Source of the DNA: Tropicimonas sp. IMCC6043
GTDB lineage: Bacteria > Pseudomonadota > Alphaproteobacteria > Rhodobacterales > Rhodobacteraceae
Direction of reading: 5' to 3'
Assembly (NCBI RefSeq): GCF_004146235.1
Contig: NZ_SELO01000001.1
Location: 372,001 to 436,000, forward strand
Length of the DNA: 64,000 bases
The position numbers and the translations under genes were made by a program. The notes beneath the pieces were generated by a model that made no database searches, was not told the origin of the DNA, and saw only the letters and a list, made by a program, of their open reading frames with translations. Shown here piece by piece: positions 1 to 64,000 of this stretch; position 1 is the first letter of the stretch, and the number at the start of each line of letters is the position of its first letter.

Positions 1-671
1 CGATGGTTGTTGGCGGCGCGGCAGCCGACATCGTCTGGGCCGTGGCACGGGTCGACGACGCGCTCGGGCTGTTCCGTGTGCCGGCGGATGCGGTCGCCCT
101 GACGGGCTTCCGGCTGTTCGACGGACAGACCGCCGCGACGGTCGATTTCGACGGTGTCTCCTGCACGGAGGATCAACTCTTCCCGATGGACGACACAGCA
201 CTCGTCCGGGGCACCGAGATGGCGCTTCTGGCGCGGCTCGCGGAAGCGCTTGGCCTGATCGAAGCACTTTATCGGACGACGTTGGACTATGTGAAGCTCC
301 GGGAACAGTTCGGCCGGCCGATCGGCGCGTTTCAATCCGTGCAGCACCGCATGGCCGACATGTTCATCCACTGCGAGGAAGTCCGCTCGATGGTCCAGCT
401 CGCCGCCGAAGCGATGGACGGCGCGCCCGCCGACCTGCGCCGCCAAGTGCACGCGGCGACCTGGGTCAAGCTCGTCGACAATGGCCGCGCCGTGTTGCGC
501 GACGCGGTGCAGCTGCATGGCGGCATGGGGATGACGGACGAGCTCATTGTCGGGCACATGGTCAAGCGCCTGCTGATGCTGATCCAGTCGGGCGGCTCCC
601 GGGAGGACTGGCTGTCCGCGGCGGCGCCGTCCCTGCACAATTCCCGCGAGGCCGAAGCACTCCACGCTTAG
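1..671 (+). CDS. Acyl-CoA dehydrogenase, C-terminal part (cut by window edge)
   Basis: This is the C-terminal part of a flavin-dependent acyl-CoA dehydrogenase, which makes the alpha,beta-trans double bond in an acyl-CoA. About 222 residues are visible and the reading frame is open at the left edge, so the true start lies outside the window. The first ~75 residues look like the central beta domain. The helical C-terminal domain follows, with the family motifs REQFGRPIGAFQSVQH and QLHGGMGMTDE, the latter part of the FAD/dimer contact region. The substrate cannot be told from this part. It converges on the GntR gene and is probably not part of the sugar-acid operon. Confidence 0.9.
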   Translation, partial: MVVGGAAADIVWAVARVDDALGLFRVPADAVALTGFRLFDGQTAATVDFDGVSCTEDQLFPMDDTALVRGTEMALLARLAEALGLIEALYRTTLDYVKLREQFGRPIGAFQSVQHRMADMFIHCEEVRSMVQLAAEAMDGAPADLRRQVHAATWVKLVDNGRAVLRDAVQLHGGMGMTDELIVGHMVKRLLMLIQSGGSREDWLSAAAPSLHNSREAEALHA

Positions 672-708
672 TTCGGGCAGAGCGGCAGGCGCAACGGCCC
701 GCCGCGGC

Positions 709-1461
709 CTAGTTCACCCCTGCCTTCAGCAGCACCATGAACGAGCTGTCGAAATGCTCCGACATGGCGGACTCCGCGCGCACCGCCTCGCGGGACGCGA
801 TCGCGCGGGCGATCCGTTCGTGGCACTTGATGTTTTCCAGCCGGTTCTCCGGCGTCGCACGGGCCTGCCAGCCGATGTCCCAGGTCTGCCGGGTGATGAT
901 CCGGAAGGAATTGATGAGCACCGAGTAGATCGGATTTCCCGACGCCTGGGCGATCAGTTCGTGAAACCGGATGTCGAGGTCCCGGACGCGGTGCGAATCC
1001 CGCTCTACCGCTTCCTCCATCCCGGCGACCACGTCCAACATCTCCATCGCCTGCCGGTCGCTCCGGTGCAGCGCGGCGAGCGAGACGGTGCGCATCTCGA
1101 GCGTGCGGCGCACGTCCTGGATCTGCGCCACAGACAGCTGCCGGGTGTAGACCGTATGCTCGATAATGACACTCAACGCCTCGGCGGTGGGACCGGCAAC
1201 ACGGGCCCGCCGACCATTCCCGACCTCGATGATCCGCAGTGCGGCGAGTCCGCGCAGCGCCTCGCGGGCCACGGTGCGCGAAACCCCTAACTGGGTGGCG
1301 AAGGCGGTCTCGGTGGGAAGCACGTCTCCGGTCATCAACTCCCTGTCATGGATGAATTTCCGGATGTCGGACATCGTGCGCTCGACCAGGCTTGCCGATT
1401 TCTGCTCATCAAGCGTCTCTTTTTGTATTATAGCTTTTCCCATTCGATAGTATTCATCCAC
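709..1461 (-). CDS. GntR/FadR-family transcriptional regulator
   Basis: A DNA-binding regulator of about 250 residues. The N-terminal winged helix (about residues 25-90) has the GntR signature LPTETAFATQLGVSRTVAREAL, broken here as LPTETAFATQ and LGVSRTVAREAL. The rest is an all-helical FCD effector domain with metal-site-like His residues (RFHELI, CHERI). I chose the GTG at 1461 because AAGGAAC precedes it; an ATG at 1443 gives a protein six residues shorter but has no ribosome site. It diverges from the sugar-acid operon starting at 1591 and is its likely regulator. FCD regulators commonly repress catabolic operons and are released by a sugar acid or other carboxylate; that role is inferred. 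Confidence 0.88.
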   Translation of the reverse strand: MDEYYRMGKAIIQKETLDEQKSASLVERTMSDIRKFIHDRELMTGDVLPTETAFATQLGVSRTVAREALRGLAALRIIEVGNGRRARVAGPTAEALSVIIEHTVYTRQLSVAQIQDVRRTLEMRTVSLAALHRSDRQAMEMLDVVAGMEEAVERDSHRVRDLDIRFHELIAQASGNPIYSVLINSFRIITRQTWDIGWQARATPENRLENIKCHERIARAIASREAVRAESAMSEHFDSSFMVLLKAGVN

Positions 1462-1542
1462 TCGTTCCTTCTTTCTTTTTGTATCATGCTGTCGTATCAG
1501 GCCGCAAGGAATGATCGAATCGCGTCGGCGAACAGCGACGCG
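1418..1542. promoter_or_regulatory. Probable GntR operator region between the regulator and the sugar-acid operon
   Basis: A 14-base element TCTTTTTGTAT(T/C)AT occurs as a direct repeat at 1418-1431, inside the start of the regulator gene, and at 1474-1487. GTATCA recurs at 1481 and 1494, and GTATTC at 1450. TTGTAT half-sites are common in FadR-type GntR operators, so these are candidate binding sites for the divergent regulator. On the minus strand TTGCGG and GATACA with a 16-base spacer could be the regulator's promoter. Downstream, CGCGTCG (1521-1527) and CGACGCG (1536-1542) can form a hairpin in the leader of the gene at 1591. All of this is pattern reading. Confidence 0.4.
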
Positions 1543-1590
1543 CCGAAGAGCGAAAGCCGGGCGCGCCGCCGACGAAATGGAGGGCCAGCC

Positions 1591-2787
1591 ATGAAGATCA
1601 CCGCCATCCGGACCTATCGGGTAGAGGCGCACCAGAACGTCCTCTGGGTGCATGTCGAGACCGACGCGGGGATCACCGGGCTCGGCGAGACCTTCTACGG
1701 CGCCGCTTCGGTCGAGGCGCATATCCACGACACGCTCGCGAGCCGCCTGCTCGGCCAGAACCCGCTCCACATCGAGGCGCTGCACCGGGAGATGCTGAAC
1801 CTTCCGAACGCGCAGAGCTCGACCGGCGTCGAATACCGCGCCTGCTCGGCCATCGACATCGCGCTCTGGGATCTCTTCGGAAAGGTCTGCGGACAGCCGG
1901 TCCACCAGATGCTCGGCGGGCTCTGCTTCGACAAGATGCGCGTCTACAACACCTGCGCCGGCACGAAGTATGTCTCGACCAAGAAGATCAAGCCTGTCGA
2001 CACCTGGAATTTCGGCGAGGGTGGCAAATACGAGGACTTGCAGGCCTTCATGACCGATGCCGGGGCGCTGGCAGAGGACCTGCTCGAGAACGGCATCACG
2101 GCGATGAAGATCTGGCCCTTCGATCCCGCCGCGATGGAGAACAAGGGGCTCTGGATCTCGGCCGAACAGATGAAGGCGGCGATCCGGCCGTTCGAACAGA
2201 TTCGCAAGGCGGTCGGCGACCGGATGGAGATCATGGTGGAGTTCCATTCGCTGTGGAACCTGCCGACCGCCAAGAAGATCGCCAAGGCGCTCGAGCCCTT
2301 CGCACCCACTTGGTACGAAGACTCGATCCGCATGAACTCGCCGCAGGCGCTTGCCGAATATGCCCGTTCGACGGATGTCTGGACCTGTGCCTCAGAGACG
2401 CTCGGCTCGCGCTATGCCTACAAGGAATTCCTCGACCGCGACGCCTGTCATGTCGTGATGGCCGATCTCTGCTGGACCGGCGGCCTGACCGAAGGCCGCA
2501 AGATCGCCGCCATGGCCGAGACCTATCACCGACCCTTCGCGCCGCATGATTGCATCGGCCCGGTGGGCTTTGCGGCGGCGATCCACATGAGCTTCAGCCA
2601 GCCGAACACCCTGATCCAGGAATCCGTGCGCGCCTTCTACAAAGGCTGGTATCGTGACCTTGTGACCGAAGTGCCCAGGATCGAGGATGGCTACGTCTAC
2701 CCGATGGAAGGCCCCGGCCTCGGCACCGAGCTTCAGCCCGGCTTCTTCGAACGCTCCGACCTGAGCATGCGCGCATCCGAACTCTGA
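1591..2787 (+). CDS. Enolase-superfamily sugar-acid dehydratase (mandelate racemase/muconate lactonizing type)
   Basis: A 398-residue enolase-superfamily enzyme that should abstract the proton next to a carboxylate and dehydrate an aldonic or related sugar acid. The N-terminal capping domain is followed by the barrel with recognisable active-site positions: Lys173 (AMKIWPFD), metal ligands Glu217 (VEFHS), Glu243 (WYEDS) and Glu269 (SETLG), then the Asp292/His319 dyad (MADLCW, APHDC). The start at 1591 has a GGAGGG site about 7 bases upstream; the frame is open further upstream but without a ribosome site. It is first in the operon and is followed by two sugar-acid dehydrogenases and a TRAP importer. 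D-galactonate, mannonate and related dehydratases are possible; the exact substrate is not visible. Confidence 0.85.
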   Translation: MKITAIRTYRVEAHQNVLWVHVETDAGITGLGETFYGAASVEAHIHDTLASRLLGQNPLHIEALHREMLNLPNAQSSTGVEYRACSAIDIALWDLFGKVCGQPVHQMLGGLCFDKMRVYNTCAGTKYVSTKKIKPVDTWNFGEGGKYEDLQAFMTDAGALAEDLLENGITAMKIWPFDPAAMENKGLWISAEQMKAAIRPFEQIRKAVGDRMEIMVEFHSLWNLPTAKKIAKALEPFAPTWYEDSIRMNSPQALAEYARSTDVWTCASETLGSRYAYKEFLDRDACHVVMADLCWTGGLTEGRKIAAMAETYHRPFAPHDCIGPVGFAAAIHMSFSQPNTLIQESVRAFYKGWYRDLVTEVPRIEDGYVYPMEGPGLGTELQPGFFERSDLSMRASEL

Positions 2788-2797
2788 GGAAAAGAAT

Positions 2798-3565
2798 ATG
2801 AGCACGAAACTCTTCGATCTCAGCGGCAAGACCGCCCTCGTCACAGGTTCCTCCCGTGGCCTCGGCCGCGCCATGGCCGAGGGCATGGCCGCCGCCGGTG
2901 CCCGCGTCATTCTCAACGGCGTGAACGAGGAGCGGCTTCAGGAAGCCGTCGAGGAGATGAAGGCCGAAGGCCACGACGTCATCGGCGCGGCCTTCGACGT
3001 GGCCGACGAGGCGGCCATCGTCGCAGCTTTCGAGAAGCTCGACGCCGAGGGTATCGCGGTCGACATCCTGATCAACAATGCCGGCATCCAGTTCCGCAAG
3101 CCCATAGTCGAGCTCGAGACGAAGGACTGGCAGAAGGTGATCGACGTCAACCTGACCGCGGTCTTCATCTGTGGGCGCGAGGCGGCAAAACGGATGATCC
3201 CGCGCGGCCGCGGCAAGATCATCAATATCGGTTCGCTGCTCTCCGACGCGGCGCGGGCGACCGTCAGCCCCTATGGCGCGGCCAAAGGCGGCGTGAAAAT
3301 GCTGACCAAGATCATGACCGCGGAATGGGCGGACAAGGGGATCCAGATCAACGCGATCGGCCCGGGCTACATGGCGACCGAGATGAACACGGCGCTGATC
3401 GAGAACGAGGCGTTCAACGACTGGGTCTGCAAACGCACGCCCTCGGGTCGCTGGGGCCTGCCCGAAGAGATGGCCGGCACGGCGATCTACCTCGCCTCGG
3501 ACGCCTCCAACTACGTCAACGGCCAGCTCATCTATGTCGATGGCGGCATGATCTCGGTGCTCTGA
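2798..3565 (+). CDS. idnO: SDR oxidoreductase, gluconate 5-dehydrogenase-like (IdnO type)
   Basis: A 255-residue classical short-chain dehydrogenase. The cofactor motif TGSSRGLG is at residues 16-23, NNAG at 93-96, and the catalytic set is Ser146, Tyr159 and Lys163 (SPYGAAKGG). The N-terminus (FDLSGKTALVTGSSRGLG, then RVILNG) is very like gluconate 5-dehydrogenase, which interconverts 5-keto-D-gluconate and D-gluconate. The next gene is IdnD-like, as expected for the idonate pathway (L-idonate to 5-ketogluconate to gluconate). It starts 10 bases after the dehydratase and ends one base before idnD. A 2-keto-3-deoxy-sugar-acid dehydrogenase role is an alternative. Confidence 0.8.
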   Translation: MSTKLFDLSGKTALVTGSSRGLGRAMAEGMAAAGARVILNGVNEERLQEAVEEMKAEGHDVIGAAFDVADEAAIVAAFEKLDAEGIAVDILINNAGIQFRKPIVELETKDWQKVIDVNLTAVFICGREAAKRMIPRGRGKIINIGSLLSDAARATVSPYGAAKGGVKMLTKIMTAEWADKGIQINAIGPGYMATEMNTALIENEAFNDWVCKRTPSGRWGLPEEMAGTAIYLASDASNYVNGQLIYVDGGMISVL

Positions 3566-3566
3566 C

Positions 3567-4610
3567 ATGAAAGCTGTCGTCATTCACGCCCCGCACGATC
3601 TTCGCATCGAGGAAATCGACGCCGCCCCCGCGGCAGGCGCAGGCGAGGTCAAGGTTGCCATCGCCCGCGGCGGCATCTGCGGCTCGGACCTGCACTATTA
3701 CCACGACGGCGGCTTCGGCACTGTCCGCATCAAACAGCCGATGGCGCTCGGCCACGAGGTCTCTGGCGTCGTGACAGAGCTGGGTGCGGGCGTCACCGGG
3801 CTCGCCGTGGGCGACAAGGTCGCGGTGAACCCCTCGCGCCCCTGTGGCGAATGCGAGTTCTGCAAGAAGGACATGCGGCACGAATGCCTCGACATGCGCT
3901 TCAACGGATCGGCCATGCGCATGCCGCATGAGCAGGGCCTGTTCCGCGCCGAGGTCACCGTGCCGGCCGAGCTTGCGGTGCGCGTTTCGCCGGAAACGGA
4001 CCTCGGCCTCGCGGCGCTCAGCGAACCCTTCTCGGTCTGCCTTCACGCCGTGAACCAGGCCGGCGCGCTTCTCGGCAGGCGGGTGCTGATCTCGGGCTCT
4101 GGACCGATCGGCTGCCTCTGCGTCGCCGCCGCAAAGCTCGCCGGTGCAGCCGAGATCATCGTTACCGACATCACGCCCGCGCCGCTGAAGATCGCGGCCG
4201 CAATGGGCGCTGACCGCTGCATCGACCTTTCCGCCGAACCCGAGGCGCTCGACGCGCTGCGGCAGAACAAGGGCCGGATCGACTGCGTTTTCGAATGCTC
4301 TGGCGCAGCGCCGGCGCTGAAGACCGCCTGCGAGGTGGTCCGGCCCGGCGGACAGATCGTCACCGTGGGGCTCGGCAGCGAGCCGGTGCTGCCGCTCAGC
4401 CTCGTGGTGACCAAGGAGATCAGGCTCGCGGGCTCCTTCCGCTTCGACCACGAGTTCGCCGTCGCGGCGGACCTGATCGACCGCGGCCGGGTCGATCTCG
4501 CCCCGGTCCTGACCGGCGATTTCCCGATGGAAGACGCCGTCGCCGCCTTCGACTTCGCCTCCGACAAGGCGAAGGCCATGAAGGTGCAACTTCGCTTCGA
4601 GCAGGGGTAA
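3567..4610 (+). CDS. idnD: Zinc-dependent alcohol dehydrogenase, L-idonate 5-dehydrogenase-like
   Basis: A 347-residue medium-chain dehydrogenase. The catalytic zinc ligands are Cys38, His63 and Glu64 (GGICGSD, LGHEVSG). The structural zinc lobe is Cys93, Cys96, Cys99 and Cys107 (RPCGECEFC). A Rossmann fold follows (ISGSGPIGCLC). The stretch VNPSRPCGECEFC and the YYHDGG region closely match L-idonate 5-dehydrogenase, which oxidises L-idonate to 5-keto-D-gluconate. It sits directly behind an IdnO-like enzyme, so the pair can take L-idonate to D-gluconate. Other polyol or sugar-acid substrates in the sorbitol/threonine dehydrogenase family remain possible. Confidence 0.82.
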   Translation: MKAVVIHAPHDLRIEEIDAAPAAGAGEVKVAIARGGICGSDLHYYHDGGFGTVRIKQPMALGHEVSGVVTELGAGVTGLAVGDKVAVNPSRPCGECEFCKKDMRHECLDMRFNGSAMRMPHEQGLFRAEVTVPAELAVRVSPETDLGLAALSEPFSVCLHAVNQAGALLGRRVLISGSGPIGCLCVAAAKLAGAAEIIVTDITPAPLKIAAAMGADRCIDLSAEPEALDALRQNKGRIDCVFECSGAAPALKTACEVVRPGGQIVTVGLGSEPVLPLSLVVTKEIRLAGSFRFDHEFAVAADLIDRGRVDLAPVLTGDFPMEDAVAAFDFASDKAKAMKVQLRFEQG

Positions 4611-4650
4611 GCAGCCCCTGAAACTGTCAACGTGCAAGGGAGGAACCCTA

Positions 4651-5664
4651 ATGAAAAGCACACGCACATTCACCACAGCCATCGCGCTCGCCCTCATGGC
4701 ATTCGGCGCATCGGCCCAGGAATACACTTTCCGCTTCCAGTCGTCGGACCCGGCGGGCAACCCGAACTTCGAGTATCAGGTCGGCTGGACAGAGGTCCTC
4801 AAGGAGATGACCGACGGCAATGTCGTCGTCGAGATGCTGCCCGTCGGCACCATCGTCGACTACAAGGAAACGCTGGAAGCCGTCGGCGCCGGCATCCTTG
4901 ACGGTCATATCTGCGACACCTCCTACTGGGCGGGCAAGGACCCGGCCTTCGGCCTCATCGCCAACCCGGTCGGCGCCTGGTCGGATCCCGCCCAGATGAT
5001 CGACTTCGTCGAGAACGGCGGCGGCGCCGAACTGATGCGCGAACTCGAAGACCCCTATGGCGTCCACTTCATCGGCGTCTCGACCCCCGGCCTCGAAGCC
5101 TTCGTGTCCAAGGTGCCGCTTGACGGCGTCGACGATCTCAACGGCTTGAAAATGCGCAGCCCCGAAGGCCCGATCGCCAACGTATTCCGCGCCGCCGGTG
5201 CAGCGCCGGTGAACCTTCCGGCCTCCGAGGTCTATACATCGCTCGACAAGGGCGTGATCGACGCGGCGGACTACTCGGTCTTCTCGGTGAACCAGGAAAT
5301 CGGCCTGAACGAGATCGCGCCGCATCCGGTCTACCCGGGCTTCCACTCGCTGCCGCTCGTCGAGGTCTCGATGAACAAGGCGAAGTGGGACGCGCTGCCC
5401 GACGATGTGAAGACGGCCTTCGAGGAATCCGTGAAGGTCTTCCAGGCGACCCAGATCAACGGCCTGAAAGAGCGCGACCTCGTCGCGGTCGAGAACGCCA
5501 AGTCCCAAGGCATCACCGTGCATGACTGGTCGGCCGAAGAACGCGCCAAGTTCCGCGGCATCGCCAAGCAGGAATGGGAATCGCTCGCCAGCCAGTCGGA
5601 GATGGCCCAGAAGGTCTATGACACACTGACCGCCTATCTCACCGAGAACGGACTGCTGAACTGA
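4651..5664 (+). CDS. dctP: TRAP transporter solute-binding protein (DctP family)
   Basis: A 337-residue periplasmic binding protein for a sodium-driven TRAP importer. A signal peptide (residues 1-22, ending GASA) precedes the mature domain. The DctP fold signatures are visible: LNGLKMRSPEG with the carboxylate-binding Arg, and later GVIDAADYS. A GGGAGGA site lies 9 bases before the ATG. It follows the dehydrogenases by 40 bases and leads the dctQ and dctM genes, so the ligand is probably the sugar acid handled by this operon. The ligand itself cannot be read from the sequence. Confidence 0.92.
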   Translation: MKSTRTFTTAIALALMAFGASAQEYTFRFQSSDPAGNPNFEYQVGWTEVLKEMTDGNVVVEMLPVGTIVDYKETLEAVGAGILDGHICDTSYWAGKDPAFGLIANPVGAWSDPAQMIDFVENGGGAELMRELEDPYGVHFIGVSTPGLEAFVSKVPLDGVDDLNGLKMRSPEGPIANVFRAAGAAPVNLPASEVYTSLDKGVIDAADYSVFSVNQEIGLNEIAPHPVYPGFHSLPLVEVSMNKAKWDALPDDVKTAFEESVKVFQATQINGLKERDLVAVENAKSQGITVHDWSAEERAKFRGIAKQEWESLASQSEMAQKVYDTLTAYLTENGLLN

Positions 5665-5681
5665 GCCGACTGCACGTTTTT

Positions 5682-5730
5682 GGGCGGGCCGAAGCAACGG
5701 CCCGCCCGTCCCTTTCCCTCCCGGACGGGC
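5682..5730 (+). promoter_or_regulatory. Overlapping, mutually exclusive hairpins between dctP and dctQ
   Basis: GGGCGGGCC (5682-5690) pairs perfectly with GGCCCGCCC (5699-5707). GCCCGTCC (5704-5711) pairs perfectly with GGACGGGC (5723-5730). The two stems share bases 5704-5707, so only one can form fully at a time. Their place just after the binding-protein gene suggests RNA stabilisation or partial termination that favours dctP over dctQM. There is no clean U-tract after either stem. Confidence 0.6.
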
Positions 5731-5740
5731 ATTTCCTGCA

Positions 5741-6334
5741 ATGACAGAAACCAACGACATCGATCCCGGCCCCCTCACTCCGGACGGAACGCCCGTCCGC
5801 AAGGTGGATCGCGGCGCCGTCTCCGAGGCCGGCCTCTTCGGCAAGGTCGTCAATGCCGGCGGCTTCGCCTTCGCCATGGCGATCTGTGTCGCCGCCGGCA
5901 TCCTGCTGCTCGAGGTCTTCCTGCGCTACGTGCTCAACAGCCCGACCATCTGGGCGCACGAGACGACGACCTTTCTCTGCGGCATTTCCTTTCTCTATGG
6001 CGGGCTCTACTGCGCCTCCCGCAACACCCATATCCGGGTCGTGCTGATCTATGACATGCTGCCGCGCAAGGCGAGGCGGCTGGTGAACATCTTCATCTCC
6101 TTCGCCTCTTTCATCGCCGCCGGCTTCTTCACTTATGCCGCCTGGATCATGTCCGAAAAGGCGTTCTTCACCCCGGTCGGAGACTTCCGGATGGAGCGGT
6201 CCGGCTCCGCCTGGAACCCGCCCACCCCTGCCCTGGTCAAGGGCTTCCTGCTGGTCGTCATGATCCTGATGACGGTCCAGTTCCTGATCCTGACCTGGAA
6301 CTACATCCGGCGCGCGGCCGAGGAGACAAACTGA
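5741..6334 (+). CDS. dctQ: TRAP transporter small permease (DctQ family)
   Basis: A 197-residue inner-membrane subunit with four hydrophobic segments after a ~30-residue cytoplasmic N-terminus. It has the DctQ-type pattern LRYVLNSPTIWAHE followed by a long charged loop. The small permease pairs with DctM to form the transport unit. It starts about 75 bases after dctP, past the hairpins, and its stop overlaps the dctM start by one base (TGATG), which indicates translational coupling. Confidence 0.88.
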   Translation: MTETNDIDPGPLTPDGTPVRKVDRGAVSEAGLFGKVVNAGGFAFAMAICVAAGILLLEVFLRYVLNSPTIWAHETTTFLCGISFLYGGLYCASRNTHIRVVLIYDMLPRKARRLVNIFISFASFIAAGFFTYAAWIMSEKAFFTPVGDFRMERSGSAWNPPTPALVKGFLLVVMILMTVQFLILTWNYIRRAAEETN

Positions 6335-7659
6335 TGCAAGCACTTGTCGACTTCGCCGCCATCGGCATCGGCAATTCGACGCTGATGATGTTCGGCCTGA
6401 TGGTCGTGCTGCTGCTGACCGGCATGCCGCTCGCCTTCGTCACGCTGCTGGTCGCGCTGACCTTTGCCCTGCTCGGCTTCGGCCCGATGGCAGTATCGGT
6501 CATCTCCTCGCGCATCTACACATTCGTCGAGAACTTCGTCTTCGTCTCGGTACCGATGTTCGTGCTGATGGCGGCCATCCTGGACAGGTCGGGCATCGCC
6601 CGGGACCTCTTCGACGCGATGAAGCTCATCGGCGGGCGGATCAAGGGCGGCGTCGCGGTCCAGACGATCTTCGTCTCGATCATCCTCGCGGCCATGTCGG
6701 GCATCATTGGCGGGGAAGTGGTCCTTCTCGGCCTGCTGGCGCTGCCGCAGATGCTCCGCCAGGGCTATGACCGGAACCTCTCGATCGGTGTGGTCTGCGC
6801 CGGCGGCTCGCTCGGCACCATGGTGCCGCCCTCGATCGTGCTCATCATCTATGGCCTGACCGCGAACGTCTCCATCGGCGACCTGTTCACGGCGGCCTTC
6901 ATCCCGGGCTTCATGCTCGCCTCCTTCTATGTGCTCTACGTGCTCTTTCGCGCCTATTTCACTCCCGGCGCAGTGCCTCCGCCTGAGGTCGAACACATCC
7001 CGACGGGCGAGAAGATCCGGCTGGCCAAGGGCCTGTTCCTGCCGATCCTGGTGGTCATCGCCGTTCTCGGCTCGATCTATGGTGGCATCGCCTCGGTGAC
7101 GGAAGCCTCGGCGGTCGGCGTCGGCGGCGTGCTGCTCTCGACCGTGATCCGCGGCGAATTCACCTGGGGCCTGCTCAGGAGCGCCGCGATGCAGACCCTG
7201 GCAACCGTCGGTATGATCGTCTGGATCGGGATTGGTGCCACGGCGCTGGTCGGCGTCTACAACCTGATGGGCGGGATCAAGTTCATCTCGGACTTGATGT
7301 ACGGCATTTCCGACAACCCGACGGTGATCGTGCTCTTCATGATGGCGATCCTCTTCGTGCTCGGCGCCTTCCTCGACTGGGTCGGCGTGGCGCTGCTGAC
7401 GATGCCGATCTTCGTGCCAATCATCCGCAACCTCGGGCTCGACCCGATCTGGTTCGGCGTCGTGTTCTGCATGAACATGCAGGTGAGCTTCCTGTCGCCG
7501 CCCTTCGGCCCGGCCGCCTTCTACCTGAAATCGGTTGTGCCGGACGACATCACGCTGGGGATCATCTTCCGCTCGCTCCTGCCCTTCATCTGCCTGCAGG
7601 TGCTGGCCGTGGGGCTGCTTGTCGCTTTCCCGCAGATCGCCCTGTTCTGGTTCAATTGA
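6334..7659 (+). CDS. dctM: TRAP transporter large permease (DctM family)
   Basis: A 441-residue polytopic membrane protein of the DctM family, the part that moves substrate and sodium. Family patterns are visible: PMFVLMAAILDRSG, GSLGTMVPPSIVLIIYG and FLSPPFGPAAFYLK. Length is normal for the family. It is translationally coupled to dctQ and is followed by a hairpin (7674-7699) before the IlvD/Edd-type dehydratase gene. Confidence 0.93.
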   Translation: MQALVDFAAIGIGNSTLMMFGLMVVLLLTGMPLAFVTLLVALTFALLGFGPMAVSVISSRIYTFVENFVFVSVPMFVLMAAILDRSGIARDLFDAMKLIGGRIKGGVAVQTIFVSIILAAMSGIIGGEVVLLGLLALPQMLRQGYDRNLSIGVVCAGGSLGTMVPPSIVLIIYGLTANVSIGDLFTAAFIPGFMLASFYVLYVLFRAYFTPGAVPPPEVEHIPTGEKIRLAKGLFLPILVVIAVLGSIYGGIASVTEASAVGVGGVLLSTVIRGEFTWGLLRSAAMQTLATVGMIVWIGIGATALVGVYNLMGGIKFISDLMYGISDNPTVIVLFMMAILFVLGAFLDWVGVALLTMPIFVPIIRNLGLDPIWFGVVFCMNMQVSFLSPPFGPAAFYLKSVVPDDITLGIIFRSLLPFICLQVLAVGLLVAFPQIALFWFN

Positions 7660-7673
7660 CCTCGTTAGTCCCC

Positions 7674-7699
7674 GCCCCATGCCATTTCCGGCGTGGGGC
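7674..7699 (+). terminator. Hairpin after dctM, terminator-like
   Basis: GCCCCATGCC (7674-7683) pairs with GGCGTGGGGC (7690-7699) through ten base pairs, one of them a G-T wobble, with a six-base loop. No U-run follows, so it may only partly terminate or may protect the upstream message. The downstream dehydratase has its own AAGGA site at about 7709. Confidence 0.5.
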
Positions 7700-7720
7700 A
7701 TCTGATCAAGGATCCTGCTG

Positions 7721-9502
7721 ATGACGCTCCGTTCGCAAGCCTGGTTCGACAACGCCGATGCGCCCGGCATGTCGGCGCTCTATCTGGAGCGCTACCTGAA
7801 TTACGGGATCACCCGCGCGGAGCTTCAGTCGGGCAAGCCGATCATCGGCATTGCCCAGACCGGCAGCGACCTCTCGCCCTGTAACCGCCACCATATCGAG
7901 CTCGCCAAGCGGGTGCGCGAGGGCATCGTCTCTGCCGGCGGGATCTGTTTCGAGTTCCCGGTCCATCCGATCCAGGAGACCGGCAAGCGGCCGACCGCCT
8001 CGCTCGACCGCAACCTCGCCTATCTCGGCCTCGTCGAGACGCTCTACGGCTACCCGATCGACGGCGTCGTGCTCACCATCGGCTGCGACAAGACCACGCC
8101 GGCGCTGCTGATGGCGGCGGCGACGGTGAACATCCCGGCGATCGCGCTGTCGGTCGGCCCGATGCTGAACGGCTGGTACAAGGGCGCGCGCGCCGGCTCC
8201 GGCACCGTCATCTGGCAGGCCCGGCAGAAGCTCGCCACCGGCGAGATGGACTATGACGAGTTCATGGACGTCGCCGCCTCCTCGGCGCCCTCGGTGGGGT
8301 TCTGCAACACGATGGGCACGGCGACGACGATGAACAGCCTCGCCGAGGCGCTCGGCATGCAGCTTCCAGGGGCCGCCGCCATCCCCGCGCCCTATCGCGA
8401 GCGCGGCCAGATCTCCTACGAGACCGGCCGGCGCATCGTCGACATGGTCCGCGAGGATCTCAAGCCCTCCGACATCATGACGCGGGCGGCCTTCGAGAAC
8501 GCCATCGTGGTCAACTCGGCCATCGGCGGCTCGACCAACGCGCCGATCCACCTCACGGCGATCGCCCGCCATCTCGACGTGCCGCTCGACAATGACGACT
8601 GGCAGGCGCTCGGCCACCAGATCCCGCTGCTGGTCGACTGCCAGCCCGCCGGCCGCTTCCTCGGCGAGGATTTCCACCGCGCAGGCGGGGTTCCGGGCGT
8701 CTTCGCCGAGCTCATCGGCGCCGGCGCGCTGCCCCACCCGGAGGCGATCACGGTGACCGGCCGGCCGGTGGCGGAGGTCTATGCCGGGGCGCGGGTCGAG
8801 AACCCGGAGGTGATCCGGCCCTTCGGCACGCCGCTGAAACCGGCCGCGGGCTTCATCAACCTCAGGGGCAACCTCTTCGACAGCGCGATCATGAAGACCT
8901 CGGTGATCTCGGAGGATTTCCGCGCCCGCTACCTCTCGGACCCCGACGACCCGGACGCGTTCGAGGGCCGCGCCATCGTCTTCGAGGGGCCGGAGGACTA
9001 CCACCACCGGATCGACGACCCGGCGCTCGCGATCGACGCAAGCTGCATCCTGGTGATCCGCGGCGCGGGCCCGATCGGCTATCCCGGCGGCGCCGAGGTG
9101 GTGAACATGCAGCCGCCGGCGGCGCTGCTGAAACAGGGCATCGAGGCGCTGCCCTGCATCGGCGACGGCCGCCAGTCGGGCACCTCGGGCAGCCCCTCGA
9201 TCCTCAACGCCGCGCCGGAGGCGGCGGCGATGGGCGGGCTGGCGCTGGTGCAGACCGGCGACCGGCTGCGCATCGACCTCAGGAAAGGAACGGCCAACAT
9301 CCTCGTCCCCGACGCGGAGCTGGCCGCCCGCCGCGCCGCGCTCGAAGCCAAAGGCGGCTTCCCCTACCCGGACCACCAGACACCCTGGCAGGAAATCCAG
9401 CGCGGTATCGTCGACCAGTTCGACGAGGGCATGGTCCTGAAACCGGCCGTCAAATACCAGCGCATCGCCCAGACCAAGGGACTGCCCCGCGACAGCCACT
9501 AA
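7721..9502 (+). CDS. xylD: IlvD/Edd-family sugar-acid dehydratase, D-xylonate dehydratase-like
   Basis: A 593-residue iron-sulfur dehydratase that removes water from an aldonic acid to give a 2-keto-3-deoxy acid. The three cluster cysteines are at 54 (SPCNRHH), 122 (IGCDKTTPA) and 195 (GFCNTMGT). The N-terminus ([32 protein letters not shown]) and overall length match Caulobacter-type D-xylonate dehydratase more than IlvD or Edd proper. L-arabinonate and related aldonates are alternatives. As the last gene of the GntR-linked cluster it gives this locus a second, mechanistically distinct dehydratase besides the enolase-type one at 1591. Confidence 0.88.
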
Positions 9503-9524
9503 GAACACCGGCCCCCCGACCCCC

Positions 9525-9535
9525 GGGGGGGGGGG
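9525..9535. repeat. G11 homopolymer run
   Basis: Eleven consecutive G bases follow a C-rich stretch (six C at 9512-9517 and four C at 9521-9524). They lie just past the end of the dehydratase gene and about 290 bases before the next dctP. The C and G blocks can pair as a terminator-like stem. Such a long run is also prone to slippage. Confidence 0.85.
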
Positions 9536-9787
9536 CGCGAGACAGCGGCAAATGCCGTTACGGAAACGTGCACCCGCTCCGCCGGGTCCCTTGCCGGTTT
9601 GCGCTGGTCTGCCCCCCATGATTCACCGCCGCCGCCGGCAAAACGCGGCGTCGTTCCTGTCCGTGAGCCGGAAAAATGGCTTGCGTCATTGCGGGAGATG
9701 GGGACACTCCTGCTTGTTCGTCGCCCGAACGCCGGTCGTCTCCACTCGGATCGACTGGAAATATCGGGTATCAGGAACCAAGCAATG

Positions 9788-9805
9788 CCTCGCGCAAACG
9801 CGAGG
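9788..9805 (+). promoter_or_regulatory. Hairpin immediately before the dctP ribosome site
   Basis: CCTCGCG (9788-9794), loop CAAA, CGCGAGG (9799-9805): a perfect seven-pair stem ending three bases before the GGGAGGA ribosome site of the dctP at 9822. It may shape translation initiation or protect the 5' end of the message. Confidence 0.5.
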
Positions 9806-9821
9806 ACGGGAGGACAAACTC

Positions 9822-10868
9822 ATGAAAACGACCACGATTGCCGTGGCCGGTGCACTGACTGCATTTGCGTCGGCGGGCACGGCCCAGGAAACCTTCGAAA
9901 TGACCTCGGCCTTCGGAAAGAACCTGCCGATCCTCGGCACGGCCGGCGTGGCCTTCGTCGACAAGATCAACGCGATCTCGGAATCCGTCGAGTTCGAGCA
10001 TTTCGATCCCGGTGAGCTCGTGCCGACGCTGGAAGCGCTCGACGCCGTGTCGAACGGCTCCGTCGATGCAGCCTACACGACCTCCGGATACTGGCAGGGC
10101 AAGATGGCGGCGGCCGGTCTCTTCGCCGCGGTGCCGTTCGGACCGGAGCCCGGCGAGATGCTGGCCTGGATGCTCTATGACGACGGCCTGACGCTCATGC
10201 AGAAGATGTATGACACCAACGGCTACAATGTTCACGTCACGCTCTGCGGCACCTACGCCCCCGAAACTTCGGGCTGGTTCAAGAAGGAAATCAACTCACC
10301 CGAAGACCTTCAGGGCCTCAACATGCGCTTCTTCGGACTCGGCGCGGAGGTGATGCAGAAGCTGGGCGTCTCGACCTCCCTGCTCGCCGGCGGCGACATC
10401 TTCCCGGCGCTCGAGCGCGGCGCCATCGACGCCACCGAGTTCTCGATGCCGATCGTCGATGCGAATCTCGGATTCTACAATGTGGCGAAATTCAACTATT
10501 TCCCCGGCTGGCACCAACCGGCGACGATGTTCGAGCTGCTGATCAACAAGGATCGCTGGGACGAACTCGACGACACGAGCAAGAAACAAATCGAGATCGC
10601 CTGCATGGCGAACATCACCGACAACTTCGCAGAAGGCGAGGCGAAGAACTTCCCGGCGATGATCGAGAACGTCAACGAACATGGCGTGGAAATCAAGAAC
10701 TGGACGCCGGAACAGCTCAAGGCCTTCGAGGCCGCCTGGCTTGAAGTCGTCGAGGAACTCCAGGCGGAAGACGAACTCTTCGCCGAAGCCTGGGCCGACC
10801 TCAGTGAGTTCCGCGAAGGCTACAAGACCTGGTTCAACAACATCTACCTGCCGCGTCCCTGGAACTGA
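9822..10868 (+). CDS. dctP: TRAP transporter solute-binding protein (DctP family), second system
   Basis: A 348-residue exported binding protein. A signal peptide (about residues 1-21, ending AGTA) is followed by a DctP fold with LNMRFFGLGAEVMQKLG and GAIDATEFS. The sequence type (ALDAVSNGSVDAAYTTSGYW near residue 75, given here in part; FFGLGAEVMQ) resembles the TakP / mannitol-chloroaromatic subclass rather than the first DctP in this window. The ATG at 9822 has a GGGAGGA site 7 bases upstream; the frame is open further upstream but that part does not look coding. It leads dctQ and dctM. The ligand is unknown; keto acids and hydroxy acids are typical of the subclass. Confidence 0.9.
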   Translation: MKTTTIAVAGALTAFASAGTAQETFEMTSAFGKNLPILGTAGVAFVDKINAISESVEFEHFDPGELVPTLEALDAVSNGSVDAAYTTSGYWQGKMAAAGLFAAVPFGPEPGEMLAWMLYDDGLTLMQKMYDTNGYNVHVTLCGTYAPETSGWFKKEINSPEDLQGLNMRFFGLGAEVMQKLGVSTSLLAGGDIFPALERGAIDATEFSMPIVDANLGFYNVAKFNYFPGWHQPATMFELLINKDRWDELDDTSKKQIEIACMANITDNFAEGEAKNFPAMIENVNEHGVEIKNWTPEQLKAFEAAWLEVVEELQAEDELFAEAWADLSEFREGYKTWFNNIYLPRPWN

Positions 10869-10885
10869 TCAGAGGCGTTCGGAAA

Positions 10886-10919
10886 GCGGCCGAGACGATC
10901 CGTCGATCGTCCCGGCCGC
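10886..10919 (+). promoter_or_regulatory. Long hairpin between dctP and dctQ of the second TRAP operon
   Basis: GCGGCCG (10886-10892) pairs with CGGCCGC (10913-10919), and GACGATC (10894-10900) with GATCGTC (10905-10911). This gives 14 base pairs with one A-C mismatch and a four-base loop. No U-tract follows. The placement fits a 3' end that stabilises the binding-protein message. Confidence 0.65.
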
Positions 10920-10958
10920 GATCATTCCGACCTGACAGAAGAAAAAAGCAAGGCTCCC

Positions 10959-11753
10959 ATGCAGACAACAGACTCCGTCGTCCAGATCGCCGACCCCGGC
11001 GAGCGCGGGAAAGAAGAGCACAATCGGGGCGATCGCTTCGTTGTGAATGTCGGGAACCTCTTCGCCTGGATCTTTCCGATCCTGATGATCGCCATTGTCG
11101 CGCAGGTTTTCCTGCGCTCTTCCGGCATGAACCAGGCCTGGCTCGACGATCTGCAATGGTGGCTCTACGGCGCTTCCTCGCTGATTGCGATCGCCTATGC
11201 CGTGACCACGGACAGCCATGTCCGCGTCGACATCTTTCATGAAAACTTCAGCGCCAGAGGCAAGAACATCGTCGAGATCTTCGCTCTGGTCTGGCTGTTC
11301 CTGCCGTTCATTCTCCTCGCTTGGGATCAAACGTTGCACTACGCGATCTCCTCGGTTCAGATCGGTGAAGGGTCCGACAGCCCGAACGGGCTTCACAGGT
11401 TGTGGATTCTCAAGGTTTTCATGAACCTGACCTTCGTCGTCATCGGCATTGCCATATGGTCGGCCTATGTCCGCAACCTTGCCCGGATGACCCGGCCCGT
11501 TCTCTGGAAACAGCTGCTCTACGCCTTTCCGTCCACGATGTACATCGTCGATCTGGTCCTCTACTACGCGATCTGGTGGGGCGTCCGCCTGACCACACCT
11601 GCCGAGATTTCCGACCGCGACATCGCCAAGTCACCGATCCTCGGGGCCTTCGAATTCGGCGAGCAGGAAATGGCGCACACGGTGGCGCTGGCATTCGTCG
11701 TCACACTGGGCCTGATCGTGATCGCCCGGCTCTTCGATCGTGGAGAAGACTGA
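10959..11753 (+). CDS. dctQ: TRAP transporter small permease (DctQ family), long form
   Basis: A 264-residue membrane protein in the DctQ position, longer than the ~170-200 residues usual for DctQ. It has about five hydrophobic stretches: four DctQ-like helices plus a C-terminal one (ALAFVVTLGLIVIARLF). The motif HVRVDIFHENFSARG after helix 2 is typical of DctQ proteins paired with TakP-type binding proteins. It starts 90 bases after dctP, past a strong hairpin, and ends three bases before dctM. Confidence 0.85.
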   Translation: MQTTDSVVQIADPGERGKEEHNRGDRFVVNVGNLFAWIFPILMIAIVAQVFLRSSGMNQAWLDDLQWWLYGASSLIAIAYAVTTDSHVRVDIFHENFSARGKNIVEIFALVWLFLPFILLAWDQTLHYAISSVQIGEGSDSPNGLHRLWILKVFMNLTFVVIGIAIWSAYVRNLARMTRPVLWKQLLYAFPSTMYIVDLVLYYAIWWGVRLTTPAEISDRDIAKSPILGAFEFGEQEMAHTVALAFVVTLGLIVIARLFDRGED

Positions 11754-11756
11754 GAC

Positions 11757-13205
11757 ATGGCGCTCCTCGAATTCATCGGCCAGGCGCTGACGCTCAACGA
11801 ACTGGCGGTCATCGCCATGTTCCTCACTTTCATCTTCCTGCTGTTCCAGGGGGTGCCGGTTGCCTATTCGCTGGTCGGCGTGACGCTGATCTTCGCCCTG
11901 ATCGCGGAGATCTTCCTCGATCCCTATCGCGGCGCCTTCCGGGACGTGATCGACTTCGACAGGACCGGTATCGACTACCAGCGCCTGGCAGTGCTCTCGG
12001 GGCGCCTCTTCGGCAACATCGTCAAGAACCCAGTGCTCGTCGCCCTACCGATGTTCATCTTCATGGGGCTCATGCTCGACCAGTCCGGTGTGGCGCAGCG
12101 CATGATGCTGTCGATGCAGCGCCTGTTCGGCGGATTGCGCGGCGGCCTGTCTCTGACGGTGCTGCTGATCGGCATCATCCTCGCCGCCTCAACCGGAGTC
12201 ATTGGCGCCTCGGTCACGCTGCTGGGTGTGATGGCTCTGCCGGCAATGATCGCGCAGAACTACAACAAGCCTATTGCGACCGGCACGATCGCTTCGGCGG
12301 GAACGCTGGGGATCCTGATTCCGCCATCGATCATGCTGGTGATCATGTCGGACCAGCTGGCCATCTCGCTCGGCGACCTCTTCATGGGGGCGCTGTTCCC
12401 GGGGCTGATCCTCGGCGGGCTCTACATCGTCTTCATCATCATCTACGGGCTTCTCCAGCCCGATGCGATGCCGGCGCCGGAGAAATCGGAACATGTGGGC
12501 TGGGATGCGATCCGGGAAGTGCTGCTCGCGGTGGTGCCGCCGATGTTCCTGATCCTGCTCGTCCTCGGCTCGATCTTTGCCGGCTTTGCCACGCCGACCG
12601 AAGCCTCCGGGCTCGGCGCGTTCGGGGCGACGCTGCTGGCCCTGTTCAACCGCAGGCTCGACCTCACGGTGCTGAAGGAGGTCAGCCGCTCGACCTTGAA
12701 CACGACGGGTTACATCGTCGGGATCTTCCTCGCCGCCAACTTCTTTTCGCTCGTCCTGCGTCGCTATGGCGGCGACGAGATCGTCGAGAACCTGGTCCTT
12801 TCGGCGTTCGACGGTCCCTACCTCACGGTGCTCTTCATTCTTTTCATCGTGTTCCTGCTCGGCTTCCTGCTGGACTGGATCGAGATCACCATCATCATCA
12901 TGCCGTTGATGCTTCCGATCATTCACGGTCTCGACCTCGCCATTCCGGGGTTCGACCAGGTGCGCGACCCGTCGGTCGTGTGGTTCGCGATTCTGGTGGC
13001 GGTTACCCTCCAGACGAGCTTCCTCACGCCACCCGTGGGATTTGCGCTCTTCTACCTCAAGGGCGTCTGCCCACCCGGTGTCACACTCGGCCACATCTAC
13101 AAGGGGATCGTGCCTTTCGTGCTGTTGCAGTTGCTCGGCTTGTTCATCGTCTTCGAGTTCCCGGCGCTGACCACCTGGCTGCCATCCGTGGCCTATGGTG
13201 ACTAG
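11757..13205 (+). CDS. dctM: TRAP transporter large permease (DctM family), second system
   Basis: A 482-residue polytopic permease. DctM signatures include ALPMFIFMGLMLDQSG, GTLGILIPPSIMLVIM and SFLTPPVGFALFYLKG. An extra charged segment near residues 58-82 (FRDVIDFDRTGIDYQ) and the greater length fit the mannitol/chloroaromatic subclass, in keeping with the long DctQ. It is last in the operon and is followed by a terminator-like hairpin at 13231-13262. Confidence 0.92.
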   Translation: MALLEFIGQALTLNELAVIAMFLTFIFLLFQGVPVAYSLVGVTLIFALIAEIFLDPYRGAFRDVIDFDRTGIDYQRLAVLSGRLFGNIVKNPVLVALPMFIFMGLMLDQSGVAQRMMLSMQRLFGGLRGGLSLTVLLIGIILAASTGVIGASVTLLGVMALPAMIAQNYNKPIATGTIASAGTLGILIPPSIMLVIMSDQLAISLGDLFMGALFPGLILGGLYIVFIIIYGLLQPDAMPAPEKSEHVGWDAIREVLLAVVPPMFLILLVLGSIFAGFATPTEASGLGAFGATLLALFNRRLDLTVLKEVSRSTLNTTGYIVGIFLAANFFSLVLRRYGGDEIVENLVLSAFDGPYLTVLFILFIVFLLGFLLDWIEITIIIMPLMLPIIHGLDLAIPGFDQVRDPSVVWFAILVAVTLQTSFLTPPVGFALFYLKGVCPPGVTLGHIYKGIVPFVLLQLLGLFIVFEFPALTTWLPSVAYGD

Positions 13206-13230
13206 GTAGATCCTGCTGGCGCGAGACGGA

Positions 13231-13262
13231 GCTGCGGAGGGAAGACGATCGCCCCTCGCAGC
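13231..13262. terminator. Terminator-like hairpin between convergent genes
   Basis: GCTGC-G-GAGGG (13231-13241) pairs with CCCTCGCAGC (13253-13262), giving about ten pairs with one bulged G. It lies between the end of dctM on the plus strand and the end of the SH3-domain gene on the minus strand and could serve both. There is no marked U-run. Confidence 0.45.
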
Positions 13263-13271
13263 GCCTACGGG

Positions 13272-14291
13272 TCAGCCGCCGAAGCGGACTGCGTCCGGGA
13301 TCTCGTAGCGTTCCTGGTCGCCGACCTGGATCATGTTGAGATCGCCGCGACGCTCCCAGACCGTGTGGCCACCATCCGAGGACGACTGATCGCCATCGAA
13401 GTAGAGGTAGCGCTGCCCGCCGCCCGGCAGCGTTACAACCACGGTCGCGTCGCCCCCGCCACGCCGGATCACGCCGAAGGCGCACTGGCCCATCGGCGCC
13501 GACAGGGACGTCGCGCAGGGAACCTCCCCGGTGGCGTTGTAACCTTCGGAGTTGGTCGCGTCGCCCTCACCATAGGCGACGTCTCCCGCGGGCGCGGCCG
13601 ATTCCACGAGATAGTCGCCGGCCACCCAGCCTGTCGCGTCGCCGTCGGCGATCTGGCACCATCTGCGCCCCTCCGCCATGCGGCAGCCGCGGTTTTCGAC
13701 GATCCTGCCCTTCGGCAGGCGCGCGATAGTAGTGGCCGAGGCGGAGGGCGCGGAGCGGACGTTGAGCGTGTTCTCGACCTGCACCGCCCACCAGTCCGGA
13801 CCACCCGAGAGCCCATCGGCATAATCGCCCGAAGGCGCTGCCGTGTCGCCGCCACCGGCTGCAATCGAGACCTCGAGTGTGAAATCGGCCACCTCGCCAC
13901 GGCGGGCGGCGGCGCGGTACATCCAGACCTCGATCGCAAAATCGCCGCTTTCGGGGAGGATTCCGTCGAACCGGTTGATCTCCGGAACCATCGGATTGCT
14001 TCCCGCCATCTCGCTGCTGGCCAGCGCCGGGCCCTGCGGCTGGCTCGGCTGAACGACGTTGAAATAGGTGGAGGTGTTGGAGGTGTCGAGCGACACGGTC
14101 ATGCGTTGTCCGGCCTGGGCGCCCAGCATGTAGCGTACGACTTCGTAGCCGGTGATCCGGTCGCGGATTGTGGTGCCGGACGTGCCGGGGGCGAATTGCA
14201 CGCGCTCGACCCGCTGGTCGGTCTGGGCCATCGCCGTCGGAACGAGGGGTGCCGCGACGAGCGCGGCGACAAGTGCGATCCTGCGAAACAT
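13272..14291 (-). CDS. Exported protein with bacterial SH3 domain
   Basis: A 339-residue secreted protein. A clear signal peptide (MFRRIALVAALVAAPLVPTA, cleaved after MAQ or nearby) is followed by a ~120-residue region that could be a pre-peptidase-like beta fold. An SH3b domain lies at about residues 165-235 (ENTLNVRSAPSASATTIARL, GCRMAEGRRWCQ, GWVAGDYL). A C-terminal segment of about 85 residues has a Cys pair (GEVPCATS, GQCAFGV). SH3b domains usually bind cell-wall or other ligands. The function is unknown. A separate lipoprotein gene lies 69 bases upstream on the same strand. Confidence 0.8.
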   Translation of the reverse strand: MFRRIALVAALVAAPLVPTAMAQTDQRVERVQFAPGTSGTTIRDRITGYEVVRYMLGAQAGQRMTVSLDTSNTSTYFNVVQPSQPQGPALASSEMAGSNPMVPEINRFDGILPESGDFAIEVWMYRAAARRGEVADFTLEVSIAAGGGDTAAPSGDYADGLSGGPDWWAVQVENTLNVRSAPSASATTIARLPKGRIVENRGCRMAEGRRWCQIADGDATGWVAGDYLVESAAPAGDVAYGEGDATNSEGYNATGEVPCATSLSAPMGQCAFGVIRRGGGDATVVVTLPGGGQRYLYFDGDQSSSDGGHTVWERRGDLNMIQVGDQERYEIPDAVRFGG

Positions 14292-14360
14292 GTCGGTCTC
14301 CGTTTGTCCTGCGTCGTGGCGTCCCGCTCCCCGAATGCGAGGCGCGGGACGGCCGGAACG

Positions 14361-14666
14361 TCAGAGAGCGCCCTCGCCGCCCCCGACATACTCGATGCCG
14401 GCGGTCGTGCCGTCGCTATATGCGATGCAGCGCCACGGCGCGGGCGGGTACACCCCGCCATCCTCGCCGACGAGGACGATCACCTCGGTCCCGGCTTCGG
14501 AGAAGCTCGAACTCTGCACGCGGACCGCCGGGTTGCTGCTGTCGCGGGCGACATCCCGCAGGCAGGCCTGTTCGGCTGGTGACGGAACGCCCATCGTGGC
14601 GGATTCCTCGACACAGCCGGCGACGAGCGGAATGGCGAGAAGGGGAAGAAAGAGTGTGGCGCGCAT
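14361..14666 (-). CDS. Small predicted lipoprotein
   Basis: A 101-residue protein with a lipoprotein signal peptide: MRATLFLPLLAIPLVAGC, lipobox VAGC with Cys18. GGAGGA lies upstream of the ATG at 14666, which decides this start over one 11 codons further upstream. The mature part has a second Cys (EQACLRDV) and a third (WRCIAYSDG) and reads like a small inhibitor-like or beta-rich domain. I do not recognise a named family. It is probably co-transcribed with the SH3-domain protein downstream. Confidence 0.72.
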   Translation of the reverse strand: MRATLFLPLLAIPLVAGCVEESATMGVPSPAEQACLRDVARDSSNPAVRVQSSSFSEAGTEVIVLVGEDGGVYPPAPWRCIAYSDGTTAGIEYVGGGEGAL

Positions 14667-14869
14667 GGGTGTCCTCCATTTGGCATTGTTCGCAAGCACA
14701 GGCTACCATCTTTCGAATAGTAGCGCAGCGATGCCAATTGGAAACTTTCCGGCCCAGAGACGGGCGGCCGTCCCCGCTTCGCGCCTGACATATCTCGGTA
14801 AATCGTGGTTCAGGCAATGTAGGGTCCTGCCGGCTCGGCGGCGCGGCTTCGGCCAACTATGATGGAGCG

Positions 14870-15547
14870 TCAGACGCCTACCAGTTCCGCAGCGAAGCGT
14901 GCCGTGACGGAGACGGCCAGCAAGGCAGGGGTCGGCAGGATCTCGGACGTGATCTGCCGGAAGCGGCTCGTGTAGCTGATGCAATCGAAGACGGCGAGAT
15001 CGGCTTCCACCTCGGCCATCTGTCGTGCTGCGTCCCGGATCTCTTCTTCACCGGCATCCGGCTGAACCGCGATGACCGAAACGTCATAGCCCTTGGCGCC
15101 CCATCGCGTTCTGGCATTCTCCGCTTGCGCCGGCGTCGGGATGAAGATGCCGAGGCGTCCGCCCTGAAGGCAGCCGGTCACGGCGCCCGCAAGCAGGTCG
15201 GAGGCGAAATGGACACCGGGTGCCGCGAGAGATGGAAACCTTCCCGTGCAGCAGACGAATGTCGCCCGCGCCCCGAGATCGTCCAGTTCCGCAAGCCGCG
15301 CAGCCATGCCCTCGGTCACCACCTTCTTGTCAACGAGGATCGACCGTCCGCTCGGCAGGGTCGTGTAGAGCGTGGTGGCGGCCGAGGATGGCGCAGCCTG
15401 CGCCAGACCGGCCTCGTCGAGATGATCGAGCGCACCACGCATCTTCAGCTCGGCGGCATCGCCGAAGTCCCGCTCGAACTCGGCCAGCAATGCCGGGCGC
15501 GGCGCCTGGCCGATGACCAGAAGCCCGATGACCGGACGCGCGCTCAT
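14870..15547 (-). CDS. aroM: AroM-family protein
   Basis: A 225-residue protein of the AroM family (N-terminus IGLLVIGQAPRPAL). The function of AroM is unknown; in E. coli it is encoded next to shikimate kinase. Two conserved cysteines stand where Asp/Glu/hydantoin racemase-like proteins carry their catalytic pair: Cys99/100 (VCCTGRFP) and Cys189 (FDCISYT). The start overlaps the stop of hyuA by four bases (ATGA), so it is third in the DUF917-hyuA-aroM operon. With a hydantoinase-like and an S-methylthiohydantoin-desulfurase-like partner, a racemase-like role is a reasonable guess, not an established one. Confidence 0.85.
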   Translation of the reverse strand: MSARPVIGLLVIGQAPRPALLAEFERDFGDAAELKMRGALDHLDEAGLAQAAPSSAATTLYTTLPSGRSILVDKKVVTEGMAARLAELDDLGARATFVCCTGRFPSLAAPGVHFASDLLAGAVTGCLQGGRLGIFIPTPAQAENARTRWGAKGYDVSVIAVQPDAGEEEIRDAARQMAEVEADLAVFDCISYTSRFRQITSEILPTPALLAVSVTARFAAELVGV

Positions 15548-17106
15548 GCGACCGCCGCCGCGTCGCGGCGCATCGCGCGGGCCTCGCCGACCACGCGCAC
15601 GCGGGTCCGGATCGCCCGGCCCGGCAGATAGCTGAGCGGAAGATCCTCGACATCGATGACCTTGATCGTCGCGGCGTCCGCACCGGCCTCGACCGCCGCG
15701 GCGATGGCAGCCTCGCGCGCCGCCGCGATGGCGTCCTCGCGGTCCATGTCGCGATAGATCCTGTCGGTCTCGCCGCTGATCTGCGCCATGGCGGCGCCGA
15801 CCGCATTGGCGACTTCGTGATAGGGGACATGCACCACCTCGGAAATCCCCGGAACCGCCTCGGGGATCAGCATCGCGCCCCCGCCGACTGCGAGCAGCGG
15901 CACCTCGGTGGCATCGGTCTTCATCCGGTCAACGTTCTCGGCGACGGAGGCATGGATCTTGGCGAGCGCGGATTTGACGAACTCCGCGGAGAGGCCTGCG
16001 ACCCGGGACGCATCCCCGAGATCGAGCAGGCCGCTGGCCACAGCGATATCCGTCGCCGTCACCGTGTCGCCGCCGAAGACCAGCGCCTCCTGCCCGAGCC
16101 GGTAGCCGACAGATTGCGGCCCGACCGTCAGAGGATCGCGCCCGATGACCGTTCCGCCGCCGATGGCGATCGACAGCAGGTCGGGCATCCGGAACAGCGT
16201 GCGCACGCCGCCGACCTCGACGACATTGTTGGCCTCGCGCGGGAACCCTTTGACGAGACAGCCGATATCGGCCGTCGTTCCGCCCACGTCGCAGACCATC
16301 GCGTCCTCGATCCCGGCCAGCAGCGCCGCGCCGCGCATCGAGTTGGTCGGGCCGGAGGCGAAGGAGAAGACCGGGAATTCCCGCGCCGCCTCGGCAAGAA
16401 CGACGGTGCCATCGTTCTGGGTGATGAAGAGTTGCGCCTTCAACCCCGAGGACGCGACGGCGTCTACGAAAGCTTGCGTGGTCTCGCGCGCCAGCCCGAT
16501 CAGCGAGGCATTCATCAGTGCCACGTTCTCACGTTCCAGGAGGCCGATCCGGCCGAGCGTCGAGGAAAGCGTGAGATGGACGTCCGGGGCCTCGTTGCGA
16601 ACGATCTCGGCCGCGCGCTCCTCGCATTCGGCGGTGAGCGGCGAAAAGGTGGCGCTGATCGCAACCGCTTTCACGCCATCCGCCCGAATCTGGCGTGCGG
16701 CCCTTGCCACGGCAGCCTCGTCCATCGGCACGAGGGGGCGACCGTCATATTCGTGCCCGCCCTCAACGAGGTAGACGCCGCCATTGACCTTCGCGGCGAG
16801 ATCCTTCGGCCAGTCGCAGAAGGGCACGAGGCTGGCAGAGGCCGGGAGCGACACGCGGATCGCCGCCGCGCGCCCGAGGTTGCGCCGCTCGACCACCGCG
16901 TTGGTGAAATGGGTCGTGCCGATCATAACCGCCATGACATCGTCGGCCGCGTCTCCGGCCTTTGCCAGCAGATCCCGGAGCGCCGTTCGGACGCCGGAGG
17001 TGATGTCGGAGGTGGTGAAGGTCTTGACCGCGGCGATCACCTGGTTGCCGTCGAGCAGGGCCGCGTCCGTGTTGGTGCCGCCAACGTCGATGCCGATGCG
17101 CTTCAT
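15544..17106 (-). CDS. hyuA: Hydantoinase/oxoprolinase family protein (HyuA-type, ATP-dependent)
   Basis: A 520-residue HyuA-type protein of the ASKHA (actin-like ATPase) fold. The phosphate-1 loop is IDVGGTNTDAALL (residues 6-18), phosphate-2 is CDVGGTTADIG (271-281), and the adenosine loop is LLAVGGGAMLIPE. HyuA subunits activate the amide of hydantoins, 5-oxoproline or similar rings with ATP, normally together with a HyuB subunit. No hyuB is present anywhere in the window. It is coupled by four-base ATGA overlaps to DUF917 upstream and aroM downstream. The length is shorter than full-size HyuA (~680), so this is the stand-alone N-terminal-type form. Confidence 0.88.
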   Translation of the reverse strand: MKRIGIDVGGTNTDAALLDGNQVIAAVKTFTTSDITSGVRTALRDLLAKAGDAADDVMAVMIGTTHFTNAVVERRNLGRAAAIRVSLPASASLVPFCDWPKDLAAKVNGGVYLVEGGHEYDGRPLVPMDEAAVARAARQIRADGVKAVAISATFSPLTAECEERAAEIVRNEAPDVHLTLSSTLGRIGLLERENVALMNASLIGLARETTQAFVDAVASSGLKAQLFITQNDGTVVLAEAAREFPVFSFASGPTNSMRGAALLAGIEDAMVCDVGGTTADIGCLVKGFPREANNVVEVGGVRTLFRMPDLLSIAIGGGTVIGRDPLTVGPQSVGYRLGQEALVFGGDTVTATDIAVASGLLDLGDASRVAGLSAEFVKSALAKIHASVAENVDRMKTDATEVPLLAVGGGAMLIPEAVPGISEVVHVPYHEVANAVGAAMAQISGETDRIYRDMDREDAIAAAREAAIAAAVEAGADAATIKVIDVEDLPLSYLPGRAIRTRVRVVGEARAMRRDAAAVA

Positions 17107-18224
17107 GCCTGCTCTCCCTTGAAGACGGAGGTGAAATCGAGGTCGAACCCGAAGGCCCGTGGGCCGACCGCCGAGAGGCCGGCCTCGGTCAGGAACACTT
17201 CCGGCGCGGGCAGCGCGAGCACGCTCACCCTCTGACCAAACCGCAGAACATCCGTGCCGATCCCCTCGCCCGAAACCGTATCGAGCAGGCAGATCAGGTC
17301 CGGTGTCATCACAACCGGTTCGGCGTCGAGGAACGCCACCGAATACTCGTTCTGGAAATGCACCACCAGGGTCTGGCCGGCATTCTCGTTCAGCCCCTCG
17401 ATGCGGGCCTGACCGCGCAGGAAGCCTTCGGTGGCACGGCGTTCGACATCGACGACCTTGCCGGTGAAGAGCAGTTTTCCCTGCGCCGCGCCGAGCACGG
17501 CCTCGATCGGGTCGGCATGGGCGGCGCGGGCGGCGCGGACCTGCTGGCCGAGGTCGATCGCCTTGGACACCGAATAGAGAATGCCGTGCTGCTTGACCTC
17601 GGCGCCGCTGCGCGGTGCCTTGCAGGTCGCCGCGACCGAGCCGATCTCGGTGCAGGCCTTGCGGCTGATCCGCTCCATCCAGCGCCAGGAGGCGGCGCGC
17701 GGAAAGATGATCTCGTTGTCGCGGATATCCGCCATCGTCAGCGGGTAACAGCGCAGGCCGGCCACGGCGACCGAAGTCATCTGCGCCTCCGGATAGGCAC
17801 GCCCCATCGTGTCCGCATCGACCACCGGATAGCCGCCGATGGCCGCGACCTGCATCGGGTGCATGCCGTTGCCGCCACCGATCTCAAGCGCCATGACCGC
17901 GTCGAACTTGCGGCCGAGGTGTTCCTCCATCATGCGCAGCGGCTTGATCGCGAAGTCCGGATCGGCAAGGCGCTCCTGCCCGACGAGCGGCGCGCCCATG
18001 TTCGACAGCACGGCGACCAGCGCGTCGTCGGTCAGCGACATCGGGTCGATCAGCGTCACCTGATGCCCCTTCTCGTAGAGCAGGCGCATGTTGAGAAGCT
18101 TGTGATACGGGTCTCCCCCGCCGCCCGTTCCCAGGATCCACGCGCCGACGGCAAGGGCCTCGATGTCGTCGGCCGTCAGGACGCGGTGGGTCTGGCTGGG
18201 GTGCCTCTTGGCAAGGGTGTTCAT
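17103..18224 (-). CDS. DUF917 / S-methyl thiohydantoin desulfurase-like protein
   Basis: A 373-residue DUF917-family protein, first gene of the operon with hyuA and aroM. The N-terminal part has the family motif WILGTGGGGDPYHKL followed by IDPMSL and MALEIGGGNGMHP. The C-terminal part is beta-rich (VVHFQNEYSVAFLD). DUF917 has been linked to S-methyl thiohydantoin desulfurization, and it commonly neighbours HyuA-type genes. The ATG at 18224 has an AAAGGA site upstream; the upstream in-frame extension of 16 residues is not supported. The substrate here is unknown, but ring amide or thio-amide chemistry is implied by the partner gene. Confidence 0.85.
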   Translation of the reverse strand: MNTLAKRHPSQTHRVLTADDIEALAVGAWILGTGGGGDPYHKLLNMRLLYEKGHQVTLIDPMSLTDDALVAVLSNMGAPLVGQERLADPDFAIKPLRMMEEHLGRKFDAVMALEIGGGNGMHPMQVAAIGGYPVVDADTMGRAYPEAQMTSVAVAGLRCYPLTMADIRDNEIIFPRAASWRWMERISRKACTEIGSVAATCKAPRSGAEVKQHGILYSVSKAIDLGQQVRAARAAHADPIEAVLGAAQGKLLFTGKVVDVERRATEGFLRGQARIEGLNENAGQTLVVHFQNEYSVAFLDAEPVVMTPDLICLLDTVSGEGIGTDVLRFGQRVSVLALPAPEVFLTEAGLSAVGPRAFGFDLDFTSVFKGEQA

Positions 18225-18625
18225 CGCGCAATGATCCTTTGTGCCATCCGCCCGGGCGCACATGCTGTGCAAGGTCCGTGTTCGACCGGAGCTTGGTTGC
18301 TATCTGCCCCGAAATTCACCACGCACCGGCCGCATCGCAAATAATAAACCCCTATGGCACCGATCACCGGCGGCTATGCAGGGACCGCTCCAACCACGCA
18401 TATCGGTCTGTTTGCACATGCATTAGGCAGAGTTTAGCCAATCTTGATTAATTTGCGCGCATTCTTCCGGCATGTCATAAATCTCCTGCATGGTAGCCAT
18501 CAACAGTCGTTTGTTTTCCTCCCGCCCCGCTTCTGCCTTCAATGGGAGCGTGCAGAGGCCCGGTCGCCCGGGTTCCCCCCGATCCTTCCGGCCCGTCCCA
18601 AGGGCCGCCAACATGGAGCCGAACC
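18225..18625. promoter_or_regulatory. 401-bp divergent control region between the DUF917 operon and the dpp importer
   Basis: This stretch has a markedly AT-richer core (about 18335-18500). ATTAGGC (18422-18428) and GCCAAT (18437-18442) form an inverted repeat with one inserted base, of the LysR T-N11-A type, so this is a candidate site for the LysR protein encoded at 24188. TTGCGC (18453-18458) and CATAAA (18476-18481), 17 bases apart, could be the dppA promoter. On the minus strand a short AT-rich reading frame ending at 18423 could be a leader peptide but is not supported further. Confidence 0.4.
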
Positions 18626-20209
18626 ATGACACTCAGAAGATTATCCTCAGCGCTGACGGCCGCCGCAGTCGCGCTTTCTCTGGCGATGCCGGCACAGGCC
18701 GTCGAAAAGAAGGACAACCAGTTCTGGATGGTGATCGGTGGGCGGCAGCCGGTGTCGCACATCGACCCGGGCCAGTCCTACGACTACGCGATCCGGATGA
18801 TGACGCAGGCGCTCTATGACGGCCTGGTCAAATACACCGGCAATCCGCCGACCGTCGAGCCCTGGCTCGCCACGAACTGGGAGACCTCGGACGACGGGCT
18901 GACCTGGACCTTCCACCTGGCCGAGAATGCAACCTTCCACAACGGCGACCCGGTGACCGCGGAGGCCGTGGTCTATTCCTACCGCCGCACGCTGGAGATG
19001 AACGAGGGCGTGGCCTGGATGCTCTCCGACGTGGTCCAGCCCGACAACATCACTGCCCTGGACGAGCACACCGTGCAATTCGTGCTCGACCGTCCCTATG
19101 CGCCGTTCCTGAGCTTCCTGCCCTGGTGGTTCGTGGTGAACCCCGCGCAGGTCGAGGCCAACGTGGTCGACGGCGACTTCGGCAAGGCATGGCTGGCCGA
19201 GAATGACGCCGGCTCCGGCCCCTACATGCTCGAGCGCTTCGATCAGGGAACGGCCTACTGGCTCAAGCGGAATGCCGACTACTGGAAGGGCTTCCCCTAC
19301 GAGAACGAGGACATGGGCGGGATCATCTACCGGCTGATCCGCGAATCCGCCTCGCAGCGGGCGGCGCTGATCTCCGGCGAGGCGGACCTCGTGACGGATC
19401 TGACCCCGGAAGAGATCGAAACCGTGGGCGCCCGCCCGGATGTCGAAACAACCTCCACCCCGGCGCTGACCTCCTTCGGCCTGAAGATGAACACACAGGG
19501 CGAGCACATGTCGGACATCAACCTGCGCAAGGCGGTGGCTTACGCCTTCGACTACGACACCTTCGTGCAGGTCTATAACGGCAACGCGAAGCTCCAGACC
19601 TCGGCCTTCACCGATGCCGTGCAGGGCAAAGTCGATGTCGAGATGCCGCGGCAGGATCTCGAGAAGGCGAAGGAATATCTCGCCAAGTCGAAATACCCCG
19701 AGGGCGGCATCACGCTCGAATATGTCTATGTCCAGGGGCTGGAACAGCAGCGCCAGATGGGTCTTTCGCTGCTCAACAGCCTTCGTGATCTGAACATCGA
19801 GCTGGAAATGGTGCCGCTGACCTGGCCGAACATGGTTGCGCGCGCCGCCGACGTGGAACAGAGCCCCGACCTGATGGCGATCTTCGCCACGCCGGTCTCC
19901 ACCGACCCCGACGCGGTGGCGATCCAGTATCATCCGAGCAGCCACGGCAAATACTACGGCTCGCACTACCTGGATGACGCCGAACTCAACGCGATGATCG
20001 AGGAAGCCCGCAGCCTGTCGGACTGGGAAGAGCGCGCGCCGATCTATGCTGGGATCCAGCAGAAGATCGTCGATCTGCAGCCCGAGATTTTCGGCATGAT
20101 GCGCCAGCGCATGTTCGCCTACCGCGACTATGTGAACGGCTACTCCGACAGCCCGATCCGGATGACCAGCGAGGTGGATCTCTACCCGCTCTACATCCAG
20201 CCGAAGTAA
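18626..20209 (+). CDS. dppA: ABC transporter substrate-binding protein (peptide/nickel SBP_bac_5 type)
   Basis: A 527-residue exported binding protein. A signal peptide (MTLRRLSSALTAAAVALSLA, cleaved after AQA) is followed by the SBP_bac_5 fold with the usual landmarks: LYDGLVKY near the N-terminus, WTFHLAENATFHNGDPVTAE, SGPYMLERF and NLRKAVAYAFDYDTF. Such proteins bind peptides but also opines, glycosides and other amides. The ATG at 18626 has GGAG 7 bases upstream. It heads the dppBCDF operon and diverges from the DUF917-hyuA-aroM genes, so the ligand is probably the compound those enzymes act on. Confidence 0.9.
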   Translation: MTLRRLSSALTAAAVALSLAMPAQAVEKKDNQFWMVIGGRQPVSHIDPGQSYDYAIRMMTQALYDGLVKYTGNPPTVEPWLATNWETSDDGLTWTFHLAENATFHNGDPVTAEAVVYSYRRTLEMNEGVAWMLSDVVQPDNITALDEHTVQFVLDRPYAPFLSFLPWWFVVNPAQVEANVVDGDFGKAWLAENDAGSGPYMLERFDQGTAYWLKRNADYWKGFPYENEDMGGIIYRLIRESASQRAALISGEADLVTDLTPEEIETVGARPDVETTSTPALTSFGLKMNTQGEHMSDINLRKAVAYAFDYDTFVQVYNGNAKLQTSAFTDAVQGKVDVEMPRQDLEKAKEYLAKSKYPEGGITLEYVYVQGLEQQRQMGLSLLNSLRDLNIELEMVPLTWPNMVARAADVEQSPDLMAIFATPVSTDPDAVAIQYHPSSHGKYYGSHYLDDAELNAMIEEARSLSDWEERAPIYAGIQQKIVDLQPEIFGMMRQRMFAYRDYVNGYSDSPIRMTSEVDLYPLYIQPK

Positions 20210-20227
20210 TCGGCCCCGACAGCGAAG

Positions 20228-20268
20228 GACCGCGGCCTCCGGGCCGCGGTCAACGGCCCATCCGGGCC
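20228..20268 (+). promoter_or_regulatory. Two tandem hairpins between dppA and dppB
   Basis: GACCGCGGCC (20228-20237), loop TCCG, GGCCGCGGTC (20242-20251) is a perfect ten-pair stem. GGCCC (20255-20259), loop ATCC, GGGCC (20264-20268) follows directly. They sit between the binding-protein gene and the first permease gene, the usual place for message-stabilising or attenuating structures. Confidence 0.7.
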
Positions 20269-20288
20269 TACACGAGGATCACGTCCCG

Positions 20289-21299
20289 ATGCTGAAACTG
20301 ATCGCCAAACGCATGGGCCTGATGGTGGTGATGCTGCTCGGCCTTGCCGTCATCACCTTCACCATCGCCAACGTCGCCCCGGGCGATCCCGCGCGGCTGG
20401 CCGCCGGTCCAGACGCCAACCAGGCAATGGTCGAGCAGATCCGCGTCGAGCGCGGCTTCGACCGCCCCCTGCCGGTGCGCTTCGTGCTTTATGTCGATCA
20501 ATTGCTGCATGGCGATTTCGGCTCATCGGTCTATACCGGCCGGCCGGTGGCCCGCGACATCGCGCAGTTCCTTCCCGCGACAGTCGAACTCGTCCTGTTC
20601 TCCATATCCATCGCGATCGTTCTCGGCGTCCCGCTCGGTGTCATCGCGGCGGTCCGACAGAACAAGCCAATCGACCACGCGATCCGCCTGCTCTCCGTCT
20701 CCGGTGTCGCGCTGCCGATGTTCTGGCTCGGCCTCATGCTGCAATGGTATCTGGCGCTCGATCTCGGCCTCTTCCCGCTCGGTGGCCGGCTCGGAATCTT
20801 CACCGATGTGCCGGAGCCGATCACCGGGATGATCAGCATCGATGCACTCCTGCGCGGCCAGTTCGCGGTGGCCGGCGAGGCGCTCTGGCACATGGTGCTT
20901 CCGGCAACCGCCTTGAGCTTCCCGGCGCTCGCGGCAATCATCCGCGTCAACCGCGCCGAGATGCTGGAAGTGCTCGGCCGCGACTATGTCACCAACGCCC
21001 GCGCCCAGGGTATCGGCCCCTGGCGCATCATCGCGGTCTATTCGCTCAAGAACGCGATCCTACCGACTCTGGCCATGATCGGCCTGCGCTTTGGCTGGAT
21101 GCTCGGCGGCACCGTTCTGGTCGAAGGCGTGTTCGATTTCCCCGGCCTCGGGCTCTACGCCGCCAAGGCGGCGGTCTCGTCGGATTTCGAGCCGATCATG
21201 GCGGTCACCCTGACCCTCGGCGCCGCCTTCATGCTCATCAACCTCGTGATCGACCTGCTCTACGCGGTGCTCGATCCCCGCGTTCGCAACCAGATCTGA
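20289..21299 (+). CDS. dppB: ABC transporter permease (DppB family)
   Basis: A 336-residue inner-membrane permease with six predicted membrane segments. The DppB/OppB N-terminal motif (FTIANVAPGDPARL) and the EAA-type loop that meets the ATPase (VLGRDYVTNARAQG) are both visible. The C-terminal pattern VEGVFDFPGLGLYAAKA is typical. It pairs with DppC ten bases downstream. Confidence 0.93.
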   Translation: MLKLIAKRMGLMVVMLLGLAVITFTIANVAPGDPARLAAGPDANQAMVEQIRVERGFDRPLPVRFVLYVDQLLHGDFGSSVYTGRPVARDIAQFLPATVELVLFSISIAIVLGVPLGVIAAVRQNKPIDHAIRLLSVSGVALPMFWLGLMLQWYLALDLGLFPLGGRLGIFTDVPEPITGMISIDALLRGQFAVAGEALWHMVLPATALSFPALAAIIRVNRAEMLEVLGRDYVTNARAQGIGPWRIIAVYSLKNAILPTLAMIGLRFGWMLGGTVLVEGVFDFPGLGLYAAKAAVSSDFEPIMAVTLTLGAAFMLINLVIDLLYAVLDPRVRNQI

Positions 21300-21309
21300 G
21301 GCGGCCGAG

Positions 21310-22218
21310 ATGACAGACAGCAACATCACCGCCACCGACCTCCGCACCGCCGGCAAGCCCGCGCCCAAGAGCTTCCGCGAGACCCGGCGGATGATCCGGA
21401 CCTATTCGCGCTCCTTCTCCTCGATGCTCGGCCTCGCGCTGGTCGCCTTGTTCCTGTTCGTGGCGCTCTTCGGCCCGTGGCTTGCGCCCTACCCCGAAGA
21501 CGCCTATGGCGCGGTGAATTTCGACATCAAGCTCCTGCCACCCTCGCCCGACCACTGGTTCGGAACGGACCAGGTCGGATCCGACATCCTCTCGCGCGTG
21601 CTGATCGGCGCGCGGACCACGCTCCAGATCGGCCTTACCGTGACCGGCATCGCCGTGCTGATCGGCGTGCCGCTCGGCCTGATGGCCGGGATGGTCGGCG
21701 GATGGCTGGCCGAAACGATCATGCGGGTCACTGACATCTTTCTCTCGATTCCCGGTCTGATCCTCGCCATCGCCATCGTCGGTGCGCTCGGGCCGGGCAT
21801 CCTCAACGCAATGCTGGCCCTCTCGCTCGTCTGGTGGCCGGGCTATGTCCGCCTCGTGCAGGCCAAGACGCTCAGCCTGCGCAACGAGACCTATGTGGAC
21901 GCCGCCCGCGCGCTCGGCGCCGGGCCGTTCCGGATCCTCTTCGTCCACGTCCTGCCGAACTGCCTCTCCCCGATCGTCGTCAAGGCGTCGATGGACATGG
22001 GCATGGCGATCCTCGGCGCGGCGTCTCTGGGGTTTCTCGGCCTCGGCGCCCAGCCGCCTTATCCCGAATGGGGAGCCATGATCTCCACCGGGCGGGCCTA
22101 TCTGCCCGACTGGTGGTGGTGTTCCTTCTTCCCCGGCATGGCCATCTACCTGACGGTGCTCGGCTTCAACCTGCTCGGGGACGGTCTTCGCGACGTGCTC
22201 GACCCGCACCAGAGGTGA
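21310..22218 (+). CDS. dppC: ABC transporter permease (DppC family)
   Basis: A 302-residue permease with a cytoplasmic N-terminal extension (~45 residues) and six membrane segments. DppC landmarks are HWFGTDQVGSDILSRVLIGARTT (shown here as HWFGTDQVGSDI then SRVLIGART), the EAA loop YVDAARALGAGPFRIL and the C-terminal LNLLGDGLRDVLDPH. It forms the channel with DppB and is followed four bases later by dppD. Confidence 0.93.
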   Translation: MTDSNITATDLRTAGKPAPKSFRETRRMIRTYSRSFSSMLGLALVALFLFVALFGPWLAPYPEDAYGAVNFDIKLLPPSPDHWFGTDQVGSDILSRVLIGARTTLQIGLTVTGIAVLIGVPLGLMAGMVGGWLAETIMRVTDIFLSIPGLILAIAIVGALGPGILNAMLALSLVWWPGYVRLVQAKTLSLRNETYVDAARALGAGPFRILFVHVLPNCLSPIVVKASMDMGMAILGAASLGFLGLGAQPPYPEWGAMISTGRAYLPDWWWCSFFPGMAIYLTVLGFNLLGDGLRDVLDPHQR

Positions 22219-22222
22219 CGAC

Positions 22223-23239
22223 ATGGACTCGCTGCTCGACATCCGGAACCTCTCGCTGGTGTTCGACACGTTCGACGGCACCTATCACGCCATCGACGAC
22301 GTGAGCCTCAGCCTCAAGCCCGGCGAGGCGCTCGGGCTCGTGGGCGAGACGGGATGCGGCAAGTCCGTGCTCACCCGCGCCGCCTTCGGCCTCGTGCCGA
22401 GCCCGCCGGCGCGGATCACCCAAGGCTCGGTGAAGCTCGACGGAATGGAGCTTCTCGGCCTTACCGACCGCGCCCTGCGCCAGGTGCGCGGGCGCCAGGT
22501 GGCAATGATCTTCCAGGACCCGATGACCTACCTGAACCCGGTCTTCAAGGTCGGCACCCAACTCGTGGACGCGATCCGCGCCCAGCATGGTGGCGCCATC
22601 GACCGCAAGGCGGCCCGGGAGATCGCGCTCGACATGCTGGAGAAGGTGCACCTGCCGAACCCGCTGCGGCAGTTCAATTCCTACCCGCACGAGCTTTCCG
22701 GCGGCATGCGCCAGCGGATCCTGATCGCCATGGCGCTGGCAGCGCGGCCGAAGCTCCTCATCGCCGACGAGCCGACCACGGCGCTCGACGTCACGATCCA
22801 GGCGCAGATCCTCGACCTGATGGCGGAACTCGTCGACGACATGAATCTGTCAATGATCATGATCTCCCACGATCTCGGCGTGGTCGCGCAGGTATGTTCG
22901 CGCGTGGCGGTGATGTATGCCGGAAAGATCGTCGAGGACGCCCCGATCCGCGAGATCTTCGAGACCCCCGTGCATCCCTACACCAAGGGCCTTCTGGGCG
23001 CCCTGCCCCACCCCTTCCGGCCGGCCGATGACCTCGAGAGTATCCCCGGCAACCTGCCCGACCTGCTCGACCCGCCACCGGGCTGCCGGTTTGCCGGCCG
23101 CTGCACCTTCCGCCGCCCCGAATGCGACGCGCCGATCCCGCTGGCGGAGATCGCGCCGCGCCATTCGGTCGCCTGCGTCCTGCGCCCGGGCGCAGTCACG
23201 CCGGCCGTCGCCGCGACGAAGGATCTGAACCATGCTTGA
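22223..23239 (+). CDS. dppD: ABC transporter ATP-binding protein (DppD family)
   Basis: A 338-residue ATPase. Walker A is GETGCGKS, the signature is LSGGMRQR, Walker B is LLIADEPTTALD, and the H-loop is ISHDLG. The C-terminal oligopeptide-ABC domain carries the conserved cysteines (PGCRFAGRCTF, PECD) that hold an iron-sulfur cluster in some homologues. The last eight bases overlap the start of dppF. Confidence 0.93.
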   Translation: MDSLLDIRNLSLVFDTFDGTYHAIDDVSLSLKPGEALGLVGETGCGKSVLTRAAFGLVPSPPARITQGSVKLDGMELLGLTDRALRQVRGRQVAMIFQDPMTYLNPVFKVGTQLVDAIRAQHGGAIDRKAAREIALDMLEKVHLPNPLRQFNSYPHELSGGMRQRILIAMALAARPKLLIADEPTTALDVTIQAQILDLMAELVDDMNLSMIMISHDLGVVAQVCSRVAVMYAGKIVEDAPIREIFETPVHPYTKGLLGALPHPFRPADDLESIPGNLPDLLDPPPGCRFAGRCTFRRPECDAPIPLAEIAPRHSVACVLRPGAVTPAVAATKDLNHA

Positions 23240-24191
23240 GATCGACAACCTGAAGGTGCATTTCCCGGTCGCGTCCGGACAGACCGTCCGCGCGGTGGAC
23301 GGGGTCACCCTGACGCTCTCGGCTGGCGAGACGATGGGACTGGTCGGCGAGAGCGGGTCGGGAAAATCCACGGTGGGCAAGGCGGCGCTTCGCCTCGTGC
23401 CGTCGACATCGGGCGCGATCCGGATCGGCGATCTCGACGTCACAAAGGCTCGCGGCCCCCAGATGCGCAAGCTGCGCTCGCGGGCCCAGATGGTGTTTCA
23501 GGACCCGCATTCCTCCCTCAATCCGCGCATGACCATTCGGCGCGCCGTCGCCGAGGGGCTGATCCTCAACACTTCCCTCCGCGGCCGGGCGCTCAACGAA
23601 AAGGTGGCCGGGATGCTGGAGTCGATGGGCCTGCCGGCGCAGTTTCACGACCGCTTCCCGCACGAGCTGTCCGGCGGCCAGAAACAGCGGGTCTGCATCG
23701 CCCGCGCTTTGGCGCTCGACCCCGACCTGCTGGTCCTCGACGAACCCACCTCGGCGCTCGATGTCTCGGTTCAGGCACAGATCCTCCGCGTCCTGCGCCG
23801 CCTGCACGAGGCCCGGCCGGAGATGACGCAGCTCTTCATCTCGCACAACCTCGCGGTGGTCCGTTTCCTGTGCCAGACCGTCGCCGTGATGTATCTGGGG
23901 CGTATCGTCGAAATGGGGTCGGTGAGCCGCGTGTTCGATGCGCCGGCCCATCCATACACCAGGGCGCTGCTTTCCGCCGTGCCAGTCCCGGAAGCAAAGC
24001 GACGTCCCGACCGGATCCGCCTGCAGGGAGACATTCCCAGCCCGACCGCGCTTCCGAAGGGCTGTGCCTTTCACACCAGGTGTCCGATCGCGAAAAAGGG
24101 CGTATGCAATGTCGAGGAACCGCCGGAGATCGGACTGGAGGACGGTCGGGTGGTAAGATGTCACTTCGCCTTGGGACCCGCGCCTGAATGA
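23232..24191 (+). CDS. dppF: ABC transporter ATP-binding protein (DppF family)
   Basis: A 319-residue ATPase and partner of DppD. Walker A is GESGSGKS, the Q-loop is VFQDPHSSLNPRM, the signature is LSGGQKQR, Walker B is LLVLDEPTSALD, and the H-loop is ISHNLA. The C-terminal cysteine motif is FHTRCPIAKKGVC. The stop overlaps the LysR start by four bases (ATGA), so the regulator is translated with the transporter. Confidence 0.93.
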   Translation: MLEIDNLKVHFPVASGQTVRAVDGVTLTLSAGETMGLVGESGSGKSTVGKAALRLVPSTSGAIRIGDLDVTKARGPQMRKLRSRAQMVFQDPHSSLNPRMTIRRAVAEGLILNTSLRGRALNEKVAGMLESMGLPAQFHDRFPHELSGGQKQRVCIARALALDPDLLVLDEPTSALDVSVQAQILRVLRRLHEARPEMTQLFISHNLAVVRFLCQTVAVMYLGRIVEMGSVSRVFDAPAHPYTRALLSAVPVPEAKRRPDRIRLQGDIPSPTALPKGCAFHTRCPIAKKGVCNVEEPPEIGLEDGRVVRCHFALGPAPE

Positions 24192-25141
24192 GCTTTCGCC
24201 TTGACCGCCTGGCGGTGCAACTCGACTGGAACCTTCTTCGTACCTTCATGGTGATCGTGCAGGAGCGCTCGATCACCGGCGCGGCGGCACGGCTCAACGT
24301 CACGCAGCCATCGGTCTCCGCCGCGCTCCGGCGTCTCGAGGAACGGCTCGAGCTCAGGCTGGTCGAACGCGGCTCGGGGCAGACCTTCGTGGTGACCCGC
24401 GCAGGCGAGGCGGTCTATCGCGAGGCGCTGGAGATCTATGGCGGCGTCGTCCGGCTCAACAATATCGACGCGAGCGACGGCCTCCAGCTCTCCGGCAATG
24501 TCGTGATCCACCGCTCCAGCCATCTCGAAATGGACCGGATCATGACCGTGCTGGCCGAGTTCCGCAATCAGCACCCGGGCGTCACGTTCTCCCTCCGATC
24601 GGTCCCCTGCGCGGAGGTGACCCAGGCGCTCCTGCACCGGGTTTCGTCGCTGGGGCTCTGCACCCGCATCGACCCGACGATCCAGCGTCTGAAGGCCCTC
24701 CCGCTCACGCCACAGGAGTTCGGCGTCTTCTGCGGCCCCGAACATCCGCTCTATCGCCAGCAGGTGGCAGACCCCGCCCTCCTCGCGGACTCCGACGTCG
24801 TCGGCTTCGAGGAAGACCAGATGGCCGGAGCCTTGTCCGCCGTGGCACGGTTCCGGATGCAGAACGGGATCGGGGCGCGCTTCATCGCCGCGGCGACCGG
24901 GATCGTGGATCTCGTGGAACTCATCGAGAGCGGCACGGCCATCGGCTGCATGTCGCGCGGCCACGCGGCGCGCTACGGCTACCGTCTCTGGCAGATCCCG
25001 CTCGATGTCCCGCCGCCCGTGGTCGAGGTGTATTCGCTTGTAGACGGCGAACGCCTGATGACGCCGCTCGAGGTCGCCCTGCTGGAGACCCTTGAGGCGG
25101 AAGGGCTCGCGCAAATGCCCCGCCCCAGATCCGACGTCTGA
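24188..25141 (+). CDS. LysR-family transcriptional regulator
   Basis: A 317-residue LysR regulator. The N-terminal helix-turn-helix (about residues 14-73) has NLLRTFMVIVQERSITGAAARL and QPSVSAALRRLEERL. The effector domain begins at about residue 95. It is the last gene of the dpp operon, coupled by ATGA to dppF, and probably senses the imported compound and controls the divergent region at 18225-18625. That target is inferred from position; the imperfect ATT-GGC/GCCAAT repeat there is consistent. Confidence 0.9.
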   Translation: MSFRLDRLAVQLDWNLLRTFMVIVQERSITGAAARLNVTQPSVSAALRRLEERLELRLVERGSGQTFVVTRAGEAVYREALEIYGGVVRLNNIDASDGLQLSGNVVIHRSSHLEMDRIMTVLAEFRNQHPGVTFSLRSVPCAEVTQALLHRVSSLGLCTRIDPTIQRLKALPLTPQEFGVFCGPEHPLYRQQVADPALLADSDVVGFEEDQMAGALSAVARFRMQNGIGARFIAAATGIVDLVELIESGTAIGCMSRGHAARYGYRLWQIPLDVPPPVVEVYSLVDGERLMTPLEVALLETLEAEGLAQMPRPRSDV

Positions 25142-25222
25142 CATCAAGTTGAAGCTGAGGGGAAATCGCGGCGCGGCGATCAGCGGCCACTCGAACTCGC
25201 CGGATGCATCCCGGCCGGGCCG

Positions 25223-27238
25223 CTATTTCTTGTCGGTCTCTCCGGATGTGTCCGTGCCCTTGGACAGCGGTTCGCTTTCCTCCAGCGGCGGCGCCGCCGC
25301 CGAGAGCGGCTCGCCTCCGGCGTCCTCGAGTTCCTCCGCCGTCACGTTGAAATCCGGAGAGCCGGGCGGCGGGTAGCTCAGTTTCCCGTCCAGCTGACGC
25401 TGACGGTCTCCCGGGAGATTCGGAAACGGCAATTCCTGTTTCCGCCGCCAGGCCGAAACCTCCCGCTTGACGTCGCGAGACCGGTCGGCGTCGAGCCCAT
25501 CGTCCCTGCCCAGATAGAGAGTATGCGACGGGAAGGCGAACCCCGTGCCGGACAGCTCGACGATCGACATGATCCTGAACTGGACATCCTCCTTAATCGC
25601 AAAGAAGTCGTTCCATTCGCGGGTCACGGCATAGACCCGGATATCGATATCGAGCGAGGACGCGCCGAAATTCGAAAACCTGACGCGCACTGTGTCGCTG
25701 TCGATCCGCGGATGACCGATGAGCATCTCGCGCAGCTTCGCCACCACGTATCGCAGCTGATCTTCGTCGGTCTCTTAGCGCAGCCCGATCGTCTGGCTGA
25801 TCAGCATGCGGTCGCATTGCGCCCAGTTGACGATCTGCATGTCTGCGAACTGGGCGTTGGGCACCGTGATCATCGTCCGGTCCTTGGCCCGGACCTGGGT
25901 AGATCGGATGCCGATGCTCTCGACCGTCCCGCTCCGGTCGCCAAAGGTGCAGAAATCTCCGACGCGGATCGGCCGGTCGAGGTAGAGAATGAACCCGCCG
26001 ATCAGATTCTCCAGGGTCGGCCGGATCGCGAGGGCGATGGCAAGCCCGCCGATTCCGAGGCCGGCCAGCAGGCTGAACACCGGCAGGCCGATATCTTGCG
26101 CGCCATAGGCAACGATCACGATGCCGCCCACTATGCCGATGATCCGGGCGATCAGCCTCAGCATGTGGGCGTCGAAATTTTGCTCGGGCAGTGCGCTTCT
26201 GGAAATTGCCGTCTCGAAGATAGCCAGCAACAGGACCCAGAAGGTCCAGGCGAGTGCCAGATAGATCACCGCGGTCAGGCCGGCATACGTAACCGCCGCG
26301 AACGTTCCGGCGACGATGATCTGGCCGGAGAGGAAATAGCGCAGGCCGAGGCCGGCGAGGAGCACGGCCAGCGGGCTCAGCAGAAGGCGCCAGCGCTCGC
26401 CGACCCGACCGCCCCAGTCGGGATGCGTTGTCGCGCGGTTCCAGGCAAGAAGGATGAGCACCGATATCGCCGTCAGGAGGACAGACGCGACGATCTTCCA
26501 GATCGGTGTGCCGAGGACCGGGCGCTTGAGCTTTTCCGGCACCGCATCGGCCAGTGCGACCGGAACCATCGGCCCGGTGAACTGGCGGATCTCCGACCCC
26601 CACGAGCGAACTGGTCCGGGGGTATGAAGCGGAAGGTTTTCGACCGTCCTGTAGAATTGCGGGGCCGAATTCACCGTGTGTTGGCTGAACAGGAACTCGC
26701 CCTGCCGGGGCCCGTCCGCGATCCGGACGATGCGGAAGGGCGTGTCCGGCACGGCATAGGCGGCGGGGCTTCCGGGTTTGAAGGCCGTGGCATCCGGCAC
26801 CGTGTCGAGCGCCGGCAGCGGGACACGGTTGAAGATGTCGAGAAGATAGGTCGCGGTCTCCGCCCCGACCTCGCGGCGCGTCGCCTCGGGAACCTGGGAC
26901 AGGTCGATCAGCGAGAGCCACTGGTCCAGAACCAGCGCGATCCGGTCCGCGCTCTGGCGGTCATGCGCCGTCTTGTAGGCGGTCATCGCAGCTTCGAACT
27001 CGGCGCTCAGCCGCTGGAAGCTTGCGATCACGCCCCTAGGACTGCTCGTCTCCAAACCATATTGCGGGCCAACCACCGCGCCGGCCGACGCCTGTCCCGG
27101 ATCGGCGCCAGCCTCCGAAGGCGCCTCCTGAGCCACGGCGATTGCCGACATGAGCAACAGGGCCGCGAGTCTCATCGTCGCGGCCGAGGCGGCGCTGAGC
27201 AGGCACCTTGTCCATCCGAAATGTGAAGAAGCGCGCAT
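25223..27238 (-). pseudogene. MscS-family mechanosensitive channel, interrupted by an in-frame TAA
   Basis: A 671-codon gene for a large MscS-type channel: signal-like N-terminus, ~210-residue periplasmic region, several membrane segments, then the pore helix and MscS beta domain (LAIALAIRPTLENLIGG, split here; RPIRVGDFCTFGDRSGTVESIG). Codon 488 is TAA (25775-25777). Reading through gives LISQTIGLR-stop-ETDEDQLRYVV and a normal C-terminal domain that ends at 25223 with an acidic tail. Both halves are in the same frame. Homologues usually have Tyr at that place (LRYET), so a single-base change explains it. The first 487 residues keep the pore but lose the cytoplasmic vestibule. ATG 27238 is used; an ATG at 27175 begins a better signal peptide. 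Confidence 0.85.
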
Positions 27239-27240
27239 TT

Positions 27241-27534
27241 TCAATATCCGTTCGGATCGACAGTTTCGAAGGAAAGGGTGCGCCGCAAGCTGAAATTGCC
27301 GCGGCTGCGGCTCCCGACCGCCAATGAGCGGAAGGTTCGCTGACCGCTCGCGCCGGGTTCGAACCGCGCGAAGCGCGTTGCGAAGAGCTTCGAGAGTCCG
27401 GCCATGTACCAGCCGTGCACCGTGATCAGAAGCACCAGAACAAGCAGGCCGAAATCTTCCAGGCCCGACACCACGGTCGTTCCAACCGCGGTCAGGACGG
27501 GATCGACCGTGTCTTTCACAACGCTTTCATCCAT
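27241..27534 (-). CDS. Small membrane protein upstream of the MscS gene
   Basis: A 97-residue protein with one strong hydrophobic segment at about residues 26-46 (FGLLVLVLLITVHGWYMAGL) and a basic, Arg-rich C-terminal tail. I recognise no named family. It ends two bases before the MscS ATG and is probably co-transcribed with it. The composition is a little less GC-biased than the region. An accessory role for the channel is only a guess from position. Confidence 0.45.
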   Translation of the reverse strand: MDESVVKDTVDPVLTAVGTTVVSGLEDFGLLVLVLLITVHGWYMAGLSKLFATRFARFEPGASGQRTFRSLAVGSRSRGNFSLRRTLSFETVDPNGY

Positions 27535-27699
27535 TGCGGAAATCCCTTTCCCAGAGGGAAAGCTGAACTGACCAGCGAGCGGATCGGGCGGTCTCCCGCC
27601 TCAGTCGGCACCGTTCGATTTCCCCGGTCCGGAATGACGTCAGGAGACGATGCGCCGGAAGACGGCAGGCCGCCGGGTCGGCGGGAGAGTCGGACACCA

Positions 27700-28080
27700 C
27701 TATGGCCGGCGCCGCGCACTTGCCATCAGAGAACGGCGCGCCGGAACTCCGGCGACGGACAGTGGCGTCAGGGGCATGCCGATGATGTCGATGAAGACCG
27801 GCACGCTTTCCACCAGCACCGGCATTTCGCCGTCGATGATCGTTACGGTGTTGTGCAGACCGCCGCTCTCGAGGGCCGAATTCTGCGGCACGACGACCGT
27901 CTGGCGCAGAGTACCCGTATCGAGAACCGAGATGTCAGCGTTGGGCGGATCGGTGAGGAAGCTATCCTCGCATTCGCTCCAGAATGGCGCGAAAGAATCC
28001 CTGGTCATGTTGCCGTGGATCCGCTCCAGCCGATCGGAGAGGAACAGCGTGGTCAGGCTGACGTCATGCAGGGTTCGGAC
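27700..28080 (-). pseudogene. Unidentified reading frame, possible gene remnant
   Basis: The frame is open from 28132 to 27700; the first ATG is at 28008 (102 residues), but the coding-like sequence continues upstream without a start (VRTLHDVSLTTLFLSDRLER). One stretch, NTVTIIDGEMPVLVESVPVFI, resembles the TVVEIVNDDMPFLVDSV block near the N-terminus of the large NAD-specific glutamate dehydrogenase. The rest of that ~1,600-residue enzyme is absent. It could be a decayed fragment or an unrelated small gene. Confidence 0.3.
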
Positions 28081-28097
28081 GGCCGCGCTTGCGGCCG
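28080..28097 (-). terminator. Hairpin after the sugar-binding protein gene
   Basis: On the plus strand CGGCCGC (28080-28086), loop GCTT, GCGGCCG (28091-28097) form a perfect seven-pair stem 12 bases after the end of the rbsB-like gene, which is read leftwards. It is probably the operon's terminator, though no U-run follows. The stretch 27535-28109 otherwise holds only the remnant frame described above. Confidence 0.5.
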
Positions 28098-28109
28098 CCC
28101 GACGCCGGA

Positions 28110-29051
28110 TCAGCGGGCCGCTGTCCAGCCGTTATAGGTGTCCAGATTCTCGGCCGTGATCAGCTCCGGATCGAGAAGAACCGTGCTCGGATCGGGCGTT
28201 TCGCCATTGAGAACCTGGTTGGCCATATCAAGCGCCATCCCGGCCATGACATACGGGTCCTGGCTGGCCGACGCCTTGATCAGCGAGCCGTCGGTGGCGA
28301 GCGCAACCTCGATATCGGGGGCACCGTCAACCGCGGTGATGATGAAGCCGTCCCGTTTCAGTTGCTTGGCGGCCAGCTCGGCGCCGATGCCCGTCGGATC
28401 GTTGATCGCAAACACGGCGTCGATATCGTCGAAGCGGGTCAGCAGACCCTGCATCACGTCCAGACCGCCATCGCGCGAGCCCTGACCGTTCTGGTCGTCG
28501 GAGAGGATGGTGATGCCAGGATTCGCCGAGAAGACTTCCTTGCAGCCTTCGACGCGGTCGATGATCGAGGACGAGGCCGGGCCGTTGATGATGATGACGT
28601 TGCCTTCGCCGCCGATGTTGTCGACGATGTACTGGCAGGCCTTGCGACCGGCCGCGACGTTGTCGGTCATCACCGTGACGTCGGCGCCGGGGGCGGACAC
28701 GTCGAAGGCGGAGACGACGATGCCGGCATTCTTGGCGCGCATCACGGCCGGCGCGATGGCCTTGGCGTCCACGGCGTTCAGCATGATGACATCGACGCCG
28801 GCGGCGATGAAGTTGTCAATCTGGTTGACCTGCTTGTTCAGGTCATAGTCGGCAGAGACCGAGATCACTTCCACGTCCGGATTGATCTTCCGGGCCGCGT
28901 CCTCGATGCCGTTGATCGTGGCGACGAAGAACGGGTTGCCGAGCAGGCCGACCGAAATGCCGATGCTGTTGAGCTTCTCCTCGGCCTGGGCACTGGACGT
29001 GATCGCCAGTGCCGCAACCGAGCCAAGAAGGAGTTTACTGATTGTACGCAT
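28110..29051 (-). CDS. rbsB: Sugar ABC transporter substrate-binding protein (RbsB type)
   Basis: A 313-residue periplasmic binding protein. A signal peptide (MRTISKLLLGSVAALAITSS, cleaved after AQA) precedes a peripla_BP_4 fold typical of ribose, xylose and autoinducer-2 binders. Landmarks are LLGNPFFVATINGIEDAA and FAINDPTGIGAELAA. It is last in the deoR-rbsA-rbsC-rbsB order, 54 bases after rbsC. The ligand is unknown; no sugar kinase or isomerase accompanies it. Confidence 0.92.
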   Translation of the reverse strand: MRTISKLLLGSVAALAITSSAQAEEKLNSIGISVGLLGNPFFVATINGIEDAARKINPDVEVISVSADYDLNKQVNQIDNFIAAGVDVIMLNAVDAKAIAPAVMRAKNAGIVVSAFDVSAPGADVTVMTDNVAAGRKACQYIVDNIGGEGNVIIINGPASSSIIDRVEGCKEVFSANPGITILSDDQNGQGSRDGGLDVMQGLLTRFDDIDAVFAINDPTGIGAELAAKQLKRDGFIITAVDGAPDIEVALATDGSLIKASASQDPYVMAGMALDMANQVLNGETPDPSTVLLDPELITAENLDTYNGWTAAR

Positions 29052-29105
29052 GGTTACCTCCCTTATGCGATTTATGGGGTCGTTCCGTGTCGGGGCGGGA
29101 TCGGT

Positions 29106-30086
29106 TCAGGTGTTGGACGTTCCCTTGAGCCGGTAGCGGTCGAGCGTGACCGCGATGATGATCACCAGCCCCTTGATGATGAATTGCCAGATGTCGGACA
29201 CGCCGGTCAGGATCAGTCCGTTCGACAGCACCGCGATGATCAGCGCACCGATCAAGGTGCCCCAGATCGAGCCGACGCCGCCGACAAAGCTGGTGCCGCC
29301 GAGGATGACCGCCGCGATGGCATCGAGCTCGTAGGCCTGTCCGAGCTGCAACCCGTTGGCCGCATAGAGCCGCGCTGCCGACATCACCCCGCCGAGCCCG
29401 GCGCAGAGGCCGGAGAAGGCGTAGACGAAGAGCAGCACCACCCAGACCTTGATGCCGGCGAGCCGGGCAGCCTCGACATTGCCGCCGACCGCGTAAATCC
29501 AGGTCCCGAGGATCGTCCGCTTGAGGATGAACCAGGACAGCAGAACGATGGTGAGCGCGATGATGGCCAGCCATGGCACACCGAACAGCCCGCCATTGCC
29601 GATCGCCTCGAACGGAAGTTCGGGGTTGAAGACGGTGGTGTCGTCCCCCATCAGCCGTGCCACGCCGCGCACCGCCGTCAGGGATCCGAGCGTCACGATG
29701 AAGGGTGGAAGCCCCAACGTCGCGATCAGCCCGCCATTGGCCAGCCCGAAGATCAGCCCCACCAAAAGGCCGATCGTGACGCCCAGAACGCCGCCAAGCG
29801 TATAGGTCGAGAAGATCACCGCAGCCATCGCCGAGGCGGCCAGGATCGAGCCGACCGACAGGTCGATGCCGCCGGTCAGGATCACGAAGGTCATGCCGGC
29901 GGCAAGGACGATATTGATCGAGGCCTGCTGCAGAACGATGGAAAAGTTCACGGTCGACATGAACTTGCCGGTGAGCAGCTCGAAGGCGACCGCCAGGAGG
30001 ATCAGCACCGGCAGCATGCCGAGCGCAAAGAAGCGCGCCCTCAGCCGGTCGCGTCTGGTTGCTGCTGCCGCGGTTGCGTCGCTCAT
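29106..30086 (-). CDS. rbsC: Sugar ABC transporter permease (RbsC type)
   Basis: A 326-residue membrane protein with eight to ten hydrophobic segments. Family landmarks are [19 protein letters not shown] and [19 protein letters not shown]. It is the channel component of the ribose-type transporter. Its start overlaps the rbsA stop by four bases (ATGA). Confidence 0.93.
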
Positions 30087-31690
30087 GCTGACGGTCCTTC
30101 GATTGTCGGTTGAATGTTGGAATCGCCCTGCGGGTCGGTCGCCTGCCCCGCGACACTCTTGGAATGGGTGGCGAAGGCCATGATGGCCTCCTGCGTGATC
30201 GGTCGGTCCCGGGTGCGGGCGATCGTGCCGACGATCTGCCCGTCGCGCATGACCAGCACGCGGTCCGCCATGCCGACGATCTCGGGCAGCTCGCTCGAAA
30301 TCATCACGACCGCCAGGCCCTGCCGGGCCAGGCCGTCGATCAGACGGTAGATCTCCGACTTCGCCCCGACATCGACGCCGCGGGTCGGTTCATCGAGCAG
30401 AAGCACCCGTGGCTTCAGTTCCAGCAGGCGTCCCAGCAGAACCTTCTGCTGGTTCCCGCCGGACAAGGCGCCGACCTTTAGCGTGGCAGAGGGCGTGCGG
30501 ATGTCGAGCGCCTTCACCGCAGCCTTTGCCCGGTTCAACGTCGCGCCGAGATCCCGGACGCCGCCTCGGCCGGCATCCTGGTCCAGCACGCAGATGCCGA
30601 TATTGTCCGCGATGGACATCTCAAGGAACAGTCCGAGGATCTTTCGGTCCTCGGTGAGATAGACAATCCCGTTCTCGAGACCCTCGCGCGGGGATTTCGG
30701 CGTGACCTCCGTGTCGCCGATGAAGACCTTGCCCGTTTGTGACGGGTCGGCGCCGTAGATCAGGCGGGCAAGCTCGGTCCGCCCGGATCCGACGAGCCCG
30801 GCAATTCCCAGAACCTCGCCTTCATGCACCTCGAAACTGCAGCCGTGGACATGTTTGCGATCGGCCATGTTCTCGACCCGCAGCACCACCTTCCGGTTCG
30901 GGTCCGGCTCCGAGTGATCCTTCGCGTAGAAGCTCGAGATGTCCCGCCCGACCATCATCTTCAGCAGCCGCGCCTCGTCGATCTCGTCATGCTCGAGCGT
31001 CCCGATATAGGTTCCGTCCCGCAGCACGGAGCAGCGGTCCGCCAGGGCGTAGACCTCGTTCATGCGGTGCGAGATGTAGAGGATGGCGATGCCGTCGGCC
31101 TTCAGCCCGGCGATCACGTCGAAGAGCTTGCTCACCTCGTGGTTCGACAGCGAGGTCGTCGGCTCGTCCATCACGATGATCCGCGAGTCGCCCGCCATCG
31201 CGCGGGCGATCTCGACAAGCTGGCGCTCACCCAGCGACAGGCGCGACACGATGGTGTCGGGGGCGAAATCCACGCCCAGCCGGTCTAGGACGACCTTTGT
31301 CCGGCGCAGGGTCTCCTGCCGGTCGACCCGCCAGCCGCGGGAGATCTCTTCGCCCAGGAACAGGTTTTCTGCGACGGTCAGGTTGGGCGCCAGCGACAGT
31401 TCCTGATAGATCACCGCGACCCCGCGCGCCCGCGCCTCCTTGGGGTTTCCCGGCGGCAGCGGGGTGCCCTCGACCAGCACATGCCCGCCATGGTCCGGAG
31501 AATAGGCGCCCGAGAGGATCTTCATCAGCGTCGACTTGCCGGCGCCGTTCTCGCCCATCAGGGCGTGCACCTCGCCGGCATAGGCAACCATCGAAACGTC
31601 CCGCAGGGCGCGGACGGACCCGAAAGTCTTGCTGATGTCGCGCATTTCCAGTGCGGGGGCGGTGTTTGCAGGAGACGCTCCGTCAGCCAT
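30083..31690 (-). CDS. rbsA: Sugar ABC transporter ATP-binding protein, double ATPase (RbsA type)
   Basis: A 535-residue protein with two ATPase domains. The first is canonical: Walker [10 protein letters not shown], signature LSLGERQ, Walker [12 protein letters not shown]. The second has the usual degenerate Walker A (GLVGSGRTE), signature LSGGNQQK and Walker [12 protein letters not shown]. This is normal for RbsA/MglA proteins. I chose the ATG at 31690 because GGGAGGG lies six bases upstream; two earlier ATGs lack that spacing. It overlaps the end of the DeoR gene by eight bases. Confidence 0.93.
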
Positions 31691-32468
31691 GCGCATCCCT
31701 CCCCGTTTCGGCAACGATGACATCCACGCCCGCATCCTCCAGCATTTTTGCGTCCCGGTCCGCCAGCCCGTCGTCAGTGATCAGGCGATCGACCTTGTCG
31801 AAGGTCAGCGCGACCTTCGGATGCAGATCCTCGAACTTGTGACTGTCGACCAGAACGATCACTTCGGTCGCGACGGCCGCCATCTCGCGCGTGTGCTGCA
31901 CCAGAAGCGGGTTGGCCTCCAGCAATCCCCGTTCGCTGACCCGAAGGGCCCCGACAAAGAACTGCGATGCGAAGAGGTTGCGCTGCCGAACCTGCGGATC
32001 GAACAGGATCCCGGGTTCACGATGCAGGTCTCCGCCTCCCACCGTGAGCTGGCAGGTCCCGTTTTCCGACAGATAGGCCGCCAGCGGCATCGAGTTGGTC
32101 AGGATCCGGATGTTGCGCCTGGCGACATGCCGGCCGAAGTGGAAACAGGTCGAGCCGCCATGCACGAGGATGATGCTTCCATCCCGGACCAGCTTGCCCG
32201 CTTCCCTGGAAATGGCAGTCTTTTCCGCAACATGGAGGTCGAGATTCTCGACGAAGGGCCGCGCGACGGCGCGTTGATACATCCCGGAATTCCCGAGGCG
32301 TGCGATGCCGCCATGGACCTTCTTGATCGATCCCTTCGCGTGGAGCTTGTCGATCTCCCGCCGGATGGTGGCAGCCGAAACCCCCATCTCCGCCTGCAGC
32401 TCGCGAACCGTCAGAAAGGGCCGCTGCGCCAGCAAGTTCAGAATGCCTTCTTGTCGATGCAGATCCAT
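31683..32468 (-). CDS. DeoR-family transcriptional regulator
   Basis: A 261-residue DeoR/GlpR repressor. The N-terminal helix-turn-helix is at residues 5-55 ([21 protein letters not shown]). The sugar-phosphate-sensing domain has the family landmarks [14 protein letters not shown] and VLVDSHKF. The ATG at 32468 is preceded by GAGG. It is the first gene of the sugar ABC operon and most likely represses it, responding to a sugar phosphate. Confidence 0.92.
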
Positions 32469-32540
32469 CACGACTCGGCCTCTCTCTCGTGCCGGAGGAT
32501 GATGATATTTACTCGGAATGCAATAAAATTCCTCTAATAG

Positions 32541-32581
32541 TGATAATTCTTGCAAATCCTCGAGAGCAAATCCGAGGATTT
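32541..32581 (-). promoter_or_regulatory. Candidate promoter and operator of the deoR-rbsACB operon
   Basis: An inverted repeat AAATCCTCG (32554-32562) / CGAGGATTT (32573-32581) with a ten-base spacer lies in an AT-rich island upstream of deoR. On the minus strand TTGCTC (32569-32564) and TTATCA (32546-32541), 17 bases apart, form a promoter-like pair that the repeat overlaps. GCAAATCC is also directly repeated (32552, 32567). Autoregulation by the DeoR protein fits. The rest of the 414-bp gap (32469-32882) shows no gene. Confidence 0.5.
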
Positions 32582-32882
32582 AAGAAAATTTCATCACCGG
32601 TAAGCGAAATCTCTCAGATGGGCAACGTGCGAACGCTGTCCGAAAGTCCGCCTCCACGGCCAAGCCGCGACACCGGCAAAAAGAAGCCTGCACGCCGATT
32701 TCCCGGACGAGGGACAGCTTAGTGGCGGTCGGAACGGGACGGCGCTGTGCGGTCCTTGCAAAGCTCGCCCGGCGGGAATTTGGCTCCCCAGGACCTCAAC
32801 GGAAAAACCGGACGCTTTTTGTCATTCGCGACAGGCAGAAATTGGCCCACTCCAGCATCCTTGGCGCGAGCGCCCGCGCCGG

Positions 32883-33506
32883 TCAGACCAATGCCCGGAT
32901 CAGCGGCGTCCACTGTTCCCGCATCGGCCGGTAGGCTGCCTGACCCTTGTCGAAGATCGACAGCCCCTCTTCGGCCAGGTCGCCATAGGCCACGCGCTCG
33001 GTGATCCGTGCCACCGGCGCCTGACCGACCTTTTCAAAAAAGGCATCGAGCCGCGCATTGGCCCGTCCGCGCGCCTTCACCCGGTTGGCCAGAAGCTCGA
33101 TTCCCACCTTGCCCTTGCGGATCCGCTTGATGTCGTGGAGATCCTTGAGGAACCGCTTCGTGCTGTCGGCATCGAAAAAGGACGGCATCACCGGGCAGAT
33201 CACCGCCTTGGCCTCGGCCACGAGCATTTGCGAGTCGTCGTCGTAGAGCGCACCGGGCGCGTCGATCACGACCCAGTCGACGCCCTTGGGCACGTCACCC
33301 AGCGAGCGGTGCGACGACCAGTCGAGATGCAGGATCCGCGTCGCCTGTCGCGGTCGACGCTTTAGCCAGCGGGTGGTCGACTTCTGAAGGTCCGCATCCG
33401 CCAACGCCACTTTCCAACCGCCCTCGGCCAGCGCCGCCGCCAGCGTGATCGCGGTGGTGGTCTTGCCGCAACCGCCCTTCCGGTTGGCGATCAATACTGT
33501 CTTCAT
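32883..33506 (-). CDS. ParA-family ATPase, no ParB partner nearby
   Basis: A 207-residue ParA/MinD-type ATPase. The deviant Walker A is NRKGGCGKTTT (residues 8-18), switch I is near LADADLQKSTT, and Walker B is WVVIDAPGALYDD. It is short and lacks an N-terminal DNA-binding domain, like the small orphan ParA proteins that position chromosomal or cytoplasmic cargo. No parB or parS cluster is next to it. The start at 33506 is set by the motif; the frame is open far upstream but does not look coding there. Confidence 0.85.
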   Translation of the reverse strand: MKTVLIANRKGGCGKTTTAITLAAALAEGGWKVALADADLQKSTTRWLKRRPRQATRILHLDWSSHRSLGDVPKGVDWVVIDAPGALYDDDSQMLVAEAKAVICPVMPSFFDADSTKRFLKDLHDIKRIRKGKVGIELLANRVKARGRANARLDAFFEKVGQAPVARITERVAYGDLAEEGLSIFDKGQAAYRPMREQWTPLIRALV

Positions 33507-33933
33507 CTGCCCGTCACCTCTTCGATCCTGTCCCTTCGCCGCGGAAACCTGCGGGGAGTCCCGCGCCGCGCGCGTCTCGGGCACCTCGCCGGGCGACCCG
33601 GAAAACGCCCGCGCCTCCACCGCGATCCGGACGGTCACTTGCCTGACCCTGCACTTCGTCCTGATCCCATGCGGGAGCGGCTTCAACCCGTGGAATTTCC
33701 AGACGCATCCAGTATGCAACCTCTTATGGTTGTCGCAACCGTCGCGACCGTTCTCCTTCCCCGGCGGTAACTGTCGCGATACGCGAACGCGCCACGGCAT
33801 GACCGCGCAGTTGTCGGGACTGCGCCCGCACGCCGCCACGTTTCTGCCGCGCAGGATGGCTACGCCTGCAACCTGAATCAAGGCGCCGAGTCCGTCCGGA
33901 CGGTCTGTGGCCTGCGCAAATCCGAGTGTCCCG
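33507..33933. other. 427-bp gap with a candidate parA promoter
   Basis: On the minus strand TTGCGA (33738-33733) and CATACT (33716-33711), 16 bases apart, could be the parA promoter. GGTTG-TCG-CAACC (33728-33740) is a small hairpin at the same place. A 64-codon minus-strand frame (33514-33708) ends just before parA; it has a poor ribosome site and low-complexity content, so I do not call it a gene. Nothing else is evident. Confidence 0.35.
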
Positions 33934-34881
33934 ATGTTGTCTATACGCCTGTTCTCCGCCCTGCCCGCCCTCCTCCTGCTGTCGCAAGCCGCCCTCGCGG
34001 TGCCGCTGCATTTCGACGACCCGCTCACCCGGCTCGACGGCAGCTCGACACTCGGCGCGGTTGCCCGGTCCCGGACGATCGAATTCACCAATGTCGCGAC
34101 GGAGAGCGGCAAGACGGTCGATCTCCGGATCACCGCGCAGTTGAAGAAACAGACCATTTTCGGGCGGCGCGCGCCGCATGGAAGCGACGCGGGAGACCCG
34201 GGCTACATCCCGAATTACGGAGCCACCGCTGCCGCGCCGGACGACGATCTCGGCCTGCTCTATTACGGGCGACACACCAACGACATGGAGAACGGACTGC
34301 GTCTCACCTTCGATTTCTTCGACGGCACCGGCGCGCGGTCGGGCAGTTTCGCCGAGAGTCTGAGCCTCGCCGAACTCGACCTCGTCCTTTACGACATCGA
34401 CGGCGAGACCACATCCGGCGCCGACCCGACCAGCCAGAGCGAATACCTGACCGCCTACCTCGCCGACGGACTGACCGCCTATGCTCTCGGACGCTCCGCC
34501 ACCCCGCTCGCGGCCAGCCTCGGCGCGGACAGCCTCCAACTCTCCGGTCATCGCTCCGATCTCCGCGAGGACGATGTCTCCGGCGCCGTCCGGCTGATCT
34601 TCCACGACACCTCCTCGTTCACCCTCGATCTCGGCTCGGAGATGCTTTCCGGCGCGGATATCAACCCCGTCTTCACCGGCCTCGACGGTGACATGAGCCT
34701 CTTCCCGGAGGCCGATTTCAGCCCGCTGGTTTCGCTCCTCCCGGAGCAATCCGTCGCCTTTGCCGTACCGCTTCCGTCCGGCCTGCTGCTGATGATGAGC
34801 GGCGGCGGCGTGCTGCTCCTGTCCCGTCGACGCATCAGCAGGCGGAAAACGGACCGTGACCTGCGCGCACCGGCCGCGTAG
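33934..34881 (+). CDS. Exported protein with VPLPA-CTERM-like sorting tail
   Basis: A 315-residue protein. The signal peptide is MLSIRLFSALPALLLLSQAA, cleaved after ALA. A long beta-rich, Asp/Ser/Thr-rich middle follows with no domain I recognise. The C-terminal tail is VPLPSGLLLMMSGGGVLLL then SRRRISRRK: a VPLP box, one membrane helix and a basic cluster, the layout of VPLPA-CTERM proteins handled by exosortase-type systems in alphaproteobacteria. I chose the ATG at 33934 because the signal peptide starts there, although an in-frame GTG exists at 33907. It is probably an extracellular or envelope protein. Confidence 0.78.
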   Translation: MLSIRLFSALPALLLLSQAALAVPLHFDDPLTRLDGSSTLGAVARSRTIEFTNVATESGKTVDLRITAQLKKQTIFGRRAPHGSDAGDPGYIPNYGATAAAPDDDLGLLYYGRHTNDMENGLRLTFDFFDGTGARSGSFAESLSLAELDLVLYDIDGETTSGADPTSQSEYLTAYLADGLTAYALGRSATPLAASLGADSLQLSGHRSDLREDDVSGAVRLIFHDTSSFTLDLGSEMLSGADINPVFTGLDGDMSLFPEADFSPLVSLLPEQSVAFAVPLPSGLLLMMSGGGVLLLSRRRISRRKTDRDLRAPAA

Positions 34882-34914
34882 GAACAAGGGAGAGCCGTCT
34901 TACCGGAGGATCGG

Positions 34915-35523
34915 ATGCGCCCTCTCCAGAACCGTGTCCTGCCGACCGGTGAGATCGTGTCCCTGCCGGCGCGTGGGCGCTTCATGGGCAATCGTGGCTG
35001 CCTGCACGACGCGTCGCAGCGTCTCGGCGTCGCCCGCTGGCGCCATCCACACTGGATTTGCTGCGCGATCGCCTTTCGTGGCCGGCAGCAGACGATCATG
35101 GCCCCGAACCGCTACACGCAGCTCTTCTTCCTCGACGAGGCCGTAGCGCTGGCCGCCGGGCACCGCCCCTGCGCCGAATGCCGCCGCGACGCGTATGCGG
35201 CCTTCCGCGACGCTTGGGAGGCCGCCTACGGATCCCGCCCGAAGGCTGAGGGGATCGACCGTGTCTTGCACGCTGCTCGGGTGCGGCGCGATCGCAGCCA
35301 AATCCGCATTGAGGCGGATCTCGCCACCCTTCCCGACGGCGCCTTCGTGCTGCTCGAGGCCGGCGCGGCGCTGCTCTGGGACGGAGCGCTCCTTCGGTTC
35401 GCGCCGGAGGGCTATGGCGCGCGCCGGCCGCGCGGCCCAGACCGCCGGGTCACCGTGCTCACGCCGCGCCCGACGCTCGCCGTGCTCACGGCGGGGTACC
35501 GCCCGGAAGTCGCTCTCGCGTGA
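34915..35523 (+). CDS. Conserved protein of unknown function with Cys-x-x-Cys motif
   Basis: A 202-residue protein preceded by a good CGGAGGA site. It contains MGNRGCLHD, WICCAIAFRGR, LFFLDEAVALAAGHRPCAECRRD. The block GHRPCAECRR, with its CxxC, resembles half of an Ada-type zinc site. I recall similar uncharacterised proteins in alphaproteobacteria, but no function. No signal peptide or membrane segment is seen. It follows the VPLPA-CTERM gene by 33 bases and may be co-transcribed. Confidence 0.65.
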   Translation: MRPLQNRVLPTGEIVSLPARGRFMGNRGCLHDASQRLGVARWRHPHWICCAIAFRGRQQTIMAPNRYTQLFFLDEAVALAAGHRPCAECRRDAYAAFRDAWEAAYGSRPKAEGIDRVLHAARVRRDRSQIRIEADLATLPDGAFVLLEAGAALLWDGALLRFAPEGYGARRPRGPDRRVTVLTPRPTLAVLTAGYRPEVALA

Positions 35524-35548
35524 ACCGCCCGGTGGCGGTGCGCGGCGA

Positions 35549-36640
35549 TTATCCGGACGGCGATTCCCGGTCCAGGCAGTCCAGCAGGAACGCCTCGACG
35601 AGATCGACGGCAACATCGACCGACAGGCGCTGGCGATAGATCCTGTCCGCTTTCCGGGACATCTCGTTTCGGATCTCGGGTGCGTCGAGCAACCGGTCGA
35701 TCTCCGCCACCCAGACTTCGGGATCGTTGCTGACAACGCCTGAGCCCGATTCGAAGAGCAACGCGTTGTCGACCTCGTCGGACGCAATCACCGGCACCCC
35801 GGCATCGAGATAGGCGAGGATCTTTCCGAAGGATTTTCCGCGCGAGAAGGCGGCCTGCGGCCGCAGCGGTGCAAGCCCCACCGACATGTCGCAAAGCGAG
35901 CGGACGAAAGCGCCATACTCCATGAAGGGCATCCATTCGACCGTCACGCCGGCCGCCTCGAGCCGCGCGACATGGTCGCTCTCGCCCGGGGCCCCGTCGC
36001 CGTAAAGGCGCAGACGAACGCCCTTCCGCCGGCGCGCCAGCGCCTCCATGACCCCGGTCACGAATTCGAACTCCGCCGGATACCCCTCGGGTTGCGACTG
36101 CGCCCAGACGATGGTCGGGGCGCGGTCGCGATGGTCCGGGCGCGCCACTTCGATGGGGCGCGCGCAGGTCCAGACGATCCGCGTGTTCGGCTGGAACTGC
36201 CGGCACCAGCGCGCGATATATCGGCTCCCGGCGATCACCCCGACGAACTCGGCGACATCGCGCTCCATCCGCACGGTCAATTTCGGATCGTGAAAATCTG
36301 CATCGTCGAGGTCATAGACATAGCGATGCCCGCGCAGCAACTCGTGCGAATTCAGCGCGTGGCGGGACTTCTACAACAGGCAGATATCAGGTCGGAACAA
36401 CCGCAGCAGACGCTGTCGCTGAGCCATGTCGAGCTGTTTCGGCACCACAACAGCGGTCCAGCCTCGCGCCGCCAACCCATCGGCGATCTCATAGACCCGC
36501 AGCAAGCTCGACATCTCGCGGCCCATGCACGGAAACAGCAGCAGCGTGCGCCCGGATCTGCGGCGCAGGAGCTGCGGGTAGAGCGCGGCCTCCCTGGCCC
36601 GGTGCGCCAGGAACCGCGCCGCGTTCCGAATTGCTTCCAT
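35549..36640 (-). pseudogene. Glycosyltransferase (GT4-like) interrupted by an in-frame TAG
   Basis: A 363-codon gene for a cytoplasmic glycosyltransferase. The N-terminal part (89 residues from ATG 36640, with GAGG upstream) has a Rossmann-like start (GRTLLLFPCMGREMSS) and ends PDICLL. Codon 90 is TAG (36371-36373). The same frame then continues KSRHALNSHELLRGHRYVYDLDDADF (shown in part: RYVYDLDDADF) and a normal nucleotide-sugar-binding half with GKSFGKILAYLDAGVPVIA. The stop would be CAG (Gln) before one transition. The longer right half has no start of its own near the break. It is next to exoD, so it was probably a polysaccharide gene. Confidence 0.82.
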
Positions 36641-36841
36641 ACTATGACCTCTGCCTTGAAACCGGGCTGTCCGGAGCGGACCTTATGGATCTCTTTTCCA
36701 AAGCATGGCAGCATCTTCCCGTCCAGCCCCGACCCCTGTCGAAGGAAACGCCTCCAAAGCCGCCGCTGCGTCGGTCTGACCCTCCCCCTGTGCCTGTCGG
36801 CGCGCTAGCGTTTCCGAGAGACATCCGCGCATCAAAGACTC

Positions 36842-37441
36842 ATGCCCACCTCCCAAGACGACCCGCCGCTGACCGAGATGCTCCGCGCGCTGACCGAGAC
36901 AATCGGCACGCGCGAACGGGTCTTTCTCGGCGAGCTGATCGACGCGCTCGGGGCACGCGGCTACGGGCCGGTGATCCTGCTGGCCGCGGCGATGACCCTG
37001 CTGCCAACGGGCATGATCCCCGGCGTGCCGGCCTTCATGGGGGTGATCCTTATGCTCACCGGCGTGGAGATGCTGCGCGGCCGGCGCGGGCTCTGGCTGC
37101 CGCCGAGACTCTACGGCATCACCCTGCCCGGCCCTGCGCTCCTCCGCGGCATCCACCGCGCCGAGCCCACTGTGCGCCGGCTCGAGCGGCATATCCGCGC
37201 CCGGCTGCAATTCCTGATCACCTGGCGGATCTCGCTCTGGAGCATCGCCGCAATCCTGATCGTCACCTCCGGCGTGATGATCGTCATCGGCGCCATCCCC
37301 GGTTTGCCATTCGTGCTCGCGCTCCACCTGCTTGCCTTCGGCCTCGGCCTGACCGCCGGCGACGGCCTCTTCGTGGTCGCCGGCTACGCGATTTTCGTGC
37401 CCGCCGCCGCGCTGGCCGCGTATCTCGCCGGTATTCTCTGA
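36842..37441 (+). CDS. exoD: ExoD-family exopolysaccharide synthesis protein
   Basis: A 199-residue membrane protein of the ExoD family. It has about four hydrophobic segments, with the family landmarks LGELIDALGARGYGPVILL and GMIPGVPAFMGVILM near the N-terminus and IGAIPGLPF later. ExoD is needed for exopolysaccharide production and nodule invasion in rhizobia; the molecular role is not known. It stands opposite the broken glycosyltransferase gene, 200 bases away. Confidence 0.88.
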   Translation: MPTSQDDPPLTEMLRALTETIGTRERVFLGELIDALGARGYGPVILLAAAMTLLPTGMIPGVPAFMGVILMLTGVEMLRGRRGLWLPPRLYGITLPGPALLRGIHRAEPTVRRLERHIRARLQFLITWRISLWSIAAILIVTSGVMIVIGAIPGLPFVLALHLLAFGLGLTAGDGLFVVAGYAIFVPAAALAAYLAGIL

Positions 37442-37526
37442 GCCTTTCGGGCCGCTTTCACTGGAAGATCCCGCCAAACTGGCATAGCAGTTGCAAGGTA
37501 TACCAGTTGTCATCAGGGGGAAGAAA

Positions 37527-38417
37527 ATGAGCAAACCCACCATCGGATTCATCGGGCTCGGCCTCATGGGGTCGGCGATGGTCGAGTGCCTTCAGGCAAA
37601 CGGCTACCCGCTCGTGGTCATCGCCAACCGCTCGCGCACGGCAATCGACGCCGCAATTGCCCGGGGCGCCACCGAGGCCAAGACCGCCGCCGAACTCGCC
37701 CAGGCGAGCGATATCGTCATGCTCTGCATGGACACCTCGGCCAGCGTTGAATCGCGCATCTACGGCGATCAGGGCGTGCTCGCGGGCGTCCGCCCCGGCA
37801 CTGTCGTGATCGACTTCGGCACCTCCGTGCCAGACTCGACCCGCAAGATCGGCGCCGACCTCGCCGAGAAGGGGGTCGCATATCTCGACGCGCCACTCGG
37901 CCGCACGCCGGCCCATGCCAAGGACGGGCTGCTCAACATCATGTGCGCCGGCGACAAGGCCGCCTTCGAGAAGGTCAAGCCGGAGCTCGACGTGCTTGGC
38001 GAGAATGTCTTCCATCTCGGAGACCTCGGCGCCGGCCACACGGTCAAGCTGATCAACAACTTCTTCGCCATGACCACGGCCTGTGCGATGTCGGAGGCGT
38101 TCGTCATGGCCGATCGCGCCGGGATCGACCGCGAGACGCTTTATGGCGTGATGTCGGCCGGCCCGCTGCATTCCGGCATGATGGATTTCGTCCGATCCTT
38201 TGCGGTCGACGGTGAGATCGCGCTGGCCTTCTCGATGGACAATGCCGCCAAGGATGTCGGCTACTACAGCCGGATGGCCGAGGATCTCGGCGCGCCCTCC
38301 CGAATGGCAGGCTGCGCCGCGGCGGCGCTCAAGGCCGCCCAGGACGCCGGATGTGGTGGCCGCATGGTGCCAGAGATGGTCGACTTCATGGCTGATTCCT
38401 ACCAAAAGGCCGACTGA
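37527..38417 (+). CDS. NAD(P)-dependent beta-hydroxyacid dehydrogenase
   Basis: A 296-residue enzyme of the 3-hydroxyisobutyrate / tartronate-semialdehyde reductase family. The Rossmann motif is GFIGLGLMGSAM, and the substrate-binding block is DAPLGRTPAHAKDG. The catalytic Lys lies in GHTVKLINNFF. The ATG at 37527 has a GGGGG-AAG site upstream. The reaction is NAD(P)-linked oxidation of a beta-hydroxy acid or reduction of a semialdehyde; the substrate is not visible. It stands alone between exoD and the helicase. Confidence 0.88.
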   Translation: MSKPTIGFIGLGLMGSAMVECLQANGYPLVVIANRSRTAIDAAIARGATEAKTAAELAQASDIVMLCMDTSASVESRIYGDQGVLAGVRPGTVVIDFGTSVPDSTRKIGADLAEKGVAYLDAPLGRTPAHAKDGLLNIMCAGDKAAFEKVKPELDVLGENVFHLGDLGAGHTVKLINNFFAMTTACAMSEAFVMADRAGIDRETLYGVMSAGPLHSGMMDFVRSFAVDGEIALAFSMDNAAKDVGYYSRMAEDLGAPSRMAGCAAAALKAAQDAGCGGRMVPEMVDFMADSYQKAD

Positions 38418-38581
38418 AACGGCCTTCGGAGCGCGTTCATGGGGCGGGCCGCGTTGACCCGCGCCCGCCCTTGGGGTAAACGGCCCCTGCCCGCGATGCG
38501 CGCGCGGCGACACGCCGGGGCGTCTGAGTGTTACGTCCCACCCCACAAGCGGCCCGTAGAGGCCGCAAAAGATGGACGTAT

Positions 38582-39997
38582 ATGACCAAGTTCTCTGAAC
38601 TCAGCCTGGACCCAAAGGTCCTCAAAGCAATCGAAGACACCGGCTACGAGACGCCGACGCCGATTCAGGCGGATGCGATCCCGCCAGCCCTCGAGGGCAA
38701 GGATGTCCTCGGCATCGCCCAGACCGGCACCGGCAAGACGGCCTCCTTCGTGCTGCCGATGATCACAATGCTCGGCCGCGGCCGGGCGCGGGCACGGATG
38801 CCGCGCAGCCTCGTGCTGGCGCCGACCCGCGAACTCGCCGCGCAGGTGGCCGAGAATTTCGAGGCCTATGCGAAATACACCAAGCTCACCAAAGCGCTGC
38901 TGATCGGCGGCGTCTCCTTCGGTGAGCAGGACAAGCTTATCGACAAGGGCGTCGACGTGCTGATCGCCACGCCCGGCCGCCTGCTCGACCATTTCGAACG
39001 CGGCAAGCTTCTGCTGACCGGCGTGCAGATCATGGTGGTCGACGAGGCCGACCGGATGCTCGACATGGGCTTCATCCCCGATATCGAACGCATCTTCCAG
39101 CTCACGCCCTTCACCCGCCAGACGCTGTTCTTCTCGGCCACGATGCCGCCGGAGATCGAGCGGATCACCAACACCTTCCTGCATGCGCCGGTCAAGATCG
39201 AGGTTGCCCGCCAGTCGACGGCCTCGGAGACGATCAACCAGGGGCTGGTGCAGTTTCGCCCCTCCCGCCGCGATCGCGCCGCCAGCGAAAAGCGCGCGCT
39301 GCTGCGCACGCTGATCGAGCGCGAGGGCGAGGCGTTCCGCAACGCGATCATCTTCTGCAACCGCAAGGTCGATGTCGATATCGTCGCAAAGTCGCTCAAG
39401 AAATACGGGCTCAACGCCGAACCGATCCATGGCGACCTCGACCAGGCGCACCGGACGCGCACGCTCGACGGTTTCCGGGACGGCTCGATCACGTTGCTCG
39501 TGGCCTCCGACGTCGCCGCGCGCGGGCTCGACATCCCTAATGTCTCGCATGTCTTCAACTTCGACGTACCGAACCATTCGGAGGACTATATCCACCGCAT
39601 CGGCCGCACCGGCCGGGCCGGACGCATGGGCACGGCGATCACCATCGCCGCCACGCCGACGGACGACAAGCTGCTCGCCGCGGTTGAAAACCTCGTGAAA
39701 AAGGAAATCCCGCGGCTCGAAGTGCCGGAGATCGCTACGCGTGAGCGCCGGCCGCGGCGCGCCGAGGGCGACAGCGGCGAAGAGCGTCTTGCGGCCGAGG
39801 CATCGCCGGCGCAGGAGCCGGAGCGGACGTCGAAGGACGAGCCCCGGGACGAGCCGCAGGAGGACAGCGGTCGCACACGCCGCGGCCGCGGCCGTCGTGG
39901 CGACCGGAATGACCGGAGCGAGCGGAGCAACAACGGCAAGGACGTGGTCGGCATGGGCGATCACGTGCCGGATTTCATCCTCCGCTCCTTCTCCTGA
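38582..39997 (+). CDS. rhlE: DEAD-box RNA helicase (RhlE-like)
   Basis: A 471-residue ATP-dependent RNA helicase. The motifs in order are Q motif (GYETPTPIQ), I (AQTGTGKT), Ia (PTRELA), II (DEAD), III (SAT), V (ASDVAARGLD) and VI (HRIGRTGRAGR). The C-terminal ~90 residues are charged and Arg/Glu-rich (RRGRGRRGDRNDR), as in RhlE proteins, and end DHVPDFILRSFS. The start follows the Q-motif spacing; the 18-residue upstream extension has no support. Roles are ribosome assembly and RNA turnover, and RNase J is encoded close by. Confidence 0.95.
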   Translation: MTKFSELSLDPKVLKAIEDTGYETPTPIQADAIPPALEGKDVLGIAQTGTGKTASFVLPMITMLGRGRARARMPRSLVLAPTRELAAQVAENFEAYAKYTKLTKALLIGGVSFGEQDKLIDKGVDVLIATPGRLLDHFERGKLLLTGVQIMVVDEADRMLDMGFIPDIERIFQLTPFTRQTLFFSATMPPEIERITNTFLHAPVKIEVARQSTASETINQGLVQFRPSRRDRAASEKRALLRTLIEREGEAFRNAIIFCNRKVDVDIVAKSLKKYGLNAEPIHGDLDQAHRTRTLDGFRDGSITLLVASDVAARGLDIPNVSHVFNFDVPNHSEDYIHRIGRTGRAGRMGTAITIAATPTDDKLLAAVENLVKKEIPRLEVPEIATRERRPRRAEGDSGEERLAAEASPAQEPERTSKDEPRDEPQEDSGRTRRGRGRRGDRNDRSERSNNGKDVVGMGDHVPDFILRSFS

Positions 39998-40009
39998 GGT
40001 CTCCGTCAG

Positions 40010-40036
40010 AAGGCGCCGGCGGTATCCCGCCGCCTT
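40010..40036 (+). terminator. Terminator-like hairpin after the helicase gene
   Basis: AAGGCG-CCG-GCGG (40010-40022) pairs with CCGCCGCCTT (40027-40036) with a three-base bulge and a TATC loop, 12 bases after the helicase stop. There is no U-run. Confidence 0.45.
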
Positions 40037-40115
40037 GACCGACCCACGGCAGAAGAACTGGAATCCGGTCCGGTTTCACAGCATCCTTCCGGCCGATGCC
40101 GAACGGGTCCTGCGC

Positions 40116-40541
40116 ATGGGAAGTCTCATCTTTATCAGCGAGGCGTTGGTACCGACGTCCTCGGTGGAGATGGCCCGCATCTATCTCGCCTCGCGCCGCC
40201 GGAATCGTCGCCTCGGCGTGACCAGCCACCTGCACCACGAGGACGGGATCTTCCTGCACTATTTCGAGGGGCCGCCGGGCGCAATCGAGACCCTGCTGCT
40301 CAGCATAAGGTGCGACTGGCGCCACCGGAACATGCGCGTCCTTCATCGCGGACCGCCGAAGGAACGCCTGCTGACGGAGTGGATGGGCTTTTCCGAGGCG
40401 CCCGAGGCGAGTTTCCTGCGCTGGATGGGCGGCGCGCCTGACGGGATCACGCCCGAGCAGATGCTGGAACGTGCCGAGATCGCCGATATCGTCGAGTTCA
40501 TCGGCACCCTGCAACCGAACCGGTCGGTGAGCGCCGTCTGA
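40116..40541 (+). CDS. BLUF-domain protein lacking the key Tyr and Gln
   Basis: A 141-residue protein with the BLUF fold pattern: SLIFISEA strand, then NRRLGVTS, FLHYFEGPPGAIETL, RHRNMRVL and a Trp at 89 (TEWMGF). BLUF domains bind flavin and sense blue light through a Tyr and a Gln. Here Phe6 stands at the Tyr position and His48 at the Gln position; the flavin-contacting Asn (Asn30) is kept, but the TG of the usual LGVTG is TS. A normal photocycle is therefore unlikely. The ATG at 40116 is the best start but has a weak ribosome site. It is a lone gene between the helicase and rnj. Confidence 0.8.
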   Translation: MGSLIFISEALVPTSSVEMARIYLASRRRNRRLGVTSHLHHEDGIFLHYFEGPPGAIETLLLSIRCDWRHRNMRVLHRGPPKERLLTEWMGFSEAPEASFLRWMGGAPDGITPEQMLERAEIADIVEFIGTLQPNRSVSAV

Positions 40542-40595
40542 CCCGGCGACACTGGAACGCGTCTCGCGTCGCCCCTCCGGTCGCGGCCGACGCCG

Positions 40596-42266
40596 TCAGC
40601 CGAGCCGGGAGATCACAACGGTCACTTCCGGCTTCTTGCCGATTTCCTCCACCGCCACCTGCCGGACAGCGCGGCGCAGCGCCGCGTCGAGCTTGTCGTC
40701 ATCGACCAGCAGCTTGTCGTCGGCGCGGGCAAGGAACTGCCCGGTCTCCGATTCGATCAGGTCGACCAACGGCGCGCCGGAGCGGCCAGTCTCCGCGAGC
40801 CCCATCACCTCGGCCCAAGGGTCGCCGAGAAGCTCGTCATCCTCGTCGAAGATGATGTTGAGCATGACATGGCCGTTTAGCGCCATGCGGATACGGTTGC
40901 GCACCACCCCGTCGAGCGCTCCGATTATCCGCGTGCCGTCGAGATACACCCGGCCGGTCTCGACATGCTCGCAGACCACCGGGGCGTCGCCCGTCAGGTC
41001 GAGCATGGTGCCGTTGGTGGCAACGATCGTGGCAATCCCCTTGCTTGCCGCGAGCTCGGCATGGCGGCGCAGCATCCGGTGTTCGCCATGCATCGGCACC
41101 ACCATCTGCGGCCGCATCAGCTCGTGCATCGCCTCCAGGTCGGGGCGGTTGGCATGGCCCGAAACATGGTAGAGCGTGGAACTGTCATCGACCACGTTGA
41201 CCCCCATCTCCGAAAAGGCGTTGACGTTTCGGAGCACGCCGCGCTCGTTGCCGGGGATGGTCTTGGAAGAGAACAGGAAGGTATCGCTCTCGGCGAGCGA
41301 GAGCCCGAGATACTTCCCGCGCGAGAGCTGCGCGGTGGCCGCCCGCCGCTCGCCCTGCGAGCCGGTGACGATCAGCATCAGGTTCTCCCGCGGAACGTCC
41401 TCGGCTTCCTCGTGGCCGATCACCGGCGGGAAATCGGTGAGCACGCCGGTCTCGACCGCCGCCTGCACCATGCGCAGCATCGCCCGTCCCATCAGGCAGA
41501 CCGAGCGCCCCGCCTCGCGCCCCGCCTCCGCCAGCGTCTTCACGCGCGCGACGTTGGACGCAAAGGTGGTGGCGACGAACATGCCGGAACTCTGCAACAC
41601 GAGATCGCGGATGTTGTTGACCAGCGTGGATTCGGACCGGCCGGGCGTCGCGACATGGACATTGGTCGAGTCGCAGACGAGCGCCTTGATGCCGCCCGCG
41701 GCGATGTCGTGCCAAAGCTCCGCATCGAAGGGCTCGCCGACCACCGGCGCGCCGTCGAGCTTGAAATCGCCCGTATGGACGACGCGGCCGGCGGGCGTGT
41801 CGATCACCAGCGCGGAGCTCTCCGGGATCGAGTGCGAGACCGGCAGGAAGGAGAGCTGGAACGGGCCGGTCTCGAGTGTCTCGGGATAGGGCTCCACAAC
41901 ATGGATCTGCTCGGCATCGGCGCCGCGCTCCTCCATCTTGCGTTGCGCCAGATGGGCGGTGAAGCGGCGGCAATAGACCGGCACGCGCAGCTCGGGCCAG
42001 AAATGCGCGACGCCGCCGATATGGTCTTCGTGGCCATGAGTGATGACGATCGCCTCGAGCCGCTCGGCCCGCTCGATCAGCCAGGACATGTCGGGAAAGA
42101 TCAGGTCGATCCCCGGCGTGGTGTCCATGTCGGGGAAGGTCACGCCGCAATCGACGAGGATCAGCCGCTCCTTCCCGGGCGCGCCCCAGCCATAGACATA
42201 GGCATTCATCCCCACTTCGCCGGCCCCGCCAAGGGGGAGATAGATCAGCCGTTCGGCACCGCTCAT
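40596..42266 (-). CDS. rnj: Ribonuclease J
   Basis: A 556-residue metallo-beta-lactamase RNase J. The zinc motif HGHEDHIGG is at residues 77-85, with PVSHSIPES and HTGDFKLDG following. The beta-CASP part has the pattern VTGSQGERRAA and HVSGHANRPDL. It processes and degrades RNA as an endonuclease and 5' exonuclease. It is the last gene of the nuoN-birA-coaX-rnj run, starting one base after coaX ends. Confidence 0.95.
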   Translation of the reverse strand: MSGAERLIYLPLGGAGEVGMNAYVYGWGAPGKERLILVDCGVTFPDMDTTPGIDLIFPDMSWLIERAERLEAIVITHGHEDHIGGVAHFWPELRVPVYCRRFTAHLAQRKMEERGADAEQIHVVEPYPETLETGPFQLSFLPVSHSIPESSALVIDTPAGRVVHTGDFKLDGAPVVGEPFDAELWHDIAAGGIKALVCDSTNVHVATPGRSESTLVNNIRDLVLQSSGMFVATTFASNVARVKTLAEAGREAGRSVCLMGRAMLRMVQAAVETGVLTDFPPVIGHEEAEDVPRENLMLIVTGSQGERRAATAQLSRGKYLGLSLAESDTFLFSSKTIPGNERGVLRNVNAFSEMGVNVVDDSSTLYHVSGHANRPDLEAMHELMRPQMVVPMHGEHRMLRRHAELAASKGIATIVATNGTMLDLTGDAPVVCEHVETGRVYLDGTRIIGALDGVVRNRIRMALNGHVMLNIIFDEDDELLGDPWAEVMGLAETGRSGAPLVDLIESETGQFLARADDKLLVDDDKLDAALRRAVRQVAVEEIGKKPEVTVVISRLG

Positions 42267-42267
42267 G

Positions 42268-43041
42268 TCACTGGTTTTCCTTGTTATAGCGATGGATGAC
42301 CGTGAGGCCGTGCATCGTCAGGTCGTCTTCGATGATGTCGAACAGGACATCGCCCTGGCTGAAGAGCGGCGCAAGACCGCCCGTGCCGATGATCGTCATG
42401 TCGCGTTCACGTTCCGCGAGGATCCGGTCGCATATCCCGCGCACGAGCCCGACATAGCCCCAGAACACGCCCGACTGCATGCAGGCCACGGTGTTGGTCC
42501 CGATCACCTGTTGCGGCTTGGTGATGTCGACATGGGGCAGCGCCGCGGCGGCGAGGTGCAGCGCCTCGAGGCTGAGATTGACCCCCGGCGCGATGACGCC
42601 GCCGATATAGGCACCGTCCTTGGAGACCACGTCGAACGTCGTGGCGGTGCCGAAATCGACGACGATGAGGTCGCCGCCGTGGCGGTCGAAGGCGCCGGCG
42701 GTGTTGACCAGCCGGTCCGGGCCGACCTGCGCGGAGCGGTCGACGCGGGGCGGGTTCGGCAGCAGGCAGTCCGGCTTGCCGACGACGAGCGGGCGGCAGT
42801 TGAAATAGCGGTCGGCGAAGACGCGGAGGTTGAAGACCACGCGCGGCACGGTGGAGGAGATGATGACCTCGTCGATATCCACCGGAAGGCCGAAATGCTT
42901 CATGAGGGTCGAGAACCAGACGAAATACTGATCGGCCGTGCGCTGATGCTCCGTGGCGGTCCTGAGGGTGGTGAGGAACTTCGTGCCGTCCCAGACGGAA
43001 AAGACCGTGTTGGTGTTTCCGGTGTCGATGCAGAGGAGCAT
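42268..43041 (-). CDS. coaX: Type III pantothenate kinase
   Basis: A 257-residue CoaX kinase, which makes 4'-phosphopantothenate as the first step of coenzyme A synthesis. The phosphate-binding start is MLLCIDTGNTNTVFSVWDG. The acidic catalytic motif is GADR-like (GPDRLVNTAG), and VVDFGTATTFDVV follows. It is 120 bases downstream of birA. The cell may depend on it in place of CoaA. Confidence 0.94.
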   Translation of the reverse strand: MLLCIDTGNTNTVFSVWDGTKFLTTLRTATEHQRTADQYFVWFSTLMKHFGLPVDIDEVIISSTVPRVVFNLRVFADRYFNCRPLVVGKPDCLLPNPPRVDRSAQVGPDRLVNTAGAFDRHGGDLIVVDFGTATTFDVVSKDGAYIGGVIAPGVNLSLEALHLAAAALPHVDITKPQQVIGTNTVACMQSGVFWGYVGLVRGICDRILAERERDMTIIGTGGLAPLFSQGDVLFDIIEDDLTMHGLTVIHRYNKENQ

Positions 43042-43161
43042 GAGCGGGCTGCCTTCGTCTTGGGTCTGGGCCGATGGTGATGCCTTCCGGCTTCAATGCC
43101 CTCGGCGGGAAAATTTGTCGACAGAAGAAGTTGGAAAGATGGCATTCCGTCCCGGCTGAGG

Positions 43162-43914
43162 TCAGAAAAAGATGTCGGCGGCGGGAAGGACGCGCCGGCC
43201 GCCCGGCGTGCCGAGGACGATGTTGCCGGTGGCGTCGATGGTCTCAAAGCGGCCGGCGATGGACTCGGTCGCGGTGCGCGCGGTGACGGTCTCTCCGAGG
43301 CGGGCGGCACGGGCGAGCCATGCGTCGCGGATCGGGCCGAAACCCTCTTCGGAAAGCCGACGTTCGTGATCGGCATAGGCCGAGGCGAGCACGTCAAGGA
43401 ACGTCTCCGGATCGACCGACGCACCTGTCTCGGAGAGGAGCGAAACCGGGCGGACCGCGCCGAGTTCGACTTCGGCCGCAGGCGGCGCGGCGGCAAGGTT
43501 CACGCCAATGCCGACGGAGAGATAGGAGAGGTCTCCGCCCTGCCCGGCCGATTCCAGCAGGATGCCCGCCACTTTGCCGCCGTTCAGCAAGACGTCATTG
43601 GGCCATTTTAGCGCAAAGGGCTCCGGCCGGCCGGTCACCGCGACGAAGGCGTCGAAGAGCGCCAGCGCGGCTGTGAAGCTGCGCAGCGCGGCGAGATTGG
43701 CCCCCAGGGCGGGACGCAGCACGAGCGTGGCAGCGAAATTGCCCTTCGGGTTGCGCCAGGCGCGGCCGCGGCGGCCGCGCGCCGCGCTCTGGTCGAGGGC
43801 GAGGATCCAGGTCGGCCCTGCGAGCGTCGGAACGCGGCGCTGCGCCTCCAGCATCGTACTGTCGGTCTCGTCGAGGACGACGCGGGCGTAGCCCTGCGGC
43901 CAGTCAGAGGGCAT
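43162..43914 (-). CDS. birA: Biotin--[acetyl-CoA-carboxylase] ligase
   Basis: A 250-residue biotin protein ligase. The biotinyl-adenylate loop is ARGRRGRAW (GRGRxG type), followed by LKWPNDVLLNGGKVAGIL. There is no N-terminal helix-turn-helix, so it is the ligase-only type and not a repressor. It modifies carboxylases; one target domain (EAMKMEH) is encoded at the right edge of this window. It is 47 bases downstream of nuoN. Confidence 0.94.
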   Translation of the reverse strand: MPSDWPQGYARVVLDETDSTMLEAQRRVPTLAGPTWILALDQSAARGRRGRAWRNPKGNFAATLVLRPALGANLAALRSFTAALALFDAFVAVTGRPEPFALKWPNDVLLNGGKVAGILLESAGQGGDLSYLSVGIGVNLAAAPPAAEVELGAVRPVSLLSETGASVDPETFLDVLASAYADHERRLSEEGFGPIRDAWLARAARLGETVTARTATESIAGRFETIDATGNIVLGTPGGRRVLPAADIFF

Positions 43915-43961
43915 GGCGGCACTCTCCGCGCGTCAAGGGTCGATATGCCGGCGAGCGGTGC

Positions 43962-45407
43962 TCAGTTGACAACGAGCGAAGCGGCGGCGTTGGCGGCGAG
44001 GCTGTCGACGCCGAAGAGGTTGACCACGCCGAACACCATCGCCGCGGCGCAGACCATGAGCACGCCCCACTGGATCGGCGACATCGTGCCGTCGATCCGC
44101 TCCACCTCCTCCGAGCCGAAATACATGTAGTAGACGATCCGGAGATAGTAGAAGGCGGAGATCACCGAGGCGATGGCGCCGGCCACGGCAAGCCAGACGA
44201 GGCCCGCATCGAGCGCGGCCATCAGCACCGCGAACTTGCCGAAGAAACCGACAAGCGGCGGCACGCCGGCGAGCGAGAACAGCAGCACCAGCATGGCAAG
44301 CGCCTTCATCGGCTCGGTCTTCGAAAGCATCGAGAGGCTGTCGATCCGGGTGATATGCTGGCCGTCGCGCTCCATCGAGAGAATGAAGGCGAAGGTGCCG
44401 ATATTCATGGTGACGTAGATCGCCATGTAGATAAGCATCGCCTGGACGCCCTGTTCGGTCCCCGATGCCAGCCCGATCAGCGCGAACCCCATGTGAGAAA
44501 TCGAGGAATAGGCCATCAGCCGCTTGATGTCGCGTTGGCCGATCCCGGCGATGGCGCCGAGGAAGACCGAGAGCACCGCCATCAGCGCCACGATCTGCTG
44601 CCAGTCGGCCACGGCCTCGCCGAAGGCGTCATGCATGGCGCGGGCGAACATCGCCATCGCGGCCATCTTGGGCGCGGAGGCGAAGAAGGCGGTGACCGGC
44701 GTGGGCGAGCCTTCGTAGACATCGGGCGTCCACATGTGGAAGGGCACGGCGGAGACCTTGAAGGCGAGGCCCGAGATGATGAAGGTCAGGCCGAGCAGCA
44801 GGCCGAAGCCGACATGTCCGTCGGTGGCGGAGGCGAAGATGTCCTTGAAGACGGTGGAGCCGGCATAGCCATAGGCCAGCGAGGAGCCGTAGAGCAGCAG
44901 GCCAGAGGAGAGCGCGCCGAGCACGAAGTATTTCAAGCCGGCTTCAGTGGAGCGCAGGCTGTCGCGGCGGATCGAGGCGATGACATAGAGCGAGAGCGAC
45001 TGCAGCTCGAGCCCCATGTAGAGCGCGATCAGGTCGCCGGCCGAGAGCATCACCATCATGCCGACTGTCGAAAGGACGATCAGGATCGGGTATTCGAAAA
45101 CCAGCGCGTTGCGGCGCGAGAAGAACCCTTCGGAGAGGATCAGCACGAGGCCGGCCGCGAGAAGCAGCGTCACCTTGGCAAATCGGCCGAAGGCATCGTC
45201 GATGAACATGCCCCCGAAAGCGACCCGCGTCGTCCCGCCAGAAAGCATGATCCAGATCGCCGTGGCGATCAGAACGGCCGCCGATATCCAGCACAGCAGC
45301 GCCGCGACCTTGTCCTTGCCGGTCCAGGTCGCGACCAGCAGCGCCACCATGGCGTAGAGCGCGAGGAAGATCTCGGGCAGGATGATTGCGAGGTCTTGGG
45401 AACTCAT
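43962..45407 (-). CDS. nuoN: NADH-quinone oxidoreductase subunit N
   Basis: A 481-residue antiporter-like membrane subunit of complex I and part of the proton-pumping arm. It has ~14 hydrophobic segments, with the broken-helix region around [17 protein letters not shown] and [15 protein letters not shown]. The charged Lys/Glu residues within the helices are those of the family. It is last of the nuo genes on this strand, two bases after nuoM. Confidence 0.96.
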
Positions 45408-45409
45408 CG

Positions 45410-46960
45410 TCAGTTATCTCCGGCCGAGGCCAGCTCGATCGCCGGCACGTAGTCGTTCAGGGCAACCTCGTATTGCCCGATGAGGGCCTCGACGGAGGGC
45501 CCAATGATGTCGGTGACGAGCGCCGGGTAGACCCCGAGCAGCAGCGTCATCGCCACCAGCGGCGCGAAGATCGCCTTCTCGCGCCCGTCCATGTCCTTGA
45601 TCGTCTTCAGGCTCTCCTTGATGAGTTGGCCTAGCATGACCCGGCGGTAGAGCCAGAGCCCGTAGCAGGCCGAGAAGATCACGCCCGAGGTCGCCACCAC
45701 CGCCACCCAGGTGTTGACCTGGAAGATCGCCATCAGGGTCAGGAACTCGCCGATGAACCCGCTGGTGCCGGGCAGGCCGACATTGGCCATGGTGAAGAGC
45801 ATGAAGATCAGCGCGTAGACCGGCATCCGGACCATCAGCCCGCCATAGGCCGCGATCTCGCGCGTGTGCATCCGGTCATAGACCACGCCGACGACAAGGA
45901 AGAGGGCCGCGGAGACGAAGCCGTGGCTCAGCATCTGGAAGATGGCGCCGTCAAGCCCCTGCTGGTTTACCGTGAAGATGCCCATCGTCACGTAGCCCAT
46001 ATGGGCGACCGAGGAATAGGCGATCAGCTTCTTCATGTCGTCCTGCGCCATGGCGACCAGCGAGGCATAGACGATGGCGATGGCCGAGAGCCAGAAGACG
46101 AAAGTCGACATCACCTCCGAGCCGACCGGGAACATCGGCAGGGAGAAGCGCAGGAAACCGTAGCCGCCCATTTTCAGCAGCACCGCGGCCAGGATCACGG
46201 AACCGGCGGTCGGCGCCTGGACGTGGGCGTCCGGCAACCAGGTGTGAACCGGCCACATCGGCATCTTCACCGCGAAACTGGCGAAGAAGGCGAGGAACAG
46301 GAGCGTCTGCATGCCGCCAATGACCTGGATGCCGAGAACCGGGAAGGTCTCGGAGGCGAAGCTGTGGGTCATCAGCGTGGGAATGTCGGTGGTGCCGGCA
46401 TCGACATACATTGCGATCATCGCCACCAGCATCAGCAGAGAGCCAAGGAAGGTGTAGAGGAAGAACTTGAACGCCGCGTAGATCCGGTCCTTGCCACCCC
46501 AGATGCCGATTATCAGGAACATCGGGATCAGTCCGGCCTCGAAGAAGAGGTAGAACAGCACGAGGTCGAGCGCGGTGAAGACGCCGAGCATCAGCGTCTC
46601 GAGCACCAGGAAGGCGATCATGTATTCCTTCACCCGGGTCGTGACGTTCCAGCAGGCGGCAATGGTCAGCGGCATCAGGAAGGTCGTGAGCATCACGAAG
46701 AGGATCGAGATGCCGTCCACGCCCATCTTGTATTTCAGCCCCATCAGCCAGTCGCGGTCCTCGACGAACTGGAAGCCGGTATCGTCGGGATCGAACCCCG
46801 CGAGCAGGAAGAGCGAGATGAAGAGCGTCGCCAGTGTGGCGATCAGGGCGAGCCACTTGGCGTTGCGCTGCGCGGCCGCGTCCTCGCCGCGCAGGAAGAG
46901 CGCCAGGATCAGCGCTGCGATCAGCGGCAGGAAGATGATGATGGAGATCAGGTTCTGCAT
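45410..46960 (-). CDS. nuoM: NADH-quinone oxidoreductase subunit M
   Basis: A 516-residue antiporter-like subunit of complex I. Landmarks are [19 protein letters not shown] and [14 protein letters not shown]. It has about 14 membrane segments. It is 18 bases downstream of nuoL and two bases upstream of nuoN. Confidence 0.96.
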
Positions 46961-46978
46961 TGTCTCGGTTCCCCGCGC

Positions 46979-49114
<2,136 letters not shown>

Positions 49115-49119
49115 GTGCC

Positions 49120-49425
49120 TCAGCCCTTCATGTTGGAGACGTCTTCGACCCGGATCGTCCCGCGGTTGCGGAAGAAGCAGACCAGGATCGCGAGGCCGAT
49201 GGCGGCCTCGGCGGCGGCGACAGTCAGGATGAACAGGGTAAAGACCTGCCCGGTGAGATCGCCGAGATAGGCGGAGAAGGCGACGAGGTTGATATTGACC
49301 GCGAGCAGGACGAGTTCGATCGACATCAGGATGACGATGACGTTCTTCCGGTTCAGGAAGATGCCGAAGATGCCGATAACGAACAGCGTCGCGGCAACGG
49401 CCAGGTAATGTTCCAGTTGAACCAT
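49120..49425 (-). CDS. nuoK: NADH-quinone oxidoreductase subunit K
   Basis: A 101-residue membrane subunit with three helices. The family stretch is [17 protein letters not shown] with its buried Glu, and a second Glu lies in [12 protein letters not shown]. It is five bases upstream of nuoL and 85 bases after nuoJ; that short gap can form a small GCCC/GGGC hairpin. Confidence 0.96.
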
Positions 49426-49510
49426 GCGCGGTCCCTCGATCTTGTCTGCGCCCTCGCGGGCGGTGCGTTCCGGTCTCGCGGCCCGGGTATCCGGACCGTC
49501 GGCGGGCGGG

Positions 49511-50131
49511 TTACTTCAGCCCCTGCCCCGGCTCGATATCCACGAGCTCCATCGTCTTCTTCGGGTCGCGATACATCTGCTGCAGGATGTCCTGGCGCTT
49601 GATGTCGCGGCGGTGGCGCATCGTCAGCACAATGGCGCCGATCATCGCCACCAGCAGGATGAGCCCGGCGAGTTGGAACAGCAGGAAATACCTGTCGTAG
49701 ATCAGCATGCCGAGCGCGGCGGTGTTGTGCGCCCCGGTGCCCGCGGGCGTGGCCACCGGCGCGTCGAGGATCGCGACGCCGCCGCCCAGTTCCCAGGAGC
49801 CGAAGGCCATGGCGAGCTGCATGATCAGCACCAGCCCGATCACCAGCGCCAGTGGCAGCTGCTTGGCCATCTCCGCGCGCAGCTCGGCAAAGTCCACGTC
49901 GAGCATCATGACGACGAAGAGGAAGAGCACCATGACCGCGCCGACATAGACGATGATGAGCAGCATGGCGACGAACTCGGCGCCGAGCAGCACCATGAGG
50001 CCGGCGCCGGAGAGGAAGGCGAGGATCAGCCACAGCACCGAATGCACCGGGCTGCGGGAGACCACCGTGAAAATGCCACCCACCAGCAGGCAGAGGGCAA
50101 AGAGGAAAAAGACGAAATCGACGACTGTCAC
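49511..50131 (-). CDS. nuoJ: NADH-quinone oxidoreductase subunit J
   Basis: A 206-residue membrane subunit with five helices. The third-helix landmark [19 protein letters not shown] contains the pi-bulge region that gates quinone-linked movement. It is four bases downstream of an inserted carboxymuconolactone-decarboxylase-like gene instead of directly after nuoI. Confidence 0.95.
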
Positions 50132-50135
50132 GTGG

Positions 50136-50537
50136 CTATCCTTCCTCCGTCTCGGCGATGACGGCCTGCGCCAGTTCCATCGCCTTCGTCATCGCCGGAA
50201 CCCCGCCGAAGACCGACATCTGGCCGATCACCTCGGCGATTTCTTGCGCCGTCGCGCCGGCTTCGAGCGCGTGGCGGACGGTGAGCTTGATCTGCGGTTC
50301 GAGCTGGCTTCCCTGCGCGACCAGCGCGGCCAGCGTCACGAAGAGCCGCGTCTTGGCATCCAGCCCGCCGGGGTTGAACGTGTTGCCGAAGGCCATCTCC
50401 ATGGCGTTCTTCGGCATGGTCGGGAAGACCGAGGTGAAATCCGGGAACTGAAACTTCTCCAGCGCCGGATTCATGGCTTTCGCCATCTCCTGGCTCTGTT
50501 GGATCATTCCCTGGAAGAGCTTGGCGAAATCACTCAT
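50136..50537 (-). CDS. Carboxymuconolactone decarboxylase-family protein inside the nuo operon
   Basis: A 133-residue all-helical protein. The core [18 protein letters not shown], then [19 protein letters not shown] and [13 protein letters not shown], is the CMD/AhpD-like pattern. It has no cysteines, so it is not an AhpD-type peroxidase. Its start overlaps the nuoI stop by four bases, and nuoJ follows four bases later, so it is firmly part of the complex I operon. The role is unknown: an assembly factor, or a ride-along enzyme. Confidence 0.85.
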
Positions 50538-51028
50538 CTGTAGGGCGCGTCCAACTCGATGTTGCGGGCAATCTCGGCCTCCCAGCGGTCGCCGTTCTCG
50601 AGGAGCTTCTCCTTGTTGTAGTAGAGCTCCTCGCGGGTCTCGGTGGTAAACTCGAAGTTCGGGCCCTCGACGATCGCGTCCACCGGGCAGGCTTCCTGGC
50701 ACAAGCCGCAATAGATGCATTTCGTCATGTCGATGTCGTAGCGCGTCGTGCGGCGCGAGCCGTCGGCGCGCGGCTCGGCGTCGATCACGATGGCCTGCGC
50801 CGGGCAGATCGCCTCGCAGAGCTTGCAGGCGATGCAGCGCTCCTCGCCATTGGGATAGCGGCGCAAAGCATGCTCGCCGCGGAAGCGGGGCGAGAGCGGC
50901 CCCTTCTCATGCGGGTAGTTCACCGTCGCCTTGGGCGAGAAGATGTATTTGAACCCGAGCTGGAAGCCTTTGAGCATGTCCAGCAGCAGGAAATACTTGG
51001 TCGCGCGGGTCCAGTCGATGGCACTCAT
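50534..51028 (-). CDS. nuoI: NADH-quinone oxidoreductase subunit I
   Basis: A 164-residue ferredoxin-like subunit that carries two 4Fe-4S clusters, N6a and N6b. The cluster motifs are [12 protein letters not shown] and [12 protein letters not shown]. It bridges the peripheral arm to the quinone site. It is three bases downstream of nuoH. Confidence 0.97.
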
Positions 51029-51031
51029 GGA

Positions 51032-52072
51032 TCAGCCTCCCAGCAGGGCCCAGCGGGCCCAGAAGCCGCCGAGGATCTCGAATTTGGCCATGAAGGCGAT
51101 GAAGACGACCCAGCCCAGCGAGAACGGCAGGAACACTTTCCAGCCAATGCGCATCAGCTGGTCGTAGCGGTAGCGCGGCACGATCGCCTTCACCATGGCG
51201 AAGATAAAGAAGAAGACGCTCATCTTGGCGACCATCCAGAGCACGCCGTCCGGCAGGCCCGGGATCGGCGACAGCCAGCCGCCGAAGAACAGCAGCGTGA
51301 CTAGCGCGCACATCAGCACGATCGCGATAAGCTCGCCCATCATGTAGAGCAGGAAGGGCGTCGAGGAGTATTCCACCTGGTAGCCGGCGACGAGTTCCGA
51401 TTCCGCTTCCGGCAGATCGAAGGGCGGCCGGTTGGTCTCGGCCAGCGCGGAGATGAAGAACAGGAACACCATCGGCAGGTGCGGCAGCCAGTACCAGCCG
51501 AAGAAGCCGAAATTGCTGTCCTGCGCGCGGACGATGTCGGTGAAGTTCATCGAGCCGGTGGAGATGATGACGCCGATGATGATGAGGCCGATGGAAACCT
51601 CGTAGGAGATCATCTGCGCGGCGGAGCGGAGCGAGCCGAGAAAGGGATATTTCGAGTTCGAGGCCCAGCCCCCCATGATCACGCCGTAGACCTCGAGCGA
51701 GGACATCGCGAAGACATAGAGGATGGCGACGTTGAGCGAGGCGATCTCCCAGCCATCCGCGAAGGGAATGACGACCCAGGCGATCAGCGCCAGGATGAAG
51801 GAGAGCATCGGCGCCATGAAATAGACAAAGCGGTCGGCCCCCGCCGGGACGATGATTTCCTTGGCGATGTATTTGATGAAATCCGCGAAGGACTGGAGCA
51901 GGCCGAAGGCACCGACGACGTTCGGCCCCTTGCGCTGCTGAACCGCGGCCCAGACCTTTCGGTCGGCATACATCAGGAAGGCCAGCGAGACGAAAAGGAT
52001 GATCGTGAAGAGCAGGCATTGCGCCGCGACCAGCAGGACGATCCCAAGGTTCGTTTGCAGAAATTCAGCCAT
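51032..52072 (-). CDS. nuoH: NADH-quinone oxidoreductase subunit H
   Basis: A 346-residue membrane subunit with eight helices that forms the quinone-entry channel. The conserved loop is [20 protein letters not shown] (YADRK just before it), and [20 protein letters not shown] follows. It lies between a small exported protein gene and nuoI. Confidence 0.97.
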
Positions 52073-52087
52073 CTTGCCTCATCTTCC

Positions 52088-52474
52088 TCAGACAGTCGGT
52101 ATGCCCCGGGCCGCGCAATCTTCCACCGTTACCTCGGCGTCGATCGTCTGCGATCCCTCCGGGAGCGCTGGCGAGACCGTGTAAACCGCATCCGCGCGCC
52201 AAACGCCAGCCTCTTGTGCCGCTCTTGTGCGGACATGTCGCGCGAAGCCGCAACCGCGGATCGGCGTGTATTGCGCCGCGGCGCAGCGGGCGTAATCCTC
52301 GACGTCGCCGATGCCGCGCGCGCCCTCCATCTCGACCACGAATCCAACCAGATCGTCCTCGAGAAGGCGCGTGTCGATGTCCCGATAGACCACGGCGAGC
52401 GCGGCCACCTGAGACCCCGCGCCGCAGACTGCCAGGGCCGCGAGCAATGCCGCCGTCCCTGCACGCGCGCCCAC
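52088..52474 (-). CDS. Small exported protein between nuoG and nuoH
   Basis: A 128-residue protein from a GTG start, with a signal peptide (AALLAALAVCGAGSQVAA) and three further cysteines (ARCAAAQ, RGCGFAR, EDCAARG). It begins five bases after nuoG ends. The frame choice follows the signal peptide and the absence of a better start; an overlapping ATG frame at 52478 gives an Arg-rich product and was rejected. The function is unknown; its place suggests complex I assembly or coincidence. Confidence 0.6.
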   Translation of the reverse strand: MGARAGTAALLAALAVCGAGSQVAALAVVYRDIDTRLLEDDLVGFVVEMEGARGIGDVEDYARCAAAQYTPIRGCGFARHVRTRAAQEAGVWRADAVYTVSPALPEGSQTIDAEVTVEDCAARGIPTV

Positions 52475-52479
52475 GCATC

Positions 52480-54498
52480 CTACTCCGCGGCCAGCGGCGC
52501 CGCGGCGCGCGCCTTAGCCCCGGCCGAGAGCTCCGCCATGAGCTGCGAGGCGCGGGCGATCGGGTTGGTCAGATAGTGGTCGCCGAGCGCGAGGCGGAAA
52601 TCGGCGTCGCCGAGCGGCCCCGGTTCCGGCACCGTGCCCGAGGGTTCGGGCCGCGCGTCGAGCTTGCCCAGATGCGGGTGCGCCGAAATCAGCGCGCGGC
52701 GCAGCTCGCCGAGGCTGTTCCACGGCTGGACCGCGTCCATCTCGGCCGAAAGCGCGCGCAGGATTGCCCAGTTTTCCTTGGCCTCGCCCGGCGGGAAGCC
52801 CGCCCGCATCGCCATCTGCACGCGCCCCTCGGTATTGACGAAGAGCCCGCTTTCCTCGACCCAGGCCGCCGCGGGCAGAATCACGTCGGCGCGATGCGCG
52901 CCGCGGTCGCCGTGGCTGCCCTGGTAGATGACGAAGGGTCCCTCGGCGATATCGACCTCGTCGGCGCCGAGGCTGTAGATCACCTCCGCCCCGTCGATCG
53001 CCCCCGCGAGCCCGCCCTCGGTGACCGCACCCACGTCCATCGCGCCGACGCGCGCGGCGGCGGTGTGCAGAATCATCAGCTTGGAGCCGGCCGCCTCGGC
53101 AATCTTCAGCGCGGTGGCCAGCACCGCGTCACCATCGGCCTCGGTCAGCGCGCCCTGCCCGACGATCATCACGCCCGGCACGCCTTGCTTGTCCGAGTGA
53201 TCCATCCCGGCGAGCTTCTCGAGCGCCGCGCGATCGGTGCCGATATGGCTATATTCATATGTCAGGTCGACCGGCTGGCCGATCAGCGCAACCTTGGCGC
53301 CGGCAAGCCAGGCCTTGCGGATGCGCGCGTTGAGCACCGGCGCCTCGTTCCGCGGGTCCGTGCCGATCAGAAGAATCATCTCGGCCGTGTCGATATCCTC
53401 GATCGCCGCGTTGCCGACATAGCCGAGCCGGTTGCCCGCCGGCAGCTTCGCCCCGTCGGTGCGGCATTCGACCGAACCGCCCTGCCCCTCGACAAGCTGC
53501 TTGAGCGCGAAGGTCGCCTCGACCGGGGCGAGATCGCCCACAAGGCCGGCGATCTTGCGGCCCTTCATCGCAGCGGCCGCCGCGGAGAGCGCCTCGGGCC
53601 ATGTCGCCGGCCGGAGCTTGCCCTCCTCGCGGATATAGGGCCGGTCCAGCCGCTGCCGGCGCAGCCCGTCCCAGACGAAGCGCGACTTGTCGCTGAGCCA
53701 TTCCTCGTTCACCGCGTCATTGTTACGCGGCAGGATCCGCATTACCTCGCGGCCCTTGGTGTCGACCCGGATATTCGAGCCGAGCGCGTCCATCACGTCG
53801 ATCGTCTCGGTCTTGGTCAGCTCCCACGGGCGGGCGGTAAAGGCATAGGGCTTGGAGACCAGCGCACCGACCGGGCAAAGGTCGATGATATTGCCCTGCA
53901 TGTTCGAATCGAGCGTCTGGCCCAGATAGGACGTGATCTCCGCATCCTCGCCGCGCCCGGTCTGACCCATCTGGGTGATTCCGGCCACTTCGGTGGTGAA
54001 GCGCACGCAACGGGTGCAGGAAATGCAGCGGGTCATGTGGGTTTCGACCAGCGGGCCGAGATCCAGATCCTCCGCCGCGCGCTTGGGCTCGCGGTAGCGC
54101 GAGAAATCGACGCCATAGGCCATCGCCTGGTCCTGAAGGTCGCACTCGCCGCCCTGGTCGCAGATTGGGCAGTCGAGCGGGTGGTTGATGAGCAGGAACT
54201 CCATCACCCCCTCGCGCGCCTTCTTGACCATCGGCGAGTTGGTCTTGACCTCGGGCGGTTCGCCGTTGCGGCCGGGGCGCAGGTCCTTCACCTGCATGGC
54301 GCAGGAGGCGGCGGGCTTGGGCGGGCCGCCGACGATCTCGACCAGGCACATCCGGCAATTGCCGGCGATCGACAGACGTTCGTGGTAACAGAAGCGCGGA
54401 ACCTCGATTCCGGCCTGCTCGCAGGCCTGGATCAGGGTCATCGCGGGGTCGCACGCGACCTCCTGTCCGTCGATGATGATCGTGCGTAGGTCACTCAT
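52480..54498 (-). CDS. nuoG: NADH-quinone oxidoreductase subunit G
   Basis: A 672-residue peripheral-arm subunit. The 2Fe-2S cluster cysteines are in [15 protein letters not shown], the His-ligated cluster N5 is around [17 protein letters not shown], and CISCTRC and DLCPVGAL hold N4. The C-terminal molybdopterin-type domain lacks cofactor-ligand features, as is normal. GGAGG lies six bases before the ATG at 54498. It heads the minus-strand arm and faces nuoA; its own promoter is proposed at 54576-54604. Confidence 0.96.
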
Positions 54499-54575
54499 GC
54501 GCTGCCTCCGGCTTCTTTCGCGGGATATCGCCCCTGACGGGCCACGCCGTCGCGCTCCGCGCCCTGTCACGCCCT

Positions 54576-54604
54576 TCTCTAGCGGGAACTGCGGCGAAGT
54601 CCAA
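54576..54604 (-). promoter_or_regulatory. Candidate sigma-70 promoter of the nuoG-N arm
   Basis: On the minus strand TTGGAC (54604-54599) and TAGAGA (54581-54576) are 17 bases apart. Transcription would begin about 70 bases before the nuoG ATG. The pair is a close match to the bacterial consensus in a GC-rich gap and is where the split arm needs a start. Confidence 0.5.
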
Positions 54605-54855
54605 TCGAGGATTTCGCCGCGTTTTGGCGCAGGCGGACGCGCGGGACCCGCCGCGCCGGGCGCGCATACGGACCCGATTGACGAGCGATTCGGCCCCGCA
54701 TTCCAGGCCCCCGGTGGCATGTCGGCACGCCCCCAAGCGCTTTCGGACATGGCCAGCGCGCCGCATCGTGACTGGACCTGCGCCGCGGCTCCGCTATCCT
54801 CCGAAGCCGGCGGGAAAGCGCGGCGCATCGCCGCCTCGCCGCGGCAAGCCGCCGG

Positions 54856-54884
54856 TTGACCCCACCCGAGCCCGCGCGTAAACC
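54856..54884 (+). promoter_or_regulatory. Candidate sigma-70 promoter of the nuoA-F arm
   Basis: TTGACC (54856-54861) and TAAACC (54879-54884) are 17 bases apart, 62 bases before the nuoA start. The 447-bp space between nuoG and nuoA (54499-54945) holds this, the opposite nuoG promoter and no gene that I can support. Confidence 0.5.
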
Positions 54885-54902
54885 GCGACGTAGCCCGGGA
54901 CC

Positions 54903-54928
54903 CCCTTCGCGCATCGCTTGCGCGAGGG
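54903..54928 (+). promoter_or_regulatory. Leader hairpin before nuoA
   Basis: CCC-TT-CGCGC (54903-54912) pairs with GCGCGAGGG (54920-54928), nine pairs with one bulged T, ending six bases before the AAGGAG ribosome site of nuoA. It could affect translation or message stability. Confidence 0.45.
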
Positions 54929-54945
54929 CAGACAAGGAGCCAGAC

Positions 54946-55301
54946 GTGGACGGACTTCTCAGGGAATACCTTCCCATTCTGATCTTCCTCGCAATTGCCA
55001 TCGTGATGGGCCTCGGCATGGTCGTGGCGGCCTGGGTCGTCGCTCCGAGCGACCCCTATGCCGAAAAGAACAGCGCCTATGAGTGCGGCTTCAACGCGAT
55101 GGACGACGCGCGGATGAAATTCGATATCCGCTTCTACCTCGTCTCCATCCTCTTCATCATCTTCGACCTCGAAGTGGCCTTCCTCTTCCCCTGGGCGGTG
55201 GTCTTCGGGGAGATGTCGATGGCCGCCTTCTGGTCGATGATGGTCTTTCTCGCCGTGCTGACGGTCGGCTTCGCCTATGAATGGAAGAAGGGAGCGCTCG
55301 A

Positions 55302-55311
<10 letters not shown>
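54946..55311 (+). CDS. nuoA: NADH-quinone oxidoreductase subunit A
   Basis: A 121-residue membrane subunit with three helices. The cysteine loop is [20 protein letters not shown] (AYECGF), and [14 protein letters not shown] follows. The start is GTG at 54946 with AAGGAG six bases upstream; length matches the family. It opens the plus-strand arm. Confidence 0.94.
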
Positions 55312-55835
<524 letters not shown>

Positions 55836-55874
55836 TCATGTGCCCCGGCCGCCGCAAGGAAGGATGACACCGCG

Positions 55875-56483
55875 ATGAGCGATGCGCTTCAGACCCTTGG
55901 CGAGTATATCGCCGACCGACGCCCGGATTGCGTGAGCACGTGGTGGATCGGCAATGGCGACCTGACAGTCGAGGTGGCGCCGGCCTCGCTCGTCGATTTC
56001 GTCGAGTTTCTGCGCGCCGACCCGAGCTGCCAGTTCACTCAGCTCATGGACGTGACCGCCATCGACTATCCCGAGCGCGAGCGCCGCTTCACGGTGGTCT
56101 ACCACTTCCTGTCGATGAAGCAGAACCAGCGTATCTGCCTGCATGCGGGCGTGCGCGAGGACGAGGCCATCGCCTCGCTCACAAGCATGTTCCCCTCGGC
56201 CGACTGGTACGAGCGGGAAGTGTTCGACATGTTCGGCGTGGTCTTCTCCGGCCACCCGGACCTGCGCCGCATCCTCACCGATTACGGCTTCCGCGGCCAC
56301 CCGCTGCGCAAGGACTTCCCGACCAGCGGCTATATCGAGCTGCGCTACGACGACGTGCAGAAGCGCGTCGTCTACGAGCCGGTGAAGCTGGTCCACGAAT
56401 ACCGGCAATACGACTATCTCTCGCCCTGGGAGGGCGCGAAATACATCCTGCCGGGCGACGAGAAGGCCGGGGAGGCCAAGTGA
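55875..56483 (+). CDS. nuoC: NADH-quinone oxidoreductase subunit C
   Basis: A 202-residue peripheral subunit, separate from NuoD (not the fused NuoCD of E. coli). Landmarks are [14 protein letters not shown] and the signature [24 protein letters not shown] (shown as EREVFDMFG and HPDLRRIL). The stop overlaps the next start (GTGA). Confidence 0.96.
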
Positions 56484-56920
56484 CGCCGGGGCTTTCCATA
56501 GGCGACCGGGCGGAGTTCTCCCGGGTCGTGCGGCTCGAGGAGGTCGTCTGCCGGCTTTTCCCGGATGCGCGGATCATGGAGGACATGCCGGAGGTTCTCG
56601 CCTCGGCCTACATGATCGGGCTCTTCGAATGGGCATGCGTGGAGCAGATCGCGCCCTATTACGAGAAGGGCGAAGGCTCGCTCGGAATCGGCTTCGAGAT
56701 GACTCATGTCGCGCCGACGCCGCCGGGCCTCACGGTCACCGTGGAGACGGAGATCGTCGACATCGATGGCCGCTTCATCACCTTCGAGGTCCACGGCCAT
56801 GACGGGCAGGACATGATCGGCGAGGGGCGCCACAAGCGCGCCGTCACCCGCTGGGAGAAATTCAACGCCAAGGTGGCCGCCAAGGCCGCCACGGCCGTTC
56901 AGGAGAGGGCCGAGACATGA
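56480..56920 (+). CDS. FlK-like hot-dog thioesterase inside the nuo operon
   Basis: A 146-residue hot-dog-fold protein of the fluoroacetyl-CoA-thioesterase (FlK) type. The pattern is [37 protein letters not shown], and RWEKFNAK at the end. Counting from the GTG start, Glu50, His76 and a Ser at 42 fall where the Thr/Glu/His catalytic set of FlK is expected. It overlaps nuoC by four bases and nuoD by four bases (ATGA), so it is translated as part of the operon. The function here is unknown; acyl-CoA hydrolysis is likely. Confidence 0.82.
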
Positions 56921-58143
56921 TGGACGGGTCCAAGGGCTTCGACGACGCCAAGACCGGCGAACAGAAAATCCGCAACTTCAACATGAACATGGGGCCGCAA
57001 CACCCTGCGACTCATGGTGTTTTGCGCCTCGTCGTCGAGCTCGACGGGGAGATCGTCGAGCGCGCGGACCCACATATCGGCCTGCTGCACCGTGGCACCG
57101 AGAAGCTGATGGAGACACGGACTTATCTCCAGAACGCACCATATCTCGACCGGCTCGACTATTCCTCGCCGATGAACCAGGAGCATTCCTACTGCCTGGC
57201 GATCGAGAAGATGACCGGTGTGGAGGCGCCGCGGCGGGCCAAGCTCCTCAGGGTGCTGATGGCCGAGCTTTCCCGTATCGGCAACCACGTGATGAACGTG
57301 ACCACCGCGGCGATGGACGTGGGCGCGCTGACCCCGCCGCTCTGGGGCTTCGAGATCGGCCGCGAGGAGGTCTTCACCTTCTTTGAACGCGCCTCGGGCG
57401 CGCGGATGCACTGCAACTACTTCCGCCCCGGCGGCGTCCACCAGGACGTCACGCCCGACCTGCTGGACGATATCGAGGCCTGGGTGCCGCGCTTCCTCAA
57501 GACGCTCGACGATCTCGACGGGCTCCTGACCGAGAACCGGATCTTCAAGCAACGGACAGTCGATATCGCGATCGTCACCGAGCAGGATGTCTACGACTGG
57601 GCGCTGACCGGCCCGATGGCGCGCTCGATCGGCTTCGCCTGGGACCTGCGCCGCACCCAGCCCTATGATCTCTACGACGAATTCGAGTTCAAGATACCGC
57701 TCGGCAAGAATGGCGACTGCTACGACCGCTATCTCATGCGGATGGAGGAGATGCGCCAGTCCGCCTCGATCGTGCAGCAGGCGATCGCCAAGCTGCGCGC
57801 GCCGGACGGCCAGGGCGACATCCTCGCCCGCGGCAAGCTCACCCCGCCACCGCGCGCCGACATGAAGAGCTCGATGGAAGCGCTGATCCACCATTTCAAG
57901 CTCTATTCCGAGGGCTTCAAGGTGCCCAAGGGCGAGATCTACTGCGCCACCGAGGCGCCCAAGGGCGAATTCGGGGTGTACATCGTCTCTGACGGAACCA
58001 ACAAACCCTACCGCGTCAAGCTGCGCGCGCCGGGCTTCGCCCATCTCCAGGCGACCAACCATCTCGGCAAGGGCCACCAGCTCGCCGATCTGCCGGCTCT
58101 GATCGGCACGCTCGACATCGTCTTCGGCGAAGTCGACCGCTAG
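56917..58143 (+). CDS. nuoD: NADH-quinone oxidoreductase subunit D
   Basis: A 408-residue subunit that lines the quinone pocket. Landmarks are [18 protein letters not shown] with the key His, [14 protein letters not shown] and the C-terminal [27 protein letters not shown] (shown in part). It is coupled to the thioesterase gene upstream. Confidence 0.97.
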
Positions 58144-58166
58144 GGAAGGTGCGGGGCAAGAGGCGC

Positions 58167-58730
58167 ATGTTCGGCGAAACGGAAATCGGCCTGAAATGGT
58201 TCGGATCGGCGACCTTCTGGATCGCCGTCTCGACCGTGGCCGCCGCGATCTTCGTCGCAATCCAGGCCTGGTATGCGCGCGTTCAGGTGGTCGAGGCCGC
58301 GAACACGCGGCTGCTGGAGCGGGAGCTCGATTTCTGCCTCGAAACGTTCGACGAGGCCGAGGCGCTCGACGCCGAACTCAAGTCTCTGGCACGCGAGGGC
58401 ATGCATCCCGAGATATGGCCGCCGAAGGCGATGGCGTCCAGCGCAGCCGAGCTTCTGGAATACCAGCGCCGCGTGCCCCCGTTGCTCGGGGCGCTGGAGA
58501 ATGGGCTGATGAAGGGCGCGATCCTGCGCCCGCTCGACGATCACCGCGCTTACCTGGCGCAGCAGATCGAGGGGCTGGGCGAGGCGCTTGCGAGCCTGAA
58601 CCCCGTCCTGGCCGATAAGGCCGAACCCAATGCGCAGGTGACGAACGTCTTTACCGCGCTCAGTGAATTCATCGGCGCGCAGTATCTCGTCTTCGAGGGC
58701 TGCAAGACCGTCGCACAGAGGACAAGCTGA
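58167..58730 (+). CDS. Hypothetical protein with one membrane segment
   Basis: A 187-residue protein with one N-terminal membrane segment ([19 protein letters not shown]) and a helical, acidic remainder. I recognise no family. The ATG at 58167 follows an AGAGG site; a GTG at 58149 is possible. Its stop overlaps the nuoE start by one base (TGATG), so it belongs to the nuo operon. Confidence 0.62.
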
Positions 58731-59848
58731 TGCTCCGCCGTCTCCATCCCGACCAGCCCGACAGCTTCGCCTTCACGCCAGCCAATCTCGACTGGGCCCA
58801 GGCGCAGATCACGAAATATCCAGCAGGCCGGCAGGCCTCGGCGATCATCCCGCTGCTCTGGCGGGCCCAGGAGCAGGAGGGATGGCTCTCGCGGCCAGCG
58901 ATAGAATATGTCGCCGACATGCTCGGCATGGCGCATATCCGGGCACTGGAAGTCGCCACGTTCTACTTCATGTTCCAGCTGCAACCCGTTGGATCCGTTG
59001 CCCATGTTCAGGTCTGCGGCACGACGTCCTGCATGATCTGCGGCGCCGGCGAGCTGATCGCGGTCTGCAAGGAGAAGATCGCCGAGAAGCCGCACCAGCT
59101 CTCCGCCGACGGCAAGTTCTCCTGGGAGGAGGTCGAGTGCCTCGGCGCCTGCACCAACGCGCCGATGATCCAGATCGGCAAGGATTTCTACGAGGACCTG
59201 ACCGGCGACCGCCTCGCCGAGATCCTCGACGCGCTTGCCGCGGGCGACCTGCCGGTGCCGGGGCCGCAGAACGGCCGCTACGGCGCCGAACCGCTGGGCG
59301 GGCCGACGGTGCTCAAGGACGGCAACGAGAACGCGCCCGAGCACAACGCCTCGGTGGAACTGGCGCAGCGCCTGGGCGATGGAATCAAGCGGATCGACGG
59401 CAGCGAAGTGCCGCTCCTCGCGCCCTGGACGGATCAGGGCGCCCGCGCGATCGACCAGTCCGCCGCCGCGCCCGAGCCACGCCCGGCCGAAGGAAAGCCG
59501 GTCGACCACACTGGTGTCACGGAGCAGGAAGCCCGCGCAAAGACCAAGGCAAAACCCGAACAGGCACCGGCCGCCGAACCGGTCAACCCGGGCACCCGCC
59601 CGCAATGGCTCGACGGCCCGCGCGACGGCACGCCCGACGATCTCAAGAAGATCAAGGGGATCGGGCCGAAGCTCGAGGAGGTCTGCCATTACCTCGGCTT
59701 CTACCATTTCGACCAGATCGCGGCCTGGACCGAGGACGAGATCGCCTGGGTTGACCAGAATCTGGAAGGCTTCAAGGGGCGCGTCACTCGCGACGACTGG
59801 GTCGGACAGGCCCGGGCGCTCGCTGCCGGCGACGCGACCGACGGCTGA
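58730..59848 (+). CDS. nuoE: NADH-quinone oxidoreductase subunit E with C-terminal helix-hairpin-helix extension
   Basis: A 372-residue subunit, about twice the length of E. coli NuoE (166). The first ~165 residues hold the thioredoxin-fold 2Fe-2S cluster N1a: Cys96, Cys101, Cys137 and Cys141 ([14 protein letters not shown]). A low-complexity Pro/Ala/Glu linker follows. The last ~65 residues form a helix-hairpin-helix-like domain ([14 protein letters not shown]). Such a tail is known in Rhodobacter relatives; what it binds is not known. Confidence 0.94.
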
Positions 59849-59851
59849 CGG

Positions 59852-60097
59852 ATGGCACGCGCGATGACCGGCCCCTCCCGCGATCCCGACGCCGCCTTTG
59901 CCCGGCAAGGCCGGTTGGTGGCCGTGGTGATCGCGCTTGCCGGGCTTCTGGCCATCTTCGCGCCGGCGCTCGTGAATTTCACGGGGCTTCCGGCACGCTA
60001 CGAGATATTGTTCTATATCGCCGCGCTGGCCGCATTCGTCTGGGCCTTCGTGGTGGCGGTCGGGATGTGGCGCAGCCGCTCCGACGACCAGAGATGA
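59852..60097 (+). CDS. DUF5337-like small membrane protein
   Basis: An 81-residue protein with two hydrophobic segments (LVAVVIALAGLLAIFAPALV and EILFYIAALAAFVWAFVVAV). The second resembles the DUF5337 pattern seen in nuo operons of Rhodobacterales. It lies between nuoE and nuoF, 11 bases before nuoF. The function is unknown; assembly is possible. Confidence 0.7.
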   Translation: MARAMTGPSRDPDAAFARQGRLVAVVIALAGLLAIFAPALVNFTGLPARYEILFYIAALAAFVWAFVVAVGMWRSRSDDQR

Positions 60098-60108
60098 GAG
60101 GATAAGAG

Positions 60109-61389
60109 ATGCTGCAGGACAAGGACAGGATCTTCACCAACATCTACGGTCTGAAGGACCGCAGTCTCGCCGGCGCCCGCGCGCGCGGCCACTGGGATGG
60201 CACGGCCGACATCATCAAGAAGGGCCGCGACTGGATCGTCGACGAGATGAAGGGCTCCGGCCTGCGCGGCCGGGGCGGCGCCGGCTTCCCGACCGGGCTC
60301 AAATGGTCCTTCATGCCCAAGGAGAGCGACGGTCGCCCGGCCTATCTCGTCGTCAATGCCGACGAATCGGAGCCCGGCACCTGCAAGGACCGCGAGATCC
60401 TGCGACATGACCCGCACACGCTGATCGAGGGCTGCCTGCTGGCCTCTTTCGCGATGGGCGCGCATGAGAGCTACATCTACATCCGCGGCGAGTTCATCCG
60501 CGAGCGCGAGGCTCTGCAGGCAGCGATCGACGAATGCTACGACGCGGGCCTGCTGGGCAAGAACGCTGCCGGATCGGGCTGGGATTTCGACCTCTTCGTC
60601 CATCACGGCGCGGGCGCCTATATCTGTGGCGAGGAAACGGCGCTTCTGGAGAGCCTCGAAGGCAAGAAGGGCATGCCGCGGATGAAGCCGCCCTTCCCCG
60701 CCGGCGCCGGCCTCTATGGCTGTCCGACCACGGTCAACAATGTCGAATCCATCGCCGTGGTGCCGACCGTGCTGCGCCGTGGCGGCGCCTGGTTCGCCTC
60801 CTTCGGGCGGCCGAACAACACCGGCACGAAGCTGTTTGCCGTCTCGGGCCATGTCAACAAGCCCTGCGTGGTGGAAGAATCCATGTCGATCCCGTTCAAG
60901 GAGCTGATCGACCGGCATTGCGGCGGCATCCGCGGCGGCTGGGACAACCTCAAGGCGGTGATCCCGGGCGGCTCCTCGGTGCCGCTTCTGCCGGCGGACA
61001 TCGCCAAGGACGCGATCATGGATTTCGACTGGCTGAAGGAGCAGCGCTCCGGCCTCGGCACCGCGGCGGTGATCGTGATGGACCAGTCGACCGACGTGGT
61101 GAAGGCGATCTGGCGGCTGGCGAAATTCTACAAGCACGAGAGCTGCGGGCAGTGCACGCCCTGCCGCGAAGGCACCGGCTGGATGATGCGGGTGATGGAG
61201 CGGCTGGTACGCGGAGAGGCCGAGATCGAGGAGATCGACATGCTCTTCGACGTGACCAAGCAGGTCGAAGGCCACACGATCTGCGCCCTCGGCGACGCGG
61301 CCGCCTGGCCGATCCAGGGCCTGATCCGGCATTTCCGCGACGAGATCGAATACCGGATCCGCAAGGAGCCGGGGATCGCAGCGGAATAG
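60109..61389 (+). CDS. nuoF: NADH-quinone oxidoreductase subunit F
   Basis: A 426-residue subunit that oxidises NADH. The FMN/NADH sites are [13 protein letters not shown] and [16 protein letters not shown], and the N3 cluster motif is [15 protein letters not shown]. It is the last gene of the plus-strand arm. In related genomes nuoG follows directly; here a convergent liu operon does. Confidence 0.97.
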
Positions 61390-61390
61390 A

Positions 61391-61505
61391 CCCGAGCCGC
61401 CTCGGGGCTGCTGCGCGGAGCTTCCGGTGACAGCAACCGGCGACGCGCCGACAGAACGCTCACGTTTCCGGATGCGCCCCGCGCCTCGTTTTCGGGAGCG
61501 AGGCG
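61391..61505 (+). terminator. Hairpins after nuoF, between convergent operons
   Basis: CCCGAG (61391-61396), loop CCGC, CTCGGG (61401-61406) lies directly after the nuoF stop. CGCCTCG (61482-61488) and CGAGGCG (61499-61505) form a second stem. Both are terminator-like without U-runs, in a 233-bp gap (61390-61622) that holds no gene. Confidence 0.4.
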
Positions 61506-61622
61506 GGACCAGATGTTCGGGATTTGCGGGCAGCGGGCGCCCCACGACGCCGATGCCAGGCTCACCGAACCAGGTGCCCGTCTCCCGAGTGGCAACACCC
61601 GGCTCGGAATAGCGCCACGACG

Positions 61623-62417
61623 CTAATCGGCCTCCCGGCTCCAGCGCGCCGGCCGCTTTTCCAGAAAGGCGGCAATGCCCTCCGCGGCCTCCTCGCTTTC
61701 CCAGCGGCGCACCAGTGCCTCGATGCTCCCGGCGATCGTGCCGGCGTCGATGGCGGGACCGAGCCGCCGCAGCAGCGCCTTGGCCTCGCCGACGGCGCCC
61801 GGAGCGACAGACAGATAGGGTGCCACCTCCGCCTCGACCGCCGCATCCAAGGCCTCGACCGGCACCGCTCGGGCGAGAAGCCCCAGCTCGACCGCCTCTG
61901 CAGCGCCGAAGAGCCGCGCCGACATGAAGACCCGCCGCGCCATCGCCTCGCCCATCCGCGCGACGACATAGGGCCCGATCGTGGCCGGGATCAGGCCGAG
62001 GCGGGTTTCGGTGAAGCCAAACCGCGCGCTTTCGGCGCCGATCGCCACGTCGCAGACCGAGAGCAGGCCGAGCGCCCCGCCGAAAGCGTCGCCGTGCACC
62101 CTCCCGATAAGCGGTTTCGGACAGGTGTTGAGCGCCTCGAGCATCCCGGCGAGGCGAGTCGCCTCGCGGGTGCGGGTGGCGGCGTCGGCCTGCATCTGGG
62201 TCCGCATCCAGCCGAGATCGCCGCCAGCCGAAAAGCTCCTCCCCTCGCCCGCCAGAACAATGACCCGCACGGCGGGATCTGTGCCGAGCCGCGTGGCGGT
62301 CGCCGCCAAAGCATCCAGCATCTCCGCCGACATCGCGTTGTGCTTTGCCGGCCGCGCCAGGGTGAGACGCGCGACGCCGCGTCGGTCGCATGCGATCCGG
62401 ATGGTCTCTTCGCTCAT
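61623..62417 (-). CDS. liuC: Enoyl-CoA hydratase, probable methylglutaconyl-CoA hydratase
   Basis: A 264-residue crotonase-fold enzyme. The oxyanion-hole parts are EGRSFSAGGDLGWM and GDAFGGALGL, with FGFTETRLGLIPATI after. The order liuD-liuE-liuC with HMG-CoA lyase points to methylglutaconyl-CoA hydratase in leucine breakdown. Its start overlaps the HMG-CoA lyase stop by four bases. Confidence 0.88.
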   Translation of the reverse strand: MSEETIRIACDRRGVARLTLARPAKHNAMSAEMLDALAATATRLGTDPAVRVIVLAGEGRSFSAGGDLGWMRTQMQADAATRTREATRLAGMLEALNTCPKPLIGRVHGDAFGGALGLLSVCDVAIGAESARFGFTETRLGLIPATIGPYVVARMGEAMARRVFMSARLFGAAEAVELGLLARAVPVEALDAAVEAEVAPYLSVAPGAVGEAKALLRRLGPAIDAGTIAGSIEALVRRWESEEAAEGIAAFLEKRPARWSREAD

Positions 62418-63295
62418 TCGCCCCTCCCGTTCCCGCGGGGGTCCCGCCCCCGCATCGCCCGCGCCATTCCGGCCGCAACCGCCACGACCCCGGCATTGAG
62501 CCCGGTTTCCATCCCCAGCTCCGCCATCCGCGCCAGCACAGACTCGCTCGCGACATTCCCCGCCGCACCAGGCGCATAGGGACAGCCGCCGAGGCCACCG
62601 ACCGCCGCGTCGAACACGCGCACGCCCCGCTCCAGCGCCACGGCGATATTGTCCAGCGCCCGGCCGCCGGTATCGTGGAAATGCCCGGCCAGCCGCGCGG
62701 CCGGCAGCTCCGCCAGGACCGCGTCGAGCATCGCGGCGACACGGTCCGGCGTGGCCCGCCCGAGCGTGTCGCCGAGAGAGACCTCACTAACACCGAGCGC
62801 CATCAGCCGCGCCGCCGTCCGCGCCACCTGCGCCGGCGCCACCGCTCCGTCGAAGGGGCAATCGGTCACGCAGGAGACATAGCCGCGTAGCGGCAGAGCG
62901 ACCTCCCGTGCCGCCTCGGCCACCGGGGCAAGGCGCGCGAAGCTCTCGTCGACCGAACAGTTGAGATTGGCGTGGCTGAAGCCTTCGGAGGCGCTGACGA
63001 AGATCGCCACAGCATCGGCCCGCGCCGCCTGCGCGTTGGCGAGCCCTGTCAGGTTGGGCACCAGCGCGGAATAGCACACGCCCTCTGCGCGGGTGATCCC
63101 GGCAAGGACCTCGGCGGAGTCCGCCATCTGCGGCACCCATTTCGGGCTGACAAAGCTCGCAACCTCGATGCGGCGGAAACCGGCCGTGCTCAGGCAGTCG
63201 ATCAGCGCGATCTTCTCGGCCAGCGGGATGGCGCGCGTTTCGTTCTGCAACCCGTCGCGCGGGCCGACCTCGAAGATCTCGACCCGGTCAGGCAT
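62414..63295 (-). CDS. liuE: Hydroxymethylglutaryl-CoA lyase
   Basis: A 293-residue TIM-barrel lyase that cleaves HMG-CoA to acetyl-CoA and acetoacetate. The signature is EVGPRDGLQNE, then SVSP-like (VASFVSPKWVPQM), and the catalytic loop includes GLGGCPYAPGAAGNV with the conserved Cys. It overlaps the carboxylase gene by eight bases. Confidence 0.93.
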   Translation of the reverse strand: MPDRVEIFEVGPRDGLQNETRAIPLAEKIALIDCLSTAGFRRIEVASFVSPKWVPQMADSAEVLAGITRAEGVCYSALVPNLTGLANAQAARADAVAIFVSASEGFSHANLNCSVDESFARLAPVAEAAREVALPLRGYVSCVTDCPFDGAVAPAQVARTAARLMALGVSEVSLGDTLGRATPDRVAAMLDAVLAELPAARLAGHFHDTGGRALDNIAVALERGVRVFDAAVGGLGGCPYAPGAAGNVASESVLARMAELGMETGLNAGVVAVAAGMARAMRGRDPRGNGRGE

Positions 63296-64000
63296 GATCG
63301 GTCTCCGCGGCCAGGCGGATCAGCGGGTCATGCGCCGCAACCTGCGCGCCGGCGGCGACGAGGACCGCCTCGATCACGCCCGCGCGGGTCGCCACCAGCG
63401 CATGCTCCATCTTCATCGCCTCGAGGATCGCAAGCCTCTCCCCCTTCGCCACCGTATCGCCCGGCTCGACCAGCACGTCGCGCAGCAAGCCGGGCATCGG
63501 CGCATCGACGATATTGCCCGACGTTCCCGAGCTGCCCGCGCGCGCCAGAGGATCCGGCAGGTCGAACGCCCAGGGCTGGCCGGCAAAGACCACGACCGAC
63601 CCGTCGAGCCGCCGGGCGGGGCCCGGGGCGCGCGCCTCGCCGATCAGCCAGCCGTCCTTGCGGCGGCGGCAAAGCGCCTCCGCGCCGTCCAGCTCGGCCC
63701 GTACCCGGTCGGGGCCGAGACTGGCCAGCCGCACGTCCCAGCTTTTGTCGCCACGTTCGAGCCGGACCACACGTTCGAGCGGCGCCCAGAGCGTGAAGCC
63801 TGCGAAGGCGCCGGGCGGCGCGTCGGGCCCAGCGGCGGCGAGCGCGGCGCGCAGGATAACGGCCAACGGCGGCGATGCTTCGGCCGTCAGGGTAGCAAGA
63901 TCGCGGGCGATCAGGCCGGTATCCACCGCGCCCGCGGCAAATCCCGGGTGCCGCGAGAGCGCCTCAAGGAAGCCGATATTGGTCACCGTGCCGGCGATCT
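63288..64000 (-). CDS. liuD: Methylcrotonoyl-CoA carboxylase alpha subunit, C-terminal part (cut by window edge)
   Basis: This is the C-terminal ~235 residues of a biotin carboxylase subunit. The start lies beyond the right edge: the frame is open, with TVTNIGFLEALSRHPGF at the edge. The middle is a BT-type domain, and a biotin carrier domain ends the protein with the biotinylated Lys in EAMKMEH. Together with liuE and liuC it marks the leucine/isovalerate pathway (3-methylcrotonyl-CoA to acetoacetate). Propionyl-CoA carboxylase is less likely given the neighbours. BirA at 43162 would attach the biotin. Confidence 0.9.
   Translation of the reverse strand, partial: IAGTVTNIGFLEALSRHPGFAAGAVDTGLIARDLATLTAEASPPLAVILRAALAAAGPDAPPGAFAGFTLWAPLERVVRLERGDKSWDVRLASLGPDRVRAELDGAEALCRRRKDGWLIGEARAPGPARRLDGSVVVFAGQPWAFDLPDPLARAGSSGTSGNIVDAPMPGLLRDVLVEPGDTVAKGERLAILEAMKMEHALVATRAGVIEAVLVAAGAQVAAHDPLIRLAAETDHA

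Follow-up and report, generated by a model that had tools for sequence, protein, structure and literature searches.

A conserved AroM–HyuA–DUF917 operon facing a peptide-class importer: a candidate unit for uptake and ATP-driven opening of a cyclic amide

Gene content and control region of the locus

The window analyzed here, a 64,000-nucleotide stretch of the Tropicimonas sp. IMCC6043 genome, contains at positions 14870–25141 an operon encoding an AroM family protein, a short HyuA-type ATPase, and a DUF917 protein, which stands divergently from the genes for an Opp/Dpp-type ABC importer and a LysR-type regulator (Table 1). All nine genes lie where an earlier, sequence-only reading had placed them, and all score above Pfam cut-offs. 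The coordinates bear out the ATGA coupling described in that reading for the three enzyme genes, with overlaps at 15544–15547 (AroM/HyuA) and 17103–17106 (HyuA/DUF917), as well as the LysR gene joined to the end of the importer genes, where the overlap with the last ATPase gene is 24188–24191 and the domains match. The control region between the operons likewise exists, but its length is 398 bp, between the DUF917 ATG at 18227 and the binding-protein ATG at 18626, and not 401 bp as first given.

Table 1. Features of the divergent operon pair and its control region (positions in the window)
Feature	Position	Strand	Remarks
AroM family protein, 225 aa, predicted two-cysteine racemase/epimerase	14870..15547	-	
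Short HyuA-type ATPase, 520 aa, usual C-terminal part absent	15544..17106	-	PF05378 and partial PF01968
DUF917 / S-Me-THD-like protein, 374 aa, proposed HyuB replacement	17103..18227	-	
Divergent control region	18228..18625	none	
Candidate LysR-type operator CATA-N8-YTATTTGC, conserved	18337..18356	-	109 bp before DUF917 ATG
Family-5 solute-binding protein, signal-peptide-like N-terminus	18626..20209	+	PF00496, 253 bits; start read from sequence
DppB/OppB-type permease	20289..21299	+	PF00528, PF19300
DppC/OppC-type permease	21310..22218	+	PF00528, PF12911
DppD-type ATPase	22223..23239	+	PF00005, PF08352
DppF-type ATPase	23232..24191	+	PF00005, PF08352
LysR-type regulator, ATGA-coupled to DppF-type ATPase gene	24188..25141	+	PF00126, PF03466

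The importer is of the Opp/Dpp class, with a family-5 solute-binding protein, two permeases, and two oligo_HPY ATPases. The binding protein scores 81.4 bits against the DppA model NF043070, under its cut-off of 1005, and resembles several solved family-5 proteins, including dipeptide-binding proteins, AgaA, and heme-binding protein A. Reading a substrate from these likenesses was considered and dropped, because its closest PDB relatives, 19 of them at E 1e-20, carry mixed names at similar E-values. Both the HTH (PF00126) and co-inducer (PF03466) domains are matched in the LysR protein. Twelve of 43 related loci show a cognate LysR gene, and where a LysR gene was seen the two operons diverge around a common conserved site (14/14 loci). 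In the window, the conserved motif listed in Table 1 is a candidate LysR-type operator, predicted from sequence; a scan of the control region for promoter and terminator consensus sequences found none.

Conservation of the unit across genomes

The unit recurs across the Alphaproteobacteria, among others in Albimonas pacifica CGMCC 1.11030 (L004) and Salipiger abyssi (L003, L045), and its HyuA–DUF917 core extends to Acidobacteria, Actinomycetota, and an archaeal plasmid. Conservation of the neighborhood had been proposed as a check on the sequence-only reading, and the neighborhood does co-occur elsewhere: of the 43 related loci, 18 have the divergent layout and in 35 the HyuA and DUF917 genes are immediate neighbors, so that the arrangement is more than chance. 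Among 289 sampled alphaproteobacterial genomes, 20 of the 22 other short-HyuA matches adjoin a DUF917 gene, in both gene orders; the remaining two belong to one family and have DUF917 elsewhere in the genome. Short HyuA and DUF917 accompany AroM in 12 of the 12 AroM genomes of this sample (hypergeometric 2e-16 for 12/12 among 20 short-HyuA genomes, uncorrected for phylogeny), and 15 of 16 AroM matches lie no more than 4 kb from HyuA or DUF917. AroM also occurs without DUF917, as three of five actinomycete AroM genomes have no DUF917 match and E. coli has AroM and no PF06032. Permeases of the Opp/Dpp importer were seen in only 22 of the 43 loci and are absent from six with full 10-kb flanks (L015, L018, L021, L028, L040, and L041). 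Conservation counts left out sequences with internal stops or X, with <75% query cover, or with <300 bits (HyuA, binding protein).

The three enzymes and their nearest relatives

Short HyuA proteins are about 500–537 aa long. In that of the window, the PF01968 match covers only model positions 1–176 of 291 and the C-terminal domain PF19278 has no match; a 1375-aa fusion at locus L039 is matched by both. Two phosphate motifs are present, DxGGTxTD (D7, G9, T11, T13, D14) and DxGGT (D273, G275, T277, D280), each of these residues occurring in 57 of 57 sequences. The adenosine motif GxxPGP was not found in short HyuA: the window's protein reads GYRLGQEA at that place, the printed alignment rows (every third of the 57 HyuA sequences) contain no PGP, and GxxPGP does not emerge from the column counts over all 57. 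The earlier claim of a HyuA without HyuB holds genome-wide, as the assembly, listed as 100% complete, has one PF05378 match, the window's HyuA, and zero matches to HyuB (PF02538), in a search that matched in 6 of 14 controls. Among NCBIfam models, HyuA matches the caprolactamase alpha subunit best, at 97 bits against a cut-off of 1000; it also matches subunits of acetophenone and acetone carboxylases. For caprolactamase, the available text of PMC8453981 proposes that the HyuA-type subunit phosphorylates and the HyuB-type subunit hydrolyzes. The HyuA ATPases of caprolactamase CapAB, HyuAB, and 5-oxoprolinase have both phosphate motifs in common with the window's protein, and ATP-dependent opening of a ring amide would be expected (same portion of PMC8453981); unlike these systems, the window's HyuA is without the C-terminal part and GxxPGP, no HyuB was found in its genome, and its usual neighbor is DUF917.

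AroM was in print by 1986, judging from a cited title, and AroM and DUF917 proteins were called experimentally uncharacterized in 2024 (PMC11055893, text available in part). The suggestion that the two cysteines of AroM sit like those of hydantoin/Asp/Glu racemases is upheld by profile comparison, in which C100 aligns with C77 and C189 with C179 of the racemase family (hhalign, probability 76.9, E 2.1e-5); each is present in 32 of 35 AroM homologs, and the other three are without both. From its fold and both cysteines, AroM is predicted to belong to the Asp/Glu/hydantoin racemase superfamily, which includes arylmalonate decarboxylase and OpaE and shares with it the fold and catalytic cysteine positions, although AroM forms its own Pfam family and has ~10–16% identity to the listed PDB chains. 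Against the E. coli-type AroM model NF007788 it scores 138 bits, under the cut-off of 198. OpaE epimerizes a peptide-derived heterocycle, according to the accessible parts of PMC12661438 and PMC7530659.

The DUF917 protein has both of its domains over the gathering cut-off (PF06032 180.8 bits, PF20906 216 bits, versus 27), and in NCBIfam the two desulfurase models alone match it at E 0.001. Its description as desulfurase-like stands for Pfam membership; a desulfurase function is disfavored, since the scores of 106 bits with S-methyl thiohydantoin desulfurase (NF058532) and 100.7 bits with thiohydantoin desulfurase (NF058529) are under the equivalog cut-offs of 450 and 440. Of 34 such DUF917 proteins, the window's included, not one comes near these cut-offs (with NF058532, best E 4.5e-34; window 1.9e-30). 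Only two desulfurase-grade DUF917 proteins were found, L079 (593 bits) and L083 (533 bits), and neither adjoins a short HyuA. Residues E85, E115, N120, D139, and E185 are invariant in 66 of 66 proteins (71 minus L056, L072, L079, L081, and L083; within the 66, no HyuA adjoins L025, L033, L074, or L076 in the sequence examined), whereas L079 and L083 differ at all five; D137, R143, R189, N293, and E294 are common to L079, L083, and the window's protein. The window's protein thus shares two domains and the latter residues with the desulfurases, whose function is known here from NCBIfam names alone, and differs from them in its scores, in five other invariant polar residues, and in being coupled to an ATPase. 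The DUF917 protein of L081, from a genome without a HyuA match (G326), retains E115, N120, D139, and E185, so those four residues are less firmly linked to HyuA. Four HyuA-less DUF917 proteins were scored, of which L080 (a 273-aa part) and L081 fail both desulfurase cut-offs; AroM-associated DUF917 proteins with no adjacent HyuA (L056, L058, L072) score 199–262 bits and are nearer the desulfurases. CV_3147 of Chromobacterium violaceum (PDB 2o3i) has 25% identity to the window's protein, and the entry title names no function. Four actinomycete matches with long open frames (863–889 aa) were inspected as natural HyuA–DUF917 fusions and rejected: in L084–L086 the two parts are in different frames and high GC content would seem to account for the extended frames, and in L087 the HyuA match is weak and out of frame.

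Proposed reaction and candidate substrates

Import and opening of a ring-amide-type compound, as the sequence-only reading had it, by a conserved, putatively co-regulated unit is well supported. From here we infer a mechanism and a substrate. Our tentative preference, held at less than even confidence, is for an inducible catabolic unit acting on an imported cyclic amide that would most likely be peptide-derived, a cyclic dipeptide (2,5-diketopiperazine) or related lactam. The importer would carry the ring compound into the cell; AroM would act as an epimerase on this compound or its product, yielding the stereoisomer that can be used; HyuA would phosphorylate the ring-amide oxygen with ATP, giving an O-phospho-iminol; DUF917, in the place of HyuB, would add water at the C=N carbon so that the ring opens; and cellular peptidases would complete the breakdown. 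Such a scheme fits the chemistry given by the NCBIfam names of DUF917 relatives, as a thio- or S-methyl-thio-hydantoin has a good leaving group in its sulfur and would need no ATPase, whereas an oxygen amide would need HyuA. We further speculate, somewhat less confidently, that short HyuA–DUF917 may form a separate, widespread class of ATP-dependent ring-amide hydrolases in bacteria and archaea, arising from or alongside ATP-free thiohydantoin desulfurases via acidic residues and an ATPase partner, and that, joined by AroM as epimerase and by an importer of the Dpp or OPT type, it could provide dedicated cyclic-dipeptide salvage.

Genomic context bears on the substrate. A Dpp/Opp or OPT transporter is present at 12 of 13 AroM loci examined outside the 43, and peptidase or M20-type genes occur at L046–L048, L056, L057, L059, and L068–L070; peptide transporters and peptidases near AroM favor cyclic dipeptides or similar lactams. 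Other HyuA–DUF917 pairs stand beside CoA-transferase and TauD genes (L015), cytosine permease and cysteine-synthase-type genes (L061), or amidase and PucR-type regulator genes (L041). Published gene lists, in the portions available, place a DUF917 gene together with a hydantoinase gene next to a permease in Clostridioides difficile (neighboring locus numbers), alongside a cytosine permease in Lactobacillus rhamnosus, and next to a PucR-type gene in Eubacterium limosum. These contexts fit hydantoin-, ureide-, or pyrimidine-like rings, and those with cytosine permease or PucR lower the peptide-ring reading and raise the hydantoin-like one. At four DUF917 loci without short HyuA (L079–L081, L083), neither permease type was seen. 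The cyclodipeptide-oxidase component CDOB (PF19585) has no match in the 289 genomes, Tropicimonas sp. IMCC6043 included, with a model that is also silent in 14 of 14 controls, and no dipeptidase gene lies within the unit itself.

The same machinery might instead open a hydantoin, ureide, or pyrimidine-like ring, e.g., a 5-substituted hydantoin, taken up by the peptide-class ABC importer, with AroM as a hydantoin-type racemase. The cytosine-permease and PucR contexts make this possible reading a close second, if still a doubtful one; against it, the unit contains no N-carbamoylase or ureidase gene, and other AroM genes lie near peptide transporters and peptidases. Of the hydantoin, thiohydantoin, and lactam substrates originally suggested, it is thiohydantoin that is disfavored. 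A role for DUF917 as an (S-methyl)thiohydantoin desulfurase, in an operon that breaks down thiohydantoins such as those arising from ergothioneine-type histidine derivatives, would agree with its PF06032 and PF20906 membership and its sole NCBIfam matches, but it is very improbable given scores of 106 and 101 bits where 450 and 440 are required, 0 of 34 proteins near those values, and two desulfurase-grade proteins (L079, L083) that are not beside HyuA and differ at the five residues invariant in 66/66.

An ordinary lactam (5-oxoproline, caprolactam) or a carboxylation- or CoA-type substrate could also be the target of HyuA and DUF917, with AroM and the importer serving other parts of the pathway. 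The caprolactamase (97 of 1000 bits) and acetophenone and acetone carboxylase matches of HyuA point this way, as do CoA-transferase genes near some distant HyuA–DUF917 pairs; however, the family-5 importer and AroM are associated with the pair in the window's clade, and 5-oxoproline would hardly need a racemase of AroM's kind, so that we consider this unlikely. More unlikely again is an importer for linear peptides or opines with the three enzymes as mere genomic neighbors: the binding protein's resemblance to heme-binding protein A, AgaA, and dipeptide-binding proteins is compatible with such cargo, but the operons diverge around a common conserved site at all 14 loci with LysR and the layout is kept in 18 of 43.

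The preferred reading, opening of a peptide-derived cyclic amide, touches on published work in several places. The authors of PMC6061476 (partial text) suggested that many genes annotated as 5-oxoprolinase may encode a lactamase or cyclic-dipeptide hydrolase, and a 2013 study (PMC3852281, in the part available) stated that little was known of cyclic-dipeptide degradation. DUF917, AroM, hydantoin racemases, and peptide ABC transporters are enriched in cyclodipeptide-oxidase neighborhoods (PMC11055893), so the label "undescribed" no longer applies to family co-occurrence near those genes; it stands for the HyuA–DUF917 pairing and its putative LysR control, which the available portion of PMC11055893 does not mention, and the window's unit, unlike those neighborhoods, is without the oxidase. 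We found no report of a HyuA–DUF917 enzyme in the literature. The present reading gives the DUF917 and AroM families a concrete, testable role in the import and ATP-driven opening of ring compounds, and the questions of AroM, DUF917, and cyclic dipeptides converge in a single compact pair of operons that includes a regulator gene and a candidate operator. A HyuB-free ATP-dependent amidase, if true, would be useful for opening stable lactams.

Peptide-derived rings such as cyclic dipeptides were not named in the sequence-only reading; they are indicated by adjacent peptide transporters and peptidases.

Gene layout and a HyuA without HyuB

The unit consists of two divergent operons, and the genes that border it, for TRAP DctM and SH3-domain proteins on one flank and a mechanosensitive channel on the other, look unrelated to it. 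All nine genes lie where the sequence-only reading had placed them, and the ATGA couplings that it described were found for DUF917/HyuA and HyuA/AroM, and the LysR gene that it saw coupled to the importer overlaps the last ATPase gene by ATGA too; the control region that it saw between the operons is present, at 398 bp rather than 401 bp. Two side observations concern the rest of the window: the in-frame TAA in the MscS-type gene is either a real nonsense mutation or a sequencing error, and the two-strand arrangement of the Complex I genes would follow from an inversion or from misassembly.

Features of the window and of related loci (L) and sampled genomes (G)
Feature	Location	Strand	Remark
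DUF917	17103-18227	minus	first gene of minus-strand operon
HyuA	15544-17106	minus	ATGA overlap with DUF917
AroM	14870-15547	minus	ATGA overlap with HyuA
Family-5 solute-binding protein	start ATG 18626	plus	signal-peptide-like N-terminus
Two permeases, then two oligo_HPY ATPases		plus	downstream of solute-binding protein gene
LysR		plus	final gene; ATGA overlap with last oligo_HPY ATPase gene
MscS-type channel	25223-27244	minus	adjoins LysR gene; split by in-frame TAA
MscS-type, first piece	25775-27244	minus	beta domain
MscS-type, second piece	25223-25747	minus	C-terminal domain
Complex I (nuo), whole	43962-61389	both
nuo, minus-strand part	43962-54828	minus	G-, L- and antiporter-type subunits
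nuo, plus-strand part	56917-61389	plus	49-kDa and 51-kDa subunits
Unlinked HyuA and DUF917, G453	C1:417976 and 2443526		L073-L076, with G356
Unlinked HyuA and DUF917, G356	C12 and C24		L073-L076, with G453
DUF917, L081 (G326)	9496-10491
Tandem DUF917, L051	12001-16811
Tandem DUF917, L060	10001-12144
Tandem DUF917, L041	9995-12171
HyuA-HyuB fusion, L039	15280-19407		1375 aa
DUF1177, L056	11090-12007		near AroM
DUF1177, L057	10954-11904		near AroM
DUF1177, L059	9045-9983		near AroM
DUF1177, L058, L068-L070			near AroM

The phosphate motifs of HyuA are invariant (57 of 57 sequences); the window protein lacks the C-terminal part, and its classical GxxPGP motif is replaced. It is the single HyuA_N match in its genome, where a HyuB model that was positive in 6 of 14 controls found no HyuB, so that the early description of a HyuA-type ATPase without HyuB holds genome-wide. 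In caprolactamase, according to the available part of the source (PMC8453981), phosphorylation is the proposed task of the HyuA-type subunit and hydrolysis that of the HyuB-type metal subunit. Given this division of labor, a short HyuA that lacks HyuB requires a different second half, and its usual neighbor is DUF917.

With the window HyuA as the query, 289 alphaproteobacterial genomes yielded 22 further matches of nearly full length (494–683 bits) and nothing from there down to 131 bits, where a separate class sets in, most of whose open frames are longer (about 690 aa and more). A DUF917 gene adjoins 20 of the 22, in both gene orders, and lies elsewhere in the genome for the other two (G356 and G453, of the same family). 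As a side observation on these unlinked genes, HyuA of L073 has a CoA-transferase III gene as its neighbor, and DUF917 of L074 an amidohydrolase gene. Every genome with short HyuA (20 of 20, the window's included) carries DUF917, while DUF917 occurs without it in four (G234, G266, G326 and G339), all with low-scoring proteins (64–129 bits). AroM is present in 12 of the 289 genomes, all among the 20 with short HyuA (hypergeometric 2e-16, or 3e-15 without the window genome, related genomes not being independent), and 15 of 16 AroM matches, including the window's, are no more than 4 kb away from HyuA or DUF917, the exception being in G238. In the class of a Nocardia locus (296 genomes), AroM occurs in 5 and DUF917 in 32, with an OPT transporter gene close to all five AroM genes and DUF917 near two. 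Within the window genome's own order, DUF917 relatives at E 1e-40 are rare (6 of 196 genomes, its own included).

Separation of HyuA-coupled DUF917 from the desulfurases

The likeness to S-methyl thiohydantoin desulfurase proposed at the outset stays below desulfurase grade: with the two desulfurase models the window DUF917 reaches 106 and 101 bits, far below cut-offs of 450 and 440, and all 34 aligned DUF917 proteins, the window's among them, match these models weakly (best E 4.5e-34). Among four DUF917 proteins from loci without short HyuA (L079, L080, L081 and L083), L079 (593 bits) and L083 (533 bits; a second DUF917 in G210) exceed the cut-off for thiohydantoin desulfurase, and L081 and the partial L080 fall below it. 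Scores are intermediate (199–262 bits) in L056, L058 and L072, where DUF917 lies near AroM with no adjacent HyuA. Five residues (D137, R143, R189, N293 and E294) are common to 65 or 66 of 66 proteins of the HyuA-coupled kind and to both desulfurase-grade ones, whereas five others (E85, E115, N120, D139 and E185), each present in 66 of 66 of the former, are absent from both of the latter. The structure predicted for the window protein is good (pLDDT 91.4), and the sole close solved relative in a structure search is CV_3147 (2o3i). The DUF917 of L081 is an exception to the HyuA–DUF917 pairing: it keeps four of the five HyuA-set invariant residues in a small genome, of 0.8 Mb at 98% completeness, without a HyuA match.

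Conservation of the unit and a candidate operator

A genome-collection scan with the window DUF917 protein, from which records very near the window's genome were perhaps omitted, gave 43 loci. HyuA directly abuts DUF917 (gap < 150 bp) in 35; in 6 it follows on the same strand 3.0–3.5 kb further downstream, and it was not seen in L025 and L033, each with < 3.5 kb of downstream sequence covered. AroM is present in 21 loci and importer permeases in 22; six loci with full 10-kb flanks (L015, L018, L021, L028, L040 and L041) have no importer permease. The neighborhood conservation offered as a check was borne out, as the importer diverges from DUF917-HyuA in 18 of the 43: eight have all nine genes (L002-L008 and L010), four lack AroM adjoining HyuA (L011-L013 and L037), five have AroM and no LysR match (L014, L016, L017, L038 and L039, with L017 cut by its contig end), and L009 is cut by its contig end. 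L024, L031 and L032, with divergent importer genes in other arrangements, were left out. In an all-against-all ORF comparison, the most shared groups were the unit's genes, and the only other group spanning more than four loci contains the HyuA-HyuB fusion of L039. More distant loci reshuffle the parts: in L020 the importer is upstream and codirectional, and in L041-L043 HyuA precedes DUF917. The pair also occurs on plasmid records of Rhizobium, Shinella, Mesorhizobium, Roseibium, Ketogulonicigenium, a Streptomycetaceae strain and Haloferax mediterranei.

Some loci carry tandem sets of two or three different DUF917 genes (table), as though DUF917 were the exchangeable component that confers specificity in these clusters. 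Separately, a second, distant HyuA lies near the unit in L014, L016, L017, L038 and L039; that of L039, the one cluster scanned for it, is fused to HyuB, and thus the older type of system can coexist with the HyuB-less one.

Alignment of nine control regions (the window, L002, L003, L006-L010 and L045, with L003 and L045 representing two strains of one species) gave a common block, CATA-N8-YTATTTGC, which in nearer relatives includes an ATAG-N7-YTAT palindrome that we take to be of the LysR T-N11-A kind. The block occurs once in the 64-kb window (0 of 100 shuffles) and, with 0–2 mismatches, in all 14 loci with a cognate LysR gene (the window, L002-L008, L010-L013, L037 and L045); it is also present, in the same mismatch range, in L009, whose contig stops before the LysR position. 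Six of these loci are independent of motif discovery: L004, L005, L011, L012 and L037 have one mismatch, equaled by 0 of 200 shuffles, and L013 has two, equaled by 9 of 200. In L014, L016, L038 and L039, without a LysR match, and L017, whose end is not covered, the best placements are at other positions and have 2–5 mismatches; between 16 and 200 of 200 shuffles do as well, and thus no site is assigned.

Substrate context and novelty

Outside the 43 loci, 12 of 13 AroM loci (L045, L046, L048, L056-L059, L068-L072 and L077) contain a transporter gene of the Dpp/Opp or OPT type within the stretch examined, L077 having none; peptidase or M20-type genes lie near AroM in L046, L048, L056, L057, L059 and L068-L070, and dipeptidase and isoaspartyl peptidase genes adjoin HyuA-DUF917 in L047. 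The accessible part of one study (PMC11055893) describes enrichment of DUF917, AroM, hydantoin-racemase and peptide transporter genes near cyclodipeptide-oxidase genes, its authors suggesting hydantoin- or allantoin-like substrates. Pairs without AroM adjoin a cytosine permease (L061) or lie near PucR-type regulator and amidase genes (L041) or CoA-transferase, TauD and amidohydrolase genes; in published listings, as far as available, DUF917 genes accompany a hydantoinase and a permease or cytosine permease, or adjoin a PucR-type gene, the species being Clostridioides difficile, Lactobacillus rhamnosus and Eubacterium limosum. Given these mixed peptide and nonpeptide contexts, the HyuA-DUF917 pair probably serves as a general tool for ring amides. 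For the version in the window, with AroM and a peptide importer, we favor cyclic dipeptides or similar lactams derived from peptides, closely followed by hydantoin-like rings.

Both the gene families and the fact that they co-occur are already known. Our search of the mostly openly accessible literature on DUF917, AroM, DUF1177, PF06032/PF07302/COG3535 and cyclic-dipeptide breakdown found neither an enzyme study of HyuA with DUF917 nor one on AroM function. As far as this search shows, the new elements are the pairing without HyuB, the restriction of AroM to genomes with HyuA and DUF917 across the alphaproteobacterial sample, the split from the desulfurases and the candidate operator. We place the unit with the ATP-dependent cyclic amidohydrolases, as a putative variation on that known kind.

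DUF1177 (PF06675), for which the literature search gave no function, turns up repeatedly alongside AroM and an OPT or Dpp transporter, and the hosts of such sets include a haloarchaeon, Bacillota, Sodalis and actinomycetes.
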